From: Collinsella sp. AM17-1 | GTDB taxonomy: Bacteria > Actinomycetota > Coriobacteriia > Coriobacteriales > Coriobacteriaceae | Assembly: GCF_003470665.1 (NCBI RefSeq) | Contig: NZ_QRJZ01000006.1 | Location: forward strand, 1-64,000 | Direction of reading: 5' to 3' | Length of the DNA: 64,000 bases | Shown here: one piece after another, positions 1-64,000 of the stretch | How the letters are laid out: every line of letters starts with the position of its first letter | How positions within the stretch are numbered: position 1 is the first letter of the stretch | The notes under the pieces: generated by a model | What the model was told of the DNA's origin: nothing | The model's input: only the letters and a program-made list of their open reading frames with translations | Databases searched by the model: none | Made by a program: the position numbers and the translations under genes

Positions 1-83
1 CCCGGCGCATTCCGCAGGGGGAGCGATATTTTGCAGCACGAAGTGCGCAGCAAAATATCGCTCATGCCCGAGGACGCGCCGGG
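1..83. repeat. Nested inverted repeat at window start
   Basis: The outer arms CCCGGCGC (1-8) and GCGCCGGG (76-83) enclose perfect 14-base inner arms GAGCGATATTTTGC (21-34) and GCAAAATATCGCTC (50-63). The centre can fold further as GCAC-GAA-GTGC. There is no U-tract, so this is not a standard terminator. The outer arm starts at base 1, so the element may extend beyond the window. It lies upstream of the tRNA-Leu promoter. Its function is unknown. Confidence 0.6.
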
Positions 84-142
84 AGGCAGCACCGATTCGG
101 GGCCGGACATGCGGATCTACCTGCGCAATTACAAATTCGTAA

Positions 143-190
143 ACTTTTTTGAAAAAAGTGCTTGCACAGTTCTCGAATCATAGGTTATTA
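143..190 (+). promoter_or_regulatory. tRNA-Leu promoter with upstream A/T palindrome
   Basis: A 17-base palindrome ACTTTTTTGAAAAAAGT (143-159) sits two bases before the -35 TTGCAC (162-167). A 17-base spacer leads to the -10 TTATTA (185-190). The same layout precedes two other tRNA transcription units here (3614-3661 and 6315-6361), which supports the call. The A/T block may act as an UP element or a protein site. Confidence 0.7.
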
Positions 191-248
191 TCTTCCTCGT
201 TGAACGCGCGGGTCCAACAAAACGAACCGCGAATCAACAACATAGCAT

Positions 249-338
249 GTCGGAGTGGCGGAATTGGCAGACGCGCTAGCTTGAGGTGCTAGTGACCGCT
301 TTTTGGTCATGCGGGTTCAAGTCCCGCCTCCGACACCA
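249..338 (+). tRNA. tRNA-Leu (GAG)
   Basis: The acceptor GTCGGAG (249-255) pairs with CTCCGAC (328-334), followed by discriminator A and an encoded CCA (336-338). The anticodon stem CTAGC/GCTAG encloses loop TTGAGGT, giving anticodon GAG. A long variable arm typical of tRNA-Leu is present, and the T-arm contains GGTTCAAGTCC. Confidence 0.95.
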
Positions 339-350
339 TCGCATTTGAGA

Positions 351-371
351 AGCCTCTTCGGAGGCTTTTTT
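351..371 (+). terminator. Terminator after tRNA-Leu
   Basis: AGCCTC-TTCG-GAGGCT followed by a run of T residues, 13 bases after the encoded CCA. Confidence 0.85.
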
Positions 372-397
372 GTTACCGATAGACGGTGAGGTCCACG

Positions 398-2743
398 ATG
401 GAAACGCTTGAACGCAACGAGTGGGCAGACGTTGCCCAACTAGTCGAGATCACGAGCGATGCTGTCATCATCTGCGAGCTCGACGGAACCATTCTGCATG
501 TGAATAATCGCTTACTTGGTTTGATGTGCGAGGAACGCGCCGACGTCATCGGCGGAGATGTTAAAGACGTCCTGTACTCGTCCGCTTTTGAACGTGCGAC
601 GGAACATCGTCTGCCATTTGAAACTGATGGCTCCGAGAACGAACTGATGCTCAAGCTGAGTGACGGCTCTTTTATTCCCGTCTTGGTTCGTGCGGGCTCC
701 GTAACGCCTCCACACATCTTTGGGCGCCGCGCACCACGTGTCCTGGTGGCGCTTCACAGTATCGAGGAACAGTATTCTCACGACCGGCAACTCAAGCGTG
801 CGCTTTCGGAGCTTAGAGTGGCGAACAAGCGCCTCTCTGGCACGCTCTCGGTCATTATGAGTACCGTGGGCTCCGATGAGCTGCCCAGCCTACTTGATAC
901 CGTTTTGAACCAGCTTGTAGGAACGCTCGATGCTTCGGGTGCCGCTATCTATTTTTCTGAGAGCGGTGGTTTTAAACTTCGCGGTGTTTCCAAGGAGCTG
1001 TACGACAGCTACCTTCCTGAGTTTTTGCCGTATGGCGCTGGCATTCCGACGTATGTTCTTCGTGAGTCGCGTGCCTGTCGCTTGTCGATTCAACAGGACC
1101 TTGAGGGTGATAAGGTCGCCTCCGGTATGTTCATGGATCTGGACAATCGTTCTAAGCACCTGTTGCGCATGCAGGATATGCCTCCGTACCGCAGCGAGAT
1201 CTGTCTTCCCGTTTTTTACGGTACGCAGATCCTTGGCGTGCTGGAAGTTGGTTGGAAACGCCCTCAGGCACCGCTCGCCTATGACGTTAATGTGCTCGAG
1301 GTCATTTGCGATTACCTGTCTATCCAGCTGGTCGGCATGGCATCGAGCCTTCGCTCCCGTCGCACGGCCGAGCTTGGCCGCTCGCTCAATGTCTTGCGTG
1401 ACGAGTTGTTTACCTTTCTAGACGATTCCGCCGCGGCTACCCAGGCGGTATCGTCCGAGATCTGCAATATGCTCAACTGCCATTTTTGCCCTATTGAGTA
1501 TGACGCCAGTCTGGATTCCTACGTCATAGATTTTGAAGGCGGCAGTCGCGTTGCTTTGCCGGACGATCCCGAGAAGCTTTTCTTTTCCACGACGGCGCCA
1601 GCGGCACGTCTGGGGGCTGGCCCTGATGGCTTTGAGGCATCTGTTTTGGGCGGCACGAGCGCCGGGGACCTTAAACACGTCCGTATAACTCGCGTTGACG
1701 AATCGATGCCTATGGGAGGCTGGCTTAGGGCGCATGGCCTGCCTTGCCAGGGTCTCTACGTCGACGCCGGCATCGAGGCGGGGCGCCCGCGCTCTGAGGG
1801 CGATGGCAAGCACAGTAACGACGCGATCGTTCCTGCTTCTGTTGCGAAGGGCCCGACGACGCGCGCGCTGCTGCTTCGTGATGGTAGCCAAGAGCCGATT
1901 GATGACCTTGAATATGACTACTTGGTGCACTTGGCTCATGACTTTGAACTGATCTATGAAGGCGAATCTCAAAAGCGTGAGGAGCGCCATATCGCTCAGA
2001 CCCTTCAGATTGGCATGAGAAATTCACTGGGGGATGTTCCGGGAATCGCCGCCGATTCGGTGTACCTGTCGGCCACGAACTCGGCGTTGGTCGGCGGCGA
2101 TTTCTATACGCTCATCCGTCTTCCCGACGATTGCGCCGTCATGATTCTGGGCGATGTGTCTGGCAAAGGCATTGAGGCTGCATCGATGTCCGCGCTCGTC
2201 AAGACGGCCCTGACGGCATATGCCTGGGAGGGCGCTGGGCCGGCCCGCATGGCACGCTCCCTTAACAGCATGCTCATGGGCTTTTCAAGGGTCGAGACGT
2301 TCGTGACGGCCTTTATCGCCAAGATTGACCTTAAAGCCGGACGTGCAACGTATTGTTCGGCGGGCCATCCTCCGACCATGGTCATCAGGCCAGAGTCGAT
2401 GCCGCTGGGTGGCGGCGAGGCCCGTGGGGGGGAGGTCGAGCTGCTTGGATGCCAATCGGGGGTAATCGGTGCCTTTGAGAGCATGGTATACGAGACAGGC
2501 GTGTTTACGTTCGCTCCTGGTGACATGCTATTTATGTACACCGACGGAACAATCGAAGCGCGTGACCGCTCGGGTGCTTTCTTTGGCGAGCAGCGCCTTC
2601 GCGACCTTCTGCTCTCTGTCTCGGGTGAGGGCGTGTCGGGCATTTGCGGCAAGGTCTTGGGCGAGCTTGACCGATTTACCGAATCGGCGCTGGACGATGA
2701 CATTGCATTGGTGTCCCTTGAGTTTTTACGGGGTCGTTCATAG
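398..2743 (+). CDS. PAS/GAF-containing SpoIIE-type PP2C serine phosphatase
   Basis: This 781-residue cytoplasmic protein is a likely PP2C-type serine/threonine phosphatase of the RsbU/SpoIIE class. A PAS domain (about 15-120) is followed by a short helical linker, a GAF-like domain (about 155-320), a poorly recognised middle part and a C-terminal SpoIIE domain (about 560-781). Metal-binding motifs are visible: GGDFYTLI near 564, GDVSGKGIEAA near 585, YTDGT near 713 and DDDIALVSL near 765. The family dephosphorylates anti-anti-sigma proteins. The next gene encodes exactly such a domain, so that is the probable substrate. ATG 398 is preferred over GTG 386 because GGTGAGG lies 5-6 bases before it. 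The signal sensed by PAS/GAF is unknown. Confidence 0.85.
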   Translation: METLERNEWADVAQLVEITSDAVIICELDGTILHVNNRLLGLMCEERADVIGGDVKDVLYSSAFERATEHRLPFETDGSENELMLKLSDGSFIPVLVRAGSVTPPHIFGRRAPRVLVALHSIEEQYSHDRQLKRALSELRVANKRLSGTLSVIMSTVGSDELPSLLDTVLNQLVGTLDASGAAIYFSESGGFKLRGVSKELYDSYLPEFLPYGAGIPTYVLRESRACRLSIQQDLEGDKVASGMFMDLDNRSKHLLRMQDMPPYRSEICLPVFYGTQILGVLEVGWKRPQAPLAYDVNVLEVICDYLSIQLVGMASSLRSRRTAELGRSLNVLRDELFTFLDDSAAATQAVSSEICNMLNCHFCPIEYDASLDSYVIDFEGGSRVALPDDPEKLFFSTTAPAARLGAGPDGFEASVLGGTSAGDLKHVRITRVDESMPMGGWLRAHGLPCQGLYVDAGIEAGRPRSEGDGKHSNDAIVPASVAKGPTTRALLLRDGSQEPIDDLEYDYLVHLAHDFELIYEGESQKREERHIAQTLQIGMRNSLGDVPGIAADSVYLSATNSALVGGDFYTLIRLPDDCAVMILGDVSGKGIEAASMSALVKTALTAYAWEGAGPARMARSLNSMLMGFSRVETFVTAFIAKIDLKAGRATYCSAGHPPTMVIRPESMPLGGGEARGGEVELLGCQSGVIGAFESMVYETGVFTFAPGDMLFMYTDGTIEARDRSGAFFGEQRLRDLLLSVSGEGVSGICGKVLGELDRFTESALDDDIALVSLEFLRGRS

Positions 2744-2821
2744 ACGACGCTGGGCGGGCTGAATCCGTACGGTTGGGGAAACGAATGCATCGAGTGGGCT
2801 TTTTTGGGGAACCATGGTCGT

Positions 2822-3568
2822 ATGAATGAGTGGAATGACATAGTGGTTTTGACGCCACCAGGCGATATCGACATCGCCACGGTGCCTGCGCTGCGTCGGC
2901 GGTTGGATGCTTTGATTGGCCGCGGCGTGCGTCGTGTCGTCATCAACTGCCAGGCTGTTAGCTTTATCGATTCGACGGGCTTGGCATTCCTGCTTACGCG
3001 CGCTCGTGAGCTCATGAGGCGAGAAGGCCTGCTTTCGCTCGTCAATGCATCAGGTGAAGTTGTTCGCTTTTTGGAGATTGCCCGTCTTGTCGATATTCTT
3101 CATGTCGCGGGGCCGGCACGGGAGTCTATTCCCGCCATTCCGGTGGGGGAGCTGCCTCGCTGGAGTAAGAGCGTCGAGGTCCGTCAGGGTATCGAGAATC
3201 TTCCATACTACCGACATCGCATCGCCGAACTCCTTGAATCGCTTCCGTTGCGCCGTGACGAGCGCTACGATGTCGCGTTGGCGTCGGGGGAGGCGCTGGG
3301 TAATGCCTATGACCATGCGGGCGGTATCGGGTGCGTCCTGACGGTTCAGGCCTATGGCGATCGCGTTGTGGTTGAGGTGCTTGATCGAGGTGCCGGCTAT
3401 TCTATCGATGAAACGAGCGAACCGGTCGCATCAGAGGAGCGCGGCCGTGGTATCAAGCTTATGCGTATGCTCGTCGATAACGTGGAGGTTGCTCGTCGTA
3501 CGGACGGCGCCGGCACGCGCGTGCAGATGGTGAAGCTGTTTAGCGGAGCGCTGGAGTCGTGTGCCTAG
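2822..3568 (+). CDS. Fused STAS anti-anti-sigma and HATPase anti-sigma kinase
   Basis: The protein has 248 residues. Residues about 5-95 form a STAS domain with the phosphorylatable serine in IDSTGLAF (near 51). Residues about 125-245 form an RsbW/SpoIIAB-type HATPase_c_2 domain with N-box EALGNAYDHA (near 160), DRGAGYS (near 187) and a GRGIKLM glycine box. These activities are normally on two separate proteins that switch partners around a sigma factor; here they are in one chain. The SpoIIE phosphatase gene directly upstream (78-base gap) completes a partner-switching set, but no sigma factor gene is nearby. ATG 2822 is chosen with GGGGA 11 bases upstream. TTG 2804 is a possible alternative. 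Confidence 0.85.
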   Translation: MNEWNDIVVLTPPGDIDIATVPALRRRLDALIGRGVRRVVINCQAVSFIDSTGLAFLLTRARELMRREGLLSLVNASGEVVRFLEIARLVDILHVAGPARESIPAIPVGELPRWSKSVEVRQGIENLPYYRHRIAELLESLPLRRDERYDVALASGEALGNAYDHAGGIGCVLTVQAYGDRVVVEVLDRGAGYSIDETSEPVASEERGRGIKLMRMLVDNVEVARRTDGAGTRVQMVKLFSGALESCA

Positions 3569-3613
3569 CCAATCGCTTTAGCGCGTTTAGCTACTAAGAA
3601 CATGCGGCAGACA

Positions 3614-3661
3614 AGTTTTTTGAAAAAAGTACTTGCGTCTTTTGGACAACTCGCGTAAATT
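3614..3661 (+). promoter_or_regulatory. tRNA-Gly/Cys cluster promoter with A/T palindrome
   Basis: AGTTTTTTGAAAAAAGT (3614-3630), two bases, -35 TTGCGT (3633-3638), 17-base spacer, -10 TAAATT (3656-3661). The tRNA begins 12 bases later. The geometry matches the tRNA-Leu promoter. Confidence 0.75.
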
Positions 3662-3673
3662 AATAACCCGCAA

Positions 3674-3749
3674 GCGGACATGGCTCAGTTGGTAGAGCAC
3701 AACCTTGCCAAGGTTGGGGTCGCGGGTTCGAGCCCCGTTGTCCGCTCCA
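3674..3749 (+). tRNA. tRNA-Gly (GCC), copy 1
   Basis: Acceptor GCGGACA pairs with TGTCCGC; the anticodon region ACCTT-GCC-AAGGT reads GCC; CCA is encoded. Two further identical copies are at 3900 and 6374. Confidence 0.95.
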
Positions 3750-3759
3750 TTGCATTTCC

Positions 3760-3782
3760 GGACCGTTTAGGCGGTCCTTTTT
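3760..3782 (+). terminator. Terminator-like hairpin between tRNA-Gly and tRNA-Cys
   Basis: GGACCG (3760-3765) pairs with CGGTCC (3772-3777), followed by TTTTT. It ends one base before tRNA-Cys. No promoter fits between the two tRNAs, so it must be read through or serve as a processing or attenuation signal. Confidence 0.6.
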
Positions 3783-3783
3783 C

Positions 3784-3857
3784 GGCGAAGTGGCCAAGTG
3801 GTAAGGCAGAGGCCTGCAAAGCCTTTACCCCCGGTTCGAATCCGGGCTTCGCCTCCA
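3784..3857 (+). tRNA. tRNA-Cys (GCA)
   Basis: Acceptor GGCGAAG pairs with CTTCGCC; the anticodon loop contains GCA between GGCCT and AAGCC-type arms; CCA is encoded at 3855-3857. Confidence 0.95.
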
Positions 3858-3866
3858 GACAACATC

Positions 3867-3888
3867 CGGGCGCTCCGGCGCCCGTTTT
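3867..3888 (+). terminator. Terminator-like hairpin after tRNA-Cys
   Basis: CGGGCGC-TCCG-GCGCCCG (3867-3884) followed by TTTTGTTTT. It lies 12 bases before the next tRNA-Gly, again with no room for a separate promoter. Confidence 0.65.
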
Positions 3889-3899
3889 GTTTTACATAT

Positions 3900-3975
3900 G
3901 CGGACATGGCTCAGTTGGTAGAGCACAACCTTGCCAAGGTTGGGGTCGCGGGTTCGAGCCCCGTTGTCCGCTCCA
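3900..3975 (+). tRNA. tRNA-Gly (GCC), copy 2
   Basis: Same sequence as the copy at 3674: acceptor GCGGACA/TGTCCGC, anticodon GCC, encoded CCA. Confidence 0.95.
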
Positions 3976-3983
3976 AACGCAGC

Positions 3984-4013
3984 AGCCCGACTACTACGGT
4001 AGCCGGGCTTTTT
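3984..4013 (+). terminator. Terminator after tRNA-Gly copy 2
   Basis: AGCCCG (3984-3989) pairs with CGGGCT (4004-4009), with an inner CTAC..GTAG stem, followed by TTTT. Confidence 0.8.
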
Positions 4014-4030
4014 CGTACCCATCGCTTGGG

Positions 4031-4056
4031 CTCGAACCCGAGAGGGAGCGAGCGTT
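4031..4056. repeat. 26-base intergenic repeat, copy A
   Basis: A 26-base block starting CTCGAACCCGAGAGGGAGCG is identical to 4376-4401. Both copies lie in the non-coding stretch after the tRNA cluster. It resembles a T-arm read on the opposite strand (GGGTTCGAG). No gene is assigned. Confidence 0.7.
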
Positions 4057-4144
4057 AAGCAAACGCGGAGCGTTTGTAGCGAGCTGGCGAGGACGCCGGC
4101 AGGCGGCCGAAGCCGGTGCGGATCCGCGAAGCGAATACGCAGAC

Positions 4145-4162
4145 GCCCCGTTGTCCGCTCCA
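4145..4162 (+). pseudogene. tRNA-Gly 3' end fragment
   Basis: GCCCCGTTGTCCGCTCCA duplicates exactly the last 18 bases of the tRNA-Gly at 3900-3975, without the 5' part. It is followed by its own terminator at 4171. It is either a remnant of a lost fourth tRNA or an attachment-site-like duplication flanking about 170 bases of repeat-rich DNA. Confidence 0.75.
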
Positions 4163-4170
4163 ACTATCTT

Positions 4171-4197
4171 ACGCGGTTCTAACGAACCGCGTTTTTT
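4171..4197 (+). terminator. Terminator after the tRNA-Gly fragment
   Basis: ACGCGGTTC-TAAC-GAACCGCGT followed by TTTTTT. A perfect 9-base stem at the spacing expected after a tRNA. Confidence 0.85.
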
Positions 4198-4215
4198 GTT
4201 GACGCTGCGCGAGCC

Positions 4216-4301
4216 CCGGGCACCCCATCTTGCCCCTCAATCGTCGGTCGCGTACATAAAGTACGCTTCCCTCCTCTTTCGCGGCAACTTGGGGCACCCG
4301 G
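4216..4301. repeat. Long imperfect inverted repeat
   Basis: The arms CCGGGCACCCCA (4216-4227) and TGGGGCACCCGG (4290-4301) pair except for a central CA/CA mismatch. They enclose the small hairpin GCGTAC-ATAAA-GTACGC (4250-4266). No U-tract. Function unknown. Confidence 0.5.
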
Positions 4302-4375
4302 AGCCCGCTCGCTGTCGTGGCCGGAGGAGTGGGCCTTCCGTTCTTTTCACTGATCGATCGATTCGTCCCAGGAGA

Positions 4376-4401
4376 CTCGAACCCGAGAGGGAGCGAGCGT
4401 T
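4376..4401. repeat. 26-base intergenic repeat, copy B
   Basis: Identical to 4031-4056. It lies about 100 bases before the alpha-glucosidase start. Together with the hairpins at 4171 and 4216, these repeats account for most of the 3976-4498 gap. I see no coding sequence there. Confidence 0.7.
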
Positions 4402-4498
4402 TTGGGGCGTGGCTGTGGCGTTGTTTGCCGCGAATGTCCGCTTTGGGCGTATCATCGTGGGCATCTCGCAAAACCTCGTTGCAAGGGAGACTCATCCC

Positions 4499-6232
4499 AT
4501 GGCTACAGAAAAGTCCTCGTCGCGCCCATGGATGTCCGATGCCGCGATCTATCAGATCTATCCGCGCTCGTTTAAGGATTCGACTGGTTCGGGTCTGGGC
4601 GATATCGCGGGCATTACCCAGCAGATGGACTATCTTGAGCGGCTGGGTATCGAGGCCATCTGGCTGAGCCCGTTTTACCCATCGCCTCTCGTCGATGGCG
4701 GCTATGATGTGGCGGACTACTGCGATGTCGACCCACGTCTCGGCTCGCTTGACGACTTCGATGACATGATCGCCGCGGCTCATGCGCACGGCATCAAGGT
4801 CATCGTCGACATCGTGCCCAACCATTCGTCCAACCAGCACCCCTGGTTCAAAGCCGCTCTTGCCGCCGGCCCCGGATCGCCCGAGCGCGCCCGTTATATC
4901 TTCCGCGATGGTCGCGGCGAGCACGGCGAGCTGCCTCCCACCAATTGGAATGCCAACTTTGGTGGCCCCGCCTGGACGCGCGTCGCGGACGGTCAGTGGT
5001 ATCTGCACATGTTTACGCCCGAGCAGCCGGACTTTGACTGGTCGTGCCCCGAGGTTCATGCGTTCTTTTGCGACGTCCTGGCGTTTTGGAGCGATCGAGG
5101 CGTCGATGGCTTTCGCATTGATGTGGCGCACGGTCTCGCCAAGGATCTCGACCGCGATGACCTCGACCGGTGGCATCTCGCCGAGGGCGATGACATGGTT
5201 GAGGACGGCACCCATCCGCTGTGGGACCGCAACGAGGTCCACGAGATCTATCGCGAGTGGCGCCGCGTGTTCGACCGCTATGATCCGCCACGCAGCGCCG
5301 TTGCCGAGGCGTGGGTGCTGCCCGAGCGCCAGTATCTCTACGCGCGTCCCAGCGAGCTTGGCCAGACATTCAACTTTGAGTTTGCCAAGGCCACTTGGAC
5401 CTATGATGACATGCATGCTGCAATCGAGGAGGGCTTGAAGGCAGCTATAGAATCCGATTCCGCCTCGACCTGGGTGCTCTCCAACCACGACGTGCCGCGC
5501 GTGGCGACGCGCTATGCCCTGCCGCAGATCAAGGCGACGCGCTACCACCAGATTGCGCTCGACTGGCTCTTACGCGACGGGTCGTCTTATGACGAGGACC
5601 GTGAACTCGGCGAGCGCCGCGCGCGGGCGGCCCTTTTGCTCGAGCTGGCGCTTCCGGGCTCGGCATACGTGTATCAGGGTGAGGAGCTCGGCCTTTTTGA
5701 GGTGGCTGACATTCCGTGGGCTGCACTCGAAGATCCTACTGCGACCAATACGCGCGGACCGAAGCGCGAGAAGGGGCGCGACGGCTGTCGTGTGCCCCTG
5801 CCGTGGGTGGCGGCGGACGATCCCGCGCAGGGCGGATCGTTTGGGTTTTCGCCGGCAGACGCCGATGCGGCGCCCCATCTGCCGCAGCCTGCATGGTTCT
5901 CCTATTATGCTGCCGATAGGGAAGAAACGGACCCGACATCGATGCTTGCGCTCTATCGTGACGCCCTCTGGCTGCGGCGCAAGCTGCGCGGGTGCGCCAA
6001 CGATCTTGCGTGGCTCGATCTTGACGGGCACACCGGTCTTGCGGATGGTGCCGAGGGCGCTGAGGGCGGCGTCATTGCCTATCGCCGCGATAACGGCTGG
6101 GCGTGTGTGACGAACTTCGGTGCAGCACCCGTGGAGCTGCCGGCGGGCAGGGTCCTGCTCACTTCATCACCGCTTGCAGACGGCAGGCTCGCGCAGGACA
6201 GCTCTGCCTGGATCATGCTCGCTGAGTTGTAG
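4499..6232 (+). CDS. GH13 alpha-glucosidase / oligo-1,6-glucosidase
   Basis: A 577-residue cytoplasmic glycoside hydrolase family 13 enzyme, probably releasing glucose from short alpha-glucosides (isomaltose or maltose type). Clan signatures: AIYQIYPRSFKD at the start of the barrel, VDIVPNHSS, the nucleophile in GFRIDVAHG (Asp near 206), the acid/base in AEAWVLPE (Glu near 270) and SNHDVPR (Asp near 329). There is no signal peptide. ATG 4499 has GGGAG at the right distance. The reading frame stays open upstream through the tRNA region, but that part is not coding. It stands alone, with no neighbouring sugar transporter. The exact linkage preference cannot be read from sequence. Confidence 0.88.
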   Translation: MATEKSSSRPWMSDAAIYQIYPRSFKDSTGSGLGDIAGITQQMDYLERLGIEAIWLSPFYPSPLVDGGYDVADYCDVDPRLGSLDDFDDMIAAAHAHGIKVIVDIVPNHSSNQHPWFKAALAAGPGSPERARYIFRDGRGEHGELPPTNWNANFGGPAWTRVADGQWYLHMFTPEQPDFDWSCPEVHAFFCDVLAFWSDRGVDGFRIDVAHGLAKDLDRDDLDRWHLAEGDDMVEDGTHPLWDRNEVHEIYREWRRVFDRYDPPRSAVAEAWVLPERQYLYARPSELGQTFNFEFAKATWTYDDMHAAIEEGLKAAIESDSASTWVLSNHDVPRVATRYALPQIKATRYHQIALDWLLRDGSSYDEDRELGERRARAALLLELALPGSAYVYQGEELGLFEVADIPWAALEDPTATNTRGPKREKGRDGCRVPLPWVAADDPAQGGSFGFSPADADAAPHLPQPAWFSYYAADREETDPTSMLALYRDALWLRRKLRGCANDLAWLDLDGHTGLADGAEGAEGGVIAYRRDNGWACVTNFGAAPVELPAGRVLLTSSPLADGRLAQDSSAWIMLAEL

Positions 6233-6314
6233 GGGCCTCTTGCGGCGAGTTTGCGTTTGCCTGCACTTTCCGTGGTGGCTGATGCCTTCTCGAGGTTCGC
6301 GAGGGCGTCGCAAA

Positions 6315-6361
6315 ACTTTTTAAAAAAAGTTCTTGCATAGGATGCGGGTATCACGTAAGAT
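6315..6361 (+). promoter_or_regulatory. tRNA-Gly/Val promoter with A/T palindrome
   Basis: ACTTTTTAAAAAAAGT (6315-6330), two bases, -35 TTGCAT (6333-6338), 17-base spacer, -10 TAAGAT (6356-6361). The tRNA starts 12 bases later. Third example of this layout in the window. Confidence 0.75.
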
Positions 6362-6373
6362 TAATCCTCGTAA

Positions 6374-6449
6374 GCGGACATGGCTCAGTTGGTAGAGCAC
6401 AACCTTGCCAAGGTTGGGGTCGCGGGTTCGAGCCCCGTTGTCCGCTCCA
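6374..6449 (+). tRNA. tRNA-Gly (GCC), copy 3
   Basis: Sequence identical to the copies at 3674 and 3900, including the encoded CCA. Confidence 0.95.
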
Positions 6450-6452
6450 TTT

Positions 6453-6527
6453 GGGCGTTTAGCTCAGGGGGATAGCGCTTCCCTGACACGGAAGAGGTCA
6501 GAAGTTCAAATCTTCTAACGCCCACCA
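6453..6527 (+). tRNA. tRNA-Val (GAC)
   Basis: Acceptor GGGCGTT pairs with AACGCCC. The anticodon stem CTTCC/GGAAG encloses loop CTGACAC, so the anticodon is GAC. Encoded CCA at 6525-6527. Three bases separate it from tRNA-Gly, so they share a transcript. Confidence 0.95.
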
Positions 6528-6535
6528 AATGTTCG

Positions 6536-6566
6536 CAGCCCAGAGGCATCGCCTCTGGGCTGTTTT
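6536..6566 (+). terminator. Terminator after tRNA-Val
   Basis: CAGCCCAGAGGC-ATC-GCCTCTGGGCTG, a perfect 12-base stem, followed by TTTTGTTTT. Confidence 0.9.
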
Positions 6567-6921
6567 GTTTTGGTCGCCAAATACGTCACCAAATTTCGAG
6601 TTTTTGATCTTCCGGGATGCTTCTCAGTAGTCATCCGAGGAAACTCTCATCTTCTCCGTTTGCATACACATATCTTTCAAGGATTCGTGCCGCGGTGGCA
6701 TGAGACTCGGCAAGGCACGACCGCAACATGTTGGTCAAGCATAATCTTTTGGATTCTTTTGGCGTGAGCGGCTTGGTTTTGGTAGGATTTGTCAGCGGCT
6801 TGACTAAGGGGGTTTTATAACTGCCATGCAGGTAGCCGTGTTGGTAACGTTTTACCGACTTGTCAAATACCCCTCATTTTTAATGCGTCTGCAAAATGAC
6901 CAATTGCTTTGACCTGCTGAA
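6567..6921. other. Non-coding gap before nrdD
   Basis: About 355 bases with no convincing ORF, RBS or RNA gene. It is A/T-richer than the flanking genes. I see no strong hairpin or repeat. Confidence 0.5.
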
Positions 6922-6937
6922 ACACTATATGTTGTGT
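6922..6937. promoter_or_regulatory. NrdR box upstream of nrdD
   Basis: ACACTATATGTTGTGT is a near-perfect match to the 16-base NrdR operator consensus (acaCwAtATaTwGwgt). It directly abuts the -35 hexamer at 6938. A weak second half, ACAGGATATAGATGCT (6956-6971), overlaps the -10. NrdR boxes usually occur in pairs that repress ribonucleotide reductase genes when dATP is plentiful. Confidence 0.8.
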
Positions 6938-6967
6938 TTGACCTAAAAAAAGAATACAGGATATAGA
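6938..6967 (+). promoter_or_regulatory. nrdD promoter
   Basis: -35 TTGACC (6938-6943), 18-base spacer with an A tract, -10 TATAGA (6962-6967). The predicted start lies about 220 bases before nrdD, giving a long leader. Confidence 0.7.
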
Positions 6968-7100
6968 TGCTTCTTTGTCGTATGATAGATGGCGGACAGA
7001 GAACGAAGACCTTAACTGCCTCTTTTGAACGTGTCCTTGAACCGCTTGATTGGCTCTAGGGAATGTCCGCATGGAGGCTTATGGTTTATCGAGAACACAG

Positions 7101-7166
7101 ATTGCGCGACGGCGCCGCAAGGCAGGGGCAGGCCCTGCCGGGTATCGTTTGGCTCTGAAGCGCAAT
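7101..7166 (+). other. Structured nrdD leader element
   Basis: ATTGCGC (7101-7107) pairs perfectly with GCGCAAT (7160-7166). Inside, GGCAGGG (7121-7127) pairs with CCCTGCC (7133-7139). The closed domain ends 28 bases before the start codon. It could be a cis-regulatory RNA or only a local fold. It does not match a riboswitch class I know. Confidence 0.4.
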
Positions 7167-7194
7167 GAGGCTACGACGCGAAAGAGGCAAGAGG

Positions 7195-9417
7195 ATGAAG
7201 ATCATCAAGCGCAGCGGCACCGAGGTTGTCTTTGACATCGATAAGATCGTCAATGCCATCCGCGCCGCAAACTTGGAGGTCGAGGAGAGCTCTCGTCTTA
7301 CCGACCGCCAGGTGGTTTATGCGGCGCAAAACGTCGCCGAGGCATGCGAGAACGCGGGCCACACCGTTTCGGTCGAGGAGATCCAGGATTTGGTCGAGGA
7401 CGAGATCATGCGTCTCGACTGCTACGAGGTCGCCCGCCACTACATCATCTATCGCTATGTTCAGAGCCTGAAGCGCCAGAAGAACACGACCGACGACAAG
7501 ATTCTGTCGCTGATCGAGTGCAATAACGAAGAGGTCAAGCAGGAGAACTCTAACAAGAACCCGACCGTCAATTCCGTCCAGCGCGACTATATGGCCGGCG
7601 AGATTTCAAAGGATCTGACTCAGCGTGTGCTGCTGCCCCAGGAGATCGTGGATGCCCACAATGAGGGCCTGATCCACTTCCACGATTCTGACTACTTTGC
7701 CCAGCACATGCATAACTGCGACCTGGTGAACCTGGAGGACATGCTCCAGAACGGCACCGTTATCTCGGGCACGCTGATCGAGAAGCCGCACAGCTTCTCG
7801 ACTGCCTGCAACATCGCGACGCAGATTATCGCCCAGGTTGCTTCCTCCCAGTACGGCGGCCAGTCTATTTCGCTGACCCATCTCGCCCCCTTTGTTGAGG
7901 TGAGCCGTCAAAAGATTCGCGGCGAGGTTGCCCGCGAGCTCGAGGAGCTCGGTGTTTCGGCATCTCCCGAAAAGGTCCGCGAGGTTGTTGAGGACCGCCT
8001 GCGTGACGAGATCCGTCGCGGCGTCCAGACGATTCAGTATCAGGTCGTGACCCTTATGACCACGAATGGCCAGGCGCCGTTCGTGACGGTCTTTATGTAT
8101 CTCAATGAGGCCCGTACGCCCCAGGAGAAGCACGACCTTGCCATGATTGTGGAGGAGACGCTTCGTCAGCGCTATGAGGGCGTTAAGAACGAAGCCGGCG
8201 TGTGGATCACCCCGGCATTCCCCAAGCTCATCTACGTGCTCGAGGACGATAACATTCGCGAGGATTCGCCGTACTTCTATCTGACCAAGCTCGCCGCCAA
8301 GTGCACCGCCAAGCGCATGGTGCCCGACTACATCTCCGAGAAGAAGATGCGCGAGCTTAAGCTGTCTAAGGGCGAGACTGCCGGCAACGGCGATTGCTAC
8401 ACCTGCATGGGTTGCCGCAGTTTCCTGACGCCCGACCGTTCGGGCAACGGCTTTAACAATGTCGCCAACGCGCTGAACTATGACCCGACCAAGCCTAAGT
8501 ACTACGGTCGCTTTAACCAGGGTGTTGTGACCATCAACCTGCCCGATGTCGCGCTGAGCTCGCATCAGGACATGGATAAGTTCTGGAAGATCTTCGACGA
8601 GCGCCTTGAGCTGTGCCATCGTGCCCTGCTGTGCCGTCATGAGCGCCTGATGGGCACGCTTTCGGATGCCGCGCCGATTCTTTGGCAGTACGGCGCCCTG
8701 GCGCGTCTGAAGAAGGGCGAGACGATCGACAAGCTGCTCGTGGGCGGCTATTCCACCATCAGCCTGGGCTATGCCGGCCTGTATGAGTGCGTCAAGTACA
8801 TGACGGGTCACAGCCACACCGAGAAGGAGGGCACGCCGTTCGCCATGGCCGTCATGCAGCGCATGAACGACAGGTGCGCGGAGTGGAAGGCCGAAAGTGA
8901 TATCGATTTCTCGCTGTACGGTACGCCGTTGGAGTCGACGACCTACAAGTTCGCCAAGTGCCTGCAGCGTCGTTTTGGCATTATCCCGGGCGTGACGGAC
9001 AAGGGCTACATTACTAACAGCTATCACGTCCATGTGTCCGAGGAGATCGATGCCTTCGACAAACTTAAGTTTGAAGGCATGTTCCAGCAGCTTTCGCCGG
9101 GCGGTGCTATCTCCTACGTTGAGGTTCCCAACATGCAGGACAACCTCAAGGCTGTCATTCGCGTGATGCAGTACATCTACGACAACATCATGTACGCCGA
9201 GCTCAACACCAAGAGCGATTACTGCCAGGTGTGCGGCTACGATGGCGAGATCAAGATTGTCGAGGATGACGGCAAGCTGGTGTGGGAGTGCCCCAGCTGC
9301 GGCAACCGCGACCAGGAGAAGATGAACGTCGCTCGTCGTACGTGCGGCTACATCGGTACCCAGTTCTGGAACCAGGGTCGAACCGAGGAGATCCGCGACC
9401 GCGTGCTGCATCTCTAA
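7195..9417 (+). CDS. nrdD: Anaerobic (class III) ribonucleoside-triphosphate reductase
   Basis: NrdD reduces ribonucleoside triphosphates to deoxyribonucleotides under anaerobic conditions using a glycyl radical. The 740-residue protein has an N-terminal ATP-cone (1-92, starting MKIIKRSGTEVVFD), the catalytic barrel, a C-terminal zinc site (CQVCGYDG near 677, CPSCGNR near 698) and the glycyl loop RTCGYIGTQFWNQGR, whose glycine is near residue 717. ATG 7195 is used because AAAGAGG lies seven bases upstream and the ATP-cone begins there; an in-frame ATG at 7165 lies inside the leader stem. The activase nrdG follows after an unusually structured 426-base gap. An NrdR box covers the promoter. Confidence 0.97.
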   Translation: MKIIKRSGTEVVFDIDKIVNAIRAANLEVEESSRLTDRQVVYAAQNVAEACENAGHTVSVEEIQDLVEDEIMRLDCYEVARHYIIYRYVQSLKRQKNTTDDKILSLIECNNEEVKQENSNKNPTVNSVQRDYMAGEISKDLTQRVLLPQEIVDAHNEGLIHFHDSDYFAQHMHNCDLVNLEDMLQNGTVISGTLIEKPHSFSTACNIATQIIAQVASSQYGGQSISLTHLAPFVEVSRQKIRGEVARELEELGVSASPEKVREVVEDRLRDEIRRGVQTIQYQVVTLMTTNGQAPFVTVFMYLNEARTPQEKHDLAMIVEETLRQRYEGVKNEAGVWITPAFPKLIYVLEDDNIREDSPYFYLTKLAAKCTAKRMVPDYISEKKMRELKLSKGETAGNGDCYTCMGCRSFLTPDRSGNGFNNVANALNYDPTKPKYYGRFNQGVVTINLPDVALSSHQDMDKFWKIFDERLELCHRALLCRHERLMGTLSDAAPILWQYGALARLKKGETIDKLLVGGYSTISLGYAGLYECVKYMTGHSHTEKEGTPFAMAVMQRMNDRCAEWKAESDIDFSLYGTPLESTTYKFAKCLQRRFGIIPGVTDKGYITNSYHVHVSEEIDAFDKLKFEGMFQQLSPGGAISYVEVPNMQDNLKAVIRVMQYIYDNIMYAELNTKSDYCQVCGYDGEIKIVEDDGKLVWECPSCGNRDQEKMNVARRTCGYIGTQFWNQGRTEEIRDRVLHL

Positions 9418-9428
9418 TAACCATCCCA

Positions 9429-9566
9429 GGCCGCCCCGTAGCGAGGCCCCGGACCTTTACTCGCTATTTCGGACAGTCCTGGCTCACGACGGAGGCGCCA
9501 CTGGCGCCTCCTGTTCGTGCGGAACTCATATCGAGCAAAGGTCCGGGGCCTCGCTACGGGGCGGCC
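9429..9566. repeat. 138-bp inverted repeat with 35-base arms
   Basis: The left arm 9429-9463 (starting GGCCGCCCCGTAGCGAGGCC) and right arm 9532-9566 are reverse complements with a single mismatch. Between them is a perfect 9-base hairpin GGAGGCGCC-ACT-GGCGCCTCC (9491-9511). No U-tract follows. The size and symmetry suggest a MITE-like element or a very stable RNA structure between nrdD and nrdG. Confidence 0.85.
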
Positions 9567-9678
9567 AAGTTGATGTAGCTGAGATGCAGCACGCAGCCTG
9601 CTCGCTCCTCGAAGTTCTTAGCGGAAATGAGTTGACCTGCGACAACGGTCTGCTTGCGATAACGGTTGAGCTGCAGCA

Positions 9679-9708
9679 TTGTTTTTATTGGACCTCGAAC
9701 CCTATACT
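9679..9708 (+). promoter_or_regulatory. nrdG promoter
   Basis: -35 TTGTTT (9679-9684), 18-base spacer, -10 TATACT (9703-9708). Transcripts from here would carry the 9744-9829 hairpin in their leader. Confidence 0.55.
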
Positions 9709-9743
9709 CGATGTTCGCTGAGTTCATTGAGTATCGCTCGCGA

Positions 9744-9829
9744 GGGGTCTGGAGTATATCGTCCCGCCCGCAGTTTCGCAGGCCGAAGGCCGAGAATGTT
9801 TGAGGACGGGATGATATACTCCAGACCCC
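9744..9829. repeat. 86-bp inverted repeat in the nrdG leader
   Basis: The 23-base arms at 9744-9766 (starting GGGGTCTGGAGTATATCG) and 9807-9829 are complementary with one G-U pair. The loop contains GGCCGAAGGCC. It ends just before the nrdG Shine-Dalgarno AGGAAGG, so folding could influence initiation. Confidence 0.8.
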
Positions 9830-9843
9830 CAGGAAGGTTACCT

Positions 9844-10425
9844 ATGAACTACGCGAACATTAAGTATTTCGACATTGCTGATGGAGAAGGCGTCCGCACT
9901 TCTCTGTTTGTGAGCGGGTGCCGTCGTGGCTGCAAGAATTGCTTTAACTCCGTCGCGTGGGACTTTGCTGCGGGCGAGCCCTTTGATCGTGCCGTCGAGG
10001 ACAAGATTATCGAGAGCCTCGATCATCCCTTTATTGACGGCCTGACGATTCTGGGCGGAGAGCCCATGGAGCCCGAGAACCAGGCGGGGCTCGTTGAGTT
10101 TGTCGAGCGTGTTCGTGCCGCTTATCCTGCGGGGTCAGGAAAGACCATTTGGTGTTTTACCGGCGACGTGCTCGAGGAGCTTATGCCGGGTGGTCGTCAC
10201 CATACCGAGGTCACGGACCGTATCCTTGCCTGCCTCGACATGTTGGTGGATGGCCCGTTTGTTCAGGATCTTTATGATATCTCGTTGCGCTTTAGGGGCT
10301 CGAGTAACCAGCGTGTGATCGATATGAACGCTACGCGCGACCGCGCCGTGCGTGAGGGCGTTGCGCTTTGCGACGCTGTGGAGCTTTGGCGGGACGATCC
10401 AGTCTATTCGACCCATACTATGTAG
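9844..10425 (+). CDS. nrdG: Anaerobic ribonucleotide reductase activating protein (radical SAM)
   Basis: NrdG uses S-adenosylmethionine and a [4Fe-4S] cluster to generate the glycyl radical on NrdD. The 193-residue protein has the cluster motif CRRGCKNC (Cys 26, 30, 33), a glycine-rich ILGGEPM segment for SAM binding, and the length typical of NrdG. ATG 9844 is preceded by AGGAAGG. The frame stays open upstream through the inverted repeat, but that region is non-coding. Although nrdD is upstream, the 426-base gap and a separate promoter at 9679 suggest partly independent expression. Confidence 0.95.
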   Translation: MNYANIKYFDIADGEGVRTSLFVSGCRRGCKNCFNSVAWDFAAGEPFDRAVEDKIIESLDHPFIDGLTILGGEPMEPENQAGLVEFVERVRAAYPAGSGKTIWCFTGDVLEELMPGGRHHTEVTDRILACLDMLVDGPFVQDLYDISLRFRGSSNQRVIDMNATRDRAVREGVALCDAVELWRDDPVYSTHTM

Positions 10426-10491
10426 CTTGTGGTCGATGCCGGAGGGCGTGGTACCATAGCGCGAACGTGAAATCGGAAAAGTGAGGCCCAG

Positions 10492-11049
10492 ATGGTCGAT
10501 CAGGAAAAAGTCGAGGCCGCCATTAAGCTGTTGCTTGAGGGCATAGGCGAGGACCCAACTCGTGAGGGCCTGCTGGAGACCCCGGCGCGCGTTGCCCGTA
10601 TGTATGGTGAGATCGCCGGCGGCATGGACCAGAGTGCCGAGGAGCACCTGTCCAAAACCTTTGCCGTCGCTTCGAACGATTTGGTTATCGAGCGCGACAT
10701 TACGTTCTACTCGCTGTGCGAACATCATCTGCTGCCGTTTTATGGCAAGGCCGCCATTGGTTATATCCCTAACGGTCGGGTGGCTGGGCTTTCCAAGCTC
10801 GCCCGCACGGTTGAGGTTTATGCCCGCCGTCTTCAGCTGCAGGAGCAACTGTGCACACAGGTTGCCGATGCCCTCATGGATTATCTCGCTCCCCAGGGAG
10901 CGATTGTGTTGATGGAGGCCGAGCATATGTGCATGACGATGCGTGGCGTGCAAAAGCCCGGCACCAAGACCGTGACGCTTGCTCGCCGCGGCGTCTTTGA
11001 GACCGATCCCGCGCTCGAGGAGCGTTTCTTTAGGATGCTGGGCCGCTAA
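10492..11049 (+). CDS. folE: GTP cyclohydrolase I
   Basis: Catalyses the first step of tetrahydrofolate biosynthesis, converting GTP to dihydroneopterin triphosphate. The protein has 185 residues, typical for FolE. The zinc ligands are seen in [12 protein letters not shown] and in HMCMTMRG near the C-terminus, together with the [18 protein letters not shown] helix. ATG 10492 follows AGTGAGG. It begins a three-gene run (folE, HD-domain gene, folB) with a two-base gap to the next ORF, so it is probably cotranscribed. folP and folK are not in this cluster. Confidence 0.96.
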
Positions 11050-11051
11050 CC

Positions 11052-11633
11052 ATGAGAGTCGTCAACGACTTTACATCGAAGACCGATGAGGGGACGTCGC
11101 GTCGCGGCTTTATGGCTTCGGGCCTGGCCCCCTTTGGTGCCATGCCTCGCATTGATTACATTTGTGCCAACGGGCTGTTCCGGCGGCACCTGGGCAACAT
11201 CGTACAGTTGGAATCGGGGCGCATCTTCTGCCGCCACGGTATTGACCATCTGCTCGATGTCGCTCGCATTATGTGGATCAAGAATCTCGAGGAGCAGCTC
11301 GAATTTGACCGCGAGGTCATCTACGCCACGGCACTTCTTCACGATATCGGCAAAGATGAACAGTATGAATCGGGTATATCCCATGATGTTGCAAGCGAAC
11401 GCGTCGCTGATGCGATTCTCGGCGGCATGCCCGATGATGTGGCGTTTGAGCCGGCCGATGCCGCAGCCATTAAGACGGCCATTCTGGGCCATCGAAAGCT
11501 GCGCGTGAACAGCCAACCGCTTGAGCGTCTGCTCTATGCGGCCGACAAAGCATCGCGCGCCTGCTTTGCATGCCCCGCGCGCAATGCTTGCAACTGGAGC
11601 GATGATAAAAAGAACCTGTCGATTCGCGTGTAG
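11052..11633 (+). CDS. HD-domain phosphohydrolase in folate operon
   Basis: A 193-residue HD-superfamily protein. The metal-binding motif is visible as FCRHGIDHLLD followed by ALLHDIGKDE. The family includes metal-dependent phosphohydrolases. Its placement two bases after folE and 43 bases before folB suggests a role in the folate pathway, possibly removing phosphates from dihydroneopterin triphosphate, which has no dedicated enzyme in many bacteria. That role is inference from context. The C-terminus has CFACPARNACNW, a CxxC...C cluster that may bind metal. Confidence 0.75.
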   Translation: MRVVNDFTSKTDEGTSRRGFMASGLAPFGAMPRIDYICANGLFRRHLGNIVQLESGRIFCRHGIDHLLDVARIMWIKNLEEQLEFDREVIYATALLHDIGKDEQYESGISHDVASERVADAILGGMPDDVAFEPADAAAIKTAILGHRKLRVNSQPLERLLYAADKASRACFACPARNACNWSDDKKNLSIRV

Positions 11634-11676
11634 TTAGTTTGCGCGGTTGGGGTTCTAAACGAAGGAGACGATCGCG

Positions 11677-12162
11677 TTGAGTAACAAAAAACTGCCCGAG
11701 AATGCAACCAAGACTGAAGGTGCTGAGCTCGCCCGCCGTGGAAGGGGCGAAATATCCACCGCAACGGCGGTGCCTCACGTGAGCTATGATGATCTGCGCC
11801 ATGCCGATCGTATTGTCATTGACGGCCTTGAGGTTTTTGCCAACCATGGCGTGTATCCCGAGGAGAACGCGCTGGGTCAGAAGTTCATCGTTTCTCTGGT
11901 GCTCTATGCCGACCTGCGCGCGGCGGGGGAGCACGATAACCTGGATGCCTCGATTGACTACGGCTCGGTGTGCCACGATGTTGATGGCTATCTGCGCGAG
12001 CACACGTTTAAGCTCATCGAGGCGGCAGCCGAGGGTGTGGCCCAGATGCTGCTGCGTCGTTATCCCTCGCTGCTTGGTGTGCGCATCAAGCTCGATAAGC
12101 CGTGGGCTCCTGTTGGCCTGCCCCTGGCAAGCTGCGGCGTCGAGATCGAGCGCGTGCGTTAG
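11677..12162 (+). CDS. folB: Dihydroneopterin aldolase
   Basis: FolB cleaves 7,8-dihydroneopterin to 6-hydroxymethyl-dihydropterin and glycolaldehyde. The core (from about residue 42) has the family signature GLEVFANHGVYPEENALGQK and the catalytic lysine region IKLDKPWAPVG. The 161-residue chain is about 40 residues longer than usual because of a charged N-terminal extension of unknown use. The start is TTG 11677 with GAAGGAG ten bases upstream. A downstream start would remove the extension, but I see no better RBS. Last gene of the folE cluster, seven bases from the convergent metallopeptidase gene. Confidence 0.9.
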   Translation: MSNKKLPENATKTEGAELARRGRGEISTATAVPHVSYDDLRHADRIVIDGLEVFANHGVYPEENALGQKFIVSLVLYADLRAAGEHDNLDASIDYGSVCHDVDGYLREHTFKLIEAAAEGVAQMLLRRYPSLLGVRIKLDKPWAPVGLPLASCGVEIERVR

Positions 12163-12168
12163 GCGACG

Positions 12169-12945
12169 CTAGAGCTCGTCGGCGGGCGGTTTTTTGAGCC
12201 GCTGCGACAGGGCTCTATTGTCGGGGCAGTACGTGTCGAGCAGGGCATGGAACCGTTGATTGTGGCTCGGCTCGAGCAGATGAACGAGCTCGTGGGCGAC
12301 AACCATGTCGAGGCATTCGACAGGGTAGGCGGCCAGTTCGCGTGCGATGCGAATGGCGCCGGTTTTGGGCGTGCATGAGCCCCAGCGCGTCTTCATACTG
12401 CGCACGGAGGCGCGGGAGACGGCGACACCCATTGCGATTTCGTACGCGTGCACCATATCGCGCAGCGCCGATGTGACCTCGGACGTATAGAGCTGGTCGA
12501 TGTGGGCTTGGAGCTCGTCGGACGTTAGGCCGTCGAGGATTGCGCGCCGCTTGGCCTGTGGGCCTTCGTCCGATTCGTCGGTACCCATAAAACTTGCGAA
12601 GGTGGCCTGCTTGGGCCGCGGTGCGGGCGATGCAAAGTTGTGATCGAGTGCGTCCTGTACCGTGATGGGCTTGCCCCAAAGTGCAATGATGGACGAGGGG
12701 CTGAGCGGCTCTCGCGCCGTCGCCTGACGTTGCTCGCGCTGGGCAAGTCGGCCGATAATCCAGGCGCTGTTGCGCTTCACAAACGCTTCGATGCGCTCGC
12801 GACCGGCGCCGAGCGGTGCGCTGGCGTGGACCTCACCGCTCGATGTGACGCGTAGGTTGAAGTTCTTGACGCGTTTTTTGGTAACGATGACGGGCAAGGC
12901 CGTCCCATCCGGTCGAGATACGGAAATCGTAAATTGCTGCGTCAA
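12169..12945 (-). CDS. SprT/YgjP-like zinc metallopeptidase (DUF45)
   Basis: A 258-residue predicted cytoplasmic metallopeptidase of the YgjP/DUF45 family. The zinc motif is HELVHLLEPSHNQRF, with the third ligand likely the His of the SHNQRFH segment. The conserved RWGSCTPKTGAIR segment precedes it. I chose TTG at 12945 with AAAGGA six bases upstream. Longer in-frame starts would run into the hairpin at 12969-13002. Substrate unknown. It follows the dipeptidase gene on the same strand with a hairpin between them. Confidence 0.82.
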   Translation of the reverse strand: MTQQFTISVSRPDGTALPVIVTKKRVKNFNLRVTSSGEVHASAPLGAGRERIEAFVKRNSAWIIGRLAQREQRQATAREPLSPSSIIALWGKPITVQDALDHNFASPAPRPKQATFASFMGTDESDEGPQAKRRAILDGLTSDELQAHIDQLYTSEVTSALRDMVHAYEIAMGVAVSRASVRSMKTRWGSCTPKTGAIRIARELAAYPVECLDMVVAHELVHLLEPSHNQRFHALLDTYCPDNRALSQRLKKPPADEL

Positions 12946-12968
12946 AAGCGGTCCTTTGGGTTGGGGAC

Positions 12969-13002
12969 GGGCCGGCATGTCGACCGTTCGGCATGCCGGC
13001 CC
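12969..13002. repeat. Intergenic hairpin between dipeptidase and DUF45 peptidase
   Basis: GGGCCGGCATG (12969-12979) and CATGCCGGCCC (12992-13002) form a perfect 11-base stem with a 12-base loop. There is no U-tract on either strand. It may slow RNA decay or weakly terminate the dipeptidase transcript. Confidence 0.6.
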
Positions 13003-13019
13003 GCTCAAGGGATGTGAAA

Positions 13020-14033
13020 CTAATAACGCTCAAAGAAGGCAAGCGCGTTGTCGCTGCAGAGCTTTTGCATCACGGTCTTGCCAAAGTGCTTGGAGAGCAT
13101 GTTCTGGAACTCGGGCATCATGCTGGCATCGGAGAGGAAAGCGGGCACCGTGGCGCCGTCCCAGTCGCCGCCGAGCGCGATGACATCTTCGCCGCCCAGG
13201 TCGAGCCAGTGCTCGATATGGGCCGCCAGCTGGTCGAAGGTGACATCTGCAGCGGTCTCGTCGGTTGCTTCGTTAGACAGGAACTCGCTGCAGTAGTTGA
13301 GGCCGACGATGCCGCCCATGTCGCGAATGGTGCGGAACTGGTCGTCGGTAAGGTTGCGCTTGACGCCGCAAACCGCACGGGAGTTGGAGTGGCTGGCGAC
13401 GAAGGGGCGCGTGGCGCGGGCGGCAACTTCGTCAAAGCACTCGTCGTTAAGATGGGAGACGTCAAGCACCATGCCGGCGTGCTCCATCTGCGTAAGCGCC
13501 TCGATGCCGGCGGCGGTGAGGCCGGCGTGGGTATCGTGTCCGCTCGCGAGCGGTCCCTGCGCATTCCAGCTGAGTGATGACATGAGCACGCCCAAGCTCT
13601 TGAGCACCTCGATCAGCGCGGGGTCCTCGGCAAAGAACGTGGCGTTTTCGATAGTGTGGATGCAGGCGACCTTGCCGCCCTTGAGCGCAGGGCGAATGTC
13701 GGCGGCGCTGCGTACGTTGACCATGCGGTCGTGGTTGAGCATTGCCTGGCCGCTCATGTGCGCCATGATCTGCGCCTGGAAGCGCGCGGCGTGGGCGGTG
13801 GGAATCTCGTCGGGGACAAACGTGGCGAAGCACTGTGCCCACGGCGTATTGCCGATCTTTGCGAGCGAGATGGCGCAGGCGTTGCCCTCGATGAGGTCGA
13901 AATCCTGCGGATGCGTTTCGTCGCCGGGGAAATACCCGTCGGTGCCCGCGGTAAAGCGCAGGTCGAGATCGAGCGTGGCCCAGCCGATGCGATCGGCGGT
14001 GTCGCAGTGTAGGTCAAATACGGGAAATGCCAT
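13020..14033 (-). CDS. Membrane dipeptidase (peptidase family M19)
   Basis: A 337-residue zinc dipeptidase of the renal dipeptidase family. It begins MAFPVFDLHCDTAD, with the first metal ligands in DLHCD. Later motifs are the bridging glutamate in CIHTIENA, DVSHLNDECF, ASHSNSRAVC and GGDWDGA. Family members cleave dipeptides including D-amino-acid containing ones. No signal peptide or anchor is seen, so it is probably cytoplasmic. ATG 14033 has GGAGGAAC upstream; a longer start at 14063 is less likely. It is divergent from slyD. Confidence 0.9.
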   Translation of the reverse strand: MAFPVFDLHCDTADRIGWATLDLDLRFTAGTDGYFPGDETHPQDFDLIEGNACAISLAKIGNTPWAQCFATFVPDEIPTAHAARFQAQIMAHMSGQAMLNHDRMVNVRSAADIRPALKGGKVACIHTIENATFFAEDPALIEVLKSLGVLMSSLSWNAQGPLASGHDTHAGLTAAGIEALTQMEHAGMVLDVSHLNDECFDEVAARATRPFVASHSNSRAVCGVKRNLTDDQFRTIRDMGGIVGLNYCSEFLSNEATDETAADVTFDQLAAHIEHWLDLGGEDVIALGGDWDGATVPAFLSDASMMPEFQNMLSKHFGKTVMQKLCSDNALAFFERY

Positions 14034-14153
14034 AGTTCCTCCGGTTGCAGCGTTTCTTTGCAAACTGTCCTTGAATTGTATGACTAGGGTATAGTTAGCG
14101 CCATATGTTCATGGCGGTCCGCGTTGTGCGCCGCCCTTATCACGGAGGTTACC

Positions 14154-14582
14154 ATGTCCAACCAGGGCAAGAAGGTTAAGACTCATTATCGCGGCACGCT
14201 CGATGACGGCACGCAGTTCGATAGCTCCTACGATCGCGGCGAGCCGCTGGAGTTCACCTGCGGCGCCGGCCAGATGATCAAGGGCTTCGACGCTGCTGTT
14301 GTCGACATGCAGGTGGGCGAGAAGAAGACTGTGCACATCCCGGCTGCCGATGCCTACGGCGAGCACAACCCCGAGATGGTCCTGACCTTCCCGGCCGAGC
14401 AGGTTCCCAACATCGAGCAGATCGAGAAGGGCATGAAGCTCTTCCTGTCCACGCCGAGCGGTATGCCCGTCCCCGCCGTCGTCATTGACGTGACGCCCGA
14501 GGCTGTGACGCTCGACGCCAACCACGAGCTGGCCGGCAAGGACCTCAACTTTGATATCGAGCTCGTCGAGGTCGAGGGCTAG
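14154..14582 (+). CDS. slyD: SlyD-type FKBP peptidyl-prolyl isomerase
   Basis: A 142-residue peptidyl-prolyl cis-trans isomerase and chaperone. The FKBP halves (THYRGTLDDGTQFDSSYD and DANHELAGKDLNFDIELVEV) flank an inserted IF domain around residues 70-125, the SlyD layout. The histidine-rich nickel-binding tail of E. coli SlyD is absent. ATG 14154 follows CGGAGG. It is followed three bases later by a UreE-like gene, which hints at a metal-delivery role. A -10 TATAGT is at 14090-14095 with no clear -35. Confidence 0.88.
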   Translation: MSNQGKKVKTHYRGTLDDGTQFDSSYDRGEPLEFTCGAGQMIKGFDAAVVDMQVGEKKTVHIPAADAYGEHNPEMVLTFPAEQVPNIEQIEKGMKLFLSTPSGMPVPAVVIDVTPEAVTLDANHELAGKDLNFDIELVEVEG

Positions 14583-14585
14583 AGC

Positions 14586-15161
14586 ATGCCTGAACGCTTG
14601 GTTTCGACGACATGCTTGGGAAATCTCAACGATCCGTCCTATGAACTCCTACTTCGCCGGGAGCTGGGCGGTGTCTTTGAAGTTGACGAGCTCCTGCTCG
14701 ATTGGGACCAGGCTGATGCGCGCACGTTTGTGGGCGTGACGGAGCTGGGGCGCACGGTCGATGTTCGGCTGGCGTCCGACGGCGGTCGTCTTGCCGACGG
14801 CGACGTGCTCGCCATTGACCGTTTGGGCATGGCGCCCGTGGCGGTTGTCGTGCGCCTGCGCAGCGCCGAGGTTTATTTAGTCGAAGTTGACCGCATGGAC
14901 CCGATTGCGCTCGCGCATGCGTGCTGGGAGATCGGCAATATGCACGCGCCGCTTTTCCGAGGCGACTCGGACGAGCATACCGTGCGCATGTATACGCCGG
15001 TGCAGCCTGTTTTGGGCCGCATGCTCCGGGGTGTCGAGGGTGTTCGGCTCTCGGTGGTTACGCGCGAGCTCGATGCCAGTCGGCGCTTTGCGTCGAGCGC
15101 GGCGGATGTTGTCGTGAGTATGGCTCCCGACTTTACAATCGTAAAGGCGGCGCGTGGTTAA
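14586..15161 (+). CDS. UreE-like metallochaperone protein
   Basis: A 191-residue protein whose second half resembles the nickel-binding domain of urease accessory protein UreE: LAHACWEIGNMHAPLF, then a RMYTPVQPVLGRMLRG helix corresponding to the UreE C-terminal region. The N-terminal part would be the peptide-binding domain (VDVRLASDGGRLADGD). There is no histidine-rich tail. No urease structural genes are in the window. It is translated with slyD (three-base gap), so a nickel chaperone pair serving another enzyme such as hydrogenase is plausible but unproven. The UreE assignment is from motif resemblance. Confidence 0.65.
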   Translation: MPERLVSTTCLGNLNDPSYELLLRRELGGVFEVDELLLDWDQADARTFVGVTELGRTVDVRLASDGGRLADGDVLAIDRLGMAPVAVVVRLRSAEVYLVEVDRMDPIALAHACWEIGNMHAPLFRGDSDEHTVRMYTPVQPVLGRMLRGVEGVRLSVVTRELDASRRFASSAADVVVSMAPDFTIVKAARG

Positions 15162-15172
15162 CGCGCATATAT

Positions 15173-15215
15173 GCAAGACGGACTTTGAGAGGCAACGATT
15201 CAAAGTCCGTCTTGC
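15173..15215 (+). terminator. Strong hairpin after ureE-like gene
   Basis: GCAAGACGGACTTTGA (15173-15188) and its exact reverse complement (15200-15215) form a 16-base stem with an 11-base loop. The following sequence TGTTGATG is only weakly U-rich, so termination efficiency is uncertain. Confidence 0.55.
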
Positions 15216-15243
15216 TGTTGATGAGATGTTTTGGGGGAAACAT

Positions 15244-16041
15244 ATGGGTCTTGAGGGAATCAAGCTGATCGCCTGCGATTTGGATGGCACGTTGCTGCAT
15301 CCGGGGGAGCGCGAGCCGCGTTCCGAGGCGTTTGAGCTCATCGATGAGCTACATCGTCGCGGCATTGTGTTTATGCCGGCGAGCGGCCGTCAATATGCGA
15401 GCCTGCGCTACCTGTTTGCCCCGGTGGCCGATGAGCTCGCCTATGTATGCGAAAACGGAGCCCTGGTGATGAGCGAGGGGCATGCCGTTGTCAAGCGTTC
15501 CATGGAGCGTAGCCTTGCTATGGATATCGCGAATGCCGTGGTTGCGTATCCCCATGCCGACGTGACCCTTTCGTGCGAGGGGCACCTCTACACCATGAGC
15601 GGCAACGATGCGTTCGTCGACCATTTGCGCTATGAGGTCCACTGCGATGTGGCGGTGGTTGACCGTCCCGAGGACATCGACGAGGATGTCATTAAGATTG
15701 CCTTCCAGACGCCCGAAATTGATCAGCCGGTGGCCCTGGAGTATTTCGAGCGTCTCTTTAGCGACCGAGTCGATGTGATGACGTCGGGAACCGAATGGAC
15801 TGACTTTATCGGCTTTGACTCGGGCAAGGGGTCCGCGCTTGCCGATTATGGTCGTGCCCTGGGGATCTCGCCCGATGCGATGATGGCGTTTGGCGACAAT
15901 GAGAACGATCGCGACATGCTCAACGTCGTGGGCCATCCCTATCTGATGGAGAGCTGCAACCCTACCATGCGCGGTGTCAATGACCGTGTCCGCTACGTGC
16001 GCACGGTCGAAGAGGAACTGCATCGCCTGCTCGCCGAGTAG
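15244..16041 (+). CDS. Cof-type HAD-IIB hydrolase
   Basis: A 265-residue HAD-superfamily phosphatase of the Cof/YbiV group. Motif I is ACDLDGTLLH, motif II lies in PASGRQY, motif III includes the lysine in FDSGKGSALADY, and motif IV is AFGDNENDRDML. Such enzymes hydrolyse sugar phosphates or cofactor phosphates. The substrate cannot be deduced. ATG 15244 is supported by GGGGGAAA; an upstream in-frame start at 15154 would cross the hairpin and is rejected. Single gene, convergent with the Fur-family gene. Confidence 0.88.
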   Translation: MGLEGIKLIACDLDGTLLHPGEREPRSEAFELIDELHRRGIVFMPASGRQYASLRYLFAPVADELAYVCENGALVMSEGHAVVKRSMERSLAMDIANAVVAYPHADVTLSCEGHLYTMSGNDAFVDHLRYEVHCDVAVVDRPEDIDEDVIKIAFQTPEIDQPVALEYFERLFSDRVDVMTSGTEWTDFIGFDSGKGSALADYGRALGISPDAMMAFGDNENDRDMLNVVGHPYLMESCNPTMRGVNDRVRYVRTVEEELHRLLAE

Positions 16042-16060
16042 ATATATGTGGCATGCCTAG

Positions 16061-16100
16061 AAATCGACTTTTTGCTGCAGAGTGCAGAAAGGTGGATTTT
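16061..16100. terminator. Hairpin between Cof hydrolase and Fur genes
   Basis: AAATCGACTTTTTGCTGCA pairs imperfectly with TGCAGAAAGGTGGATTT. It lies between two convergent genes and could serve both, with TTTT at 16097-16100 on the plus strand. Confidence 0.45.
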
Positions 16101-16118
16101 AAGGCGTGTCCCAAACAT

Positions 16119-16499
16119 CTACCGGCAGTCGGGACAGAGACCCTCAAAGATGGTGTAGTGCGACGTGACGTGCCAGCCGATTTGCTCGGACGCCTTGTCG
16201 TCGAGTTGGGCATCGAAGGGGAGCGGCACGTCGATGACGCGGCTGCACGAGGTGCAGATGATATGTGCGTGCGGCTCGATGGTGCGATCGAAGCGGCTGC
16301 CGCCCGGCGTCTTAATAGAGAGAATCTCCCCTGCGTCGGCTAAGAGATTGAGGTTGCGGTAGACCGTGCCGCGGCTGATCTTGTCATCCTGTTCGCGTAC
16401 GGCGTTGTAGATTTCGTCGGCGGTGGGATGGTTATAGCTTTGGCGCACAGCGTCAAGAACCAGCTTTCGCTGCTTGGTATTCCTTCTTTGCACCGCCAT
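16119..16499 (-). CDS. Fur/PerR family metalloregulator
   Basis: A 126-residue Fur-family repressor. It has an N-terminal winged helix (RGTVYRNLNLLADAGEI) and a C-terminal dimerisation domain with histidines (EPHAHIICTSC) and a structural zinc site formed by CTSC and the C-terminal CPDC. The short length and the HAHIIC pattern fit PerR-like or Fur-like sensors; which metal or oxidant is sensed is not decidable here. A promoter at 16536-16564 contains TTAG-N9-CTAA symmetry that could be an autoregulatory operator. Confidence 0.9.
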   Translation of the reverse strand: MAVQRRNTKQRKLVLDAVRQSYNHPTADEIYNAVREQDDKISRGTVYRNLNLLADAGEILSIKTPGGSRFDRTIEPHAHIICTSCSRVIDVPLPFDAQLDDKASEQIGWHVTSHYTIFEGLCPDCR

Positions 16500-16535
16500 G
16501 CGCCTCGCCTCTTTTCTATCAACGGTCGTAGGTAA

Positions 16536-16564
16536 ATGATACCGTATTTAGCACACAATACTAA
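16536..16564 (-). promoter_or_regulatory. Promoter of the Fur-family gene
   Basis: On the minus strand: -35 TTAGTA (16564-16559), 17-base spacer, -10 TATCAT (16541-16536). The -35 overlaps the acylphosphatase stop codon. An imperfect palindrome TATTTAG...CTAATA covers the spacer. Confidence 0.5.
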
Positions 16565-16971
16565 TAACGAGGAATGAAACCGTCTTCATTGGCAAGTGGG
16601 GCTCGGGTCTGGGCGTCTACGAGGCGAAAACGCGTTCCCATGCGCTCATAGGAGGCATGAAGCGCCTCGAGATGAGACAGGATGTTTGCCGGAGCTCCCT
16701 GTATCTCCATCTCGACTGACCCGTCTTCCATGTTACTCACCCAGCCGGTGAGTGCGCGTGCCTGTGCGAGGTTGGTGTTGGTAAAGCGAAAACCAACGCC
16801 TTGGACTTGCCCCTCCCAGCGTAGGAAATAGCGCAGGGGAGTGTCTTGAGTGGCCTCGTCGCTTGCGAGCACAGTAAGCCTGCGGCGCAGCTCGAGCTCG
16901 ACGTTTGATGGTTTTTGAGGCTCTCGACTGCCGCCGGTGACGCTGGAGAAGAACGTATCGAAGAAGCCCAT
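16561..16971 (-). CDS. Acylphosphatase
   Basis: A 136-residue protein whose C-terminal 90 residues are an acylphosphatase domain, hydrolysing carboxyl-phosphate bonds. The signature WEGQVQGVGFRFTNTNLA contains the catalytic Arg, and GWVSNMEDGSVEMEIQG supplies the catalytic Asn. About 45 extra N-terminal residues (MGFFDTFFSSVTGG...) are not part of the usual ~95-residue enzyme. ATG 16971 lies three bases after the stop of the oxidoreductase gene, so translation is probably coupled. Confidence 0.85.
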   Translation of the reverse strand: MGFFDTFFSSVTGGSREPQKPSNVELELRRRLTVLASDEATQDTPLRYFLRWEGQVQGVGFRFTNTNLAQARALTGWVSNMEDGSVEMEIQGAPANILSHLEALHASYERMGTRFRLVDAQTRAPLANEDGFIPRY

Positions 16972-16973
16972 CG

Positions 16974-18080
16974 CTAGGCCTGCTTGCCTGCATCGGCCGG
17001 GAAGGTAATGCCGGCCTGCTGGCGCACGGCATCCATGATGCGCAGCGAGACGAGCGTGACATCGCGGTAGTGGCCAAGCTCGTGACGTCCCGCCGGGGTC
17101 TCCCAAATCTCTTCCTTAACGTTATCGATGCCGCCGATGGCGGTGATAAAGTCCGCGAGCTCGTACTCCATGGTGTTGCTCGATTTGGGAAGGTCGAGCG
17201 CGCGTCCGTTGTCGCCTTGCTCGCGCGGCGCCTCGGTCGCCGATCCGCGCACGACGTCGCCGCGATAATCGATGCGTACGTTGCGGGGCGTGGACAGATG
17301 GTCAATCTGGATGGTGCCGCGCTCACCTTCGATTTGCGAGGGCAGCAGATCGTTGGTGATCTTGGAATGCGCAAGCTCGACGGAAATGCGGCCTCCGCCA
17401 TAGCTGGCGAGAATGGAGCCGCAGCCGTCGATGGGGCCGTGCGTGAGCTGTCGCGTGGTGGGGTCGAGCAGAGTAGTCATGCTCGTAAGACCGGAGGGCA
17501 TGCCGAAGATCTCGACCATGGGCTCGACGGTGTAGACGCCGATGTCCATGAGGGAACCCGATGCCATGTGGCAGTCGAAGATATTGGTGGCGCGCCCCGC
17601 GAGAACCTCGTTGTAGCGCGAAGAATACTTGCCAAAGCGCAACGATGCACGACGAATGGGCGCAATCTCGCCCAGGGCGTCCTCGACGGCGTGGAAAGCA
17701 GGGTCATGGAGCGGGCGCATGGCCTCGAGGGCTACGACGCCCGCCGCCTCGGCTGCGCGAAAGACCTCGAGCGCTTGCGCCTCGGTGGCACAAAAAGGCT
17801 TTTCGACGATAACGTGCTTGCCGCCGGCGATACAGGCGAGCGCCTGCTCGTAGTGGAGCGCATTGGGGCTGCCGATGTAGACGGCGTCGACGTCGGCGGC
17901 TGCCGCAAGCTCATCGAGTGAAGTAAAGCTTCGCTCGCCACCGCGCTCGGCGGTAAAGGCAGCACCGCGATCGGCATCGCGTGAAAGCGTGCCCACAAAC
18001 GCGGCTTGGTCATTGGCGTTGACGACTTGGATAAAGTCGTCGGTAATCATGGATGTGCCGATGGTCGCTATGCGCAGCAT
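16974..18080 (-). CDS. Gfo/Idh/MocA family oxidoreductase
   Basis: A 368-residue NAD(P)-dependent oxidoreductase. The N-terminal Rossmann fold starts MLRIATIGTSMITDDF. The family motif GGKHVIVEKPF has the conserved EKP lysine, and the C-terminal domain includes DIGVYTVEPMVEIFG. Members act on sugars, inositols or related polyols; the substrate is unknown. It is followed within three bases by the acylphosphatase gene. Confidence 0.88.
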   Translation of the reverse strand: MLRIATIGTSMITDDFIQVVNANDQAAFVGTLSRDADRGAAFTAERGGERSFTSLDELAAAADVDAVYIGSPNALHYEQALACIAGGKHVIVEKPFCATEAQALEVFRAAEAAGVVALEAMRPLHDPAFHAVEDALGEIAPIRRASLRFGKYSSRYNEVLAGRATNIFDCHMASGSLMDIGVYTVEPMVEIFGMPSGLTSMTTLLDPTTRQLTHGPIDGCGSILASYGGGRISVELAHSKITNDLLPSQIEGERGTIQIDHLSTPRNVRIDYRGDVVRGSATEAPREQGDNGRALDLPKSSNTMEYELADFITAIGGIDNVKEEIWETPAGRHELGHYRDVTLVSLRIMDAVRQQAGITFPADAGKQA

Positions 18081-18155
18081 GTATCCCCCTCGTGCCGTTC
18101 GGTTTACAGGATGAGTGTAGCGCGAGGAGGCAGGAAATAGCGTGCGAAAACGCCG

Positions 18156-18641
18156 TTACAGGTCGCTCTCGTTAAAGCCAGTGTCGATATCGAGGTTGCT
18201 GCCGTCGGCCGCCGTGGTGGCAAGTTCGTCGCAGCGCTCGTTGAGCTCATGGCCGGCGTGGCCCTTAACCCAGATGAACTCCACTTTGTGCTTGCTCTTT
18301 GCGGTGAGCAGGCGCTCCCACAGATCGCGGTTCTTGACAGGTTGCTTGTTGGCGGTCTTCCAGCCGCGTTTTTTCCATCCGTCAATCCAGTGCTTGTTGA
18401 AGGCGTTGACGACGTACTGCGAATCGGAATGGACCTCGACCTCGCAGGGGCGGTTGAGCGCCTCGAGCGCCACGATAACCGCCATGAGTTCCATGCGGTT
18501 GTTGGTGGTCTTGGCGTAGCCGCGCGAAAGCTCGGAGGTAAAGGTCTTGCCGGCGGGGTTGGTGTATTTGAGCACGGCGCCGTAGCCGCCGCGTCCCGGA
18601 TTTGATCGGGCCGAGCCGTCGGTATAGATGATGACCTTCAC
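18156..18641 (-). CDS. rnhA: Ribonuclease HI
   Basis: A 161-residue ribonuclease HI that removes RNA from RNA-DNA hybrids. The acidic active site is complete: Asp in [16 protein letters not shown], Glu in [13 protein letters not shown], Asp in [12 protein letters not shown], and a C-terminal Asp in NERCDELA. The basic handle [20 protein letters not shown] is present, as in the E. coli enzyme. The C-terminus has about ten extra acidic residues. It appears to be a single gene. Confidence 0.95.
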
Positions 18642-18740
18642 GGGCTTCCTTTCGTTGAGTGCGTTTCATGTGAGTGACCATTGTAGCGCCATGCCCGCCG
18701 GGGGCTAGCAATCTACGATTTCTACCCCGTCTTCCGACAG

Positions 18741-19643
18741 TTAGTTGGCATGGATGATGCGGTTGAGCTCGTCGAGGTATTGCTGCAAGAGGGGAGAGGG
18801 CTTGCGCTCGTCGTGCATGATATAGCCTACGTGCATCGTTGGGGCGTCTGCTAACGGGATCGATGCCATACCCCATTGCATTTCATTGGAGAGGACACCG
18901 GTCGACAGGGTGTAACCGTTCGACGTGATAAGTAAGTTAGTAAGTGTTCCGCGGTCCGAGATTCGTATGTTGCGGTCGCAAGGGATATAGCTAAAAGGTT
19001 CCTCGGCGTAATAGAAGGAGTTTGAGGTCCCCTGTTCAAAGCTGTAGCGCGTATAGGGCGTGAGGTCGGCAAGGGACAGCTGCGGGCGGCGTGCGAGCGG
19101 GTGGCGCTCGCTAACGAAGACGTGGACCGTCGCGTCGAATAGGGGATGGAAGCTTGCACGGGCATCGGCGAAGGCCTTCTGCAGAACGCGGGCGTTAAAG
19201 TCGTCCAGATACAGAATGCCGATATCGCTGCGAAACGCGCGTACGTCGTCGATGATCTGCGCTGTGGTGGTCTCGCGCATGATGAACTCGAACTTGCTGT
19301 CGCGGCAGCGCTCGACCACGTTGACAAAGGCCTCGACCGAAAAGGCGTAGTGCTGGGCGGAAATGGCGAGGCGGGCTTGCGGGGTGCCGCCGTCCTCGTA
19401 GCGCGCCTCGAGCATGTCGGCCTGCTCTACGACCTGGCGCGCATAGCCCAAAAGCTCGGTGCCGTCGTTGGTGAGCGTGACGCCGCGGCTGGAGCGCGTA
19501 AAGATCTCCAGATGGAGCTCCTGCTCTAGGCTTTTGACGGCATTGGAGATATTGGACTGTGCCGTATAGAGGCGCTGGGCTGCGGCGTTGATCGATCCGG
19601 ACTCTGCCACGGCGATCAAAAAGCGAAGCTGCTGGAGGGTCAT
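18741..19643 (-). CDS. LysR-family transcriptional regulator
   Basis: A 300-residue LTTR. The N-terminal helix-turn-helix is MTLQQLRFLIAVAESGSINAAAQRLYTAQSNISNAVKSLE (1-40). The effector domain begins near residue 90. It is transcribed divergently from metY, so control of sulfur amino-acid synthesis (CysB/CysR/MetR-like) is the natural hypothesis. GATAGCTATC (19660-19669) in its leader is a palindrome that could be part of an operator. The ligand is unknown. Confidence 0.88.
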   Translation of the reverse strand: MTLQQLRFLIAVAESGSINAAAQRLYTAQSNISNAVKSLEQELHLEIFTRSSRGVTLTNDGTELLGYARQVVEQADMLEARYEDGGTPQARLAISAQHYAFSVEAFVNVVERCRDSKFEFIMRETTTAQIIDDVRAFRSDIGILYLDDFNARVLQKAFADARASFHPLFDATVHVFVSERHPLARRPQLSLADLTPYTRYSFEQGTSNSFYYAEEPFSYIPCDRNIRISDRGTLTNLLITSNGYTLSTGVLSNEMQWGMASIPLADAPTMHVGYIMHDERKPSPLLQQYLDELNRIIHAN

Positions 19644-19704
19644 TGGCGCCCGTCCTTTCGATAGCTATCTAAAAAACCGATAACAAGTTAGCGCATTTAA
19701 GTGA

Positions 19705-19733
19705 TTGACCGAGGGAGACAATGCCCGTACTAT
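19705..19733 (+). promoter_or_regulatory. metY promoter
   Basis: -35 TTGACC (19705-19710), 17-base spacer, -10 TACTAT (19728-19733). It gives a leader of about 175 bases before metY. Confidence 0.75.
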
Positions 19734-19750
19734 TCAAAACACACAAAGGC

Positions 19751-19862
19751 GGTAGGTAATTAAGCCAACTACGGAACCGGGACGCGAAAGGAGGCCTGCA
19801 TATGAATTGCTTACCAAGACGAATGCCGGGCTCCTGTTTGCGCCCGTCGGCGTGATCAGGAG
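19751..19862 (+). promoter_or_regulatory. Structured metY leader (putative attenuator)
   Basis: GGTAGGTAATT (19751-19761) can pair with AATTGCTTACC (19805-19815) at the beginning of the leader-peptide ORF, using two G-U pairs. Downstream, CTCCTG (19831-19836) pairs with CAGGAG (19857-19862) around the inner GCGCC-CGTC-GGCGT stem, spanning the leader stop codon. A U-rich stretch (CTCTCTTTTTATTT) follows at 19877-19890. Ribosome position on the leader could select between folds. Confidence 0.5.
19802..19855 (+). CDS. Cysteine-containing 17-residue leader peptide
   Basis: A short ORF reads MNCLPRRMPGSCLRPSA and stops at TGA 19853-19855. It has an excellent Shine-Dalgarno (AAAGGAGG) seven bases before the ATG and contains two cysteine codons (TGC, TGT). 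It lies between the metY promoter and metY, with possible alternative stems around it. Position, RBS and codon content fit a ribosome-mediated attenuator that senses cysteinyl-tRNA or sulfur status. The regulatory role is inferred; it is not a known family. Confidence 0.6.
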   Translation: MNCLPRRMPGSCLRPSA

Positions 19863-19916
19863 ACAGCGAATTACTTCTCTCTTTTTATTTACTTTCGTTC
19901 GATCAAGGAGATCATC

Positions 19917-21227
19917 ATGAGCCAGTTCATCAACAACCCTGAGCACACCTTTGGTTTCGATACCCTGCAGCTGCACGTTGGCCAGGAGAGCGCCGATCCC
20001 GCATCCGACTCCCGTGCCGTGCCCATCTACCAGACCACGAGCTATGTGTTCCGCAACTCCCAGCACGCCGCCGACCGCTTTGGTCTTGCCGACGCCGGTA
20101 ACATCTACGGCCGTCTGACCAACTCCACCCAGGGTGTCTTCGAGGACCGTATCGCCGCACTCGAGGGCGGCGTGGCAGGTCTTGCCGTCGCCTCCGGCGC
20201 TGCTGCCATCACCTATACCCTGCAGGCCCTTGCCCAGGCCGGTGACCACGTGGTGGCTCAGAAGACCATCTACGGTGGCTCCTACAACCTGCTGGAGCAT
20301 ACGCTCTCCCAGTTTGGCGTCGAGACCACGTTTGTCGATGCCCATAACTTGGAAGAGGTTGAGGGTGCCATCAAGGACAACACCACGGTCATCTATCTCG
20401 AGACGCTCGGCAACCCCAACTCTGACATCCCCAACATCGACGCCATCTCCGAGATTGCCAAGAAGCACGGTCTGCCGGTTGTCGTCGACAACACCTTCGG
20501 CACCCCGTATCTGTTCCGTCCGCTGGAGCATGGTGCCAACATCGTCGTTCACTCCGCAACCAAGTTCATCGGCGGCCACGGCACCTCGCTGGGCGGTGTG
20601 ATCGTCGACGGCGGTAACTTCGATTGGAAGGCGAGCGGCAAGTATGCGCAGATCGCCGAGCCCAACCCCTCCTACCATGGCGTCTCGTTTGCCGAGGCTG
20701 CCGGTCCCGCCGCCTTCGCAACCTATGTCCGCGCTATCTTGCTGCGTGACGAGGGCGCCTGCATCAGCCCGTTCAACGCCTGGATCCTGCTCCAGGGCAC
20801 CGAGACTCTGTCGCTGCGCGTTGACCGTCATGTCGAGAACACCAAGAAGGTCGTTGAGTTCCTGGCTGGTGACAGCCATGTCGCCAAGGTGAACCACCCG
20901 AGCCTGTCTGAGCACCCCGATCACGAGCTCTATCAGAAGTACTTCCCCCGTGGCGGTGCCTCGATCTTTACCTTTGAGATTAAGGGTGGCCAGGAGGCCG
21001 CCTGGAAGTTCATCGATCATCTGCAGGTGTTCTCGCTGCTCGCCAACGTGGCCGACGTCAAGTCGCTCGTCGTGCACCCGGCTACCACCACGCACTCCCA
21101 GCTCTCTGCCGAGGAGCTCGCCGAGCAGAACATCACGCCCTCCACGATCCGTCTTTCCATCGGTACCGAGAACGCCGAGGATATCATTTGGGATCTGAAG
21201 CAGGCCTTCGCCGCGCTGGACGAGTAA
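19917..21227 (+). CDS. metY: O-acetylhomoserine sulfhydrylase
   Basis: A 436-residue PLP enzyme of the Cys/Met metabolism family. It makes homocysteine from O-acetylhomoserine and sulfide (direct sulfhydrylation), or methionine from methanethiol. Seen: TFGFDTLQLHVGQ at the start, the YGRLTNSTQGVFEDRIAALE substrate-binding segment, the IYGGSYNLL loop and the PLP lysine in HSATKFIGGHG. The length matches MetY rather than the shorter MetB/MetC. ATG 19917 follows AAGGAG. It is divergent from a LysR regulator and preceded by a leader peptide, so expression is probably tied to sulfur supply. Confidence 0.95.
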   Translation: MSQFINNPEHTFGFDTLQLHVGQESADPASDSRAVPIYQTTSYVFRNSQHAADRFGLADAGNIYGRLTNSTQGVFEDRIAALEGGVAGLAVASGAAAITYTLQALAQAGDHVVAQKTIYGGSYNLLEHTLSQFGVETTFVDAHNLEEVEGAIKDNTTVIYLETLGNPNSDIPNIDAISEIAKKHGLPVVVDNTFGTPYLFRPLEHGANIVVHSATKFIGGHGTSLGGVIVDGGNFDWKASGKYAQIAEPNPSYHGVSFAEAAGPAAFATYVRAILLRDEGACISPFNAWILLQGTETLSLRVDRHVENTKKVVEFLAGDSHVAKVNHPSLSEHPDHELYQKYFPRGGASIFTFEIKGGQEAAWKFIDHLQVFSLLANVADVKSLVVHPATTTHSQLSAEELAEQNITPSTIRLSIGTENAEDIIWDLKQAFAALDE

Positions 21228-21287
21228 GGCGACTTGTGCAAGGACCCCTTGCGACTCGATAGGTATAACTGCATAAAATGCCTGCTC

Positions 21288-21328
21288 AAGGCGCCTGTGC
21301 GAACAATGGTTGCACAGGCGCCTTTTTT
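21288..21328 (+). terminator. metY terminator
   Basis: AAGGCGCCTGTGC (21288-21300) pairs perfectly with GCACAGGCGCCTT (21312-21324), followed by T residues to 21328. Confidence 0.95.
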
Positions 21329-21539
21329 GCATAGAGCGGGTGCAAAAACAGGGTTTTTGACACGCTTTATGCATTCGAGTTATGGAAAACTCCTGTTGAG
21401 AGGATGTGAGTTTTACGCAATTGACGTGCACCTTTTGAGAAAAACCGCAGGTCGCGATTTGCTCGGGGTACTATGCAGCGCGATCGAATCACACGCAGCT
21501 TAAACGCAGCAAAAACGTACTACGGAGGTTTCCAGCTAC
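21329..21539. other. Leader region of the secreted protein gene
   Basis: About 210 bases without a convincing ORF. It includes an RBS CGGAGG at 21523-21528. I see several TTGAC-like hexamers but no well-spaced promoter. Confidence 0.4.
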
Positions 21540-22316
21540 ATGAGGATCGATTCACGAAAACCGAAAGCCGCCGCCCTTTCCGCCGCTCTGACCGTGGCAC
21601 TTTTGGCGGGCGCCGGCGCAACTGATGCCCACGCGACGACACTATCCGATACGGTCGGATCTACGTCGTCCGAGGCGACGCTGGTGCAGCCCGTCGACTA
21701 CCGCGGCGACGGTTATGGCTCTATGCAGGAGTGGAACGCCTCGATGGGGGCAAAGCGCGATTCCCTGGAGATGCGCGCTCAGATCATTATGAACATGTAC
21801 GGTGACTATGCCACCGATGACGAGCGCGCTGTACTACAGGGTTGCATCGACGGTGCGGGCAGTCTTTTGACGATGGATGAGGTCGACGCCAAGTCGACCG
21901 AGCTCGACGAGCTTCGCTCCACGCTTGAGGATGCCAAGCGCGAGGCGCTCGAGGCTGCCGCAGCCGAAGCCGAGGCCGCTGAGGCCGTTCAGGCTTCGTA
22001 TTACAACGCCGGCTCCGGCTCGTCTTACACGTCTGCTGCGTATTGCGCGAACGGCTCGGGTCTGACGCGCTCGAGCGGCGTCAATAACTATAACGGCCGC
22101 CGCGAGACTTATTACAGCAGCAACGTGTTGTATCACCACCGCACGGGCGAATGGACGCAGGATTCCGAGGGCTTTTGGCGCGATTCCGATGGCTACTACG
22201 TCGTTGCCGCGGGCGATAAGGCCCAGGGCTCGACTTTTACGGGCTCTAAGGGCGAGTGCAAGGTCTATGACTCCGGCTGTGCTGCCGGAACCACCGACTA
22301 CTATACCGGTTGGTAA
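21540..22316 (+). CDS. Secreted protein with coiled-coil and C-terminal 3D-like domain
   Basis: A 258-residue exported protein of unknown function. Residues 1-32 form a signal peptide (basic RKPK, hydrophobic ALTVALLAGAGA, AHA cleavage motif). Residues about 100-150 are an Ala/Glu-rich helix likely to form a coiled coil. Residues about 150-190 are Gly/Ser/Tyr-rich. The C-terminal part (GYYVVAAGD...GECKVYDSGC...TDYYTGW) resembles the Asp-rich 3D/RlpA-type barrel seen in cell-wall-associated proteins, but this likeness is weak. Two nearby cysteines could form a disulfide. A role in the cell envelope is likely; an enzymatic role is not established. Confidence 0.7.
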   Translation: MRIDSRKPKAAALSAALTVALLAGAGATDAHATTLSDTVGSTSSEATLVQPVDYRGDGYGSMQEWNASMGAKRDSLEMRAQIIMNMYGDYATDDERAVLQGCIDGAGSLLTMDEVDAKSTELDELRSTLEDAKREALEAAAAEAEAAEAVQASYYNAGSGSSYTSAAYCANGSGLTRSSGVNNYNGRRETYYSSNVLYHHRTGEWTQDSEGFWRDSDGYYVVAAGDKAQGSTFTGSKGECKVYDSGCAAGTTDYYTGW

Positions 22317-22340
22317 TCTGCCATAAGCCAATAGGACATG

Positions 22341-22393
22341 ACGGGCGGGCGTCTTTACCGAGCCTTTGGGCAACGTAAGGGCGTCCGTTTTTT
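22341..22393 (+). terminator. Terminator after secreted protein gene
   Basis: ACGGGCGGGCGTCTTTAC pairs imperfectly with GTAAGGGCGTCCGT, followed by TTTTTTG. Confidence 0.65.
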
Positions 22394-22503
22394 GTGCGTG
22401 CTTGAGTTAACAGAGCGCTTACCGTGGCCGTACGCCGCGCATATGGGCGCGGGGCACACTAAGTCACGAGAAACAAAGTCGTTCTCGTGGAGGAAGTGGT
22501 CTT

Positions 22504-22704
22504 GTGAACGCTCGAGATATCGCCGTTGCCGCCGTTGCATTGACGCTTGGCTGCCTTGGTCCTACGGCCGCGCTCGTCGCGGGTATGCAGGGCACGTGCG
22601 GAGCTGCTCCTATCGTTGTGGGGGCCCTGATTGCTGTCGCTGCGCTGGGAAGCGCCGGCGTCGTCCTTTGCCGTGATGATGAGGACGAGATCGTGGGGTC
22701 CTAA
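22504..22704 (+). CDS. Small two-TM membrane protein
   Basis: A 66-residue protein with two hydrophobic segments (about 6-28 and 36-56) and an acidic C-terminus CRDDEDEIVGS. GTG 22504 is preceded by GGAGGAAG at good spacing, which is the main support that it is translated. Family not recognised. It could be a small membrane accessory protein. Confidence 0.55.
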   Translation: MNARDIAVAAVALTLGCLGPTAALVAGMQGTCGAAPIVVGALIAVAALGSAGVVLCRDDEDEIVGS

Positions 22705-22727
22705 AGTTAGCCTCAACTCTGGTTTTA

Positions 22728-22750
22728 CCGGAGCGTGTTGCGTGCTCCGG
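22728..22750. repeat. Hairpin after the small membrane protein
   Basis: CCGGAGC (22728-22734) pairs with GCTCCGG (22744-22750). A short TTT follows only after nine bases, so it is at most a weak terminator. Confidence 0.45.
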
Positions 22751-22784
22751 ATAGCGGTATTTAGAAGAACAAACGCATGGGAAC

Positions 22785-22904
22785 TCACGGCTTAAAGCCA
22801 AACCAGTGTGGGGTGTCGCACGAGAGCGTGTGAGTGAGGTTGACCCAGCGATAATCGGTGCTTTTGAGCTGGGATGCGAGGTTCCAAAGGTCGAGCGCGG
22901 GCAT
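22785..22904 (-). pseudogene. Truncated cyclase-family gene (N-terminal stub)
   Basis: A 39-codon ORF on the minus strand starts at ATG 22904 behind an intact AAAGGAG. It contains DYRWVNLTHTLSCDTPHWFG, resembling the N-terminal segment of cyclase/kynurenine-formamidase family proteins (usually over 200 residues), then stops at TGA 22785. The downstream sequence has no continuation and runs into a hairpin and the small membrane protein. It looks like the 5' end of a gene whose remainder was deleted. Cyclase assignment is from the motif only. Confidence 0.5.
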
Positions 22905-23067
22905 GGGTGGCTCCTTTCATCGGGCTTTTTGCTGATGTTAAAGCGGTGTCATGACGGCTCGATTTCTGCTGCGTTACGATACGTTCTCGATTGCGATTCC
23001 ACGATGTTTCGGCCGCGTGACCGTTGTGTTTCGCCGTGCCGGGGCGCTGATGGCGAAGGGAGGGGCC

Positions 23068-24258
23068 GTGCAATACCGCGTTGACCCCAAAAGTGGTAAC
23101 CGAATATCCGCTCTCGGTCTGGGCTGCATGAGGTTTCCCGGTGCGCCGGGCCATCCGGACGCTAAGGCAGCCGACGCCATCATTTCCCATGCGGTGGAGC
23201 AGGGGATCAATTATCTGGATACCGCGTATCTCTATCCCGGTAACGAGGCATGCGTGGGCGCCTCACTTGAGCGCTTGGGGCTGCGCGACCGGGTGTTGCT
23301 GGCGACTAAGTTGCCGCACGCTTCGTGCAAGTGCGCGGAGGATTTCGACCGGTTTTTCGACGAGCAACTGCGTCGCCTGCGGACCGACCATATCGACTAT
23401 TACCTTATGCACAACATCACCTCGCCCGCCCAGTGGGAGCGCGTGGTGGCGTTGGGCATCGAGGACTGGATTGCGCACCAAAAGGCTGCGGGGCGTATTC
23501 GCCAGATAGGTTTTTCGTACCACGGCAGTGCGGCGGACTTCCTCACGATGCTTGACGCGTATGACTGGGATTTTTGCCAGATCCAGTACAACTACGCTGG
23601 AGAGCGCTACCAAGCGGGGACGGCGGGGCTCATGGCAGCCGCCGAGCGCGGGCTCGCGGTGTTTGTGATGGAGCCGCTGTTGGGCGGGCGTTTGGCGGGC
23701 AAGCTGCCGCCGCGGGCCCGCGCCGTGCTCGATGGCGCCCATGACCCGCGCCTGCGCACTCCTGCCGCCTGGGGGCTTTCGTGGGTGTGGAACCATCCTC
23801 AGGTCACGATGCTGCTTTCGGGCATGACCGATACCGCGCAAGTGGATGAGAACGCGGCGCTGGCCGACCGAGCCCTGCCGGATTCGATGACGGGCGCTCA
23901 GCTCGATACCATTGCGCGCGTGCTGACGGAATTTGAAAAATCGAATCGCGTGCCTTGTACGGGATGCGGCTACTGCATGCCGTGTCCCAAAGGCATCAAT
24001 ATCCCTGGGTGTTTTGCCGCCTACAATGCAAGCTATGCGCACAGCTGGTTTACGGGTCTATCGCAGTATTTTACGGCGAGCGCGGTGCGGACGAGCGAGC
24101 CCAAGTTGGTGAGCAACTGCGTTAAATGCGGCAAATGCGCGCGTCACTGCCCGCAACACATCGATATTCCCGGGCGCTTGGACGACGTACGCCGCCGTTT
24201 TCAGCCTGGCCCCGTGACGGCGGTGCTCAAGGCCTTCGGCAAAACGCGCTCCTCATGA
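23068..24258 (+). CDS. Aldo/keto reductase with C-terminal ferredoxin domain
   Basis: A 396-residue protein. Residues 1-290 form an aldo/keto reductase TIM barrel (LGLGCMRFPGA, INYLDTAYLYPGNE with the catalytic Tyr, YYLMHNI). Residues about 300-370 carry cysteine motifs for two [4Fe-4S] clusters: CTGCGYCMPCPKG and CVKCGKCARHCPQ. This architecture is common in anaerobes and suggests electron transfer between ferredoxin-type centres and a carbonyl substrate. GTG 23068 has AAGGGAGG upstream; ATG 23050 is an alternative. Substrate unknown. Confidence 0.88.
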   Translation: MQYRVDPKSGNRISALGLGCMRFPGAPGHPDAKAADAIISHAVEQGINYLDTAYLYPGNEACVGASLERLGLRDRVLLATKLPHASCKCAEDFDRFFDEQLRRLRTDHIDYYLMHNITSPAQWERVVALGIEDWIAHQKAAGRIRQIGFSYHGSAADFLTMLDAYDWDFCQIQYNYAGERYQAGTAGLMAAAERGLAVFVMEPLLGGRLAGKLPPRARAVLDGAHDPRLRTPAAWGLSWVWNHPQVTMLLSGMTDTAQVDENAALADRALPDSMTGAQLDTIARVLTEFEKSNRVPCTGCGYCMPCPKGINIPGCFAAYNASYAHSWFTGLSQYFTASAVRTSEPKLVSNCVKCGKCARHCPQHIDIPGRLDDVRRRFQPGPVTAVLKAFGKTRSS

Positions 24259-24270
24259 CCCTTTTATAGC

Positions 24271-24333
24271 TTGCGGTGGAATAGTTCCTGTTTGCGGCAG
24301 AATGGGGCTTAAACAGGAACTAATCCACCGCAA
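24271..24333. repeat. Inverted repeat, family TTGCGGTGGAATA, copy 1
   Basis: The 23-base arms 24271-24293 and 24311-24333 pair with one mismatch; the left arm begins TTGCGGTGGAATAGTTCC. The loop 24294-24310 is GCGGCAGAATGGGGCTT. It lies directly before the RBS of the next gene. A second member at 25430 has the same outer bases, a changed inner stem that still pairs, and a similar loop. Confidence 0.85.
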
Positions 24334-24348
24334 CTGAAGGGGGCTGTC

Positions 24349-25368
24349 GTGGGCCATCGGGATTCATGTGATGATTTGCGCGAGGTTCGTTGGGGCGTTT
24401 TGGGCGCTGGGCACATTTCGCATCGATTTGCATCGTCGCTCAAGGAGGTGGACGGGGCGCGGCTTGTGGCTGCCGCCGGTCGCACCCCTTCGCATGTTGA
24501 GGAGTTTTGCAGGGCGTTTTCGATTGATACCGCGCACAGCTATGCCACGACTGACGATAGCGGCGATGCGGCTTATGATGCGCTGATTGCCGACCCCGAT
24601 GTCGACGCAATCTACTTGGCTCTTCCACATGGCATGCATGCGCATTGGGTCTGTCGGGCACTGCGCGCGGGAAAGGCCGTGCTGTGCGAAAAACCGGCCG
24701 TTTTGAGTGAGGAAGAGGCTCTATCGATTGCCTCCACCTCTCGCGAGCGCGGCGTACTGTTTATGGAGGCGATGAAGAATCGGTTTTGTCCGATGCATAC
24801 TCGCGTGAAGGGTTTGCTTGCGTCGGGCGAGCTTGGCCGTATCGTCTCGATCGAAAGCGTGCAAAAACTCGATTATGGTCAGCCGCCTTCGAGTTATCTG
24901 CTCGATCCGTTGCAGGGTGGCTGTCTATATGACATGGGCTGCTACGCGGTCGGGTGGTTTGAGGATCTTCTTGCGGGTGCGTGCGATGTTTCGTCTCGTG
25001 AAGTTCGCTGGCGTGACGTATCGGGTGGCCGCGTGGATTGGGCCGATGAGATCCATATGAGTGTCGGCGGTATACCCATTCATATGGTGTGCGACGGCAA
25101 AGCAGCATGTGAAAGCCGTTTAACGATTGCCTGCGAGCGGGGCTCGTTGGAAATCGAGCGCCTCCATCGCCCCGAGCTCGCCCATGTGAAGTACTCCGAC
25201 GGACGAATGCTCGAAATAAATGCCCCGTTTGAGGTCGATGATTTCTACGGCGAAATTCATCATGTGACCCAGCTCATCCGGGCGGGGAAACTCGAGAGTC
25301 CCGTCATGCCCCTTGCCGCCACACAGCGCTGTGCGCAGATCATTGATGCGATTCGCTTGACGCTCTAG
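24349..25368 (+). CDS. Gfo/Idh/MocA family oxidoreductase
   Basis: A 339-residue NAD(P)-dependent oxidoreductase. Rossmann motif VRWGVLGAGHISHRFASSL, the AGKAVLCEKPAVLSEEEA segment with the family lysine, and a C-terminal alpha/beta domain (MGCYAVGWFEDLLAG). Substrate unknown. GTG 24349 follows GAAGGGGG. The gene is bracketed by two related inverted repeats (24271 and 25430), as if it formed a regulated or mobile cassette. It is not closely related to the similar protein at 16974 beyond the fold. Confidence 0.87.
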   Translation: MGHRDSCDDLREVRWGVLGAGHISHRFASSLKEVDGARLVAAAGRTPSHVEEFCRAFSIDTAHSYATTDDSGDAAYDALIADPDVDAIYLALPHGMHAHWVCRALRAGKAVLCEKPAVLSEEEALSIASTSRERGVLFMEAMKNRFCPMHTRVKGLLASGELGRIVSIESVQKLDYGQPPSSYLLDPLQGGCLYDMGCYAVGWFEDLLAGACDVSSREVRWRDVSGGRVDWADEIHMSVGGIPIHMVCDGKAACESRLTIACERGSLEIERLHRPELAHVKYSDGRMLEINAPFEVDDFYGEIHHVTQLIRAGKLESPVMPLAATQRCAQIIDAIRLTL

Positions 25369-25429
25369 GCTGCGGTGCTGGTGCTCAAGGGGGCTCGGCG
25401 GACCTTGCCCCTGATGCCCCTTTTATATC

Positions 25430-25492
25430 TTGCGGTGGAATACGGTCTGTTTGCGCCAAAATAAGGCACCAATAGACCGTATTTCACCGCAA
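25430..25492. repeat. Inverted repeat, family TTGCGGTGGAATA, copy 2
   Basis: The arms 25430-25452 and 25470-25492 pair with two G-U pairs and a terminal mismatch. The left arm begins TTGCGGTGGAATACGG. Compared with copy 1, the inner stem changed from GTTCCTG/CAGGAAC to CGGTCTG/TAGACCG while keeping pairing. The loop (GCGCCAAAATAAGGCAC) matches copy 1 at most positions. Confidence 0.85.
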
Positions 25493-25512
25493 CTGATGAG
25501 GGGGAGTTGGAG

Positions 25513-26379
25513 ATGCTAACGATCGGGTGTCATCTTTCGACGACGAAGGGCTATCGGGCAATGGGGGAGACGGCGCTATCCATTGGCGCCAATACCTTTG
25601 CATTCTTCACGCGCAACCCGCGTGGTGGCAAGGCAAAAGACCTTGATATGGATGACGTGGCGGCTCTGCGCGAGCTTATGGCGCAAAACGACTTCGGTCC
25701 GCTCGTGGCTCATGCCCCGTATACCTATAACCCCTGTTCGGCTAAAGAGCGGGCGCGCGAGTTTGCCTTGGAGGCAATGGCCGAGGACTTGCAGCGTCTG
25801 GAAGCGCTGCCCGGCAATTACTACAACTTCCATCCCGGTGCGCATGTGGGACAGGGGGCAGACGCCGGCATTCAGATGATTGTCGACACGCTGTGCCAGG
25901 TGATGTTTGAGGGACAGCAGACGACGGTGTTGCTCGAGACCATGGCGGGCAAGGGCACCGAGGTGGGCCGTAGCTTTGAAGAGCTGGCGTGCATTATCGA
26001 GGGCGTTGCCGCCAAGTGCCCAGAGCTGTCCGATAAGCTGGGCGTTTGTTTGGACACCTGTCATGTGAGCGATGCCGGCTACGACATCATCCATGATCTG
26101 GACGGCGTACTCGACGAGTTCGACCGCGTGGTGGGCATCGATCGCCTGCATGCCGTACACATCAACGATTCAAAGAATCCCTGTGGCGCCCATAAAGATC
26201 GTCACGAGTGCATCGGCAAGGGATACCTTGGCAGCGAGGAGTTTGGCGCCGGTATGCAGGTTATGCAGAATATTGTATCGAATAGCCGTTTGCGTGCACT
26301 GCCGTTCATTTTGGAGACACCGAACGAACTTGCAGGTTATGCAGCTGAAATCAAACTATTAAAGTCATTGCAGCAGTAA
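25513..26379 (+). CDS. nfo: Endonuclease IV (AP endonuclease)
   Basis: A 288-residue TIM-barrel AP endonuclease for base excision repair. Metal-site motifs of the family: [10 protein letters not shown] at the start, [57 protein letters not shown] and [11 protein letters not shown] 25513 with GGGGGAG is preferred over an in-frame TTG two codons upstream. The inverted repeat at 25430 occupies its leader. It may be cotranscribed with the upstream oxidoreductase only if the hairpin is read through. Confidence 0.95.
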
Positions 26380-26440
26380 TAACTGTCACAAAGTGGAATG
26401 CTTCATTCACGTTATGGATTTGTTTCAATCAGTTTTCTAA

Positions 26441-26469
26441 TTGCAGATTCTTACAAGCGGGTGCATAAT
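26441..26469 (+). promoter_or_regulatory. Promoter of the amino-acid ABC operon
   Basis: -35 TTGCAG (26441-26446), 17-base spacer, -10 CATAAT (26464-26469), about 55 bases before the binding-protein gene. Confidence 0.7.
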
Positions 26470-26526
26470 AGCCCTCAGTTTTTGCAGACCTCTGAATCAC
26501 GTGGGGTCATTGGAAGGAGACTGATC

Positions 26527-27387
26527 ATGAAGCTTAAGAAGCTTGGCGCATTTGCCGCCACGGGTGCCATGGCACTCGCTCTTGCACTGACGGGTTGCGG
26601 CTCGTCCAACGCCACCTCTGGTTCCGATGCCGGTTCCAGCAGCTCTGACGACGCGAAGGTCGAGAAGGTCGATGGCTCCAAGGAGTACGCGCTCGTCAAG
26701 GACGGTACGCTGACCGTCGGCACCTCTGCCGAGTACGCTCCGTTTGAGTACAAGGACGACAACGGCGACTACCAGGGCTTTGACCTTGAGCTCATCAAGG
26801 CTATCGGCGACAAGCTGGGCCTGGATGTCGAGTATGTCAACAATGACTTTGACACGCTGGTTCCGGGCGTCGCTTCGGGCGCCAAGTATGACGTTTCCAT
26901 CGCGGCTATCACCGACACGCCCGAGCGTGAGAAGGAAGTCACTTTCTCTGATTCCTACTACATGGACGATCAGGCTATCGTGACCAAGGTCGATAACACC
27001 GACATCACGGCCGACAACTACAGCGAGAAGCTCAACAACGCCGACGCTACCATCATCGTCCAGTCTGGCTCGACCGCCGAGGCCTTTGCCCAGGAGAACT
27101 TCCCCAAGGCCAAGATTGTTCCCTACAAGGACGCCACCGAGTGCTTCAGCGCCCTGCAGTCCGATAAGGGTGACGCCGTGGTGACCAACCGCTCCGTCGC
27201 CAGCCAGCTGACCGCCGAGCAGTTCAACACCTGCCAGACCATCAAGCAGATCAGCACCGGCGAGGAGTACGCCATCGCCATCAACCAGGGCAACACTAAG
27301 CTCAAGGACGACGTCAACCAGGCCATCAAGGACCTGACCGATGACGGTACCGTTGACACCCTTATGGCTAAGTACAACATCAAGTAA
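26527..27387 (+). CDS. Amino-acid ABC transporter substrate-binding lipoprotein
   Basis: A 286-residue extracellular solute-binding protein of family 3 (polar amino acids). A lipoprotein signal ends in the lipobox ALTGCGSS, followed by a Ser/Asp-rich linker to about residue 45. Then the SBP domain: LTVGTSAEYAPFEYKDDNG, FDLELIKAIGDKLGL and ITDTPEREKEVTFSDSYY. ATG 26527 follows AAGGAG. It is first in an operon with a permease and an ATPase. The bound amino acid is not predictable. Confidence 0.93.
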   Translation: MKLKKLGAFAATGAMALALALTGCGSSNATSGSDAGSSSSDDAKVEKVDGSKEYALVKDGTLTVGTSAEYAPFEYKDDNGDYQGFDLELIKAIGDKLGLDVEYVNNDFDTLVPGVASGAKYDVSIAAITDTPEREKEVTFSDSYYMDDQAIVTKVDNTDITADNYSEKLNNADATIIVQSGSTAEAFAQENFPKAKIVPYKDATECFSALQSDKGDAVVTNRSVASQLTAEQFNTCQTIKQISTGEEYAIAINQGNTKLKDDVNQAIKDLTDDGTVDTLMAKYNIK

Positions 27388-27409
27388 AATAGCTACTTGA
27401 TTGCACGCG

Positions 27410-27440
27410 GGCCCTTTCCGTTTTGGCGGAGAGGGCCTTT
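27410..27440 (+). terminator. Hairpin after the binding-protein gene
   Basis: GGCCCTTTCCG (27410-27420) pairs with CGGAGAGGGCC (27427-27437), followed by a short TTT. It probably reduces downstream expression relative to the binding protein, as in many ABC operons. Confidence 0.6.
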
Positions 27441-27503
27441 GCGTTTCTTGAATGGGCGTCATCCCGCCCCGTTATGTCGGCAACTTAAACGTTAGGAGCC
27501 ACC

Positions 27504-28865
27504 TTGTCTCGATTGAACCAAGGAGCCATGGGCAAGAGCCATCCACTGCCCTCGATGCTCCAAAAGCTGGCCTGTGCCCTGGCTGTGGCGCTCGCCCTGG
27601 TATGCGCGGGGGCCTGCGTGCCCTCGACTGCTCAGGCACTTGAGACCACAAAGATCACCGCCCGACCCAATACCGGTTCGGGTAGCGACGTGGTCGGTGG
27701 CACCGAGACTCGTATCACCTGGGAGGTCCAGGCCGATGCCGATGAGGAGCTGAGCGGTCTTTCGCTGACGTTTGTCGATGGCACGACCTTTGGTGCGGAC
27801 GACACGCGTCTGACGATGCTCTCGGGCGATGACCTTATGGACCGTACGCCCATGAAGCCCACGTGCAAGGTCGATGGTCAGACGCTCAAGATCGATTTTG
27901 GTGAGACGGTGCCCGCCGGCGGTTATTTCCGTGTCGAGGTCTACGGCGTGACCTTCCCCGTCGAGGGCGGCGACGAGGCCTTTAGCGGCACCTACACTTT
28001 GGCCGATGGTTCGACCAAGAAGATCTCCAAGATTCCGTCGGTGGAGATCAAGGGCGTGACGGCATTCGATAACTTCCTGGCCGACCTTAAGGAGCAGCCG
28101 TGGGTCGAGGCATGGAATTCCAACATGTTCCTGCGCCTGTTCCTGAACCCGGTCATTTTGGTCCAGAGCCTGCCGATCGTCTTCAAAGGCTTCCTCATGT
28201 CGCTCTCGATCGTGCTCGTGGCGTTTCCGCTGGCAATTCCCTTTGGTTTCGCCCTGTCGCTCATGCGCATCTCCAAGTCGCGCATCCTGCGTTGCCTTGC
28301 CGGTATCTATGTGAATATCATTCGTGGTACGCCGGCGTTCCTGCAGATCTACATCGCGTTCTTTGGCCTGCCGCTGGCCGGCGTCAAGGTTGACGACTAT
28401 GTGCTGGGCGTCATCGTCATGGCCATGAACTCGTCCGCCTACCTGTGCGAGATCTTCCGTGCCGGTATTCAGTCGATCCCCAAGGGCCAGAACGAGGCTG
28501 CGCGCTCGCTGGGCATGAACGCCTTCCAGACACTGCTCTACGTTATGATTCCGCAGACGTTCCGCAATGTTCTGCCAACGTTGACCAGTGAGTTCATCCT
28601 GCTTTACAAGGATACGTCGCTGCTCGCGGCCGTGGGCGTGGTCGAGATCGTCATGAACGCCCGCACCATCGTGGCCACGACGGGCTCTATTACACCGTAC
28701 GTGGTTGCCGCCCTGTTCTATCTGGTCATCACCCTGCCGCTCGCTCGCTTGGTGAGCGGCCTTGAGGCGAGGCTTTTGGGCACGGCCGAAACTAAGAAGA
28801 AGCGTCCCGCCAAGAGCGCCGGACAGGTCGTCGCGACGCCCGCCGATCACATCGCCGGTCTGTAA
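27504..28865 (+). CDS. Amino-acid ABC permease with extra N-terminal exported domain
   Basis: A 453-residue protein. The C-terminal ~250 residues are a HisM/GlnP-type permease with about five TM helices and the EAA motif EIFRAGIQSIPKGQNEAARSLGM for ATPase contact. Unusually, the N-terminal ~190 residues carry a signal-like segment (LACALAVALALVCAGA) followed by a soluble, beta-rich domain (GSGSDVVGGTETRITWEV...GYFRVEVYGVTFPVEGG) that would be extracytoplasmic. TTG 27504 with TAGGAG is chosen; an ATG at 27528 also has AAGGAG but only two bases away. The extra domain is not one I recognise. Confidence 0.85.
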   Translation: MSRLNQGAMGKSHPLPSMLQKLACALAVALALVCAGACVPSTAQALETTKITARPNTGSGSDVVGGTETRITWEVQADADEELSGLSLTFVDGTTFGADDTRLTMLSGDDLMDRTPMKPTCKVDGQTLKIDFGETVPAGGYFRVEVYGVTFPVEGGDEAFSGTYTLADGSTKKISKIPSVEIKGVTAFDNFLADLKEQPWVEAWNSNMFLRLFLNPVILVQSLPIVFKGFLMSLSIVLVAFPLAIPFGFALSLMRISKSRILRCLAGIYVNIIRGTPAFLQIYIAFFGLPLAGVKVDDYVLGVIVMAMNSSAYLCEIFRAGIQSIPKGQNEAARSLGMNAFQTLLYVMIPQTFRNVLPTLTSEFILLYKDTSLLAAVGVVEIVMNARTIVATTGSITPYVVAALFYLVITLPLARLVSGLEARLLGTAETKKKRPAKSAGQVVATPADHIAGL

Positions 28866-28877
28866 GGAGGTCCTATC

Positions 28878-29630
28878 ATGAGCGAAACCAATAACTCGAA
28901 CGAGGTCGTCGTCAGCATCAAGAACCTCCAGAAGGCCTTTGGCGATAACGTGGTCCTGCGCGATATCGATCTGGATGTGCACAAGGGCGAGGTCGTCGTA
29001 GTTCTGGGTCCCTCGGGCTCGGGTAAGTCGACGATGCTTCGCTGCATCAACCGTCTTGAGCATCCCACGAGTGGCTCGATTGTCGTTGAGGGTGTGGACG
29101 TGTGCGCCAAGGGCGTCGATCTTAACAAGGTGCGCACGCATCTGGGTATGGTGTTCCAGCAGTTCAATTTGTTCCCGCACCTCTCAGTCAAAAAGAACGT
29201 CATGCTCGCGCAGCAGAAGGTGCTCAAGCGCAGCAAGGAAGAGGCCGAGAAGATTGCCGTCGAGGAGCTGACCAAGGTCGGTCTTGCCGAGCGTATCGAC
29301 TTTATGCCGAGCCAGCTCTCGGGCGGTCAGCAGCAGCGCGTTGCCATCGCCCGCGCCCTGTCGATGAACCCGCACGTCATGCTCTTTGACGAGGCCACCT
29401 CGGCGCTCGACCCCGAGCTCGTGCGCGACGTCCTGGGTGTCATGCGCGACCTGGCACGCGACGGCATGACCATGATCGTCGTGACGCACGAGATGGGCTT
29501 TGCCCGCGATGTCGCCGACCGCGTCATCTTTATGGACGGCGGCGTCATTGTGGAAGAGGGTACGCCGAGCGAGGTCTTCGACCACCCCAAGAGCGAGCGC
29601 ACCAAGGCGTTCTTGGGAAATATCTCGTAG
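28878..29630 (+). CDS. Amino-acid ABC transporter ATP-binding protein
   Basis: A 250-residue GlnQ/HisP-type ATPase powering the transporter encoded upstream. Walker [13 protein letters not shown]-loop [12 protein letters not shown], signature [15 protein letters not shown], Walker [13 protein letters not shown] and the switch histidine in VVTHEMGFA are all intact. RBS AAGGAGG precedes ATG 28878, 13 bases after the permease stop. It ends the operon before a strong terminator. Confidence 0.95.
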
Positions 29631-29651
29631 CCGGTTGATGTAACTGCCGTT

Positions 29652-29697
29652 ACAAAAGAGCGGGGGCTGGACTTGAATCCAGCCCCCGCTCTTTTGT
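29652..29697. terminator. Bidirectional terminator
   Basis: A perfect 20-base stem: ACAAAAGAGCGGGGGCTGGA (29652-29671), six-base loop, and the reverse complement 29678-29697 ending CTTTTGT. It lies between convergent transcription units (ABC operon and flavodoxin). Confidence 0.95.
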
Positions 29698-29746
29698 AGG
29701 GATGGGGATGCGCTGTGATACAGGCTCTTTTGGAGGCCTGGTTTCG

Positions 29747-30166
29747 TTACGCGAGCTCGGCTCCGAGGGCCTTGCAGGCCGCCTCGCCCTCATCGTCGGG
29801 CGCATCGTAGCAAATGACGGAGTCCACGACGTTGACGCCGGCCTCGTCGGCGTCGGCCTTCCAGTTGTCCATCCACTCGCCCTCGGCCCACGAATAGGAG
29901 CCAAAGAGGACGACCTTCTTGTCGCCGAGGGTCTCCTTGACCTCGTCCCACATAGGCTGAAACTCGTCATACTCAAGCTCCTCGGAGCCCATGGCGGGGC
30001 AGCCGAAGGCGAAGGCATCATATTCGGCGGCCTTGTCGGCAGAGAAGTCGGCGCAGGGGATGACCTCAATCTCGGCCCCCGCGGACGTGGCGCCTTCGGC
30101 GACGAGGTTTGCCATGGCCTCGGTATTGCCCGTGCCGCTCCAGTAGACGACGGCGATCTTGCTCAT
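29747..30166 (-). CDS. Flavodoxin
   Basis: A 139-residue flavodoxin, a small FMN electron carrier. The phosphate-binding loop is VVYWSGTGNTEAMA; FMN-contact loops are FGCPAMGSEELE and FGSYSWAEGEWMD. It resembles clostridial-type short flavodoxins. It lies downstream of a DUF3793 gene on the same strand (46-base gap); this pairing is common in anaerobic gut bacteria and often linked to iron or metal limitation. Confidence 0.93.
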   Translation of the reverse strand: MSKIAVVYWSGTGNTEAMANLVAEGATSAGAEIEVIPCADFSADKAAEYDAFAFGCPAMGSEELEYDEFQPMWDEVKETLGDKKVVLFGSYSWAEGEWMDNWKADADEAGVNVVDSVICYDAPDDEGEAACKALGAELA

Positions 30167-30212
30167 GTTGAGTCCTTTCAGTTGTGCGGCAGGTTGCCGC
30201 GGCTTCTATGTT

Positions 30213-30917
30213 CTATCGGGTTGCCTGGGCAAGTTGCGCCAAGCTGCAGCCCTGCTGATAGACAAAGGTGAGGTATTGAGTGCAAGCGCGGTAGGCGTCA
30301 AACATCGCAAGCGCTTGCTCGACATTCGTGTAGACCTTCCAAGCTCCAAAGACCTTGTAGTTCTCGCCGCGCTGGACGATAAACTCGTGCACGTCGTCGT
30401 AGGGATATCCAAGGAAGTAGCCTATTTCGTGCGGAAACTCGCAGGTGCAGTCTTTGCTGCAGCTAGCTTGCTGGGGTAGTGCGCATCGAGTCTGGCTGCA
30501 GGCGCATTCCGCGACGTTATTGCTCGCGAGCGTGATGCGTGATGCCAAATGCACAAGGCATGCCGAAAGGTCTCTCGTGTCGTAGCCTTCCGAGGTGAGC
30601 GCCGTTTGGACGCGAGGGTCTGCGAAATAGGTGGTGAGGCTTTTGGCTCGGTACGCGTACACGAGCGCTCCGCAGGGCCGCCAGACCAAAACACTCAGGT
30701 GGATGCCGAGCGGGTCAAGCTCGCGATTGCACTGGGCGATAACGTTGAGCAGGCGTGCTCGGCGTTCTGCAATGGTTTCGGTTGTGGTCGAGCCGTCCCC
30801 GTGGGCGTAGGTGCCTGGATAGGTAAAGAGCGATGCCGGCTTGATGCCCGCGAGCGTGGGAGAGCAGTTGCGCACGACTGCCGCCTGAAACGTTGGGATG
30901 TCTATGGTTCGAGTCAC
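30213..30917 (-). CDS. DUF3793 family protein
   Basis: A 234-residue cytoplasmic protein of the DUF3793 family, recognised by FPHEIGYFLGYPYDDVHEFI and the C-terminal YKVFGAWKVYTNVEQALAMFDAYR. A central cysteine cluster (ECACSQTRCALPQ...CSKDCTCEF) could bind metal. GTG 30917 has AAGGAG. It is followed by flavodoxin and is divergent from a heavy-metal-associated protein, so involvement in metal or redox homeostasis is plausible. Biochemical function is unknown. Confidence 0.8.
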   Translation of the reverse strand: MTRTIDIPTFQAAVVRNCSPTLAGIKPASLFTYPGTYAHGDGSTTTETIAERRARLLNVIAQCNRELDPLGIHLSVLVWRPCGALVYAYRAKSLTTYFADPRVQTALTSEGYDTRDLSACLVHLASRITLASNNVAECACSQTRCALPQQASCSKDCTCEFPHEIGYFLGYPYDDVHEFIVQRGENYKVFGAWKVYTNVEQALAMFDAYRACTQYLTFVYQQGCSLAQLAQATR

Positions 30918-30955
30918 GGCGCTCCTTACGGATCTAAACTGTTAGCCTAGGAAAA

Positions 30956-30983
30956 CTTATACACGAAAGTAAGCCATGGTCAA
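30956..30983 (-). promoter_or_regulatory. Promoter of the DUF3793-flavodoxin unit
   Basis: Minus strand: -35 TTGACC (30983-30978), 16-base spacer, -10 TATAAG (30961-30956). The transcript starts about 30 bases before the GTG. Confidence 0.65.
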
Positions 30984-31009
30984 CAAAAAAGTTTGAAGAG
31001 GGAAACTAA

Positions 31010-31062
31010 TTGACCGAACAGACATGATTTTGGGTTAAGATGGGGGCACCCCATGGGGGTAT
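31010..31062 (+). promoter_or_regulatory. Promoter and G/C-palindrome operator of the HMA gene
   Basis: -35 TTGACC (31010-31015) and -10 TTAAGA (31035-31040) are separated by a long 19-base spacer. Just after the -10, ACCCCATGGGGGTAT (31048-31062) is a C/G-tract palindrome like operators of CsoR-type copper repressors. The regulator is not encoded nearby. Confidence 0.45.
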
Positions 31063-31091
31063 CTAGATAGTGCTACTTGAAAGGGGAGCGC

Positions 31092-31475
31092 ATGAGTGAC
31101 TTGCTCAACCCTGCGAATCTCATCGTGCTGGCCGTCATTGCCGTCGGCATGTTTTTTGGACTGCGTCGCATTGCCGCTTCGACACACGGGAAGAGTTGCT
31201 GCAGCGATGGTACGAGCGGCAAGAAGGCCAAAAAGGTTGTTGTGGTGGATACCGATGCGTCACACTATCCCTATAGCGATGAGCTGCTCATCGGCGGCAT
31301 GAACTGTGACGGCTGCGCTCAGAACGTAGCCAATGCCCTCAATGCGCTGGATGGCGTGTGGGCAACGGTGACGTATGCGGACCACACGGCACGCGTGCGC
31401 TCTAAGCAGCCGGTTGATCGTGGTGTCCTCGAGACGGCCGTGAAAGACGCGGGCTACTACGTCATGACTCTGTAA
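31092..31475 (+). CDS. Membrane-anchored heavy-metal-associated (HMA) protein
   Basis: A 127-residue protein. Residues about 5-28 form a membrane anchor (NLIVLAVIAVGMFFGL), followed by a Cys-containing linker (KSCCSDGTSG). Residues 60-127 form an HMA domain with the metal-binding motif GGMNCDGCAQN. HMA domains bind Cu(I) or Zn and pass it to ATPases or repressors; here no P-type ATPase adjoins. ATG 31092 follows AAGGGGAG. Confidence 0.85.
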   Translation: MSDLLNPANLIVLAVIAVGMFFGLRRIAASTHGKSCCSDGTSGKKAKKVVVVDTDASHYPYSDELLIGGMNCDGCAQNVANALNALDGVWATVTYADHTARVRSKQPVDRGVLETAVKDAGYYVMTL

Positions 31476-31501
31476 GCGCCGCCCTGGATGCGCTTCCTTG
31501 G

Positions 31502-31939
31502 CTAGGCTCGTCCGCGCAGTTCGATGTCTTGGATGTCGTCGAAGTCGATGGCGATGTCTCGGAGTTTGAGGAGCTTGAAGGCGGGGAGCGCCTCGTCGAG
31601 GATGCCGGTGCGGCTGCGATAGCCGTATGTATCGTAATAGGTGACACGAATCAAGTCGCCACGTTTGAGACCCTCGAGCTTTTTAGAAAGCGCGAGGGCT
31701 TTTTCTTCCGTGAGCTCACGTTTTGGCTCGACGGTGATTTCCTGCTTGCGCACGAGTTCGTAGTATCCCGTGAGGGCGGCAAAGGGCATAAACTGTGCGG
31801 CGCGGTTGGCGCGCACGGCACCGTTGGCAGTGAGCTTGGGGTCGGCGGCGCGGCGTCTGCCCTCGGGGTCCGCCAGGCGCTCGAAGGCGGTCGGCGGGCG
31901 CACGGGCTGCTGCTTGGGTTTAGGCACGATGTCCTCCAA
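31502..31939 (-). CDS. YolD-like protein
   Basis: A 145-residue YolD-like family protein (RANRAAQFMPFAALTGYYELV is the family core). YolD-like proteins are typically encoded with UvrX/YqjW-type Y-family polymerases, as here; the start at 31939 overlaps the polymerase stop by 20 bases. It may modulate polymerase function in SOS mutagenesis. The molecular role is not established. Confidence 0.85.
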   Translation of the reverse strand: MEDIVPKPKQQPVRPPTAFERLADPEGRRRAADPKLTANGAVRANRAAQFMPFAALTGYYELVRKQEITVEPKRELTEEKALALSKKLEGLKRGDLIRVTYYDTYGYRSRTGILDEALPAFKLLKLRDIAIDFDDIQDIELRGRA

Positions 31940-33425
31940 CTTGGCCGTTGCGTTCGCGCGCGGTGGCGCCGGCGGTAAAGCTTAATCCCTTGACGAGCGC
32001 GTTCTTGCCGTACTTGCCTTTCACGGCCAGGACGGCGCGCGCCAGGTCGCGCTCGCGCTCATCGGCCTCGATATCGCTGAACAGATCGATGGTGGCAAAT
32101 TCTTCGGGTACCAGATTGCCAAATCCCAGGTTGATGCGCTTGACCGGTCGTTTGGGATTGACAGTCTGCGCCCAGAGCTCATCGAAATAGCCCATGATCT
32201 TCTTAAATGAATTGGTGCGCTCGGGCAGTTTTCGCGAGGCGTTGGAGTGCGCGAAGAGTGCGGCATAGCCACCGCGCGGTTTGCCGCCGTGTTCCCCCAC
32301 AAAGATGCCGTCGATTGCCTGCGCCTCGCGCACCAAGCGGTGCCGTTCGTCATCGCGTTGGACGGGCTTGGGCGCACGGGGCGCGAGTTCGGGGCCGGCG
32401 GTTGCGGTGGGTTCGATACTCGACGTGCTCGAGCGTAGGTGTCCGCATCCGTCCACATATTGCGCTGTACCGCTGGCGTCGAGGCGGCGTATGTCGGCTC
32501 GCTCGCTCGCGTAGCCCACGAAGAGCGAGATGCTGTCACACACCACGTGCTTATCGATCAAGTCCAGTACGGCGTTGTCGACCATCTCGCGTAAGACGGT
32601 GTAGGCCTGCTCGTAGGCATAGCCCTTCGAGAGCACCTGTCCTGTGGCGGTCGAGGTCGCTTGCGGGCGATAGGCTTGGATATCGGCGATGGTTGTCGGC
32701 TCGCGCCCGAAGGCGTGGTCGATGAGATATTCGGCATTGACGCCGAGTTCGTCGTAGAGCAGGTTCTCGTCGAGTGCGGCGACGCCCATCAGGTCGTAGA
32801 CGCCGTATTTCTCGAGACGGGCCGCCACGCCGGGGCCGATGCCCCAGATGTCGGTGATGGGGCGATGGGGCCAGATCTCCTTGCGAAAGGTCCCGTCGTC
32901 GAGTATGCCGATGCGGCTGGGTACGTGCTTGGCGGTAATGTCGAGCGCTACCTTGGCCTGGAATAGGTTGGGGCCGATGCCGACCGTCGCCGTGATGCCG
33001 GTGCGCGCCAAGACCTCGTCGCGCAGCGTGCAGGCGAACCCTTCCGCATCGGTGTGATAGAGGTCCAGATAGGGCGTCACGTCGATAAAGCATTCGTCGA
33101 TGGAGTAGACGTGAATGTCTTGCGGACTCACGTATTCCAGATAGATGCCGTAGATTTTCGCCGACACCTCCATGTAGTGCTGCATGCGCGGTATGGCCTT
33201 GATGTAGCCGATGCCGTCGGGAATCTCGAACAGACGGCAGCGGTTGTGTATCCCGAGGTCTTTCATGGCCTGCGTGATGGCGAGGCAGATGGTCGTGCGT
33301 CCGCGCGATTCGTCGGCAACGACCAGGTTGGTGGTGAGCGGATCGAGCCCACGATCGACGCACTCGACGCTGGCATAAAACGTCTTGAGGTCGATGCAGA
33401 TGTAGGTGTGCTGCTCGTGCTCCAT
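31920..33425 (-). CDS. Y-family (UvrX/UmuC-like) DNA polymerase
   Basis: A 501-residue translesion DNA polymerase. Catalytic acidic residues are in YICIDLKTFYASVECVDRG (first metal site) and VYSIDECFIDVTPYL (SxDE motif). The helix-hairpin-helix region ITDIWGIGPGVAARLEKYG follows. The C-terminal little-finger domain is longer than in DinB, fitting UvrX/UmuC-type polymerases. ATG 33425 follows GGGAGG. The promoter contains a LexA-type box, so damage induction is expected. It is followed by the overlapping YolD-like gene. Confidence 0.92.
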   Translation of the reverse strand: MEHEQHTYICIDLKTFYASVECVDRGLDPLTTNLVVADESRGRTTICLAITQAMKDLGIHNRCRLFEIPDGIGYIKAIPRMQHYMEVSAKIYGIYLEYVSPQDIHVYSIDECFIDVTPYLDLYHTDAEGFACTLRDEVLARTGITATVGIGPNLFQAKVALDITAKHVPSRIGILDDGTFRKEIWPHRPITDIWGIGPGVAARLEKYGVYDLMGVAALDENLLYDELGVNAEYLIDHAFGREPTTIADIQAYRPQATSTATGQVLSKGYAYEQAYTVLREMVDNAVLDLIDKHVVCDSISLFVGYASERADIRRLDASGTAQYVDGCGHLRSSTSSIEPTATAGPELAPRAPKPVQRDDERHRLVREAQAIDGIFVGEHGGKPRGGYAALFAHSNASRKLPERTNSFKKIMGYFDELWAQTVNPKRPVKRINLGFGNLVPEEFATIDLFSDIEADERERDLARAVLAVKGKYGKNALVKGLSFTAGATARERNGQVGGHRA

Positions 33426-33455
33426 CCGAGCCTCCCATCAAACACATGTTCTTAT

Positions 33456-33469
33456 CGAATACCTGTTCG
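33456..33469. promoter_or_regulatory. LexA/DinR-type SOS box
   Basis: CGAATACCTGTTCG matches the Gram-positive SOS consensus CGAAC-N4-GTTCG at nine of ten defined bases. It sits directly downstream of the -10 of the polymerase promoter. Confidence 0.75.
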
Positions 33470-33498
33470 ATAATACCTGCTCGACCGGACACCGTCAA
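33470..33498 (-). promoter_or_regulatory. Promoter of the Y-family polymerase
   Basis: Minus strand: -35 TTGACG (33498-33493), 17-base spacer, -10 TATTAT (33475-33470). Near-consensus, with the SOS box covering the start site. Confidence 0.8.
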
Positions 33499-33597
33499 AA
33501 CCTGTCCCTATTTGGCAGGTATGGTCGTGCGGTTGCATCGGGTTTTTAACGCAGCCCTAAAGAGCGCGAAACAGCTCGGAAAAGCTCGCTTCGTAGC

Positions 33598-34173
33598 ATG
33601 AGGCTAACGATTGATACCACCATAAAGCACGGAAGGGTTGTGGGGATAATGGTCAACTATGGGTTTGGTATGCCGACGCGCTTGGTTGCGGATGGGGATG
33701 TGGCTCGCTGGTGCGGGCGATTGGTTGCCCACTATGGCGGCACCAAGGCACTGGTCGTGCTGGGAGGCGACAAGCACACGCGTGATGAGCTCGTTTCGGC
33801 GGCGCTGGGCTCGCTCGATCGCGCCCTGCTCGAGCGCGTGCTTTTCCGCTGCGGCTCGGTTGGAGGCGACGGGGGAGACGAGCTGATCGACGAAGCCGTG
33901 GCCCTGGCGACCGACGAAGGCGTGGACTTTGTCCTGGCGATTGGCGATGCCGATACGGCGAGCTTTGCGCGTGAACTCGCTCGTTGCATGGCCGTGCTTG
34001 ATGCCGGCGAGGACGGCTTTGTTCCCTACGGATGCATCGTCTCCGAGGGAAAAGTGCCCGCCGTTGTGGGTACCGGCGAGGTTCCCGTTTTTGCCATTAT
34101 CGCGCCCGAACTGCTGGAGGGCATCGGGTCTCCTCTGCGTGAGTTACTCGGTAGCGTCTGCGCCGCGGCCTAA
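33598..34173 (+). CDS. Half-length iron-alcohol-dehydrogenase-like protein
   Basis: A protein of 174-191 residues resembling only the N-terminal nucleotide-binding half of iron-containing alcohol dehydrogenases: VNYGFGMPTRLVADGDV, ALVVLGGDKHTRDEL, VDFVLAIGDADTASFAREL. The GGGS cofactor loop is altered (AIGDAD) and the C-terminal iron-binding half is absent. Either a degenerate enzyme or a repurposed domain. The start may be ATG 33598 or, better aligned with the family, ATG 33649. The gene is flanked by inverted copies of an ACCTGCCAAA-containing element. Confidence 0.6.
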   Translation: MRLTIDTTIKHGRVVGIMVNYGFGMPTRLVADGDVARWCGRLVAHYGGTKALVVLGGDKHTRDELVSAALGSLDRALLERVLFRCGSVGGDGGDELIDEAVALATDEGVDFVLAIGDADTASFARELARCMAVLDAGEDGFVPYGCIVSEGKVPAVVGTGEVPVFAIIAPELLEGIGSPLRELLGSVCAAA

Positions 34174-34183
34174 TATTTGCCAT

Positions 34184-34250
34184 AAAAGGACGGGTTATTT
34201 TTGGTTGGTAAAGCGTTTGACCTGCCAAAATAAGCCTGTCCCTTTTTGAT
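34184..34250 (+). terminator. Terminator-like inverted repeat after the half-ADH gene
   Basis: AAAAGGACGGGTTATTTTTGG (34184-34204, 21 bases) pairs imperfectly with the strand segment 34225-34246 (CCAAAATAAGCCTGTCCC...), followed by TTTTT. The right arm is related to an element at 33499-33520 in opposite orientation. Confidence 0.6.
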
Positions 34251-34372
34251 CGGTTGCCGTTTGGGGGCCGATTGGCAACGCTCGCTGATTGTAGTCTTGA
34301 CCTGCGCTAGAATAGTGGCATCTGAATGTCCGGGCGCATGGAGGCGTGCGCCCGTATGCTGAGGAGGACTCT

Positions 34373-36067
34373 ATGGCAACTGTTGCCGCACCTATCGATG
34401 CTACGTCGACTGCCGCTTGGAAGGCACTCGAGGCTCATCAGGAGAAGCTCGAGGCCGAAGGTATCGACCTCAAGGCCTGGTTCGCCGCCGATGCCGAGCG
34501 CGTGAACAAGCTGAGCTTTGACGCCGGTGACCTGCACTTCGATCTGTCGAAGAACCTGGTGACCGATGAGACCGTCAAGCTGCTGTGCGATCTTGCCCGC
34601 GAGGTGAAGCTCGAGGAGCGCCGCGACGCCATGTTCTCCGGCGAGCATATTAACACCACCGAGGACCGCGCCGTCCTGCACACCGCGCTTCGCCGCCCGG
34701 CAACCGAGAAGGGTCAGCTCATCGTCGACGGCCAGGACGTCGTCGCCGACGTGCACGAGGTCCTCGACCGCATGTATGCCTTCGCCGAGCGCGTGCGCTC
34801 CGGTGAGTGGAAGGGCGTTACCGGCAAGAAGATCGAGCACCTGGTGTCCATCGGCATCGGCGGCTCCGATTTGGGCCCGGTCATGGCTTACGAGGCTCTG
34901 CGTCCCTATGCCGACGCCGGTATCGACTGCCGCTATATCTCCAACATCGACCCCAACGACCAGGCCGAGAAGCTTAAGGGCCTGGATCCCGAGACCACGC
35001 TCGTGATCATCGTCTCCAAGACCTTCACCACGCTCGAGACCCTCACCAACGCCCGTGAGGTCAAGACCTGGATGCTCGAGCAGCTCAAGGCTCAGGGCGC
35101 CATCGACGGCTCCGATGAGCAGAACGCCGAGGCCGTGGCAAAGCACTTCGTCGCCGTCTCCACCGCACTCGAGAAGGTTGAGGCCTTCGGTATCGACCCC
35201 GCCAACGCCTTCGGTTTCTGGAACTGGGTCGGCGGCCGCTATTCCGTCGACTCCGCCGTGGGCCTGTCGCTGATCGTCGTGCTCGGCCCCGAGCGCTTCC
35301 AGCAGTTCCTCGAGGGCTTCCACGCCATCGACGAGTACTTCTGCAATACCCCGCTCGAGAACAACGCCGTCGCGCTGATGGGCCTGCTCAACGTCTGGTA
35401 CGTCAACTTCTTCGGTTCCAAGAGCCACGCCGTACTGCCGTACTGCCAGTACCTGCACCGTTTCCCGGCCTACCTGCAGCAGCTCACCATGGAGTCCAAC
35501 GGCAAGCACGTCCGCTGGGACGGCAGCGCCGTGACCTCCGACACCGGTGAGATCTTCTGGGGCGAGCCCGGCACCAACGGTCAGCACGCCTTCTACCAGT
35601 TGCTGCACCAGGGCACCGTGGTGGTCCCGGCCGACTTTATCGCTTTCGCCAACACTGCCAATCCCGCAACCGACAGCGGCCAGGATGTCCACGAGCTGTT
35701 CCTGGGCAACTTCCTGGCCCAGACCAAGGCGCTCGCCTTTGGTAAGACGGCCGATGAGGTGCGCGCCGAGGGCACGCCCGAGCAGATCGTCCCGGCCCGC
35801 TGCTTTGAGGGCAACCGTCCGACGACCTCGATCTTCGGCGACACGTTGACCCCGTTCGCGCTCGGCGAGCTCATCGCCCTGTACGAGCACATCACGTTTG
35901 TCGAGGGCACGGTCTGGGGCATCGACTCCTACGACCAGTGGGGCGTCGAGCTGGGCAAGCAGCTTGCCAAGCAGATCACCCCGGCCTTCCACGACGACGC
36001 CGCCAAGGCCGAGCAGGACGCTTCGACTCAGGCGCTCATCGAGTTCTACCGCGCGCATCGCAAGTAG
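34373..36067 (+). CDS. pgi: Glucose-6-phosphate isomerase
   Basis: A 564-residue enzyme interconverting glucose-6-phosphate and fructose-6-phosphate. Signatures: [19 protein letters not shown] (sugar-phosphate site), [20 protein letters not shown], and the C-terminal [20 protein letters not shown], the PGI signature containing the catalytic lysine. The codon bias is very strong, consistent with high expression. ATG 34373 has GAGGAGG. If the operon at 42-52 kb yields glucose-6-phosphate from Amadori products, Pgi would take it into glycolysis. Confidence 0.97.
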
Positions 36068-36100
36068 TCGCTGCTGTTAACGCATCGCGTCTTATAGTCA

Positions 36101-36133
36101 GGGGCCCGTATCCTATCGGATGCGGGCCCCTTT
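36101..36133 (+). terminator. pgi terminator
   Basis: GGGGCCCGTATCC-TATC-GGATGCGGGCCCC followed by TTT. Strong stem with one bulge. Confidence 0.8.
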
Positions 36134-36208
36134 GCTTTGCCGTGGTCCCGGGGCGCACGGCCTTTGTGGAACATCGCCGGGGCGCCGCGCGCTGCGAGAA
36201 CCCTGCGC

Positions 36209-37504
36209 CTAGATCTCGGCCTCCGCATGGCCTCGCTGCGCCTCGGGCAGCTCCCCGTAGAGCGGATGGTCTTCGAGCCTAAAGCGTTCGACCTGCTCGG
36301 GGGCGCGACCGCGCACAAAGAGCCATGAGCGATCGATCGGCGTCGCCATAAGCGTGCTGGGCAATGCGTCGGCTCGGTCGGAAAACACTCGGGCGCTCTC
36401 GGGGTCTTGGAACGCCAGCACCAGATGCGCGTCGCAGTTGCCCATGATGGAGCGTGCGCGTGCCTCGCCGTAGAGCGCATCGAGCTAATTGGTCGACTGC
36501 AGCAGCAGCGTTGCCCAGATGTTGCGACTTCGGATAATCGAGAGCACGTTGTCGATTTGGGGAATCTGCAGGTTCGCGAAATCGTCGAGCATAAAGCGCA
36601 CGGGCACGGGCAGGCTGCCGTCGGGCTGCTTGTCGGCCTCGCGCATGAGACCCATAAACGCCTGCGTAATAAAGAGGCTGGTCAGTGGGTCGAGATTGCG
36701 GTCGATATCGCTCACGGTTACAAATAGGGCGCAAGGGGCGTGTCCCATGGAGGCGAAGTCCACCTGATGGCATTCCTGATAGAGCTGCGTCGCGCCGTCG
36801 AACCCCAGGCACATGACCTTTTCGGCGAGAATGCCGACGATGCTTGCGTGCATGCGCTCGGCGCTTTGCGTAATGGCGTAGCGACGCCAGAGCGAGAGGG
36901 CATAGCTTTGGGGGTCGGTCGTGATCAGGTCATCGAACAATCGGCCCGTGGCGCCGTCCTCCAGGTGCTCGATGAGCTTGATGACCGAGCAGATCGTCTG
37001 CTCGTCGGCGGGCAGCTGCTCTGTGACGTAGGCGATGAAGCACGACAACAGGTTTGCTGCCGTATGATCCCAAAAAGGCTGGTTGTTGTCCTCGATGGGG
37101 CAGATTGCCTTTGCCACCGAGAGGATGTCCTGCTGGTTGGGCCTGCCGTCCGCCTTGCGGCGAATATGCCTCAGGGGGTTGTAGCCGCAGCGCTCGATGC
37201 CATGCGCAAGGACCGGGGCGTTGTTGAGGTCGGCAAAGTTGAGGCATTGCACAGGGTAGCCGTGGGCCGCCAGCACGGGACCCACTTCGCGACAGATCGT
37301 GCCCTTGGTATCGAGCACGATATAGCTCGCGTTCATCTGCAGCAGGTTGGGCTTGAGGACGTTTCGGGTCTTGCCGGCTCCCGAAGGGCCGATCACGAGC
37401 ATATTGTTGTTGAGACCCGTTTGGCGTGTATTGCACGAGAGCATATGACCCTGCGCAAGGATGGCAGGGGCCGGGGCGTGCAGAGCTGCGTTGAGGTTAG
37501 ACAT
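36209..37504 (-). pseudogene. TraG/VirD4-type coupling protein interrupted by an amber codon
   Basis: Conjugative coupling ATPase. ATG 37504 starts MSNLNAALHAPAPAILAQGH; the Walker A is VIGPSGAGKTRN and a Walker B-like MLDDFANL follows. Translation stops at TAG (36487-36485) right after LLLQSTN. The same frame continues with LDALYGEARARSIMGNCDAHLVLAFQ, typical of TraG proteins, to a TAG at 36211-36209. A single CAG-to-TAG change would explain this. Its start overlaps the clpP-like stop by eight bases. At about 430 codons it is shorter than full VirD4 and lacks N-terminal TM helices. Probably non-functional. Confidence 0.8.
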
Positions 37505-38000
37505 GAGCGGTCTCCTTGGTCGAGGTGAGGATGCTGTGGGCAAAGCCGAGCTCGACGGCGCGCTCGGCCGAAAGATATGTGTCCTTTGCCGTGAGCGTCT
37601 GTACGCGCTTGGCCGAAAGACCGCTGCGATCAGACAGGATTTGCGTCAGGGCCTTGCGGGTCCGCATGAGACGCCGGCTTGTTTCCTGGAGTGCTAGGGC
37701 CGAGCCCCCAGCTCCTTGCGGGATGAGCGGGTCGTGAATCATGAGTTCTGCATGGGGCGCCATGCGGCGCTCGTCGCCACCCATAAAGATGATGGCGCCC
37801 ATAGAGGCCGCAAGCTCCAGGCAGACGGTGTGGATAGGGCACGGCGAGAGACGCATGGTGTCGTAGATGGCGAGGCCGGCGCGAACGTTCCCGCCGGGGC
37901 TGGAGACAAAGACGGTGATGGGGGCGGTGGGGTCGGCGGCTTCGAGTAGGCGGATCTGCTGGCACAGGTCATGCGCCATCGCACTGTTGATGTCGCCCAC
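37497..38000 (-). CDS. ClpP-like serine protease in mobile-element remnant
   Basis: A 167-residue ClpP-family protein with the catalytic serine in LELAASMGAIIFMGG, the histidine in ELMIHDPLIP (ClpP usually HQP) and the aspartate in AKDTYLSAERAVELGF. SSPGGNVRAGLAIYDTM matches the ClpP fold. It is divergent from housekeeping ClpP and lies between an unknown gene and traG, as in some conjugative elements. GTG 38000 has no good RBS. The frame continues upstream through LARRELSVV to the TAG of the preceding gene, so the true N-terminus is unclear. Confidence 0.7.
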   Translation of the reverse strand: MGDINSAMAHDLCQQIRLLEAADPTAPITVFVSSPGGNVRAGLAIYDTMRLSPCPIHTVCLELAASMGAIIFMGGDERRMAPHAELMIHDPLIPQGAGGSALALQETSRRLMRTRKALTQILSDRSGLSAKRVQTLTAKDTYLSAERAVELGFAHSILTSTKETAHV

Positions 38001-38024
38001 GACGGAAAGCTCGCGGCGGGCGAG

Positions 38025-38921
38025 CTATCGGGTTCGTCCGAGCCTGCGATCGAGCTCGGTTTCGGGACAGGCCGCCTGTTCGTGCGGCTCTCGGGTGTCA
38101 AGGGCTCCAAAGCGATGGAGCGTTGCGATGGGCGTGGTGTATGCGAGTCGTAGCTGATGCTCCACTGGGGCGCGTTCGCCGTTTGTGTAATGGGCCTTGT
38201 AGTACCGCACGATGCTGGCGTTCATTTCCTCGTCGTTGCGATGGCGCCCAAACTGGTGCCTGCAGGTCTCGATGATTTTTGCCACCGACTTGGGTGCCGT
38301 CGCGGGGACAAGGGCGAGATAGCCCTCGAACAGTTCGTTGATGCTCAGGAGGCACAATGTGTCGACCAAGGCTCTAACGGCTGCCTCATCGATGGAAAAC
38401 TGCGCGGTCAACTGGTTATGGCGGTTGCGGTCGATAACGGTCGCACGGGGCCTTGGGGTCTTCTGCCTCGCGGTGCCGGGCATTTGCATTTGCCGGGTCT
38501 GCGCATCGAGCTCGACGTTGCCGCGCTTGAGGTCGTTCAGCGGAAGGAACAATGCAGTGCACAGGGCGTCCCGCTTGATTTCGAGCTTGCAACGTTCGTC
38601 GGGTGTCCATTCGAGCTTGAGTTTCGTGTCGAGCGCCGTGAGCATATGGGCTAAGCAGCCCATAGTAAGGACGCGAGGCTCGTTATCTCGATTTGGGGCA
38701 TAGGGATCTGTCAGCCTGCGAATGTTGGGATCGCCCATGATTTTGATGCAGCGCTTCAGCAGTTGAGGCTTGCCGGCCAAGACCGTCGCGAGCGGCAGCG
38801 ACGCGAAGTTCTCGATGGTTGCGGCGGCAAAGGCGGCGTCGTATTTGTTTGCGGGTGCTCGCTCAATGCGGGCATCCAGGACGCTTCCTTTATTGCCGTC
38901 TTCAATACGGTAGGTTGTCAT
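38025..38921 (-). CDS. Hypothetical protein of mobile-element remnant
   Basis: A 298-residue protein I do not recognise. It is predicted soluble, with no TM or signal segment. It starts MTTYRIEDGNKGSVLDARIE at ATG 38921 behind GGAGAAG. A central basic stretch (ARQKTPRPRATVIDRNRHN) might contact nucleic acid. The C-terminus is charged. It is first in the clpP-like/traG run and is probably a conserved plasmid or ICE protein of coriobacteria, but this is only context. Confidence 0.55.
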   Translation of the reverse strand: MTTYRIEDGNKGSVLDARIERAPANKYDAAFAAATIENFASLPLATVLAGKPQLLKRCIKIMGDPNIRRLTDPYAPNRDNEPRVLTMGCLAHMLTALDTKLKLEWTPDERCKLEIKRDALCTALFLPLNDLKRGNVELDAQTRQMQMPGTARQKTPRPRATVIDRNRHNQLTAQFSIDEAAVRALVDTLCLLSINELFEGYLALVPATAPKSVAKIIETCRHQFGRHRNDEEMNASIVRYYKAHYTNGERAPVEHQLRLAYTTPIATLHRFGALDTREPHEQAACPETELDRRLGRTR

Positions 38922-39077
38922 AGCTTCTCCAATCGGTTGATGTTCGTGCTGTTTGTTGATGTGTCGGTTGTCAGGTGTGATGTGCTTGCCGTAGGTGATG
39001 TGCTGACGTTGGGGTGCTATGCGGTTTTCAATGAGCCCGTGAGGCGGTTGCTGCGGGGGCGGGGTGGGACTGCCCAT

Positions 39078-39242
39078 GCAAGGCGGAGCGCACTGTGCTC
39101 AAAATCGAGACAGCAATGCCCGGGATGCCTCACATATGGCAGTTACCTCATTAAGTTGTCATTACGCTTGGGGTTGTACTTTGCCGATCTTCCTTCTCTT
39201 ACATGCTAAAACTCAAACTGCATATGCTCGATCTACTCAAAA
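39078..39242. other. Untranslated leader of the mobile-element remnant
   Basis: Between the promoter-like element at 39263 and ATG 38921 there is about 340 bases of minus-strand leader. I see no ORF with an RBS and no tRNA in it. Confidence 0.35.
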
Positions 39243-39262
39243 CCGCAACGGCGGTCTTTTTT
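39242..39262 (+). terminator. Weak terminator-like hairpin
   Basis: ACCGC-AACG-GCGGT followed by C and TTTTTT on the plus strand; the reverse strand ends in TTTTG. No plus-strand gene precedes it. Confidence 0.4.
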
Positions 39263-39309
39263 AACTTAAATGTCGGGGTTCGTCTTTGCAAGTACTTTTT
39301 TACTTTTTC
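39263..39309 (-). promoter_or_regulatory. tRNA-type promoter reading into the element remnant
   Basis: Minus strand: AAAAAAGTAC then -35 TTGCAA (39291-39286), 17-base spacer, -10 TAAGTT (39268-39263). The AAAAAAGT-NN-TTGC junction is the same as at the three tRNA promoters in this window, but no tRNA follows. Confidence 0.55.
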
Positions 39310-39406
39310 AAATGGGGTGGTTTTGCTGCCGTCACGCGCCGCGCCGTGCGAACGTGCCCCGGCTCGGATAAGATGGTGCACGGAAAAACGATGCAAGGAG
39401 GCGCAT

Positions 39407-40249
39407 ATGGCAATTAAAGCCATCGCAATGGATATCGACGGTACGCTCACCAACGACCAGAAGGTCATCAGCCCGCGCACGCGCGAGAAGCTGCTCGCGG
39501 CGCAGGAGTCGGGCATTAAGCTCATCTTGGCTTCGGGTCGTCCCGCATGGGGACTGCACGCCTTGGCGCAGGAGCTCGATCTTCAAAACCATGACGGTCT
39601 GCTAGTTGCCTTTAATGGCGCGCATGTGGTTGACGCTCAGACCGATGAGGTCCTTTTTGACCAAGCCATGCCGGCTGACGAGCTGCACCGTCTGATTGAT
39701 CATCTGCGCAATTTCGACGTGATCCCCATCATCTCGCTTGGTCGCGATCTGCATGTCGAGGATTCGTACCGCTGCATGATTACGCTGCCGGATGGCTCGC
39801 AGAAAAACATCGTCAAATACGAGCGCGATGCCTGCGATCTCAAGATCCGTGAAGTCGAGAGTCTTCACGAGGTGGCAGACGCCTATCCGGTAGACAAGTT
39901 GCTCACCGCGGGCGACCCCGCGTACCTGCAGGCGCATTACGAGGAGATGTATGCGCCCTTTACCCAGACGCTTTCGGGCATGTTTACGGCTGACTGGTAC
40001 TTTGAGTACACGGCGCCCGGTATCGACAAGGCCCGTGCGCTCGAGGGTGCCCTGCCCAAGCTCGGCATCGATGCCAGTGAGGTCGTATCGTTTGGCGACG
40101 GCCAGAACGACAAGTCCATGATTGAGTGGGCCGGCACCGGTGTTGCCATGGGCAACGCCGTCGATGAGGTTAAGGCTGTGGCCCAGATGGTGACCGCCAA
40201 TAACAACGAAGACGGTATTGCGGTGGCGCTGGATAAGCTGCTGGGTTAG
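39407..40249 (+). CDS. Cof-type HAD-IIB hydrolase
   Basis: A 280-residue HAD phosphatase. Motif I AIAMDIDGTLTND, motif II in ILASGRPAWGL, motif III lysine in PGIDKARALEGAL and motif IV SFGDGQNDKSMIEWAG. Cof-type enzymes dephosphorylate sugar phosphates or pyridoxal phosphate. ATG 39407 follows AAGGAGG. The open frame extends upstream, but the first 68 codons overlap the promoter-like region and are not used. It ends before a terminator at 40272. Confidence 0.9.
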   Translation: MAIKAIAMDIDGTLTNDQKVISPRTREKLLAAQESGIKLILASGRPAWGLHALAQELDLQNHDGLLVAFNGAHVVDAQTDEVLFDQAMPADELHRLIDHLRNFDVIPIISLGRDLHVEDSYRCMITLPDGSQKNIVKYERDACDLKIREVESLHEVADAYPVDKLLTAGDPAYLQAHYEEMYAPFTQTLSGMFTADWYFEYTAPGIDKARALEGALPKLGIDASEVVSFGDGQNDKSMIEWAGTGVAMGNAVDEVKAVAQMVTANNNEDGIAVALDKLLG

Positions 40250-40271
40250 AATCGCCGATAATGCATGGTTC

Positions 40272-40297
40272 GGGCGCCTGCTTACAGGCGCCCTTTT
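40272..40297 (+). terminator. Terminator after Cof hydrolase
   Basis: GGGCGCCTG-CTTA-CAGGCGCCC followed by TTTTG. Confidence 0.9.
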
Positions 40298-40312
40298 GTT
40301 AGGGAGGGTGCC

Positions 40313-40972
40313 GTGTCTGCATTTCCGTTCGACGCCGTTATCTTTGACATGGACGGTGTCATTGTCGATACCGAGTATTACTACCTGGGCGAGACTGCCG
40401 CGTTTGCCAAGGAGCTTGGGTTGAACCTGACTCAAGAGGAGTTGAATGGGCAGGTCGGTACCTCGCATCAGTTCTTCCTGCATATGCTGGTCGATTGGTT
40501 TGAGCGTGCCGGTAAGGGGCATTTCACTGGCGAAGAAGCGTTGGCCCGTTGGGACGAGTGGGCGCATACGCGTCCGCGCGACTATCAGACTTTGATTAAC
40601 CCAGGCGCCGTGGATACGATTCGAGAGCTGCCGCGCCGTGGCGTTCGCGTGGCGCTTGCCAGCTCGTCTCCCGTGGATAGCATCGAGGAAGTGCTCAACG
40701 CGTGCGGGTTGTCGGATGCCTTTGAATATGTGGTGAGCGGCGAGCAGTTTAAGGAGAGCAAGCCCGAGCCCGATATCTACTTGCATGCACTGGACTTGCT
40801 GGGGCTGCCCGCGGACCGCTGCTGCTGCGTTGAGGATTCGGTGCCTGGCATCACTGCCGGCAAGCGAGCCGGCCTGACAGTCATTGCCAAGCGCGAGGAG
40901 CGCTTCGGCTTTAGCCAGGATGCCGCGGACAAGATCATCGACCAGCTGCCGGAGCTGCTCACGCTTTCTTAG
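40313..40972 (+). CDS. HAD-IA hydrolase (beta-phosphoglucomutase-like)
   Basis: A 219-residue HAD subfamily IA protein. Motif I AVIFDMDGVIVDTEYYY, motif II VALASSSPVDSIEEVL, motif III lysine in EQFKESKPEPDIYL and motif IV CCCVEDSVPGITAGKRAG. The cap begins LGETAAFAKELGLNLTQEEL. Could be a sugar-phosphate phosphatase or phosphomutase. GTG 40313 follows AGGGAGGG. It lies just past a terminator that also closes the previous HAD gene, suggesting limited read-through from it. Confidence 0.88.
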   Translation: MSAFPFDAVIFDMDGVIVDTEYYYLGETAAFAKELGLNLTQEELNGQVGTSHQFFLHMLVDWFERAGKGHFTGEEALARWDEWAHTRPRDYQTLINPGAVDTIRELPRRGVRVALASSSPVDSIEEVLNACGLSDAFEYVVSGEQFKESKPEPDIYLHALDLLGLPADRCCCVEDSVPGITAGKRAGLTVIAKREERFGFSQDAADKIIDQLPELLTLS

Positions 40973-41083
40973 GAGCGCGGTAGTTGCGCGTTTTTCGGGT
41001 CTGATGAGTAAATAGCCGACATTTTGGTGCGACACCTAGCATACTTTAAGCTAATGCGGGCTTAAGGACTTGTTGAATGCCCC

Positions 41084-41102
41084 TAAGTCCGTTTTAGACT
41101 TA
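41084..41102. promoter_or_regulatory. Candidate GntR operator
   Basis: TAAGTC-N7-GACTTA is a perfect 6+6 inverted repeat 20 bases before the regulator gene. Another half, AAGGACTT, occurs about 15 bases upstream. Probably an autoregulatory site. Confidence 0.45.
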
Positions 41103-41122
41103 ATTGTGCTTGGAGAGGGTAT

Positions 41123-41866
41123 ATGCCACCGACTGAAGGGCTAACTGACGGTAAAGCAGCGATACCGCTGTACCAACAGGTTATCGATATCATCAAAAAC
41201 GAAATCAACTCCGGTGCCTACAAGGCAGGCGCGCGGATACCCAACGAATTCGAATTGGCTGAGAGCTATAAAGTTGGCCGCGTTACCGTGCGACGCGCTA
41301 TTGAGGAGCTCGTCCAACAGGGCTATCTAACGAAGCGACAGGGGAAAGGCACGTTTGTCAATGCCCCCAAGCTCAAACGCAAGATTCGCCAGAAGGATGA
41401 CGTCCAGAGTTTTTCGGACGCATGCCGCGTAAACGGAATGGAACCGGGGGCGCGTGTCATTTCGAGAAAGATACTGCCGGCGGATTCCACCGAAGCACAG
41501 TTCTTTGGTGTTCCCGTTGGAACTGACTTGATCTGCGTTGAGCGCGTGCGTACTGCCGATGGCGTCCCTGTCATGCTCGAGAACAACATATATGTTTACG
41601 AGGACAACGCCTATCTATCAACGGCACCTCTATCTAACCAATCCATTTTTGAGTTCGTGCGCAACCGGACGGGCCGCACGCCCGCGTTTACCGACCCATG
41701 CACGCTTGAGATCGCGTGCGCGTCGCCCGAGGTCGCTCGGTTGTTGGCAGTTCCCGTTGGCGAACCCTTGTTTTATATGGAAGCCTTCTTTTTCGATGAA
41801 CAGCGGCGGCCGTTTATCATCGGTCGTCAGCGGATCGTTGGGTCTCGCTACGTTTTTGACATCTAG
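41123..41866 (+). CDS. GntR/HutC-family regulator with UTRA domain
   Basis: A 247-residue transcriptional regulator. The winged helix is at 15-80 (IPLYQQVIDIIKNEINSG, VGRVTVRRAIEELVQQGYL, RQGKGTFV). The UTRA effector-binding domain is at about 100-240 (MLENNIYVYEDNAYL...FIIGRQRIVGSRYVFDI). UTRA regulators respond to small sugar-phosphate-like ligands; FrlR, which controls E. coli fructoselysine genes, is of this class. It precedes the catabolic operon starting at 42085, so it is the likely local regulator. Confidence 0.9.
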   Translation: MPPTEGLTDGKAAIPLYQQVIDIIKNEINSGAYKAGARIPNEFELAESYKVGRVTVRRAIEELVQQGYLTKRQGKGTFVNAPKLKRKIRQKDDVQSFSDACRVNGMEPGARVISRKILPADSTEAQFFGVPVGTDLICVERVRTADGVPVMLENNIYVYEDNAYLSTAPLSNQSIFEFVRNRTGRTPAFTDPCTLEIACASPEVARLLAVPVGEPLFYMEAFFFDEQRRPFIIGRQRIVGSRYVFDI

Positions 41867-41883
41867 GACATTGCGAATGGAAG

Positions 41884-41909
41884 CGCCCGGTGGATCATCT
41901 CACCGGGCG
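41884..41909 (+). terminator. Hairpin after the GntR gene
   Basis: CGCCCGGTG (41884-41892) pairs with CACCGGGCG (41901-41909). The following TCTCC is not a U-tract, so termination may be weak. Confidence 0.5.
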
Positions 41910-41976
41910 TCTCCATACCGTTCACGGCGCAAACGCAACCGTTCAACCGCGTTGCGGCAATCAGTTTGAAATTATC

Positions 41977-42005
41977 TTGATGACGAGAAAAGCTGCTGGT
42001 AATCT
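41977..42005 (+). promoter_or_regulatory. Promoter of the catabolic operon
   Basis: -35 TTGATG (41977-41982), 17-base spacer, -10 TAATCT (42000-42005). It is followed by a direct repeat ATAGAACGT (42006-42014 and 42016-42024) and by the inverted repeat at 42020. Confidence 0.6.
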
Positions 42006-42019
42006 ATAGAACGTCATAG

Positions 42020-42042
42020 AACGTTTGCCTTGTGCAAACGTT
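42020..42042. promoter_or_regulatory. Candidate operator of the catabolic operon
   Basis: AACGTTTGC-CTTGT-GCAAACGTT is a perfect 9+9 inverted repeat just downstream of the promoter, where a GntR or catabolite repressor could block transcription. Confidence 0.5.
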
Positions 42043-42084
42043 GAAGCGAGATGCGATGCAGTCTCGAGTTCTTTGGAGGTATCT

Positions 42085-43548
42085 ATGTCAGATACGAAGG
42101 CGAAGAAGACAAACAGACGTTTTAAGTTCAAATTACCGCATGTCTATACGATCATGTTCTTGCTGATCGTTGTCTTTGCGGTCCTGACTTGGATCGTTCC
42201 TTCTGGTCAGTATCAGCGCAAGACGATTTCGACAGCGGCGGGCGAGCGTGAAGTCGCCGTTGCTGGAACCTATGAACAGGTCGATAAGAACTACACCGAT
42301 TCCGAAACCGGCGAGACCATCAATCTGGGCCAGGATATCTTTGCGGTCCTGCAAGCGCCTACTAAGGGCATCCAGGAGGCTGCCGACGTCGTTGCGTTCG
42401 TCTTATTGATTGGCGGATCGTTCGCAATCATCACCAAGACCAACGCTTTGAATGCCGGCATGAGCCGTGTGATTAAAAAGCTCAAGAACAAGGACATCCT
42501 CATCATCCCCATCACGATGACGTTGCTGTCCATTTGCGGCACTACGTTTGGTATGTCTGAGGAAGCCCTGCCGTTCTATGCCATCTTCATTCCCATCATG
42601 ATGGGTATCGGTTATGACTCGATGACGGCATTCATCATCTGCTTCCTTGGTCCTAACCTGGGATATTGTGCCTCGACCATCGATCCGTTTAACGTCTTGA
42701 TCGCACAGGGCATTATCGGCATCGAGGGCAATCCTCAGCTGTGGCTGCGCGCCGTTTCTTGGGTCATCTTCACTGCCGTCGGTATCGCATGGGCCATGCG
42801 CTACGCTATGCGCGTCAAGAAAAACCCCGAGTCGTCCATTACGTACGAGGACGATAAACTCAAGCGTATCGAGTTTTCCGTGACCGATGCCTCCATCGAG
42901 GAAGAGTTCACTATCCGTCAGAAGCTCGTGCTTATCGATTTTGCCTGCGGTATGGGCATTATCGTCTGGGGTCTTGTTACCCAGGGTTGGTACATGAATG
43001 AGATTTCCGCCGTGTTCCTTGGCATGGGCTTGCTTGCCGGTATCCTGGGCGGTCTTGACCAGCAGACGATTGCTGAGGAGTTCGTTAAAGGTCTCGCCGA
43101 CTTTGCGTACGCCGCTATCGTTATCGGTATCGCTCGCGGCATTCTGGTCATCGCCGAGGGCGGCATGATCATCGACACCATTCTCCAGGCGCTCGCTACT
43201 GCGCTCGCCGGTGCACCCGCCGCCGTCTACACCACGTTTATGTATATCGTCCTTGGCCTGCTCTCTTTGCTGGTTCCCTCGAGCTCTGGCCTGGCGGCGC
43301 TCACCATGCCCGTCATGGGTCCGCTGACCGAGCTTATGGGCCTCAATCCCGAGGCCGCCGTTACCGCGCTCCAGTTTGCCAATCAGACCATCAACACCAT
43401 CAGTCCCGTGGCGGGCATGACGGTTGCCGGCCTTGCCGTGGCAAAGATCTCGTTTGGCCAATGGTGGAAGACCATTTGGAAGTTCTTCATTTTCATGGTC
43501 GTCTTTGGCCTGATCGTAACGGCAATCTCTGGCATGCTTCCGGTGTAG
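42085..43548 (+). CDS. YfcC-family integral membrane transporter
   Basis: A 487-residue polytopic permease of the YfcC/ArcD-like (C4-dicarboxylate/amino-acid) family with about 12 TM segments. Seen: an N-terminal TM at YTIMFLLIVVFAVLTWIVPSGQ, the FGMSEEALPFYAIFIPIM re-entrant region and the VPSSSGLAALTMPVMGPL motif in the C-terminal half. Being first in the operon with Frl-like enzymes, it probably imports the amino-sugar conjugate. E. coli FrlA is an APC permease, so this is a non-homologous replacement. ATG 42085 has GGAGG. Confidence 0.88.
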   Translation: MSDTKAKKTNRRFKFKLPHVYTIMFLLIVVFAVLTWIVPSGQYQRKTISTAAGEREVAVAGTYEQVDKNYTDSETGETINLGQDIFAVLQAPTKGIQEAADVVAFVLLIGGSFAIITKTNALNAGMSRVIKKLKNKDILIIPITMTLLSICGTTFGMSEEALPFYAIFIPIMMGIGYDSMTAFIICFLGPNLGYCASTIDPFNVLIAQGIIGIEGNPQLWLRAVSWVIFTAVGIAWAMRYAMRVKKNPESSITYEDDKLKRIEFSVTDASIEEEFTIRQKLVLIDFACGMGIIVWGLVTQGWYMNEISAVFLGMGLLAGILGGLDQQTIAEEFVKGLADFAYAAIVIGIARGILVIAEGGMIIDTILQALATALAGAPAAVYTTFMYIVLGLLSLLVPSSSGLAALTMPVMGPLTELMGLNPEAAVTALQFANQTINTISPVAGMTVAGLAVAKISFGQWWKTIWKFFIFMVVFGLIVTAISGMLPV

Positions 43549-43557
43549 GTGGTTGTG

Positions 43558-45141
43558 ATGTCTGATCGTTTAACGGTCCTGACGTCTAAGAGCGTCTTTA
43601 CCGGTACGGGGGACCTGCCGTTTGAAGGTTTCGTAGCGGTCCGTGGCAATCGAATTGAGGCTGTTGGCACCAAGTGTGAGGTAGCTTCGTATTTGACCCA
43701 AGCGGACGAGGTAGTTGACCTGGGCGACCGCACCGTCATGCCCGGCCTGATCGATGTGCATACCTTCTATACAGGCTGGGCGCTGCGGACGTTGGGGTCT
43801 GATCTGTCCGGCATCGCCGATGCCAAAGAGGCCGTGTCGCTCTTGCGTGCATGGAAAGAAGATCATCCGGATTGTGCGGCGGCTTTTGGCCACAGCCTAC
43901 CCGAAATGTTGGCGTCGGATGCCGAGAACGCAAATACGGCAGCTGTGTTTGACGATTGTTTTGGCGATATCCCTGTCGTTTGCTTTACATCGGGTGCGGA
44001 GACCTGCGTTCTCAATGCTGCCGCCAGTGCGCGATACGGCTTTACACCGCAGGCGTGCTATGCCGAGAAGATCTGGCGCATGATGAGCGATTTCCTCGCG
44101 CTGCCCGAGGTACGTGCGGGGTATTCGGACTACATGAGCATGCTTAACGAGCGCGGCGTTACCGCCATCAAGGAGATGGCGTTTGATGACTACTACGGCT
44201 TTGCCGACGAAATGGCTCGCCGTGAGGAATCTGGTGAGCTGACGGTTCGCGTCTCTATGATGTCGCAGCCGGTGGGTGCCGGTGCAAATCTGGCATATGC
44301 CCGCGAGGCACGAGAGCGCTTCCGGGGACCGTTCGTTCGTTTTTCTGGCTTCAACCGTATGACCGATCGCGGCGTATGGGCGGGGCTTGCCGAGATGATT
44401 GATCCCTATGAGGACACGGCCGATGCGGGAGCTGCCGGCAAGACGGTTGTCGAGGAGCCCGAGTGGGATCTGATTGAGAACGAGCTGCGCGCAATTGATG
44501 CTGACGGCTTCCGATATTCCTTGCATTGCCAGGGCGATGGCGCCGTTCGTCGCACCGTGGCGCTCTATGCCTCGCTGCCTCGAGACGAGCATGGACGGTT
44601 GCTTCGCCGCCATGCGATTACCGATCTCGAGAACTCTGACCCGACCGACCTTGTCGAGTTTGGCAAGTTAGGTGGAATTTGTGAGGTCTATCCGCAGATT
44701 CTGACGCTGGACCGGCGCGAGGATTGCCTGTCGATGATGCGTCGACAAATTGGCGAGACGCGACTTTTGCACAGCTGGAATCGCCGCGGCATGGAAGATT
44801 CCGGATGCACGGTGTGCTGTGGTACGGATTTGCCGCTGCTGATTCCGAGCCTGGGCGAGTCAATCTACAGCGCGTGCGGCGGATACTTCGACGATGGGTT
44901 GCCCGTGAATGAGGCCAACGCGCTGACGCTTGTCGAGCTCTTGCGTGCTTGGACTGCCGGGGGCGCGTACGATCTGATGCGCGAAGACGAGCTGGGTACG
45001 CTTGAGGTTGGCAAGCTTGCCGATATCTGCGTGCTCGATCGGGATGTGTTCGACCTCGATTATCGCGATGCACGCGATCTTGCGGTTGATATGACGATGT
45101 CGGACGGACAAATCGTGTTCGCTCGAAACAAGGAGGCATAA
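43558..45141 (+). CDS. YtcJ-like amidohydrolase with altered metal motif
   Basis: A 527-residue protein of the amidohydrolase_3/YtcJ family. Seen: DRTVMPGLIDVHTF where the family usually has HxH, HCQGDGAVRRTVALY and RRHAITDLENSDP (later His ligands), and CCGTDLPLLIPS (the Asp). Replacement of the second His by Phe suggests altered metal binding or loss of the usual hydrolase activity. It starts ATG 43558, nine bases after the permease stop, with AGGTGG. Possible role: cleaving an acyl or peptide bond to release an Amadori compound. This is unproven. Confidence 0.8.
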   Translation: MSDRLTVLTSKSVFTGTGDLPFEGFVAVRGNRIEAVGTKCEVASYLTQADEVVDLGDRTVMPGLIDVHTFYTGWALRTLGSDLSGIADAKEAVSLLRAWKEDHPDCAAAFGHSLPEMLASDAENANTAAVFDDCFGDIPVVCFTSGAETCVLNAAASARYGFTPQACYAEKIWRMMSDFLALPEVRAGYSDYMSMLNERGVTAIKEMAFDDYYGFADEMARREESGELTVRVSMMSQPVGAGANLAYAREARERFRGPFVRFSGFNRMTDRGVWAGLAEMIDPYEDTADAGAAGKTVVEEPEWDLIENELRAIDADGFRYSLHCQGDGAVRRTVALYASLPRDEHGRLLRRHAITDLENSDPTDLVEFGKLGGICEVYPQILTLDRREDCLSMMRRQIGETRLLHSWNRRGMEDSGCTVCCGTDLPLLIPSLGESIYSACGGYFDDGLPVNEANALTLVELLRAWTAGGAYDLMREDELGTLEVGKLADICVLDRDVFDLDYRDARDLAVDMTMSDGQIVFARNKEA

Positions 45142-45142
45142 G

Positions 45143-45994
45143 ATGTCTGAATCCAAGCCGACGCTGCGTCGCGAGCAGATTGCGGGCATGAATATCCACT
45201 ACATCATGTGGTCGCTCGATTACTTCCTTGATGTGCAGCAGCGTTTGGGCTTTGAGTCCATTGAGCTGTGGTGTGCGGAGCCGCATGTGACGCTCGACCA
45301 CACGGGCTACTTTGAGGCTGAGGTTCTGGCGAAAAAGGCTGCAGACCGTGGGCTTAGGTATCGTACTCTGTGCCCCGAGAATGTTGTCTATCCTTGGCAG
45401 TACTGCGCACGCAAACCGCTGCATGAACAGCGCAGCCTGGCGTACTTTAAGCACGGCATTGAGCTTGCCGAGGTACTTGGGTGCGACCGTATGTCCGTTA
45501 ACTCGGGCTGGGGCGACTGGGACGAGGACCGCGAGGAAGCCTGGAAGCGCAGCCGCGAGCACTTGTCCATTCTGGCGGAGTATGCCGGCGAGCACGGTTT
45601 GGTGCTTACGATGGAAAGCCTGCGTCCCGAGGAGAGCAACCTTGTGACGACGGTTTCCGATGCGAAGCGCATGATTGACGAGGTTGCGAGCCCGTACTTA
45701 CAGCCCATGGTTGATACAACCGCGATGGGCGTTGCAGGCGAGACGCTCGAGGACTGGTTTGCCGCCTTTGGTGATGGGGCAATTCACGAGATGCACTTTA
45801 TCGACGGCGACCCGTATGGCCATCTGGTGTGGGGCGATGGCAAGCACGATATGGACGCCTTCGTCGCCACACTCAACGCCCATGGTTTCGACGGCATGCT
45901 GGGCCAGGAAATCACGGACGGCCGTTACTACGATGACCCGGCGGCGGCAGATGCCAAGAACATGGCCGCATTCGAGAAATATCTGATTGACTAA
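45143..45994 (+). CDS. Sugar isomerase/epimerase (FrlC-like TIM barrel)
   Basis: A 283-residue xylose-isomerase-like TIM-barrel protein. Metal-site features: the Glu in FESIELWCAEPHVTL, LTMESLRPEESN, QPMVDTTAMGVAGE, HEMHFIDGDPYGHLVWGDG and GMLGQEITDGRYYDDP. Its position beside FrlB- and FrlD-like genes suggests the FrlC role, interconverting fructoselysine and psicoselysine type epimers. RBS AAGGAGG; ATG is one base after the previous stop, so translation is coupled. Confidence 0.85.
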   Translation: MSESKPTLRREQIAGMNIHYIMWSLDYFLDVQQRLGFESIELWCAEPHVTLDHTGYFEAEVLAKKAADRGLRYRTLCPENVVYPWQYCARKPLHEQRSLAYFKHGIELAEVLGCDRMSVNSGWGDWDEDREEAWKRSREHLSILAEYAGEHGLVLTMESLRPEESNLVTTVSDAKRMIDEVASPYLQPMVDTTAMGVAGETLEDWFAAFGDGAIHEMHFIDGDPYGHLVWGDGKHDMDAFVATLNAHGFDGMLGQEITDGRYYDDPAAADAKNMAAFEKYLID

Positions 45995-46056
45995 AACAGC
46001 TATCGGCCACGCAGCCAACGTCATTGATTGCGGACCAAACAAGAAAGGAACTGGAT

Positions 46057-47025
46057 ATGAACGCACACGATCTGATCAAAGAGGCAATTGCCGAGAAGGG
46101 CAAGTTCGACAGCGTCTACTGGATTGCTTGCGGTGGCTCCATGATCGATTTGATCCCGGCTCATGAGCTTCTGCAGCGTGAGGCAACTACCTTCGCTTCG
46201 TATATCTATACCGCGCGTGAATTCGACATTATGCGTCCGCGTCGTCTGGGCGAGAAGTCCCTGGTCATTGCTTGCAGCCACAGTGGCAACACCCCCGAGG
46301 TCGTCGAGGGCTGCGAGATTGCCCTTGCCGCCGGCGCTACGGTGATCGCCCAGACCGACAACGCTGGATCTAAGATCGACACCGGTAAATGGACCACGTG
46401 GGTTTACCCGTGGGGCGAGGGCGTGCCGCAGGCCGAGGTCCCCGCTGGTATTTCGCTGTCGCTCGCGGCCGAGCTGCTCGATCAGCAGGAGGGCTACGCC
46501 GATCTTGCCGATATGTATGCCGGTATCGCCGAGATGGATAAGATTCTTCCCCCGGCACGTGAGAAGGTAAATGCTGAGCTGGGCGATCGTTTTGCCAAGC
46601 TTTGCCAGGAGCACGAGTTCTTCTATATTCTGGGCAGCGGTCCCAACTTTAGCCAGACCTACGGTTTCGCTATCTGCTCTCTTATGGAGATGCAGTGGCA
46701 GCACTGCAGCTACATCCACTCTGCCGAGTACTTCCACGGCCCCTTCGAGGCTACTCAGGACGGCGTTTTTTACTTCCTGCAGATGGGCTCCAGCGAGTGC
46801 CGTGCTATGGACGAGCGCGCCCTGGCGTTCCTTAAGACGCATACCGATACGCTGATGGTGCTCGATGCCAAGGAGTACGGTATGGAAGCCGTGCCGGCGA
46901 GCGTCCGTGCCTATCTTGACCCGGTGCTGTTCTACGCCATGAACTGCGAGCTGCGTGCTGCTCGCGGCAAGGTGTTTGATCACGATCCCGATTTCCGTCG
47001 CTATATGGGTGTTGTCGAGTACTAG
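46057..47025 (+). CDS. SIS-domain fructosamine-6-phosphate deglycase (FrlB-like)
   Basis: A 322-residue protein with two SIS domains. YWIACGGSMIDLIPAHEL and IACSHSGNTPEVVEGCEIAL form the first sugar-phosphate site; FYILGSGPNFSQTYGFAICSLMEMQWQHCSYIHSAEYFHGPFE forms the second with the conserved Glu/His. This matches FrlB, which splits fructoselysine-6-phosphate to lysine and glucose-6-phosphate, and related GlmS-like deglycases. ATG 46057 has AAAGGA. It is followed 14 bases later by a PfkB kinase, the FrlB-FrlD order. The amine part of the substrate is unknown. Confidence 0.85.
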   Translation: MNAHDLIKEAIAEKGKFDSVYWIACGGSMIDLIPAHELLQREATTFASYIYTAREFDIMRPRRLGEKSLVIACSHSGNTPEVVEGCEIALAAGATVIAQTDNAGSKIDTGKWTTWVYPWGEGVPQAEVPAGISLSLAAELLDQQEGYADLADMYAGIAEMDKILPPAREKVNAELGDRFAKLCQEHEFFYILGSGPNFSQTYGFAICSLMEMQWQHCSYIHSAEYFHGPFEATQDGVFYFLQMGSSECRAMDERALAFLKTHTDTLMVLDAKEYGMEAVPASVRAYLDPVLFYAMNCELRAARGKVFDHDPDFRRYMGVVEY

Positions 47026-47039
47026 AAGGGGCAAAGGCC

Positions 47040-47903
47040 ATGGCATTTAACGTTAACGCGCTCGGATTTGGCGACAACGTCGTCGATCGCTACGAGCATA
47101 TCCACACCATGTATCCCGGTGGCAATGCGGTGAACTTCGCCGTTTATGCCAAGAAATGCGGTGCCGCACGCTCTGCATACATGGGCATTTTTGGCAATGA
47201 CGCCGCTGCCGAGCATGTCATTGCAAGTCTCGAGGATGAGGGTATTGAGCTTGACAAGTGCGAGCAGATGATTGGCGAGAACGGAGCGGCTCGCGTGACC
47301 GTCGTTGACGGTGACCGTGTCTTCCTCGGCTCCAACGAGGGCGGTATCCGTGGCGATGCGCGCTATGTCCTCGATCGCTTTGACCTTTCGTACATGAAGC
47401 AGTTCGATGTGGTTCATTCGGGCAACTATTGCTTTACCGAGCGCGAGCTGCCCAAGTTGAAGGCTGCGGGCGTCACGGTCTCTTTTGACTTTTCGGACGA
47501 CTCCACCGACGAGTACTACGAGCAGATTGCGCTCTACGTCGATTTCGCTTTCTTTAGTGCGGCGGATGCCGCAAGTGAGGACGAGATTCGCGAGCGTCTG
47601 GCATGGGTGAAGGGCCTGGGTCCGCGTTTTGTGTCGGCTACGGCGGGCGCCGAGGGCTGCATTGCTTACGACGGCGAGCGTTATTACCGCCAGCTGGCTA
47701 AACCGGTAACGGACATGAAGGACACCATGGGAGCGGGCGACTCGTTCCTCACCTCGTTTTTGATGTGCTATCTCGATTCCGCCAAGCGCGGTGAGGACGG
47801 CGCCGAGGCCATCGAGCGCGCGCTCGACTTTGCTGCCGGGTTTGCCTCGACCGTGTGCGGCATGGAAGGATCTTGGGGCCACGGAGCACCAATCGTCGAA
47901 TAG
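47040..47903 (+). CDS. PfkB kinase (FrlD-like fructosamine 6-kinase)
   Basis: A 287-residue PfkB/ribokinase-family kinase. It starts MAFNVNALGFGDNVVDRY, with MYPGGNAVNFAVYAKKCG (substrate side) and the catalytic anion-hole motif DTMGAGDSFLTSFL near the C-terminus. The short form and neighbourhood match FrlD, which phosphorylates fructoselysine at C6. A second, different PfkB kinase is encoded just downstream. Specificity cannot be read from sequence. Confidence 0.85.
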   Translation: MAFNVNALGFGDNVVDRYEHIHTMYPGGNAVNFAVYAKKCGAARSAYMGIFGNDAAAEHVIASLEDEGIELDKCEQMIGENGAARVTVVDGDRVFLGSNEGGIRGDARYVLDRFDLSYMKQFDVVHSGNYCFTERELPKLKAAGVTVSFDFSDDSTDEYYEQIALYVDFAFFSAADAASEDEIRERLAWVKGLGPRFVSATAGAEGCIAYDGERYYRQLAKPVTDMKDTMGAGDSFLTSFLMCYLDSAKRGEDGAEAIERALDFAAGFASTVCGMEGSWGHGAPIVE

Positions 47904-47973
47904 CTTAAGAAAGCGTACGGCGGTCTGGCTATGAGGCCTTGGACAGCCGATGCAAAACAATAAGCGAAACGCG

Positions 47974-48007
47974 AAAAGGGGGCTCGCCATGTGGTGGGTC
48001 CCCTTTT
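47974..48007 (+). terminator. Intra-operon hairpin between the two kinases
   Basis: AAAAGGGG (47974-47981) pairs with CCCCTTTT (48000-48007), extended by imperfect CTCGCCA/GTGGGT pairs. It ends 18 bases before the next start codon and could attenuate the distal genes. Confidence 0.55.
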
Positions 48008-48024
48008 GAACATTGGAGAAGACC

Positions 48025-48825
48025 ATGGGTATTAAAGCGTGCGCGGCTGGTTTTTGCTGTGCGGACGTCTATCAAAACATCGGCGTGTTCTATCCGACTG
48101 GCAATGGCATTGACTGGGGTATCCATCTTGCACGAATGGGCGTTTCGGTATCCGCCGTGTCGGTTGTCGGCAAGGACGAGTACGGAGACAAGATGAGGGA
48201 GGCGTTGGCCGCCGAGGGGTTCGATATCTCACATCTGCGGGTGGAGGATGGCGACACCTCGGTGATGCTCATGGCGTTGAAAGACGGCGTCGATCGCGTA
48301 CATCTCGAGGCAATCGATGGCGTAATGGAGACATATCGACCGAATGAAGATGACCGGGCGTTTATCCTAGAACATGACATCATTCACACCGACCTGTTTG
48401 GCAATTGTTTGGACCTCCTGCCCGAATGGCATGATGCGGGCAAGACGGTGGTTATGGACTTCTCGGTGTTCAGCCAGGATCCCGAATATGCCTGCGAGGC
48501 TCATTTTCCTTACGTAGACTATGCGTTCATGTCATTTGAAGAGGACACTCCGGAGCTGCGTGATTGGGTACGTCACGTACAGGAGTTGGGACCGCGGGCG
48601 GCAGTTGCCACGCTTGGCGAGAAGGGAAGCATTGCCTATGACGGTGAGCGCTTCTATGAGTGCGGGATCGTACCGGCGGAGAAGGTCGTTAATACCGTGG
48701 GTGCCGGCGACTCGTATATTGCCGGGTTTACCAAGGGCGTGATCGATGGCCTTGATATTCCGGCGTGCATGAAGGCGGGCGCTGAGCTGTCGTCCCGAGT
48801 GATTGGTTCGTTTGAGCCGTACTAG
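48025..48825 (+). CDS. Second PfkB-family kinase
   Basis: A 266-residue PfkB/ribokinase-family protein, divergent from the kinase at 47040. It has GNGIDWGIHLARMGVSVSAV at the substrate site and the catalytic motif NTVGAGDSYIAGFTKG. The Asp of GAGD is intact. Having two PfkB kinases in one operon suggests two phosphorylatable substrates, for example different Amadori compounds or the epimer. RBS TGGAGAAG; a hairpin precedes it. Confidence 0.85.
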   Translation: MGIKACAAGFCCADVYQNIGVFYPTGNGIDWGIHLARMGVSVSAVSVVGKDEYGDKMREALAAEGFDISHLRVEDGDTSVMLMALKDGVDRVHLEAIDGVMETYRPNEDDRAFILEHDIIHTDLFGNCLDLLPEWHDAGKTVVMDFSVFSQDPEYACEAHFPYVDYAFMSFEEDTPELRDWVRHVQELGPRAAVATLGEKGSIAYDGERFYECGIVPAEKVVNTVGAGDSYIAGFTKGVIDGLDIPACMKAGAELSSRVIGSFEPY

Positions 48826-48852
48826 GGTCAAACGCCTGGAAAGGAGTACGAA

Positions 48853-49713
48853 ATGGTTATCGACATGTTGGTTCAGCCCATGCTCTACAGCGAGATCTGT
48901 ACGCCGGGTGATGAGCCTGATGGATTCGGTTTTTGGTCACGAGAATTTGGTATGGGGCATATGGGCCCCATGGATTGGGATGAGCTTCAAGTCGAGATGG
49001 ACGTCTGCGATGTGCAGAAGAGTGTGCTCATGCCACTCGATGTAACCACGGCATGCGGAGGGCATTTTGGCACCAATGACCAGATCGCCATGCTGGTTGC
49101 CGCGCATCCCGATCGTCTGTGGGGATTTGCGAGCGTAGATCCGCAGGTGAGCGGCGCCGCAGGCGAATTGGAGCGCGCCTTTACCGAGTTGGGGGCAAAG
49201 GGGCTTTGCCTGCATCCGGCAAAGCAGGGTTTTGCCCCCGATGATGCCGTGGCCGAGCCGCTTTACGAGCTGTGCGAGCGCTATAACAAGCCGGTGGTTT
49301 TCCATGCCGGTATGTCTTGGGAGCCGGGTGCAGAGCTCTCGCGCAGTAACCCGCTTGCATTTGAGCACACAATCGCAACGCATCCAAATGTGCGTTTTAG
49401 TTTGACCCACTTTGGCTGGCCCTGGGTGCGCGAGACCGTGGCGATGCTGCTCAAGTATCCCAACTGCTACACGGACACCTCTATCACTTACATCGATTCG
49501 CCCGAGGAGATGATGCAGCGTCTTTTCACGGTCGATATGGGGCCGCTGTGGTATGAGCGCGCGCTATCGCATCAAGTGATGTTCGCCAGCAATACGCCGC
49601 GCTTCCGTGCGTTCAAACTCAAGCGGGCGCTCGATACCGTGTCCATGCGCGATGATGCGCGAGAAAGGCTCTACTGGGGTAATGCCCTGCGTTTTCTTGA
49701 AGGGGATGAGTGA
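48853..49713 (+). CDS. Amidohydrolase_2-like TIM-barrel protein lacking the HxH motif
   Basis: A 286-residue protein with the amidohydrolase_2 fold: GFASVDPQVSGAAGELERAF, KGLCLHPAKQGF, VVFHAGMSWEPG and VRFSLTHFGWPWV. The family begins with D-x-H-x-H, but here the start reads VIDMLVQPML, and the late Asp (GSD) is ASN (MFASNTPRF). So most metal ligands are missing, suggesting a non-hydrolytic or differently active protein. RBS AAGGAG. It lies between the second kinase and the YjbQ-like gene. Confidence 0.78.
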   Translation: MVIDMLVQPMLYSEICTPGDEPDGFGFWSREFGMGHMGPMDWDELQVEMDVCDVQKSVLMPLDVTTACGGHFGTNDQIAMLVAAHPDRLWGFASVDPQVSGAAGELERAFTELGAKGLCLHPAKQGFAPDDAVAEPLYELCERYNKPVVFHAGMSWEPGAELSRSNPLAFEHTIATHPNVRFSLTHFGWPWVRETVAMLLKYPNCYTDTSITYIDSPEEMMQRLFTVDMGPLWYERALSHQVMFASNTPRFRAFKLKRALDTVSMRDDARERLYWGNALRFLEGDE

Positions 49714-49715
49714 AC

Positions 49716-50144
49716 ATGGTGACGCTCGAGACGTTGAACTATCTATCGACTGCTCCGGACCAGTTCATCGATATTACCGAAGACGTGCACGCTGCCATCG
49801 AGCGCAGCTCGGTGACCAATGGCTTGGCAGCGATTATTTTGTCGCATACGACCTGCGGAATCGTGGTAAACGAGGGGCTGCCCTGCGTGGAGACGGATCT
49901 TATGGAGACGCTTGATCGCATCGCCCCACTCGATGCCCCCTATGCACATGCACACTTCCTGCCGAGCTATGGAGCTACCGGCAACAACTCCTGTGGACAT
50001 ATCAAGAGCATGATTTGTGGAAACAGTTGCTTCTTTCCCGTCCAAGATGGCCACATCGTGTGCGGAGGTGCCCAGAACATCTATCTTGCGGAGTTTGACG
50101 GCCCGCAGAAGCGAAAAGTGTACGTCGAGGTGCTGGGGGAGTAA
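49716..50144 (+). CDS. YjbQ/UPF0047 family protein
   Basis: A 142-residue protein of the UPF0047 (YjbQ, TIGR00149) family: IILSHTTCGIVVNEG, HFLPSYGATGNNSCGHIKSM, and the C-terminal GGAQNIYLAEFDGPQKRKVYVEV typical of these beta-barrel proteins. Thiamine-phosphate synthase side activity has been reported for some members, but the true function is unclear. It starts two bases after the previous stop. Presence in a sugar operon next to BtpA/SgcQ and an FGGY kinase hints at sugar-phosphate chemistry. Confidence 0.85.
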   Translation: MVTLETLNYLSTAPDQFIDITEDVHAAIERSSVTNGLAAIILSHTTCGIVVNEGLPCVETDLMETLDRIAPLDAPYAHAHFLPSYGATGNNSCGHIKSMICGNSCFFPVQDGHIVCGGAQNIYLAEFDGPQKRKVYVEVLGE

Positions 50145-50177
50145 CGTCCCTGCAATAACCCTATGAAGGAGCACGTT

Positions 50178-50987
50178 ATGTCGTTTCTGACCTCGATGTT
50201 CAAGACCGAAAAGCCGGTTATCGGAATGCTGCACCTGCGTCCTCTGCCGGGCGATCCACTGTATTACCCGGGCGGAAGCGTGTCGCAGGTCGTGGAAGCC
50301 GCCAAGCGCGATCTCGAAGCGTTGCAGCAGGGCGGTGTCGATGGCATTTTGATTACCAATGAGCTCTCGATGCCCTATGAGCAGCACGTTTCTCCCTCAA
50401 CCCTTGCATCGATGGGCTATGTAATCGGGGCTCTGTCCCATGATTTGTCGACCCCTTGGGGAGCTGAGGCTATTTACGATGGTGATGCCACAATCGAGCT
50501 GTGCGCTGCCGTCGATGCGCAGTTCACGCGCTGCAATTTTTGCGGTGCCTGGGCCGGTGATCTCGGGCTGATTAACCGAGATTTCGCGCACACCATGCGT
50601 CGTAAGGCGGCGCTGCGCCTGGACGACCTCAAGCTTTTTCACTTCATCACGAGCGAGGGAGAGGTTTATCTCAACGACCGCACGACTGCGGACATTGCCG
50701 ATTCACTTCTCTTTAATTGCCTACCGGATGCGATGGTCATCGGTGGTTCGGCTGCCGGTCGTGGCGCTTCGGGCGAGCTTGCCGATGAGGTCCGCGAGCG
50801 TGTTGACGAAGTGCCTGTGGTATGTGGCACCGGTTGTCGCGAAAATTCCGTGGCTGACGTATTTGCTCACTACGATGGCGCGTTTGTCGGCACGTGCTTA
50901 AAGCGCGACGGAAAGCTGGATGCCCCGGTTGATGTTGAGCGGGTAGTTTGTTTTATGGCTGCCGCTCGTGCGGCGCGAGGGGAGTAG
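50178..50987 (+). CDS. BtpA/SgcQ family TIM-barrel protein
   Basis: A 269-residue BtpA-family protein: KPVIGMLHLRPLPGDPLY at the N-terminus, QQGGVDGILITNELSMPY, and DAMVIGGSAAGRGASGE then VPVVCGTGCRENSVADVF. In E. coli, SgcQ of this family is encoded in a sugar PTS operon. BtpA was first linked to photosystem I in cyanobacteria. The enzymatic reaction is unknown. ATG 50178 has GAAGGAG; six bases separate it from the FGGY kinase gene. Confidence 0.87.
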   Translation: MSFLTSMFKTEKPVIGMLHLRPLPGDPLYYPGGSVSQVVEAAKRDLEALQQGGVDGILITNELSMPYEQHVSPSTLASMGYVIGALSHDLSTPWGAEAIYDGDATIELCAAVDAQFTRCNFCGAWAGDLGLINRDFAHTMRRKAALRLDDLKLFHFITSEGEVYLNDRTTADIADSLLFNCLPDAMVIGGSAAGRGASGELADEVRERVDEVPVVCGTGCRENSVADVFAHYDGAFVGTCLKRDGKLDAPVDVERVVCFMAAARAARGE

Positions 50988-50993
50988 GCGCCT

Positions 50994-52511
50994 ATGGCGT
51001 TCTATCTGGGTATTGATATTGGGACAAGCGCCTCTAAAGGCGTTTTAATCGATGATCGATGCAGCATCGTTTGCCAGGCCTCTTGTGGACACGAGACAGA
51101 CAACCCGCGTGATGGATGGTACCAGCATGATGCGGAGGCAGTTTGGTGGGGCGATTTTTGCCGCTTGTCGCGCGAGCTGGTGGTGCGATCGGGGGTTAAC
51201 GCGGCGCAGATTGGATGCGTGGGCCTTTCCGCATTGGGTTGCGACTGCGTGCCGGTCGATACCGAGTGCAACGCGCTGGCGCCCGCGATTTTATATGGAG
51301 TCGATGCACGTTCGAAGCCGCAGATTGACGAGCTTCTTTCCGAATATGGGTCAGATCGCGCACGCGAGCTTTTCGGGCACGATCCCTGTTCGTCAGATAT
51401 TGCTCCCAAGATCTTGTGGTTTAAGGAGAATATGCCCGAGGTGCACGAACGTGCCGCGAAGTTCCTGACGGCGTCATCGTTTCTGTGCGCGAAGTTGACG
51501 GGGCGTTTTACGGTGGACCGTTATTTGGCGGAGGATTTTCTTCCCCTATACGATCGCTACACTTGGAAGGTTGATGCTCGGGAATGTGCTCGTTTCTGCC
51601 GGCCTGACCAGATGGCGGAGGTAATGTCGGCTACCGATATTGCCGGGGTGATTACGCTGCGTGCGGCTGAGGCGACGGGGCTCGCGGCAGGGACACCTGT
51701 CTTGGTGGGAACGGGCGACTCTGGTGCCGAGGCCATTTCGACGGGTGTATTCCGTCCCGGCGATATGATGGTTCAGTTGGGGAGCACGGCGTATTTCATC
51801 TACTTAGCTGATCATATGGTCGATGATGCTCGCCTGTGGCCAGGGACGTTTATCATTCCCGGAACTTACGGGATCTGCGCGGGGACCAATACAGCGGGTG
51901 CACTCACATCGTGGTTGCGCCAAGAGCTGTATCGCGACGCCGTAGAGGCCGAGGGCCACGGTGGCCCCGATGCGTATTCGGTTATGGCGCATGATGCCGC
52001 CGATGTGGCGCCGGGTGCCGATGGGCTCCTGTGTCTGCCGTACTTTGCGGGGGAGCGTACTCCGCTCAACGATACCGAGGCGCGTGGCGTCTTCTTTGGC
52101 CTGACCGGAAGGCATACGCGAGCCCATATGGTTCGCGCCGCCTTGGAAGGCGTCGCGTATACCGTTGCATCCCATGTCGACATTATCGAGCGAGAGCATG
52201 GACTGCCAATTGGGCGCATTATGCTTGTCGGAGGTGGAACCAAGAATCCAGTTTGGATGCAAGCTATCGCCGACGTATGCGGGCGCGAGGTCTCGGTTGC
52301 CAAGGTTACGGTGGGCGCATGCTTCGGTGATGCCATCATGGCAGCTCTCGCAGGTGGCGCCTATGCATCATGGGATGAACTCGCCCAAGTCCTTGGCGTT
52401 GCGCAAACAATCGTGCCCGATATGGCTGCCCACGAGTTATATGCGTCGCGCCGCCATATCTTTGACGAATTGTATGCACGCAACCGTGATCTCATGCATG
52501 AATTGGTGTAA
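50994..52511 (+). CDS. FGGY-family carbohydrate kinase (xylulokinase-like)
   Basis: A 505-residue sugar kinase. The N-terminal ATPase motif is FYLGIDIGTSASKGVLID. The second half has GTGDSGAEAISTGVFRPGDMMVQLGSTAYF and the FGGY signature region RIMLVGGGTKNPVWMQAIADVCG. Closest in layout to xylulokinases, but the substrate is unknown. Last gene of the operon. Together with BtpA and YjbQ it may process a sugar released from a second branch of the pathway. Confidence 0.88.
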   Translation: MAFYLGIDIGTSASKGVLIDDRCSIVCQASCGHETDNPRDGWYQHDAEAVWWGDFCRLSRELVVRSGVNAAQIGCVGLSALGCDCVPVDTECNALAPAILYGVDARSKPQIDELLSEYGSDRARELFGHDPCSSDIAPKILWFKENMPEVHERAAKFLTASSFLCAKLTGRFTVDRYLAEDFLPLYDRYTWKVDARECARFCRPDQMAEVMSATDIAGVITLRAAEATGLAAGTPVLVGTGDSGAEAISTGVFRPGDMMVQLGSTAYFIYLADHMVDDARLWPGTFIIPGTYGICAGTNTAGALTSWLRQELYRDAVEAEGHGGPDAYSVMAHDAADVAPGADGLLCLPYFAGERTPLNDTEARGVFFGLTGRHTRAHMVRAALEGVAYTVASHVDIIEREHGLPIGRIMLVGGGTKNPVWMQAIADVCGREVSVAKVTVGACFGDAIMAALAGGAYASWDELAQVLGVAQTIVPDMAAHELYASRRHIFDELYARNRDLMHELV

Positions 52512-52564
52512 TGCTGCCGAATTGTACTGTCTTTCAATAGGGACTGCGTTGTGCGATTCGCATG

Positions 52565-52589
52565 CCCCTTGGCATTTTTGCCACAGGGG
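52565..52589. terminator. Hairpin at the operon end
   Basis: CCCCT-T-GGCA pairs with TGCC-AC-AGGGG (52565-52589), between the convergent FGGY kinase and TatD genes. No clear U-tract. Confidence 0.45.
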
Positions 52590-53372
52590 TTAGCGAAGGT
52601 CAAAAACAGAGTGCGCATTTGCTAAAACTGCCGACTCGATGCGCTTTGCATCACAGTTTTTGAGTGAGGCAATGCGCATCGAGGTCCTTGTGAGCGATGT
52701 GATGAGCGACTGCGCGCTTGTTTCCGTGTTTGGCTCGGCCGGCGCATCGGTCTCGAGCAGTAGACGGTCGAGTGGAATCTGTCGGGCATATTCGCGTCCT
52801 CGTTTAGATGCGAGCATACGCTCGTTCACGGAGAAATAGCAGCCTGCGTTTCGCGCGCGGACGAGTTCGTCCGAAGTACCGCTAAACCAGTGGAAGATGA
52901 TAGCGGGGGAGTCGGGGTTTGGGATGAGTAGTCCATGCGATTCGAGGACGTCCAGTGCGGCTCTTGCTGAACGAACGGCGTGAATTGATATCACGCGCCC
53001 GGCAAGAGGATGCTGCACGAGTGTATCGCAGAGCCGGTCAAATGCCTGTATTTGAAGTGGTTCGCTTCCGGCAAAGCGCGCGGAAAAGTCGAGTCCCACC
53101 TCGCCGATATAGTGCTCGTGGGCAGCAACTTCGCAAAGCAGATTGACTTCGGCAGGACCGCAGCGGCCGTCGGCGAGCCACCAGGGATGGAGGCCGATAC
53201 CCTTGATGACGGTAGGAGGGCGACGGGTTCGCCCATGTGCGCTAGCGAAGTCGCGTGGATCGACGCCGCAATCAAATAGACCCAAGCCCAGCGCCGTTGC
53301 CTCATCGGCAACGGCGTCCGGGTGAGCCATTAAATCAAGATGGCAGTGTGCATCAAATAACCGGGGCTCCAT
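52590..53372 (-). CDS. TatD-family metal-dependent hydrolase
   Basis: A 260-residue TatD/YcfH-type metallo-hydrolase (putative DNase). Motifs: RLFDAHCHLDLMAHPDAV (HxH metal site), IGEVGLDFSARF, HAVRSARAALDVLE, IIFHWFSGTSDEL, and LLLETDAPAEPN (Asp). It follows tcdA on the same strand with a 14-base gap and is likely cotranscribed. The biological substrate is uncertain. Confidence 0.9.
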   Translation of the reverse strand: MEPRLFDAHCHLDLMAHPDAVADEATALGLGLFDCGVDPRDFASAHGRTRRPPTVIKGIGLHPWWLADGRCGPAEVNLLCEVAAHEHYIGEVGLDFSARFAGSEPLQIQAFDRLCDTLVQHPLAGRVISIHAVRSARAALDVLESHGLLIPNPDSPAIIFHWFSGTSDELVRARNAGCYFSVNERMLASKRGREYARQIPLDRLLLETDAPAEPNTETSAQSLITSLTRTSMRIASLKNCDAKRIESAVLANAHSVFDLR

Positions 53373-53386
53373 CTCGGCGCGCTCCG

Positions 53387-54184
53387 CTAGTCTAGGCGCT
53401 GGCCATCGGAGCGTACGCGCTCAGCGCCGCGGCCGCTGATCTGGCGGATAACCTCGCCGGCAATCATCTGACCCATGATGGGCGGCATAAAGCTGGCGGT
53501 TCCGAGCTCGGTACGCTCGTGGATGTTGGAAGGGTCGCGGGGCTGTGTCTTAACCGATTCCTCGCAGCTAAACAGCACATGAAGACTTTTGATGCCGCGC
53601 TTCTTGCACTCTTTGCGCATGATGCGGCTCATGGGATCGCGGACCGTTTCGAAAATGTCGGCAAAGCGCAGGCACTCGGGATGCAGCTTGTTGCCGCCGC
53701 CCATGGAGCTCACCAGGCGAATGTCGTGGTCTTGAGCATATTTGGCAATGGTGAGCTTGGCCGAGATGGTGTCGATGGCGTCGACGACGTAGTCGAGCTT
53801 GCCGTCCGTCTGCTCCAAAACGCTCGCGAAGAACTCGTCGATGTTGTCGCTCAGCAGGTATTCGGTACGCTTGATGACGGTGGCGGCGGGATTGATATCG
53901 TGGATCATGGCTTCCATAACATCGACCTTGCGTTTGCCGACGGTGCTGTGAAAGGCGATAGCCTGGCGATTGATATTGCTGGGCGCGACGATGTCCTTGT
54001 CCAGAATGACGAAATGACCGATGCCGCCGCGGGCAAGTGCCTCGCAGCAGTTAGATCCCACACCTCCGCAGCCGAGCACCAGCACCGTGGCATCAGCGAG
54101 CTTATCGAGTGCCTCGCGGCCCATGATGATCTCGAGCTTGGTGTCGCGTGTCTCGTTGGGAGTTGCGGCTGTGGTTTCGGTCAT
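53387..54184 (-). CDS. tcdA: tRNA threonylcarbamoyladenosine dehydratase
   Basis: A 265-residue E1-like ATPase (TcdA/CsdL) that converts t6A37 in tRNA to its cyclic form. Nucleotide-binding motif TVLVLGCGGVGSNCCEALARGGI, adenylation residues in DKDIVAPSNINRQAIAF, and VDAIDTISAKLTI. ATG 54184 is preferred because GGAGG is six bases upstream; ATG 54190 would be too close to it. It precedes tatD. Confidence 0.93.
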   Translation of the reverse strand: MTETTAATPNETRDTKLEIIMGREALDKLADATVLVLGCGGVGSNCCEALARGGIGHFVILDKDIVAPSNINRQAIAFHSTVGKRKVDVMEAMIHDINPAATVIKRTEYLLSDNIDEFFASVLEQTDGKLDYVVDAIDTISAKLTIAKYAQDHDIRLVSSMGGGNKLHPECLRFADIFETVRDPMSRIMRKECKKRGIKSLHVLFSCEESVKTQPRDPSNIHERTELGTASFMPPIMGQMIAGEVIRQISGRGAERVRSDGQRLD

Positions 54185-54214
54185 AGACATCCTCCGATGG
54201 GGAAGCGAATCGTG

Positions 54215-54242
54215 TTTTAGCTATCGTCATTATAGGTATTAT
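54215..54242 (+). promoter_or_regulatory. Promoter of a candidate small RNA
   Basis: -35 TTTTAG (54215-54220), 16-base spacer, -10 TATTAT (54237-54242). No ORF with an RBS follows, but a strong terminator lies at 54365-54399. Confidence 0.45.
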
Positions 54243-54248
54243 CGCGAT

Positions 54249-54399
54249 TCCATTTGAGCCCTTGGGGCTTGTTGAAATGAGGCAGCGATTCGCATAAGAT
54301 GAAGCAAATGGCACCCGTTGCAGCGGGCTGGCCAACTCCCAAACACATTTGTAGCGTGAGAAGTGGCCGTCTTCGCATTACGCGAAGGCGGCTATTTTT
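54249..54399 (+). ncRNA. Candidate ~150-nt small RNA
   Basis: Between the promoter-like site at 54215 and a perfect terminator there is no coding sequence. The segment contains a CCCG-TTGCAG-CGGG hairpin near 54313 and ends at the terminator stem. I cannot match it to SRP, 6S, tmRNA or a riboswitch class. It might also be a leader terminator controlling sdpR. Confidence 0.4.
54365..54399 (+). terminator. Terminator upstream of sdpR
   Basis: GCCGTCTTCGC (54365-54375), loop ATTAC, GCGAAGGCGGC (54381-54391), then TATTTTTT. One G-T pair in an 11-base stem. Confidence 0.85.
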
Positions 54400-54409
54400 T
54401 GAGTACAAG

Positions 54410-54448
54410 ATTAGATAGTTAGACAAACATCTAAATATCGAGTATAGT
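54410..54448 (+). promoter_or_regulatory. sdpR promoter and operator
   Basis: -35 TAGACA (54419-54424), 18-base spacer, -10 TATAGT (54443-54448). The inverted repeat TTAGAT (54410-54415) / ATCTAA (54429-54434) spans the -35, a likely ArsR-type autorepressor site. Confidence 0.6.
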
Positions 54449-54482
54449 GTACGCGTCATGAGGGGTGCTGAGAGGAGGTCCT

Positions 54483-54761
54483 ATGCCGGGAGAGGGTTTT
54501 AAAGCGCTGGCCGATCCTACACGACGTCACATTTTGGAACTGCTGCGCGAGGGCAATTGTACGGCCGGGGAGCTTGCCGAGCATTTTGACATTAGCAAGC
54601 CGTCACTGAGCCATCATTTGGCGACGCTCAAAAACGCCGGGTTGGTGACCGACGAACGTCATGGCCAAAACATCGTTTACAGCCTAAACACCACCGTCAT
54701 GCAGGACTTGATCGGTTGGTTTATGGGCTTTACAAACACTGAAGGTGATAAGAATGAATAA
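54483..54761 (+). CDS. ArsR-family autorepressor (SdpR-like)
   Basis: A 92-residue winged-helix repressor: FKALADPTRRHILELLREGN, then the recognition helix region DISKPSLSHHLATLKNAGLV. It lacks the metal-binding cysteines of ArsR metal sensors, matching SdpR-type autorepressors. It overlaps the sdpI-like gene start by eight bases, as in the Bacillus sdpRI operon. ATG 54483 has GAGGAGG. Confidence 0.88.
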   Translation: MPGEGFKALADPTRRHILELLREGNCTAGELAEHFDISKPSLSHHLATLKNAGLVTDERHGQNIVYSLNTTVMQDLIGWFMGFTNTEGDKNE

Positions 54762-55458
54762 TGAAAACAAGGGAATTCACGCCACGGGGGTATCGCCGCG
54801 CGTGTGGGTCATGCTTGTTGTGGTCTGCGCTATTAATGTTGCTGCGCACCTCATGGTGATGCCGAGCTTGCCTGCGCAGATTCCCACGCACTGGGGCGCG
54901 AACGGCGCCGTCGACGGTTGGGGCCCTAGCTGGATGGCCTCCGCGCTCGGCGTGTTGCCTCTGGCACTTCTCGCGATGTTCTACGTCGTGCCACGCATCG
55001 ACCCTAAGGGCGAGGCGTATCGGACCTCGGGCAAGTTCTATCAGGGCTTCGTAATCGCCTTCACCTTGTTCATGTGCGCCATAAGCTGGCTGGGAGAGCT
55101 TACGGTCTGGGGTGTGGTGCCGGCGGTCGGTTCGGTTAACGTGCTGATTTCCGGTGTTGTCGGTTTGCTGTTCATCGGCGTAGGCAACTACTTGCCGCGT
55201 GTGAAGCAGAATTACACGCTCGGTATCAAGACGCCCTGGGCGCTTGCCGACCCCGAGAACTGGCGCCGTACGCAGCGCTTTGGCGGTGCCTGCTTTATGG
55301 TGCTGGGTGTTGGCCTGATTGTGATGGGCGTGGCAGGTAGTGTGCTTTCGAGTGAAGTCGTCGCCGCGGTGATTGCGGTTCTGGCGTTCGGTTCAGCTGT
55401 AGCTGCCTACGTCTATTCGTATCTGCTGTGGCGCAAATCGCAGCGAACCGTTCGCTAA
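54754..55458 (+). CDS. SdpI/DUF1648-family membrane protein
   Basis: A 234-residue protein with about six TM helices. DUF1648 motif LPAQIPTHWGANGAVDGWG and the SdpI-family segment GNYLPRVKQNYTLGIKTPWALADPENWRRTQ. In Bacillus, SdpI gives immunity to the SdpC toxin and sequesters SdpR; here no toxin gene is adjacent. ATG 54754 lies inside the sdpR 3' end, so translation is coupled. Confidence 0.9.
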   Translation: MNNENKGIHATGVSPRVWVMLVVVCAINVAAHLMVMPSLPAQIPTHWGANGAVDGWGPSWMASALGVLPLALLAMFYVVPRIDPKGEAYRTSGKFYQGFVIAFTLFMCAISWLGELTVWGVVPAVGSVNVLISGVVGLLFIGVGNYLPRVKQNYTLGIKTPWALADPENWRRTQRFGGACFMVLGVGLIVMGVAGSVLSSEVVAAVIAVLAFGSAVAAYVYSYLLWRKSQRTVR

Positions 55459-55524
55459 GGTTGCGGAAAACTAGCGTACGCAGTTCATAGTATGCTCCGG
55501 GGGACTTTTCCCAGGTAGTATTAG

Positions 55525-55551
55525 GGGGTGTGGGCAACCATGCCCCTTTTT
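55525..55551 (+). terminator. sdpRI terminator
   Basis: GGGGTGTGG-GCAA-CCATGCCCC with two G-U pairs, followed by TTTTT. Confidence 0.75.
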
Positions 55552-55642
55552 CGTTAAGTTTTAGAGTTGGTTTCCTCATTTCGTTTCCACTAAAGCGAAT
55601 CAAGAATAGGGAAACAGCAGGTAGAAAGGATAGAACAGACAT

Positions 55643-57322
55643 ATGGCGGAGTTTATCTACCAGATGTATCAGGCTCGCAAGGCCCATGGCGACAAGGTAA
55701 TCCTTGACGACGTGACCCTGAGCTTCTACCCCGGTGCCAAGATCGGCGTCGTGGGTCCTAACGGCATGGGTAAGTCGACCCTGCTCAAGATCATGGCCGG
55801 CATCGAGGAAGTCTCCAACGGCGATGCCAGGCTCACCCCCGGCTACACCGTGGGTATCCTGCAGCAGGAGCCGCCGCTCGACGACGACAAGACCGTCATC
55901 GAGAACGTGCGCATGGCATTTGGCGACATGATCGCCAAGGTCGATCGCTTCAACAAGATCGGCGAGGAGATGTGCGACCCGGATTGCGACATGGATGCCC
56001 TCATGGCCGAGATGGGAAAGCTCCAGGACGAGATCGACGCCGCCGACGGCTGGGATATCGATTCCAAGCTCGGCCAGGCCATGGACGCCCTGCAGCTGCC
56101 CGATTCCGACATGCCGGTTAACGTGCTTTCCGGCGGCGAGCGCCGCCGCGTGGCCCTATGCAAGCTGCTGCTCGAGGCTCCCGACCTGCTGCTGCTCGAC
56201 GAGCCCACGAACCATCTGGACGCCGAATCGATCCTGTGGCTCGAGCACTTCCTGCACAACTACCAGGGCGCGGTGCTTGCCGTCACGCATGATCGCTACT
56301 TCCTGGACAACGTTGCCGAGTGGATCTGCGAGGTCGACCGCGGCCACCTTTATCCCTACAAGGGCAACTACTCCACGTATCTGGAGACCAAGGCCGCGCG
56401 TATCGAGGCGCAGGGCAACCGCGACGCCAAGCTCGCCAAGCGTATGGAGGCCGAGCTCGAGTGGGTGCGCAGCTCGCCCAAGGCTCGCCAGGCAAAGAAC
56501 AAGGCCCGTCTGGCTCGCTACGAGGAGATGGAGGCCGAGGCCCGCGCAAGCCAGAAGCTCGACTGGACTGACATCCGCATCCCTGTGGGTCCGCGTCTGG
56601 GCAACAAGGTGCTCGAGGCCCATCACCTGCACAAGGAGTTCGACGGTCGCGTGCTCATCGATGACCTATCGTTCACCCTGCCGCGCAACGGCATCGTGGG
56701 CGTGATCGGTCCCAACGGCGTGGGCAAGACTACGCTCTTCAAGACTATCGTTGGCCTGGAGCCGCTGACTTCGGGTGAGCTCGAGGTGGGCGAGACCGTC
56801 AAGATCTCCTATGTCGATCAGAACCGTTCCGGCATCGACCCCGACAAGAACCTATGGGAGGTCGTCTCGGATGGCCTGGACCACATGATGGTCGGCGAGA
56901 CCGAGGTTCCGAGCCGCGCGTACGTGGCGAGCTTTGGCTTTAAGGGCCAGGACCAGCAGAAGCGCGCTGGCGTACTCTCCGGTGGCGAGCGCAACCGTCT
57001 GAACTTGGCGCTTACGCTCAAGCAGGGCGGCAACCTGCTGCTCCTCGACGAGCCCACGAACGACCTCGACGTCGAGACGCTGTCCTCGCTCGAAGCGGCG
57101 CTGCTCGAGTTCCCGGGCTGCTCGGTGGTCATTAGCCACGACCGTATGTTCCTGGACCGTGTCGCCACGCACATTCTGGCGTGGGAGGGCACCGACGAGA
57201 ATCCGGGCAACTGGTATTGGTTCGAGGGCAACTTCGAGGCCTATCAAGCCAATCGCATCGAGCGCCTGGGCGAGGACGCAGCCCAGCCGCATCGTATTCA
57301 CCGCAAGCTGACGCGTGATTAG
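55643..57322 (+). CDS. ettA: Energy-dependent translational throttle protein EttA (ABC-F)
   Basis: A 559-residue ABC-F ATPase acting at the ribosomal E site. Two nucleotide-binding domains: Walker A GPNGMGKSTLL and GPNGVGKTTLF; signatures LSGGERRRVALCKLLL and LSGGERNRLNLALTL; Walker B LLLLDEPTNHLD and LLLLDEPTNDLD. The arm/linker region lies around 240-320 (KRMEAELEWVRSSPKARQAK). EttA length and the WILAWEG-like C-terminal segment fit. Strong codon bias. ATG 55643 has AAAGGA. Monocistronic, with a terminator at 57346. Confidence 0.96.
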   Translation: MAEFIYQMYQARKAHGDKVILDDVTLSFYPGAKIGVVGPNGMGKSTLLKIMAGIEEVSNGDARLTPGYTVGILQQEPPLDDDKTVIENVRMAFGDMIAKVDRFNKIGEEMCDPDCDMDALMAEMGKLQDEIDAADGWDIDSKLGQAMDALQLPDSDMPVNVLSGGERRRVALCKLLLEAPDLLLLDEPTNHLDAESILWLEHFLHNYQGAVLAVTHDRYFLDNVAEWICEVDRGHLYPYKGNYSTYLETKAARIEAQGNRDAKLAKRMEAELEWVRSSPKARQAKNKARLARYEEMEAEARASQKLDWTDIRIPVGPRLGNKVLEAHHLHKEFDGRVLIDDLSFTLPRNGIVGVIGPNGVGKTTLFKTIVGLEPLTSGELEVGETVKISYVDQNRSGIDPDKNLWEVVSDGLDHMMVGETEVPSRAYVASFGFKGQDQQKRAGVLSGGERNRLNLALTLKQGGNLLLLDEPTNDLDVETLSSLEAALLEFPGCSVVISHDRMFLDRVATHILAWEGTDENPGNWYWFEGNFEAYQANRIERLGEDAAQPHRIHRKLTRD

Positions 57323-57345
57323 TTGAGCTCAGGTGACCTATTGAG

Positions 57346-57382
57346 AAAGGGACGATAACCTTGAGGGTTATCGTCCCTTTTT
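57346..57382. terminator. Bidirectional terminator after ettA
   Basis: AAAGGGACGATAACC (57346-57360) pairs perfectly with GGTTATCGTCCCTTT (57366-57380). T-runs on both strands; it lies between convergent genes. Confidence 0.95.
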
Positions 57383-57383
57383 G

Positions 57384-58684
57384 TTACTTGGTAGAAGGCT
57401 CGACTTTGTCGATGGTCCAGGTGGCTCCGAGGCCTCCGGTGGTGTTGCGGCGGATGCGCACGGTGACCTCGCGGCGCTCGCCGGCCTGCGTGTAGCGCAG
57501 GGGGAAGCTCGCTCGGTTTCGTGCGACGTCGATAGTGCCGTGCTCGCGGGCGATCCAGTAGTACTCGCCGACGATGCCGAGGGTGTCGGCGCCGTAGGGG
57601 AGATAGGTCGACAGCTGGTGCAGAAGCGGGCCGGGGCAGAAGACCTCGGTTGTGAAATCGACGGGGAAGTCCTTGGGGATGGCGGGCGCTGCAGGTGCGG
57701 GGGTTGGGGCCGCTGCGGGTGCCGAAGCCGGTGCCGGTGCGGGAATTTGGTCGCAAGCAGAGGTGGGCACGGACTCGATGACGGGTGCGGATTCCGGCAT
57801 CGCTTCCGGCTTGATCGTGGAATCTGCGGGTTTCACGATGGCGGGCGCGTCTGCAGCTGCAGTTTCAACCTCAACCTGCGTCGCGTTCTCGTTCTCGACG
57901 CTCGACTTTGCCTCGATGGGCGTGGATGCCATGGTGGTGATGCCGGCGTTTACGTTCTCGGGGTCATAGACGACCGTGAGCGAGATGGCAGGCTGCGGTG
58001 CCTCGGGCTCCGATGCCGCCTCGGTAGCGTCCTGTTCTGCGGGCTCTTCGGGCTGATCGTCCTCAGCCTCGTCGCCAAAGACATCGCCGTTTTGGAACGC
58101 AGACGTCTCGGGCTGGTCAGCGGCTTCTTCGGTTGTCGACTCGGGAGCCTCGTTGGGCTCCGCAGTGGCTTCCTGCTCGGATATGACTTTGGGATCGGTT
58201 GTGGCGGCGATTTCGGTTTCGGCTTCTGCTGCTACCTCAATAGCGACTTCGATCTTTGTCTCGGCTCGGGCTCCGGAGCGACTTCGGCCACGGGCTCGGG
58301 ACGCTTAACGTGCTTGGGACGTACGGCCTTGAGGTCTTTCTCGCCGCGCTTTTTCTTTTTGTAGGACTGCTTGGCTCCCTTGGCTGCCTTGGGCTTGTCC
58401 TCGCCCTTGGCAAGGGCGGCATCCCAGGCCTCGTTGGCGATGACGGTGGCATACAGGCGACCGCCCTTAAAGACGGTCAGCTTAATGCAGTCGTCGAGCT
58501 CCTCGAGCAGCTCGCGCGTGGACTCAAAGCCCAGGTCATAAGCGGCCATGTCACCAGCGGCGAGTGCCTCCTCGACCTGCGTCATAAACGTTTGCTTGCC
58601 GCACCCAATCGCGTCGCGCAGCAGGCGATACAGATAGATGTGGTTGCCCAGCGAAAGCGTGGGCCTAACTATTGTCTTGCTCAT
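57384..58684 (-). pseudogene. Frameshifted gene for a Pro/Glu-rich protein
   Basis: The N-terminal ORF starts at ATG 58684 (MSKTIVRPTLSLGNHIYLY) behind AGAGGAGA and ends at 58232 after a Lys-rich segment. The rest of the protein is in another frame: it continues ETKIEVAIEVAAEAETEIAA through an acidic/Pro-Ala linker to a folded C-terminal domain (DFPVDFTTEVFCPGPLLHQL...ATWTIDKVEPSTK) ending at 57384. Restoring one base in the CCCGAGCCGAGAC stretch (near 58263) rejoins them into about 433 residues. Either a true mutation or a sequencing error. Family not recognised; the N-terminal ~110 residues look like a small folded domain. Confidence 0.75.
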
Positions 58685-58757
58685 GGCAAATCTCCTCTTT
58701 ACACATGTAAAGCATCTTACCATCGCATAGCGTTCGCCATGGCGGCGCCCAAGGCAA

Positions 58758-58789
58758 ACGGGCGCGAACCGCTTTCGATTCGCGCCCGT
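58758..58789. terminator. Hairpin between minus-strand genes
   Basis: ACGGGCGCGAACCG-CTTT-CGATTCGCGCCCGT, a 14-base stem with one mismatch. On the minus strand it follows the gene ending at 58825 and is trailed by TTTG. Confidence 0.6.
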
Positions 58790-58824
58790 TGTACAGGTCG
58801 GTTATCTATGAGAGGCAAATGTGC

Positions 58825-59787
58825 TTAGTTGCCCGATGCCGTGCCTTGGCTCGAGTTGTCAGATGCCGTGCCGGACGCGGTTCCGCTCGAGCTGTTCGAG
58901 CTGTTGGTGTTGCTGCTGTCTGCTGTGCCCGTTCCCGAAGCGGTGTCGCTCGTCTGGCCGCCCGTGCTCGGCTGCGAACCGTCAGTCGTTTGGCTTGAGT
59001 CGGTCGTGCCGGACGGCGCGCCACTGTTGGCCGTAGAGGAATCGGTGCCCTGCGATTGGCTTTGGGTGTTCGAGGACGAATTGGCAGAGGTAGAACTGTC
59101 TTGCGTGCCGTCCGCCTGTGCCTGCTGATCTTGCGACTGGGTGTTGCCATTTGCATCGCTCTCGGTCGTGCGCGACGAAAGGATTGGCTCGGGGCGCTCG
59201 CCCAGACCCTCACCGGCGGTGGTAATAAGGATGGCGCCGGTACAGGCGATGACCGCGACGATGGCGATGGCGATCGAGAAGACGATGACCTTCTTTTGCG
59301 TCTGGCTGCGCTCTGCCGCCGCCTTGGCGCGCAGACTGTTAGGGGCGACGCGCGCCGTGGTCGCGCGTCCCGCAACCTGGCGCATTTCCTGCGTGGTCGC
59401 GGCGCCACCTAGGTGCTCCTCGACATCGGGTTCAACGGGCTCGTAGGCGCCGGCAGGGTAGTCGACAGCGGCATGCGTGCCCTTGATTGCTTCGGCGCTG
59501 GCAGAGATAAAGTGGCGGTAGACCTGCGAGGACACAACGGTGATGACCGAGCTCACGGCGGCGCCAATTACTGAACCAGCGATACCAATCTTGGAGGCAA
59601 GCGCGACGCTCGTGGCGGCAGCTGCGGCGCCGGCGATGATCTGGGGAATGGAAATGTCGTCAAACAGGCCCTTTTTGGGTGCGATGGCCATGGTCTGTCC
59701 GATGGAATGGTTCTCGTGCACGCCGTTGTTGAGCGATGCCGGCGTCATGACGCGCGTGCGCGGCGCGTCGGTATATTCAGTCGTCAT
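58825..59787 (-). CDS. Membrane protein with Ser/Thr-rich extracellular tail
   Basis: A 320-residue protein. The cytoplasmic N-terminus is followed by a Gly/Ala-rich hydrophobic region (about 45-90: IIAGAAAAATSVALASKIGIAG). A clear TM helix at about 167-192 (VIVFSIAIAIVAVIACTGAI) follows a basic segment. The C-terminal ~120 residues are almost entirely Ser, Thr, Gly, Asn, Gln and Asp and probably lie outside the cell. The function is not known; such tails are often spacers for surface display or are glycosylated. Confidence 0.7.
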   Translation of the reverse strand: MTTEYTDAPRTRVMTPASLNNGVHENHSIGQTMAIAPKKGLFDDISIPQIIAGAAAAATSVALASKIGIAGSVIGAAVSSVITVVSSQVYRHFISASAEAIKGTHAAVDYPAGAYEPVEPDVEEHLGGAATTQEMRQVAGRATTARVAPNSLRAKAAAERSQTQKKVIVFSIAIAIVAVIACTGAILITTAGEGLGERPEPILSSRTTESDANGNTQSQDQQAQADGTQDSSTSANSSSNTQSQSQGTDSSTANSGAPSGTTDSSQTTDGSQPSTGGQTSDTASGTGTADSSNTNSSNSSSGTASGTASDNSSQGTASGN

Positions 59788-60035
59788 ACGGGGTCCTCCC
59801 GGTTCGTTTAGTGCTGCGACAGGTTGTTCAGCCCTCAGGGTACCCAGTCGGTGTGAACCGGAGATGGATTCGCCCGCAACACCATCAACTCACCAAAGCG
59901 CGAAACTTCTTCTCAGGCTGACCGAATGAAGACGGGGCGAATCGTTCGGATGTCGAAAGGAAGGTTGACCGGATTTGAAATCCCGTGGAATAATCGGGCT
60001 CGCGGCGCTGTTGCTTGCGCCGGGTAGGGAGCGTC

Positions 60036-60872
60036 ATGAAAATCCTTAAGCGGATCAACAACAATACGGTTATCTGCGTAAACGCCAAGGGCCGTGAACT
60101 CGTGGCAATTGGCCGCGGTATCGGGTTTCCCAATGGCCCCGATGAGGTCACACTCGATAAGATCGAGCGAACCTTCTACGGTGTCGACTCGCGCTACCTA
60201 GCGCTGCTCGACGAGATCGATCCTCAGGTGATGGAGTTCTCCGCCCAGATTGCCGATATCGCTCGCTCCAACATCTCGCGCGAGCTCTCGGCAAACCTTC
60301 CCTTTACCATGGCTGACCATATCGCCTTTGCCATCAAACGCTGCCGCGAGCATATGTTTGTGCAGATGCCGCTCTCCTATGATGTGCAGCAGATGTACCC
60401 CATTGAGTACAAGATCGCCAAGTTCGCGATTGAGGGCATCAATCGCGGCTTCAACGTCAAGATGCCGCGGGGGGAGGCGAGCGGTATCGCGCTCTGTATC
60501 GTCAACAGCGTGGTCGCCTCGTCTTCAAAGGCCAAATCCAATACGGTGCGTAAGGACGAGGTGATGCTCGAGAGCTTCACCAAGATTATCGAATCCGAGC
60601 TGGGGGTTTGCGTGGACCGCGACGGCTTTGACTTTTGCCGTTATGCCACGCACGTGCGCTACCTGTTAGAACGCGTGCAGACAGGAGAGCCCCTCAACAC
60701 GGAGAACGGCGCGCTTTACGGACCGCTCTGCGAGCAGCATCCCGACGTGGCCGTGTGCGTCGACCGCATGGCCGCGCTTATCGAAGAGCGCTTTGACGCC
60801 GGGCTCGCCGATGAAGAGAAGGTCTACCTGATGCTCCACGTCAATCGCGTCTGCGCGGGATCTAGGTCCTAA
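60036..60872 (+). CDS. BglG/LicT-family transcriptional antiterminator
   Basis: A 278-residue PRD-containing antiterminator. The RNA-binding CAT domain is residues 1-55 (MKILKRINNNTVICVNAKGRELVAIGRGIGF). PRD1 (about 70-170) and PRD2 (about 175-275) contain the regulatory histidines, e.g. in MADHIAFAIKRC. It controls PTS genes by binding an RNA antiterminator when not phosphorylated by PTS proteins. The next gene is a PTS IIBC preceded by a terminator with an overlapping antiterminator stem, so the target is immediate. Confidence 0.93.
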   Translation: MKILKRINNNTVICVNAKGRELVAIGRGIGFPNGPDEVTLDKIERTFYGVDSRYLALLDEIDPQVMEFSAQIADIARSNISRELSANLPFTMADHIAFAIKRCREHMFVQMPLSYDVQQMYPIEYKIAKFAIEGINRGFNVKMPRGEASGIALCIVNSVVASSSKAKSNTVRKDEVMLESFTKIIESELGVCVDRDGFDFCRYATHVRYLLERVQTGEPLNTENGALYGPLCEQHPDVAVCVDRMAALIEERFDAGLADEEKVYLMLHVNRVCAGSRS

Positions 60873-60958
60873 TCGACCGCTCGCCGCTGAAGTTTGACCG
60901 TTGGCCGGTTTCGACTTTCGTAAAAGCAACTGTTGGATGTAGTTTCATAGTCACATAA

Positions 60959-61037
60959 GGTGTTATTCGAGAAGAGCCTCGAAGCATGACGTAGACAGTT
61001 CCCTGTCCGCTTTGTGCTTTGGGGCTCTTCTGTTTTT
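60959..61037 (+). promoter_or_regulatory. Ribonucleic antiterminator overlapping a terminator
   Basis: TTCGAG-AAGAGC-CTCGAA (60966-60983) can form an antiterminator hairpin. Its bases overlap AGAAGAGCC (60970-60978), the left arm of a terminator whose right arm is GGCTCTTCT (61023-61031) followed by GTTTTTG. The two folds exclude each other, as expected for LicT/BglG control of the PTS gene at 61140. Confidence 0.7.
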
Positions 61038-61139
61038 GTCTTCTTCTTGCTTTTCTCGATTTGCCTCGTGTCAGGCCTGCCGTAATCGGTTCTTCGCGTG
61101 TGCGCAAACGGGAAGACAGAAAAGCAAGGGAGTTCAGCT

Positions 61140-62564
61140 ATGACTGACAATAAGAAAATCGCCGCGGACGTGCTCGAGGCCGTCGGTGGCAAGGAGAACG
61201 TGACGTTTGTTGCGCACTGTATGACGCGCCTGCGTTTTAACCTCAAAGATATCGATGCCCCCGATATCAAAGAAGTGAAGAAGATTGGCGGTGTGTTGGG
61301 TGCTCAAATCTCCGGAGGGCAGTTCCAGGTAATCGTGGGCCAAAACGTGCCCAAGGTTTATGACGAGCTCTGCAAGATCGGCGGCTTTGCCAAGCAGGAC
61401 GCCATCGACGAGAACCTTGATGCTCCTAAGCAGAAGCTCACACCTAAGGTTATTGGCAATAACATCCTCAACTACCTGTCAAGCTCCATGGTGCCTATGA
61501 TCCCCGTCCTAATGTGTGCTGGCCTGTTCAAGACCGTAGCGGTGGTGCTGGGACCTACGATGGCGGGCGTGCTGTCCGACACAAGCGACCTTTATGTTCT
61601 GATGAACATGGTTTATGACGCAGCGTTCTATTTTATCCCCATCTACCTTGGCTATAATGCGGCTAAGAACATTGGCGTAACGCCTGTCCTCGGTGCCTTT
61701 ATGGGCGGCATTCTTATCGACCCGACCATGATTCAGCTTGCGACCGATGGAGCTCAGTTCTCCGTTTATGGCATTCCCTGCGTCGCCGCAAACTACACAA
61801 AGACGGTCCTTCCCATTCTTCTGTCCGTGTGGGCGATGAGTTATATCGAGCGCTTCTTCCGCAAATATGTGCCAGATACCCTTTCAACGGTTTTCGCGCC
61901 TTTCCTTACCATGGTCGTCGCTGTTCCTGTGTCTCTCTGCGCTCTCGCCCCTGTTGGTTCATGGGCCGGTAATGCCCTCGCCGCCGGTTTTGAGTTCCTT
62001 GGTACTTCCGGTGGTATCGCCGCCATCCTCGGAGGAGGTATTCTGGCGGGTCTTTGGTGCCCAATGATTATTACCGGCATGCATGTGGCGGTTGCGATGA
62101 TTGCCATCGCTAACTATATGACTGTGGGAACCGACAGCTTTGTTTTGGTTGCGACGGGCGTTAGCCTTTGGGCGACCTTCGGCTGCGAGGTGGCGACCTG
62201 GCTCAAGCTGTGCGATAAAGACGAGAAGAGCATGGCATTCGGCTATTTGGTCGCAAACATTGTCGGAGGCGTCGGCGAGCCTTTCATCTACGGCATGATG
62301 CTGCGCTATCGCCGCGTGTTTGTCTGGAAGATTATCGGATCCTTTGTTGCCGGTGCGCTTGCAATCGCTCTCGGAGCCACGGTTTATACTGCCGGCGCGG
62401 CATCTAACTTCTTGGAGTTCCTCGCGTTTGCGGGCGGCGGGACCCAGAATCTCATCAACTTTGGAATCGCTGCTGGTGCAGGCTTCCTTGTGAGCGCCTT
62501 GGGCACGTATTTCCTGGGCTTTACGGCGGATGAGCTCGAGAATGGTCCCGTTTCCGAGCGTTAA
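61140..62564 (+). CDS. PTS transporter subunit IIBC (glucose/beta-glucoside type)
   Basis: A 474-residue PTS permease. The N-terminal EIIB domain (1-85) has the phosphorylated cysteine in VTFVAHCMTRLRF. EIIC (about 105-465) has about ten TM segments and the GEPFIYGMM signature. The fused EIIA domain of BglF-type permeases is missing, so EIIA must come from elsewhere. Substrate is probably a beta-glucoside or related sugar, judging from the BglG-type antiterminator. ATG 61140 has AAGGGAG. Confidence 0.92.
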   Translation: MTDNKKIAADVLEAVGGKENVTFVAHCMTRLRFNLKDIDAPDIKEVKKIGGVLGAQISGGQFQVIVGQNVPKVYDELCKIGGFAKQDAIDENLDAPKQKLTPKVIGNNILNYLSSSMVPMIPVLMCAGLFKTVAVVLGPTMAGVLSDTSDLYVLMNMVYDAAFYFIPIYLGYNAAKNIGVTPVLGAFMGGILIDPTMIQLATDGAQFSVYGIPCVAANYTKTVLPILLSVWAMSYIERFFRKYVPDTLSTVFAPFLTMVVAVPVSLCALAPVGSWAGNALAAGFEFLGTSGGIAAILGGGILAGLWCPMIITGMHVAVAMIAIANYMTVGTDSFVLVATGVSLWATFGCEVATWLKLCDKDEKSMAFGYLVANIVGGVGEPFIYGMMLRYRRVFVWKIIGSFVAGALAIALGATVYTAGAASNFLEFLAFAGGGTQNLINFGIAAGAGFLVSALGTYFLGFTADELENGPVSER

Positions 62565-62598
62565 GTTTTCTACGGCCTGCGTGTGGCAGGACGCATTG

Positions 62599-62628
62599 GA
62601 AGGGCGTCCATGACGCCCTTCTCTTTTT
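62599..62628 (+). terminator. PTS gene terminator
   Basis: GAAGGGCGTC-CAT-GACGCCCTTC followed by TCTTTTT. Confidence 0.9.
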
Positions 62629-62682
62629 GTATTTCTATTTCCGATGTTTGGGCGGCGTGTGCCGCGAAGAGTTGGAGTTGGA

Positions 62683-63894
62683 ATGAACATAGAGTTTGGA
62701 ATCTCGAAGATTGACGTAACACCCCAGTCTCCTTGCCGCATGGGCGGCTACAACAGAAAAGGTGCCTGGACGGATGTTCTTGATCCTATTGAGGTCAACG
62801 CTAGCGCTGTCTGTGTTGATCTTGTCCCGTTTATTCTTATCGAGCTCGATTCAATAATGGTGTCGAAAGATTTTTCCCTTTCGGTCAAGAACGCCGTATC
62901 GTCAAAAACGGGCATCGATTCGAGCAATATCGTCGTCGCATGCATTCATACCCATTCTGCACCATGCTATTTTAAGCTTGCCTACGAGGACACGTTACCT
63001 GAAACCGAATTGACGAGTGATTTGATTGGCTTGGCTACCGAGGCGGCGGTATCTGCATGGGCGTCCAGGTCGAAGGCGACCGTATCGATGGAGATGTTAG
63101 GCATCGAGGGACTGTACGGGAATCGAAATGTTCAGGGCGGTCCGGCCGATAAACAGGTAAGTATTTTCTCGTTTGAGGACGCTCAAGGTGGTCGCCCAAT
63201 TGGAAAAATGCTGTTCATGTCCGCTCATCCTACCATCCTTAATGGGAAAAGCGCCGTCCTCTCTGCTGATTTGATTGGGCATGTCAGGCAGCGTTTGGAG
63301 AGGAAATATGGCTGTCCTGTACTTTGCGTCAACGGAACGTGCGGGGATGTGTCGACGCGTTTCTATCGGCAAGGGGAGGGAGTTGCCGAACTCGAGCGTA
63401 CGGCTAACGAACTTTGCGCTCAAATTGAATCCAAGCGTGAGCGCGCGGCACTCAGAGTTGATACTCCGCGTTGGGGCTCTATCAGCATGAAGAGTGTCTA
63501 CGATGCAAAAACAGATCCGGATTGGATCGAGATGACCAATCGGATAGAGGCTATGGATGCGAGCCCGATGCGAGACTTTCTCCTTAAGCGGCAACAGCTT
63601 AAGCTCTCGATGGGGAAAATCGAGCTTGAGCTTCCGAGCCAGTTTGCGGTAATTGGTAACTGCATTTTTATCACGATGCCATGCGATACGTGTAGCACAT
63701 TAGGCTTGGATTTTAAGAGGGCGTTTAGCCAATACAACGTCTTTGTTATCGGCTATGCGAACACGTACTGCAACTACCTTGTGCCTCAGGAAGACTACGG
63801 CAAGTATTTTGAAACCTACAACTCGCGAACGCCGCGCGGGGTTGCCGATGCGTTCGTTGCGCGAATCATTCAGGCGGTCGGTGCCGCGCTATAG
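62683..63894 (+). CDS. Neutral/alkaline ceramidase-like hydrolase
   Basis: A 403-residue protein resembling the N-terminal domain of neutral/alkaline non-lysosomal ceramidases: IEFGISKIDVTPQSPCRMGGY, then CIHTHSAPCYFKLAY (metal-binding HTHSAP), ILFMSAHP-like FMSAHPTILNGK and CVNGTCGDVSTRFYRQG. The C-terminal Ig-like domain of true ceramidases and a signal peptide are absent, so it is probably cytoplasmic and acts on another amide substrate, perhaps a sugar amide imported by the neighbouring PTS. ATG 62683 has GTTGGAG. Confidence 0.75.
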   Translation: MNIEFGISKIDVTPQSPCRMGGYNRKGAWTDVLDPIEVNASAVCVDLVPFILIELDSIMVSKDFSLSVKNAVSSKTGIDSSNIVVACIHTHSAPCYFKLAYEDTLPETELTSDLIGLATEAAVSAWASRSKATVSMEMLGIEGLYGNRNVQGGPADKQVSIFSFEDAQGGRPIGKMLFMSAHPTILNGKSAVLSADLIGHVRQRLERKYGCPVLCVNGTCGDVSTRFYRQGEGVAELERTANELCAQIESKRERAALRVDTPRWGSISMKSVYDAKTDPDWIEMTNRIEAMDASPMRDFLLKRQQLKLSMGKIELELPSQFAVIGNCIFITMPCDTCSTLGLDFKRAFSQYNVFVIGYANTYCNYLVPQEDYGKYFETYNSRTPRGVADAFVARIIQAVGAAL

Positions 63895-63952
63895 CAGGCG
63901 CTATAGACCATCGTGGTAGATGAACCGGTCAGGATTATACGGAGCATGTATT

Positions 63953-64000
63953 GTGTCAATCATTGAACCTCTCATCCAACAAGTCCTTATCATGTTTTTG
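63953..64000 (+). CDS. Start of a probable membrane transporter (partial)
   Basis: GTG 63953 is preceded by ACGGAG and opens a frame reading MSIIEPLIQQVLIMFL up to the window edge. The start resembles AEC-family (auxin efflux carrier-like) permeases, but only 16 residues are visible. Confidence 0.4.
   Translation, partial: MSIIEPLIQQVLIMFL

Follow-up and report, generated by a model that had tools for sequence, protein, structure and literature searches.

What does an eleven-gene locus of a gut Collinsella feed on, and does it work as one unit? Amadori compounds are formed in heated food and arrive in the colon; of the bacterial pathways for their removal, few have been worked out. In the window, the 64-kb stretch of Collinsella DNA analyzed here, the eleven genes lie between positions 41123 and 52511, all on the + strand and with intact frames (Table 1). 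A first-pass annotation had described them as a single enlarged operon for the catabolism of Amadori products. The sequence evidence suggests that the locus is probably a system of two modules with which the bacterium feeds on ketosamines, i.e., Amadori compounds and their sugar epimers.

Table 1 Features of the locus, with positions in the window
Feature	Position	Strand	Basis
Module A: GntR, DcuC/YfcC permease, AHS3, FrlC-like epimerase, deglycase, PfkB1	41123-47903	+	
GntR/UTRA regulator, 247 aa	41123..41866	+	PF00392, PF07702
Operator-like direct repeat 5' of permease gene	42007..42026	+	pattern match; putative function
DcuC/YfcC-family permease, 487 aa	42085..43548	+	PF03606, 371 bits
AHS3, Amidohydro_3 protein, HxF replacing HxH	43549..45141	+	PF07969
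FrlC-like sugar epimerase, 283 aa	45143..45994	+	PF01261
SIS ketosamine-6-phosphate deglycase-like protein, 322 aa	46057..47025	+	Pfam, NCBIfam, tree
PfkB1 sugar kinase, 287 aa	47040..47903	+	PF00294
GC-rich hairpin of 15 pairs at the A/B junction	47974..48007	+	fold energy
Module B: PfkB2, AHS2, YjbQ, BtpA, FGGY	48025-52511	+	
PfkB2, FrlD-type kinase, 266 aa	48025..48825	+	FrlD equivalog
AHS2, Amidohydro_2 protein, degenerate metal site	48853..49713	+	PF04909
YjbQ/UPF0047, 144 aa	49710..50144	+	PF01894
BtpA/SgcQ TIM-barrel protein, 274 aa	50163..50987	+	PF03437
FGGY kinase, XylB-like, 505 aa	50994..52511	+	NCBIfam XylB; PDB 3ifr, 2itm

Two modules separated by a hairpin

The eleven identities first annotated were borne out by Pfam and NCBIfam: each of the first ten proteins matches a named Pfam family above its gathering score, and the scan covered those ten with both collections and FGGY with NCBIfam alone. 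The set is not a chance assembly, because it is found again in the genus, in Enorma (where all genes follow the same order as in the window) and, rearranged, in Bacillota, and because dN/dS against Enorma is 0.06–0.25 in ten genes, being undefined for FGGY. The upstream HAD genes were rejected as operon members and are treated as neighbors because they also flank a site where the operon has decayed (L036).

A single operon is doubtful because the hairpin splits PfkB1 from PfkB2 and the downstream part is missing in some strains; two separable modules, A and B, therefore replace it. The 109-nt gap between the two kinase genes folds at −49.9 kcal/mol (z −5.7), and the hairpin sequence is identical in L026, L132, and L133, while another GC-rich inverted repeat is seen by eye at the junction in Enorma (L042). 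The hairpin rests on fold energy; the terminator scan of the + strand made no call there, and the stem is not followed by a T run. The promoter and terminator scans gave no excess over shuffles (5 versus 6.7; 13 versus 12.1). Four genomes of the genus carry module A alone at the same site, with no match to AHS2 or BtpA, and module B appears to be a cassette that was lost at least two times. A growth comparison of these natural strains with those carrying both modules can directly test the role of the cassette.

Module A and its deglycase-like protein

The regulator shares 28% identity with E. coli K-12 FrlR (blastp). The putative operator-like repeat is the sole copy in the window at three or fewer mismatches and recurs with 0–2 mismatches in L021, L026, L127, and Enorma L042, matches that are not independent because the pattern was derived from an alignment of such sequences. 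A HutC-type GTnTAnAC operator was also considered and rejected, both of its + strand matches in 40901–52700 lying within genes. The permease, whose best NCBIfam model is YfcC (328 bits, cut-off 500), has no blastp match to E. coli K-12 FrlA at E 0.001, in agreement with its earlier description as a non-FrlA permease. In AHS3, H71 and F73 are kept in 38/38 aligned sequences; its 13 PDB matches are weak and partial, and an identity from this source was dropped. The best NCBIfam model of the epimerase is FrlC (fructoselysine 3-epimerase), with 95 bits and thus below the cut-off of 305, and its identity to E. coli K-12 FrlC is 27% (blastp). Similarly, PfkB1 is best matched by FrlD at 181.4 bits (cut-off 247) and is 35% identical to the E. 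coli K-12 protein (blastp).

The SIS protein, with a likely start at ATG 46057, has FrlB as its best NCBIfam model, at 108.6 bits against an equivalog cut-off of 430 and 29 bits for the next model; NagB-II and GlmS models also match weakly, at 25–28 bits. With 29% identity to E. coli K-12 FrlB (blastp), it is, as judged from sequence, a relative of the E. coli-type FrlB and not FrlB itself. Of the two SIS domains first annotated, the N-terminal one is found by Pfam (residues 41–108), while the second stands by homology only, the FrlB model spanning residues 3–321. In a FastTree phylogeny of 96 sequences rooted on GlmS, some of them near-identical or duplicate records (as L041/G062), and from which translated segments with stops or below 250 residues and matches below 60 bits were excluded, the protein groups with ketosamine-6-phosphate deglycases, with AgaS and GlmS outside. 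The clustering with non-deglycases that would have told against the first-pass annotation did not occur, and its ketosamine catabolic set is supported. A node of 0.97 parts the side of the window protein and that of 2a3n from E. coli FrlB, and the window branch, outside that of E. coli FrlB, joins B. subtilis FrlB (PDB 3eua) at a node of 0.59.

The conserved Glu (MEMQW) and His (FHG), which we take to be catalytic, as supported by the Glu-to-Ala chain 9otu, are each present in 96/96 sequences. They are necessary and insufficient for a deglycase call because GlmS and AgaS have both. The tree was dropped as a test of α- versus ε-glycated substrates, which it leaves unsplit because the branch includes, besides B. 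subtilis FrlB, 3fkj, presumably a Salmonella gfr-locus protein that acts on lysine adducts. ε-Fructoselysine is not singled out because the SIS protein and E. coli FrlB fall into separate groups. A Collinsella SIS paralog lies beside mannose-family PTS genes in L027.

Module B and its linkage across genomes

PfkB2, with a likely start at ATG 48025 (alternative TTG 48013), scores 263.6 bits with the FrlD equivalog, above the cut-off of 247, and is 33% identical to E. coli K-12 FrlD (blastp). In AHS2, LxQ and Asn247 at β-8 replace the HxH metal motif and Asp of a metal-dependent PF04909 hydrolase; the first His stands at 71/79 and the second at 76/79 of the aligned sequences with letters in those columns, and column 247 holds Asn in 75/83, Asp in 7/83, and Thr in 1/83. 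No NCBIfam model matched AHS2, and the nearest folds are an uncharacterized barrel and decarboxylases; it is unlikely to be a metal-dependent amide hydrolase of the ordinary kind. YjbQ starts at GTG 49710, with a 4-nt overlap with AHS2 (if from 49716, it has 142 aa), and matches TIGR00149 at 103.8 bits (cut-off 67.75).

E. coli YjbQ is of the same UPF0047 family, and we take Php to be an amidohydrolase-superfamily protein. YjbQ and Php are multicopy suppressors of pdxB in E. coli with the same phenotype, which by analogy hints at an action on sugar-phosphate-like compounds; the accessible passages of this source make no ketosamine link and give the function of YjbQ as unknown (PMC7954711).

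BtpA exceeds the cut-off of the BtpA/SgcQ model TIGR00259 (187 bits, cut-off 153.4) and stays below that of the photosystem I BtpA model (132 bits, cut-off 400). Its fold is a TIM barrel of the phosphate-binding type, in which neither TrpF isomerase nor KDPG-type aldolase is prominent over other such barrels; a TrpF-like Amadori isomerase assigned by fold was dropped, no single family standing out, and the three PDB matches by sequence are at chance level (E 0.64–0.84). FGGY scores 272.7 bits with the XylB model TIGR01312 (cut-off 380.25).

AHS2 loci were surveyed in the best 80 of 155 relatives, chosen by AHS2 and holding 82 AHS2 genes, mostly in Bacillota and Coriobacteriia; many are truncated at contig ends, related strains are not independent, and for neighbor families the scan covered a single member of each cluster. 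The survey overlaps with that of the genus genomes, L041/G062, L051/G035, and L074/G007 contig 5 being apparently the same records. Within these best 80, YjbQ lies immediately 3' of AHS2 in 78/82 genes and PfkB2 directly 5' in 52/82; a PfkB2-like kinase (best match to the window PfkB2 at 50 bits or more, down to 35–40% identity) is found in 75/80 loci, SIS in 55/80, and BtpA in 28/80. Among the 48 of these loci with 8 kb on both sides, matches of 50 bits, not best-hit exclusive, number 48 for YjbQ, 39 for SIS, 38 for the epimerase, 27 for AHS3, 18 for YfcC, 16 for BtpA, and 16 for FGGY, one of the latter (L109) being only 27% identical; the PfkB1 and PfkB2 counts were left unused as the two kinases cross-match. 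Many loci thus surveyed hold the PfkB2-AHS2-YjbQ triad with no nearby BtpA or FGGY, and in L109 a GatZ/KbaZ-like gene lies 5' of AHS2. The detachable cassette links the uncharacterized YjbQ/UPF0047 and BtpA/SgcQ families to ketosamine loci in Bacillota and Coriobacteriia.

Proposed functions and relation to known systems

The sequences show the identities, conservation, modularity, and linkage of the genes; every substrate, the order of the steps, and all of the module B chemistry we infer. Under control of the GntR/UTRA protein, the module A permease would import ketosamines, AHS3 would hydrolyze an amide or lactam bond in their amino-acid part (the role of the FraE asparaginase in fra), and the FrlC-like enzyme would convert psicose-type into fructose-type ketosamines, to be phosphorylated at O-6 by PfkB1 and split by the SIS protein into glucose-6-phosphate and an amino compound. 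Module B may be an accessory branch for compounds that module A cannot finish: PfkB2 might phosphorylate a related ketosamine, AHS2 and YjbQ could perform a lyase, hydratase, or isomerase type step on the phosphorylated intermediate, as a route for substrates poorly handled by SIS, and a ketose from such compounds might be phosphorylated by FGGY, then cleaved or epimerized by BtpA. To a more specific version we attach a low probability: PfkB2-AHS2-YjbQ would be a second, SIS-independent breakdown of ketosamine phosphates, and FGGY-BtpA would form the corresponding branch for ketosamines derived from pentoses, with FGGY phosphorylating a pentulosamine and BtpA reversing the Amadori step or cleaving the product. 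If true for the triad, it would give YjbQ/UPF0047, an orphan family of wide occurrence, a role in metabolism.

An E. coli-type fructoselysine operon, with ε-fructoselysine and psicoselysine as sole substrates and the extra genes as passengers or redundant copies, is possible and rather unlikely. FrlC, FrlB, and FrlD are indeed the best models of the epimerase, the SIS protein, and both kinases, the regulator resembles FrlR, and, according to the available part of PMC9749803, the genera whose bins from infant metagenomes contain frlD-type genes include Collinsella. However, FrlA is absent, the SIS protein is distant from E. coli FrlB and lies in the branch of B. subtilis FrlB, whose type of enzyme is described in the accessible text as preferring α-glycated amino acids (PMC12632257), and the triad is linked in many genera and under purifying selection. 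At odds with the models of both kinases and of the SIS protein, and with the tree, is an amino-sugar or N-acyl-amino-sugar pathway, in which AHS3 would deacylate, the kinases phosphorylate, and SIS act as an AgaS- or NagB-II-like deaminase/isomerase; the SIS and amidohydrolase folds shared with such pathways, the weak NagB-II and GlmS matches, and the PTS and GatZ/KbaZ-like neighbors in L027 and L109 favor it, and we consider it quite improbable. A single linear pathway using all eleven products, with a conjugate cleaved before deglycation as had been suggested, would suit the one strand, the mostly short gaps, and the identical Enorma order; it is highly improbable because strains keep module A alone, and the triad loci and the stable hairpin also speak against it.

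No description of this gene set was found in the open-access literature, as the first-pass annotation had anticipated, nor a paper joining YjbQ with BtpA or combining three of BtpA, SgcQ, FGGY, deglycase, fructosamine, and PfkB; a Cell Host Microbe 2019 paper reportedly deals with Collinsella intestinalis and fructoselysine. The two-module locus shares ketosamine use via deglycases with the mannose-PTS operons gfr of Salmonella and gfr-like of Faecalibacterium, whose presence, like that of module B, varies by strain, whereas their gene set differs and, in the available passages, uptake and phosphorylation are by PTS instead of permease and kinase (PMC12136445). The B. subtilis frlBONMD-frlP genes likewise include an SIS deglycase of the same branch and the kinase FrlD, but with an ABC importer, and no epimerase, amidohydrolase, YjbQ, BtpA, or FGGY is named in the accessible part of the source (PMC12632257). 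The E. coli frl operon has a homologous regulator, epimerase, deglycase, and kinase (27–35% identity), whereas its permease is non-homologous, its FrlB is on another branch, and AHS3 and module B are not in the annotated operon. The parallel drawn earlier with frl thus holds for the functional set, and Salmonella fra is as good a model because of the DcuC-family permease and the hydrolase. The fructose-asparagine locus fra (FraB, FraD, FraA, FraE, and a GntR-type regulator) has, like module A, such a regulator, a Dcu-family transporter, a sugar kinase, an SIS deglycase, and a hydrolase able to act on the amino-acid part, and, as far as the available text goes, no epimerase (PMC4072780). Its hydrolase is an asparaginase, a family with no Pfam or NCBIfam match among the eleven window proteins, where AHS3 stands instead, and module B is extra in the window. 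The locus is a variant of the fra/frl type in which the permease is a different one and an amidohydrolase is present, and the plan of module A is closest to that of Salmonella fra plus frlC.

Organisation of the eleven-gene locus

All eleven genes that the first-pass annotation had assembled into an enlarged fructosamine operon were recovered intact, in frame and on one strand. Three of their products, PfkB2, YjbQ and BtpA, score above an NCBIfam cut-off; the other eight are relatives of their named families. A Collinsella aerofaciens locus (L041) encodes 10 of the 11 proteins at 97–100% identity, the regulator lying beyond its contig. Between the window and Enorma, dN/dS is 0.06–0.25 for ten genes and undefined for FGGY, values that are rough because dS exceeds 1 throughout. 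The TatD-type gene, with a ThiF-type gene alongside, scores 183 bits against the QatD anti-phage nuclease model (cut-off 230) and is likely an ordinary TatD relative.

Features of the window and of compared loci, with families assigned by domain searches
Feature	Position	Strand	Content
tRNA genes	3674-6527		three tRNA-Gly(GCC), equal scores; tRNA-Cys and tRNA-Val nearby
HAD-type genes	upstream of eleven-gene set		two genes
Eleven-gene set	41123-52511	+	modules A and B
Module A	41123-47903	+	GntR/UTRA regulator; DcuC-family permease, nearest YfcC; Amidohydro_3 (AHS3); FrlC-like epimerase; SIS protein, nearest FrlB; PfkB1
Intermodule hairpin	47974-48007		15 pairs
Module B	48025-52511	+	PfkB2; Amidohydro_2 (AHS2); YjbQ; BtpA/SgcQ; XylB-like FGGY kinase
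TatD- and ThiF-type genes	downstream of eleven-gene set (TatD 52590-53372)	opposite	
Segment at A-only sites	L127:11519-11803; L124:5584-5868		285 bp
Locus fragments in G032	L036:14218-14964		permease (89 aa), PfkB1 (144 aa)

The SIS protein of module A

The solved structures nearest to the SIS protein are PDB entries 3eua (192 bits), 9otj (187) and 3fkj (164.5); 3eua, titled fructose-aminoacid-6-phosphate deglycase, is B. subtilis FrlB. A GlmS-rooted tree of 96 SIS proteins groups the window protein with these three entries and leaves E. coli FrlB, AgaS and GlmS outside, with weak support at the joining nodes (0.59 and 0.43). The grouping with non-deglycases that the first-pass annotation had named as counting against its reading is absent from the tree. 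All 96 proteins, GlmS and AgaS among them, carry the MEMQW Glu and the FHG His, so that these residues are no proof of a deglycase on their own. B. subtilis deglycation enzymes favour α-glycated amino acids (PMC12632257). The window protein, whose branch holds the α-preferring B. subtilis enzyme but also 3fkj, may act on sugars attached to either the α- or the ε-nitrogen.

Genus genomes (L021-L039; G008, G024, G026, G006, G032, G009 and others) each give at most 10 SIS matches at E 0.001, counts that include GlmS and split matches. The matches form several paralog classes, often near a GntR gene, and one paralog in L027 adjoins mannose-family PTS genes.

Modularity and distribution of module B

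Module A can stand alone: at the same site, from the HAD genes to TatD, it occurs by itself in four genus genomes (G003, G012, G019, G029), whose assemblies give zero AHS2 or BtpA matches at E 0.001, and complete A and B occur in three (G008, G024, G015). Both modules are present from the permease onward in G062, whose contig begins there, and lie on two contigs in G007, where AHS2 is cut at the contig ends and has one stop within the match. In G027 (assembly 72% complete) a contig end cuts off the locus after module A, PfkB2 and the beginning of AHS2; BtpA was not found in this genome. Among the 43 genomes searched with each protein, AHS2 of this family occurs in 7 (59–98% identity, two partial; an eighth, G030, at 27%) and BtpA in 6 (74–98%; three more at 26–31%). 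G020 lacks PfkB2, AHS2 and YjbQ but retains module A (permease match in two pieces), BtpA and a broken copy of FGGY. A second module A copy (L024, L030, L134; SIS 83–84%) ends with an apparent PfkB2 stub (23 residues, 70% identity, E 1e-5). Enorma carries both modules in the window's order. Taken together, the stubs, the G020 remnants, the A-only sites and the Enorma order argue that module B was probably ancestral and probably lost at least twice. Flanked by the HAD and TatD/ThiF genes found at the other sites, the G032 fragments, of permease and PfkB1 only, are apparently a decayed copy of the locus.

The hairpin lies in the 109-nt gap between the modules (-49.9 kcal/mol, z -5.7; none of 200 shuffles folded as stably). 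L026, L132 and L133 share the hairpin sequence, and the Enorma gap holds another GC-rich inverted repeat. A terminator scan made no + strand call for it. In place of the hairpin and module B, two A-only sites carry a nearly identical segment with a pair of inverted repeats of ~30 bp, which by its sequence resembles a small mobile element; a relative occurs in L126 (86%), parts only in L125, and none was detected in the window.

Scanning 84,980 species genomes with AHS2 gave 155 relatives; the analysis covered the best 80 loci, which going by record title come mostly from Coriobacteriia and Bacillota (Paenibacillus, Hungatella, Gemmiger, Anaerotignum, Enorma and others). There YjbQ directly follows 78 of 82 AHS2 genes; among the four exceptions, three sit where a contig ends, and another reading frame overlaps the fourth. 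A PfkB2-like kinase is found in 75/80 loci, the epimerase in 61, SIS in 55, GntR in 48, PfkB1 in 44, AHS3 in 41, BtpA in 28, YfcC in 27 and FGGY in 25. The transporters vary (YfcC, sugar/amino-acid ABC, amino-acid permease, BCCT, MFS, Na+/H+-antiporter family). Hydantoinase/oxoprolinase A and B adjoin PfkB2-AHS2-YjbQ in L082, L083, L093 and L114 (Paenibacillus and a Lachnospiraceae genome; neighbour families scanned with one member per cluster), hinting at lactam- or hydantoin-type aglycones. Class III aminotransferase and aldehyde dehydrogenase genes are neighbours in L081, and the neighbours also include genes for an esterase, a GDSL hydrolase, an M20 peptidase, a transaldolase and a GatZ-like protein. 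The constancy of the core, while transport and amine-handling genes vary, suggests that PfkB2-AHS2-YjbQ works on the sugar side.

Proposed route and comparison with known loci

The analysis establishes which genes are present and their conservation, linkage and modularity, whereas for both modules we infer substrates, reaction directions and step order. Module A would work in the manner of fra and frl, AHS3 serving to trim the amino part. PfkB2 would be a second kinase whose product passes to AHS2 and YjbQ, and FGGY a ketose kinase feeding BtpA.

Literature searches in an open-access library turned up no report that connects ketosamine loci with YjbQ or BtpA. The E. coli K-12 Frl proteins share 27–35% identity with the window's regulator, epimerase, SIS protein and kinases, whereas FrlA is without a counterpart in the set. 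Module A is a variant of the known kinase-deglycase loci; module B could be the part of the locus with the greater novelty.
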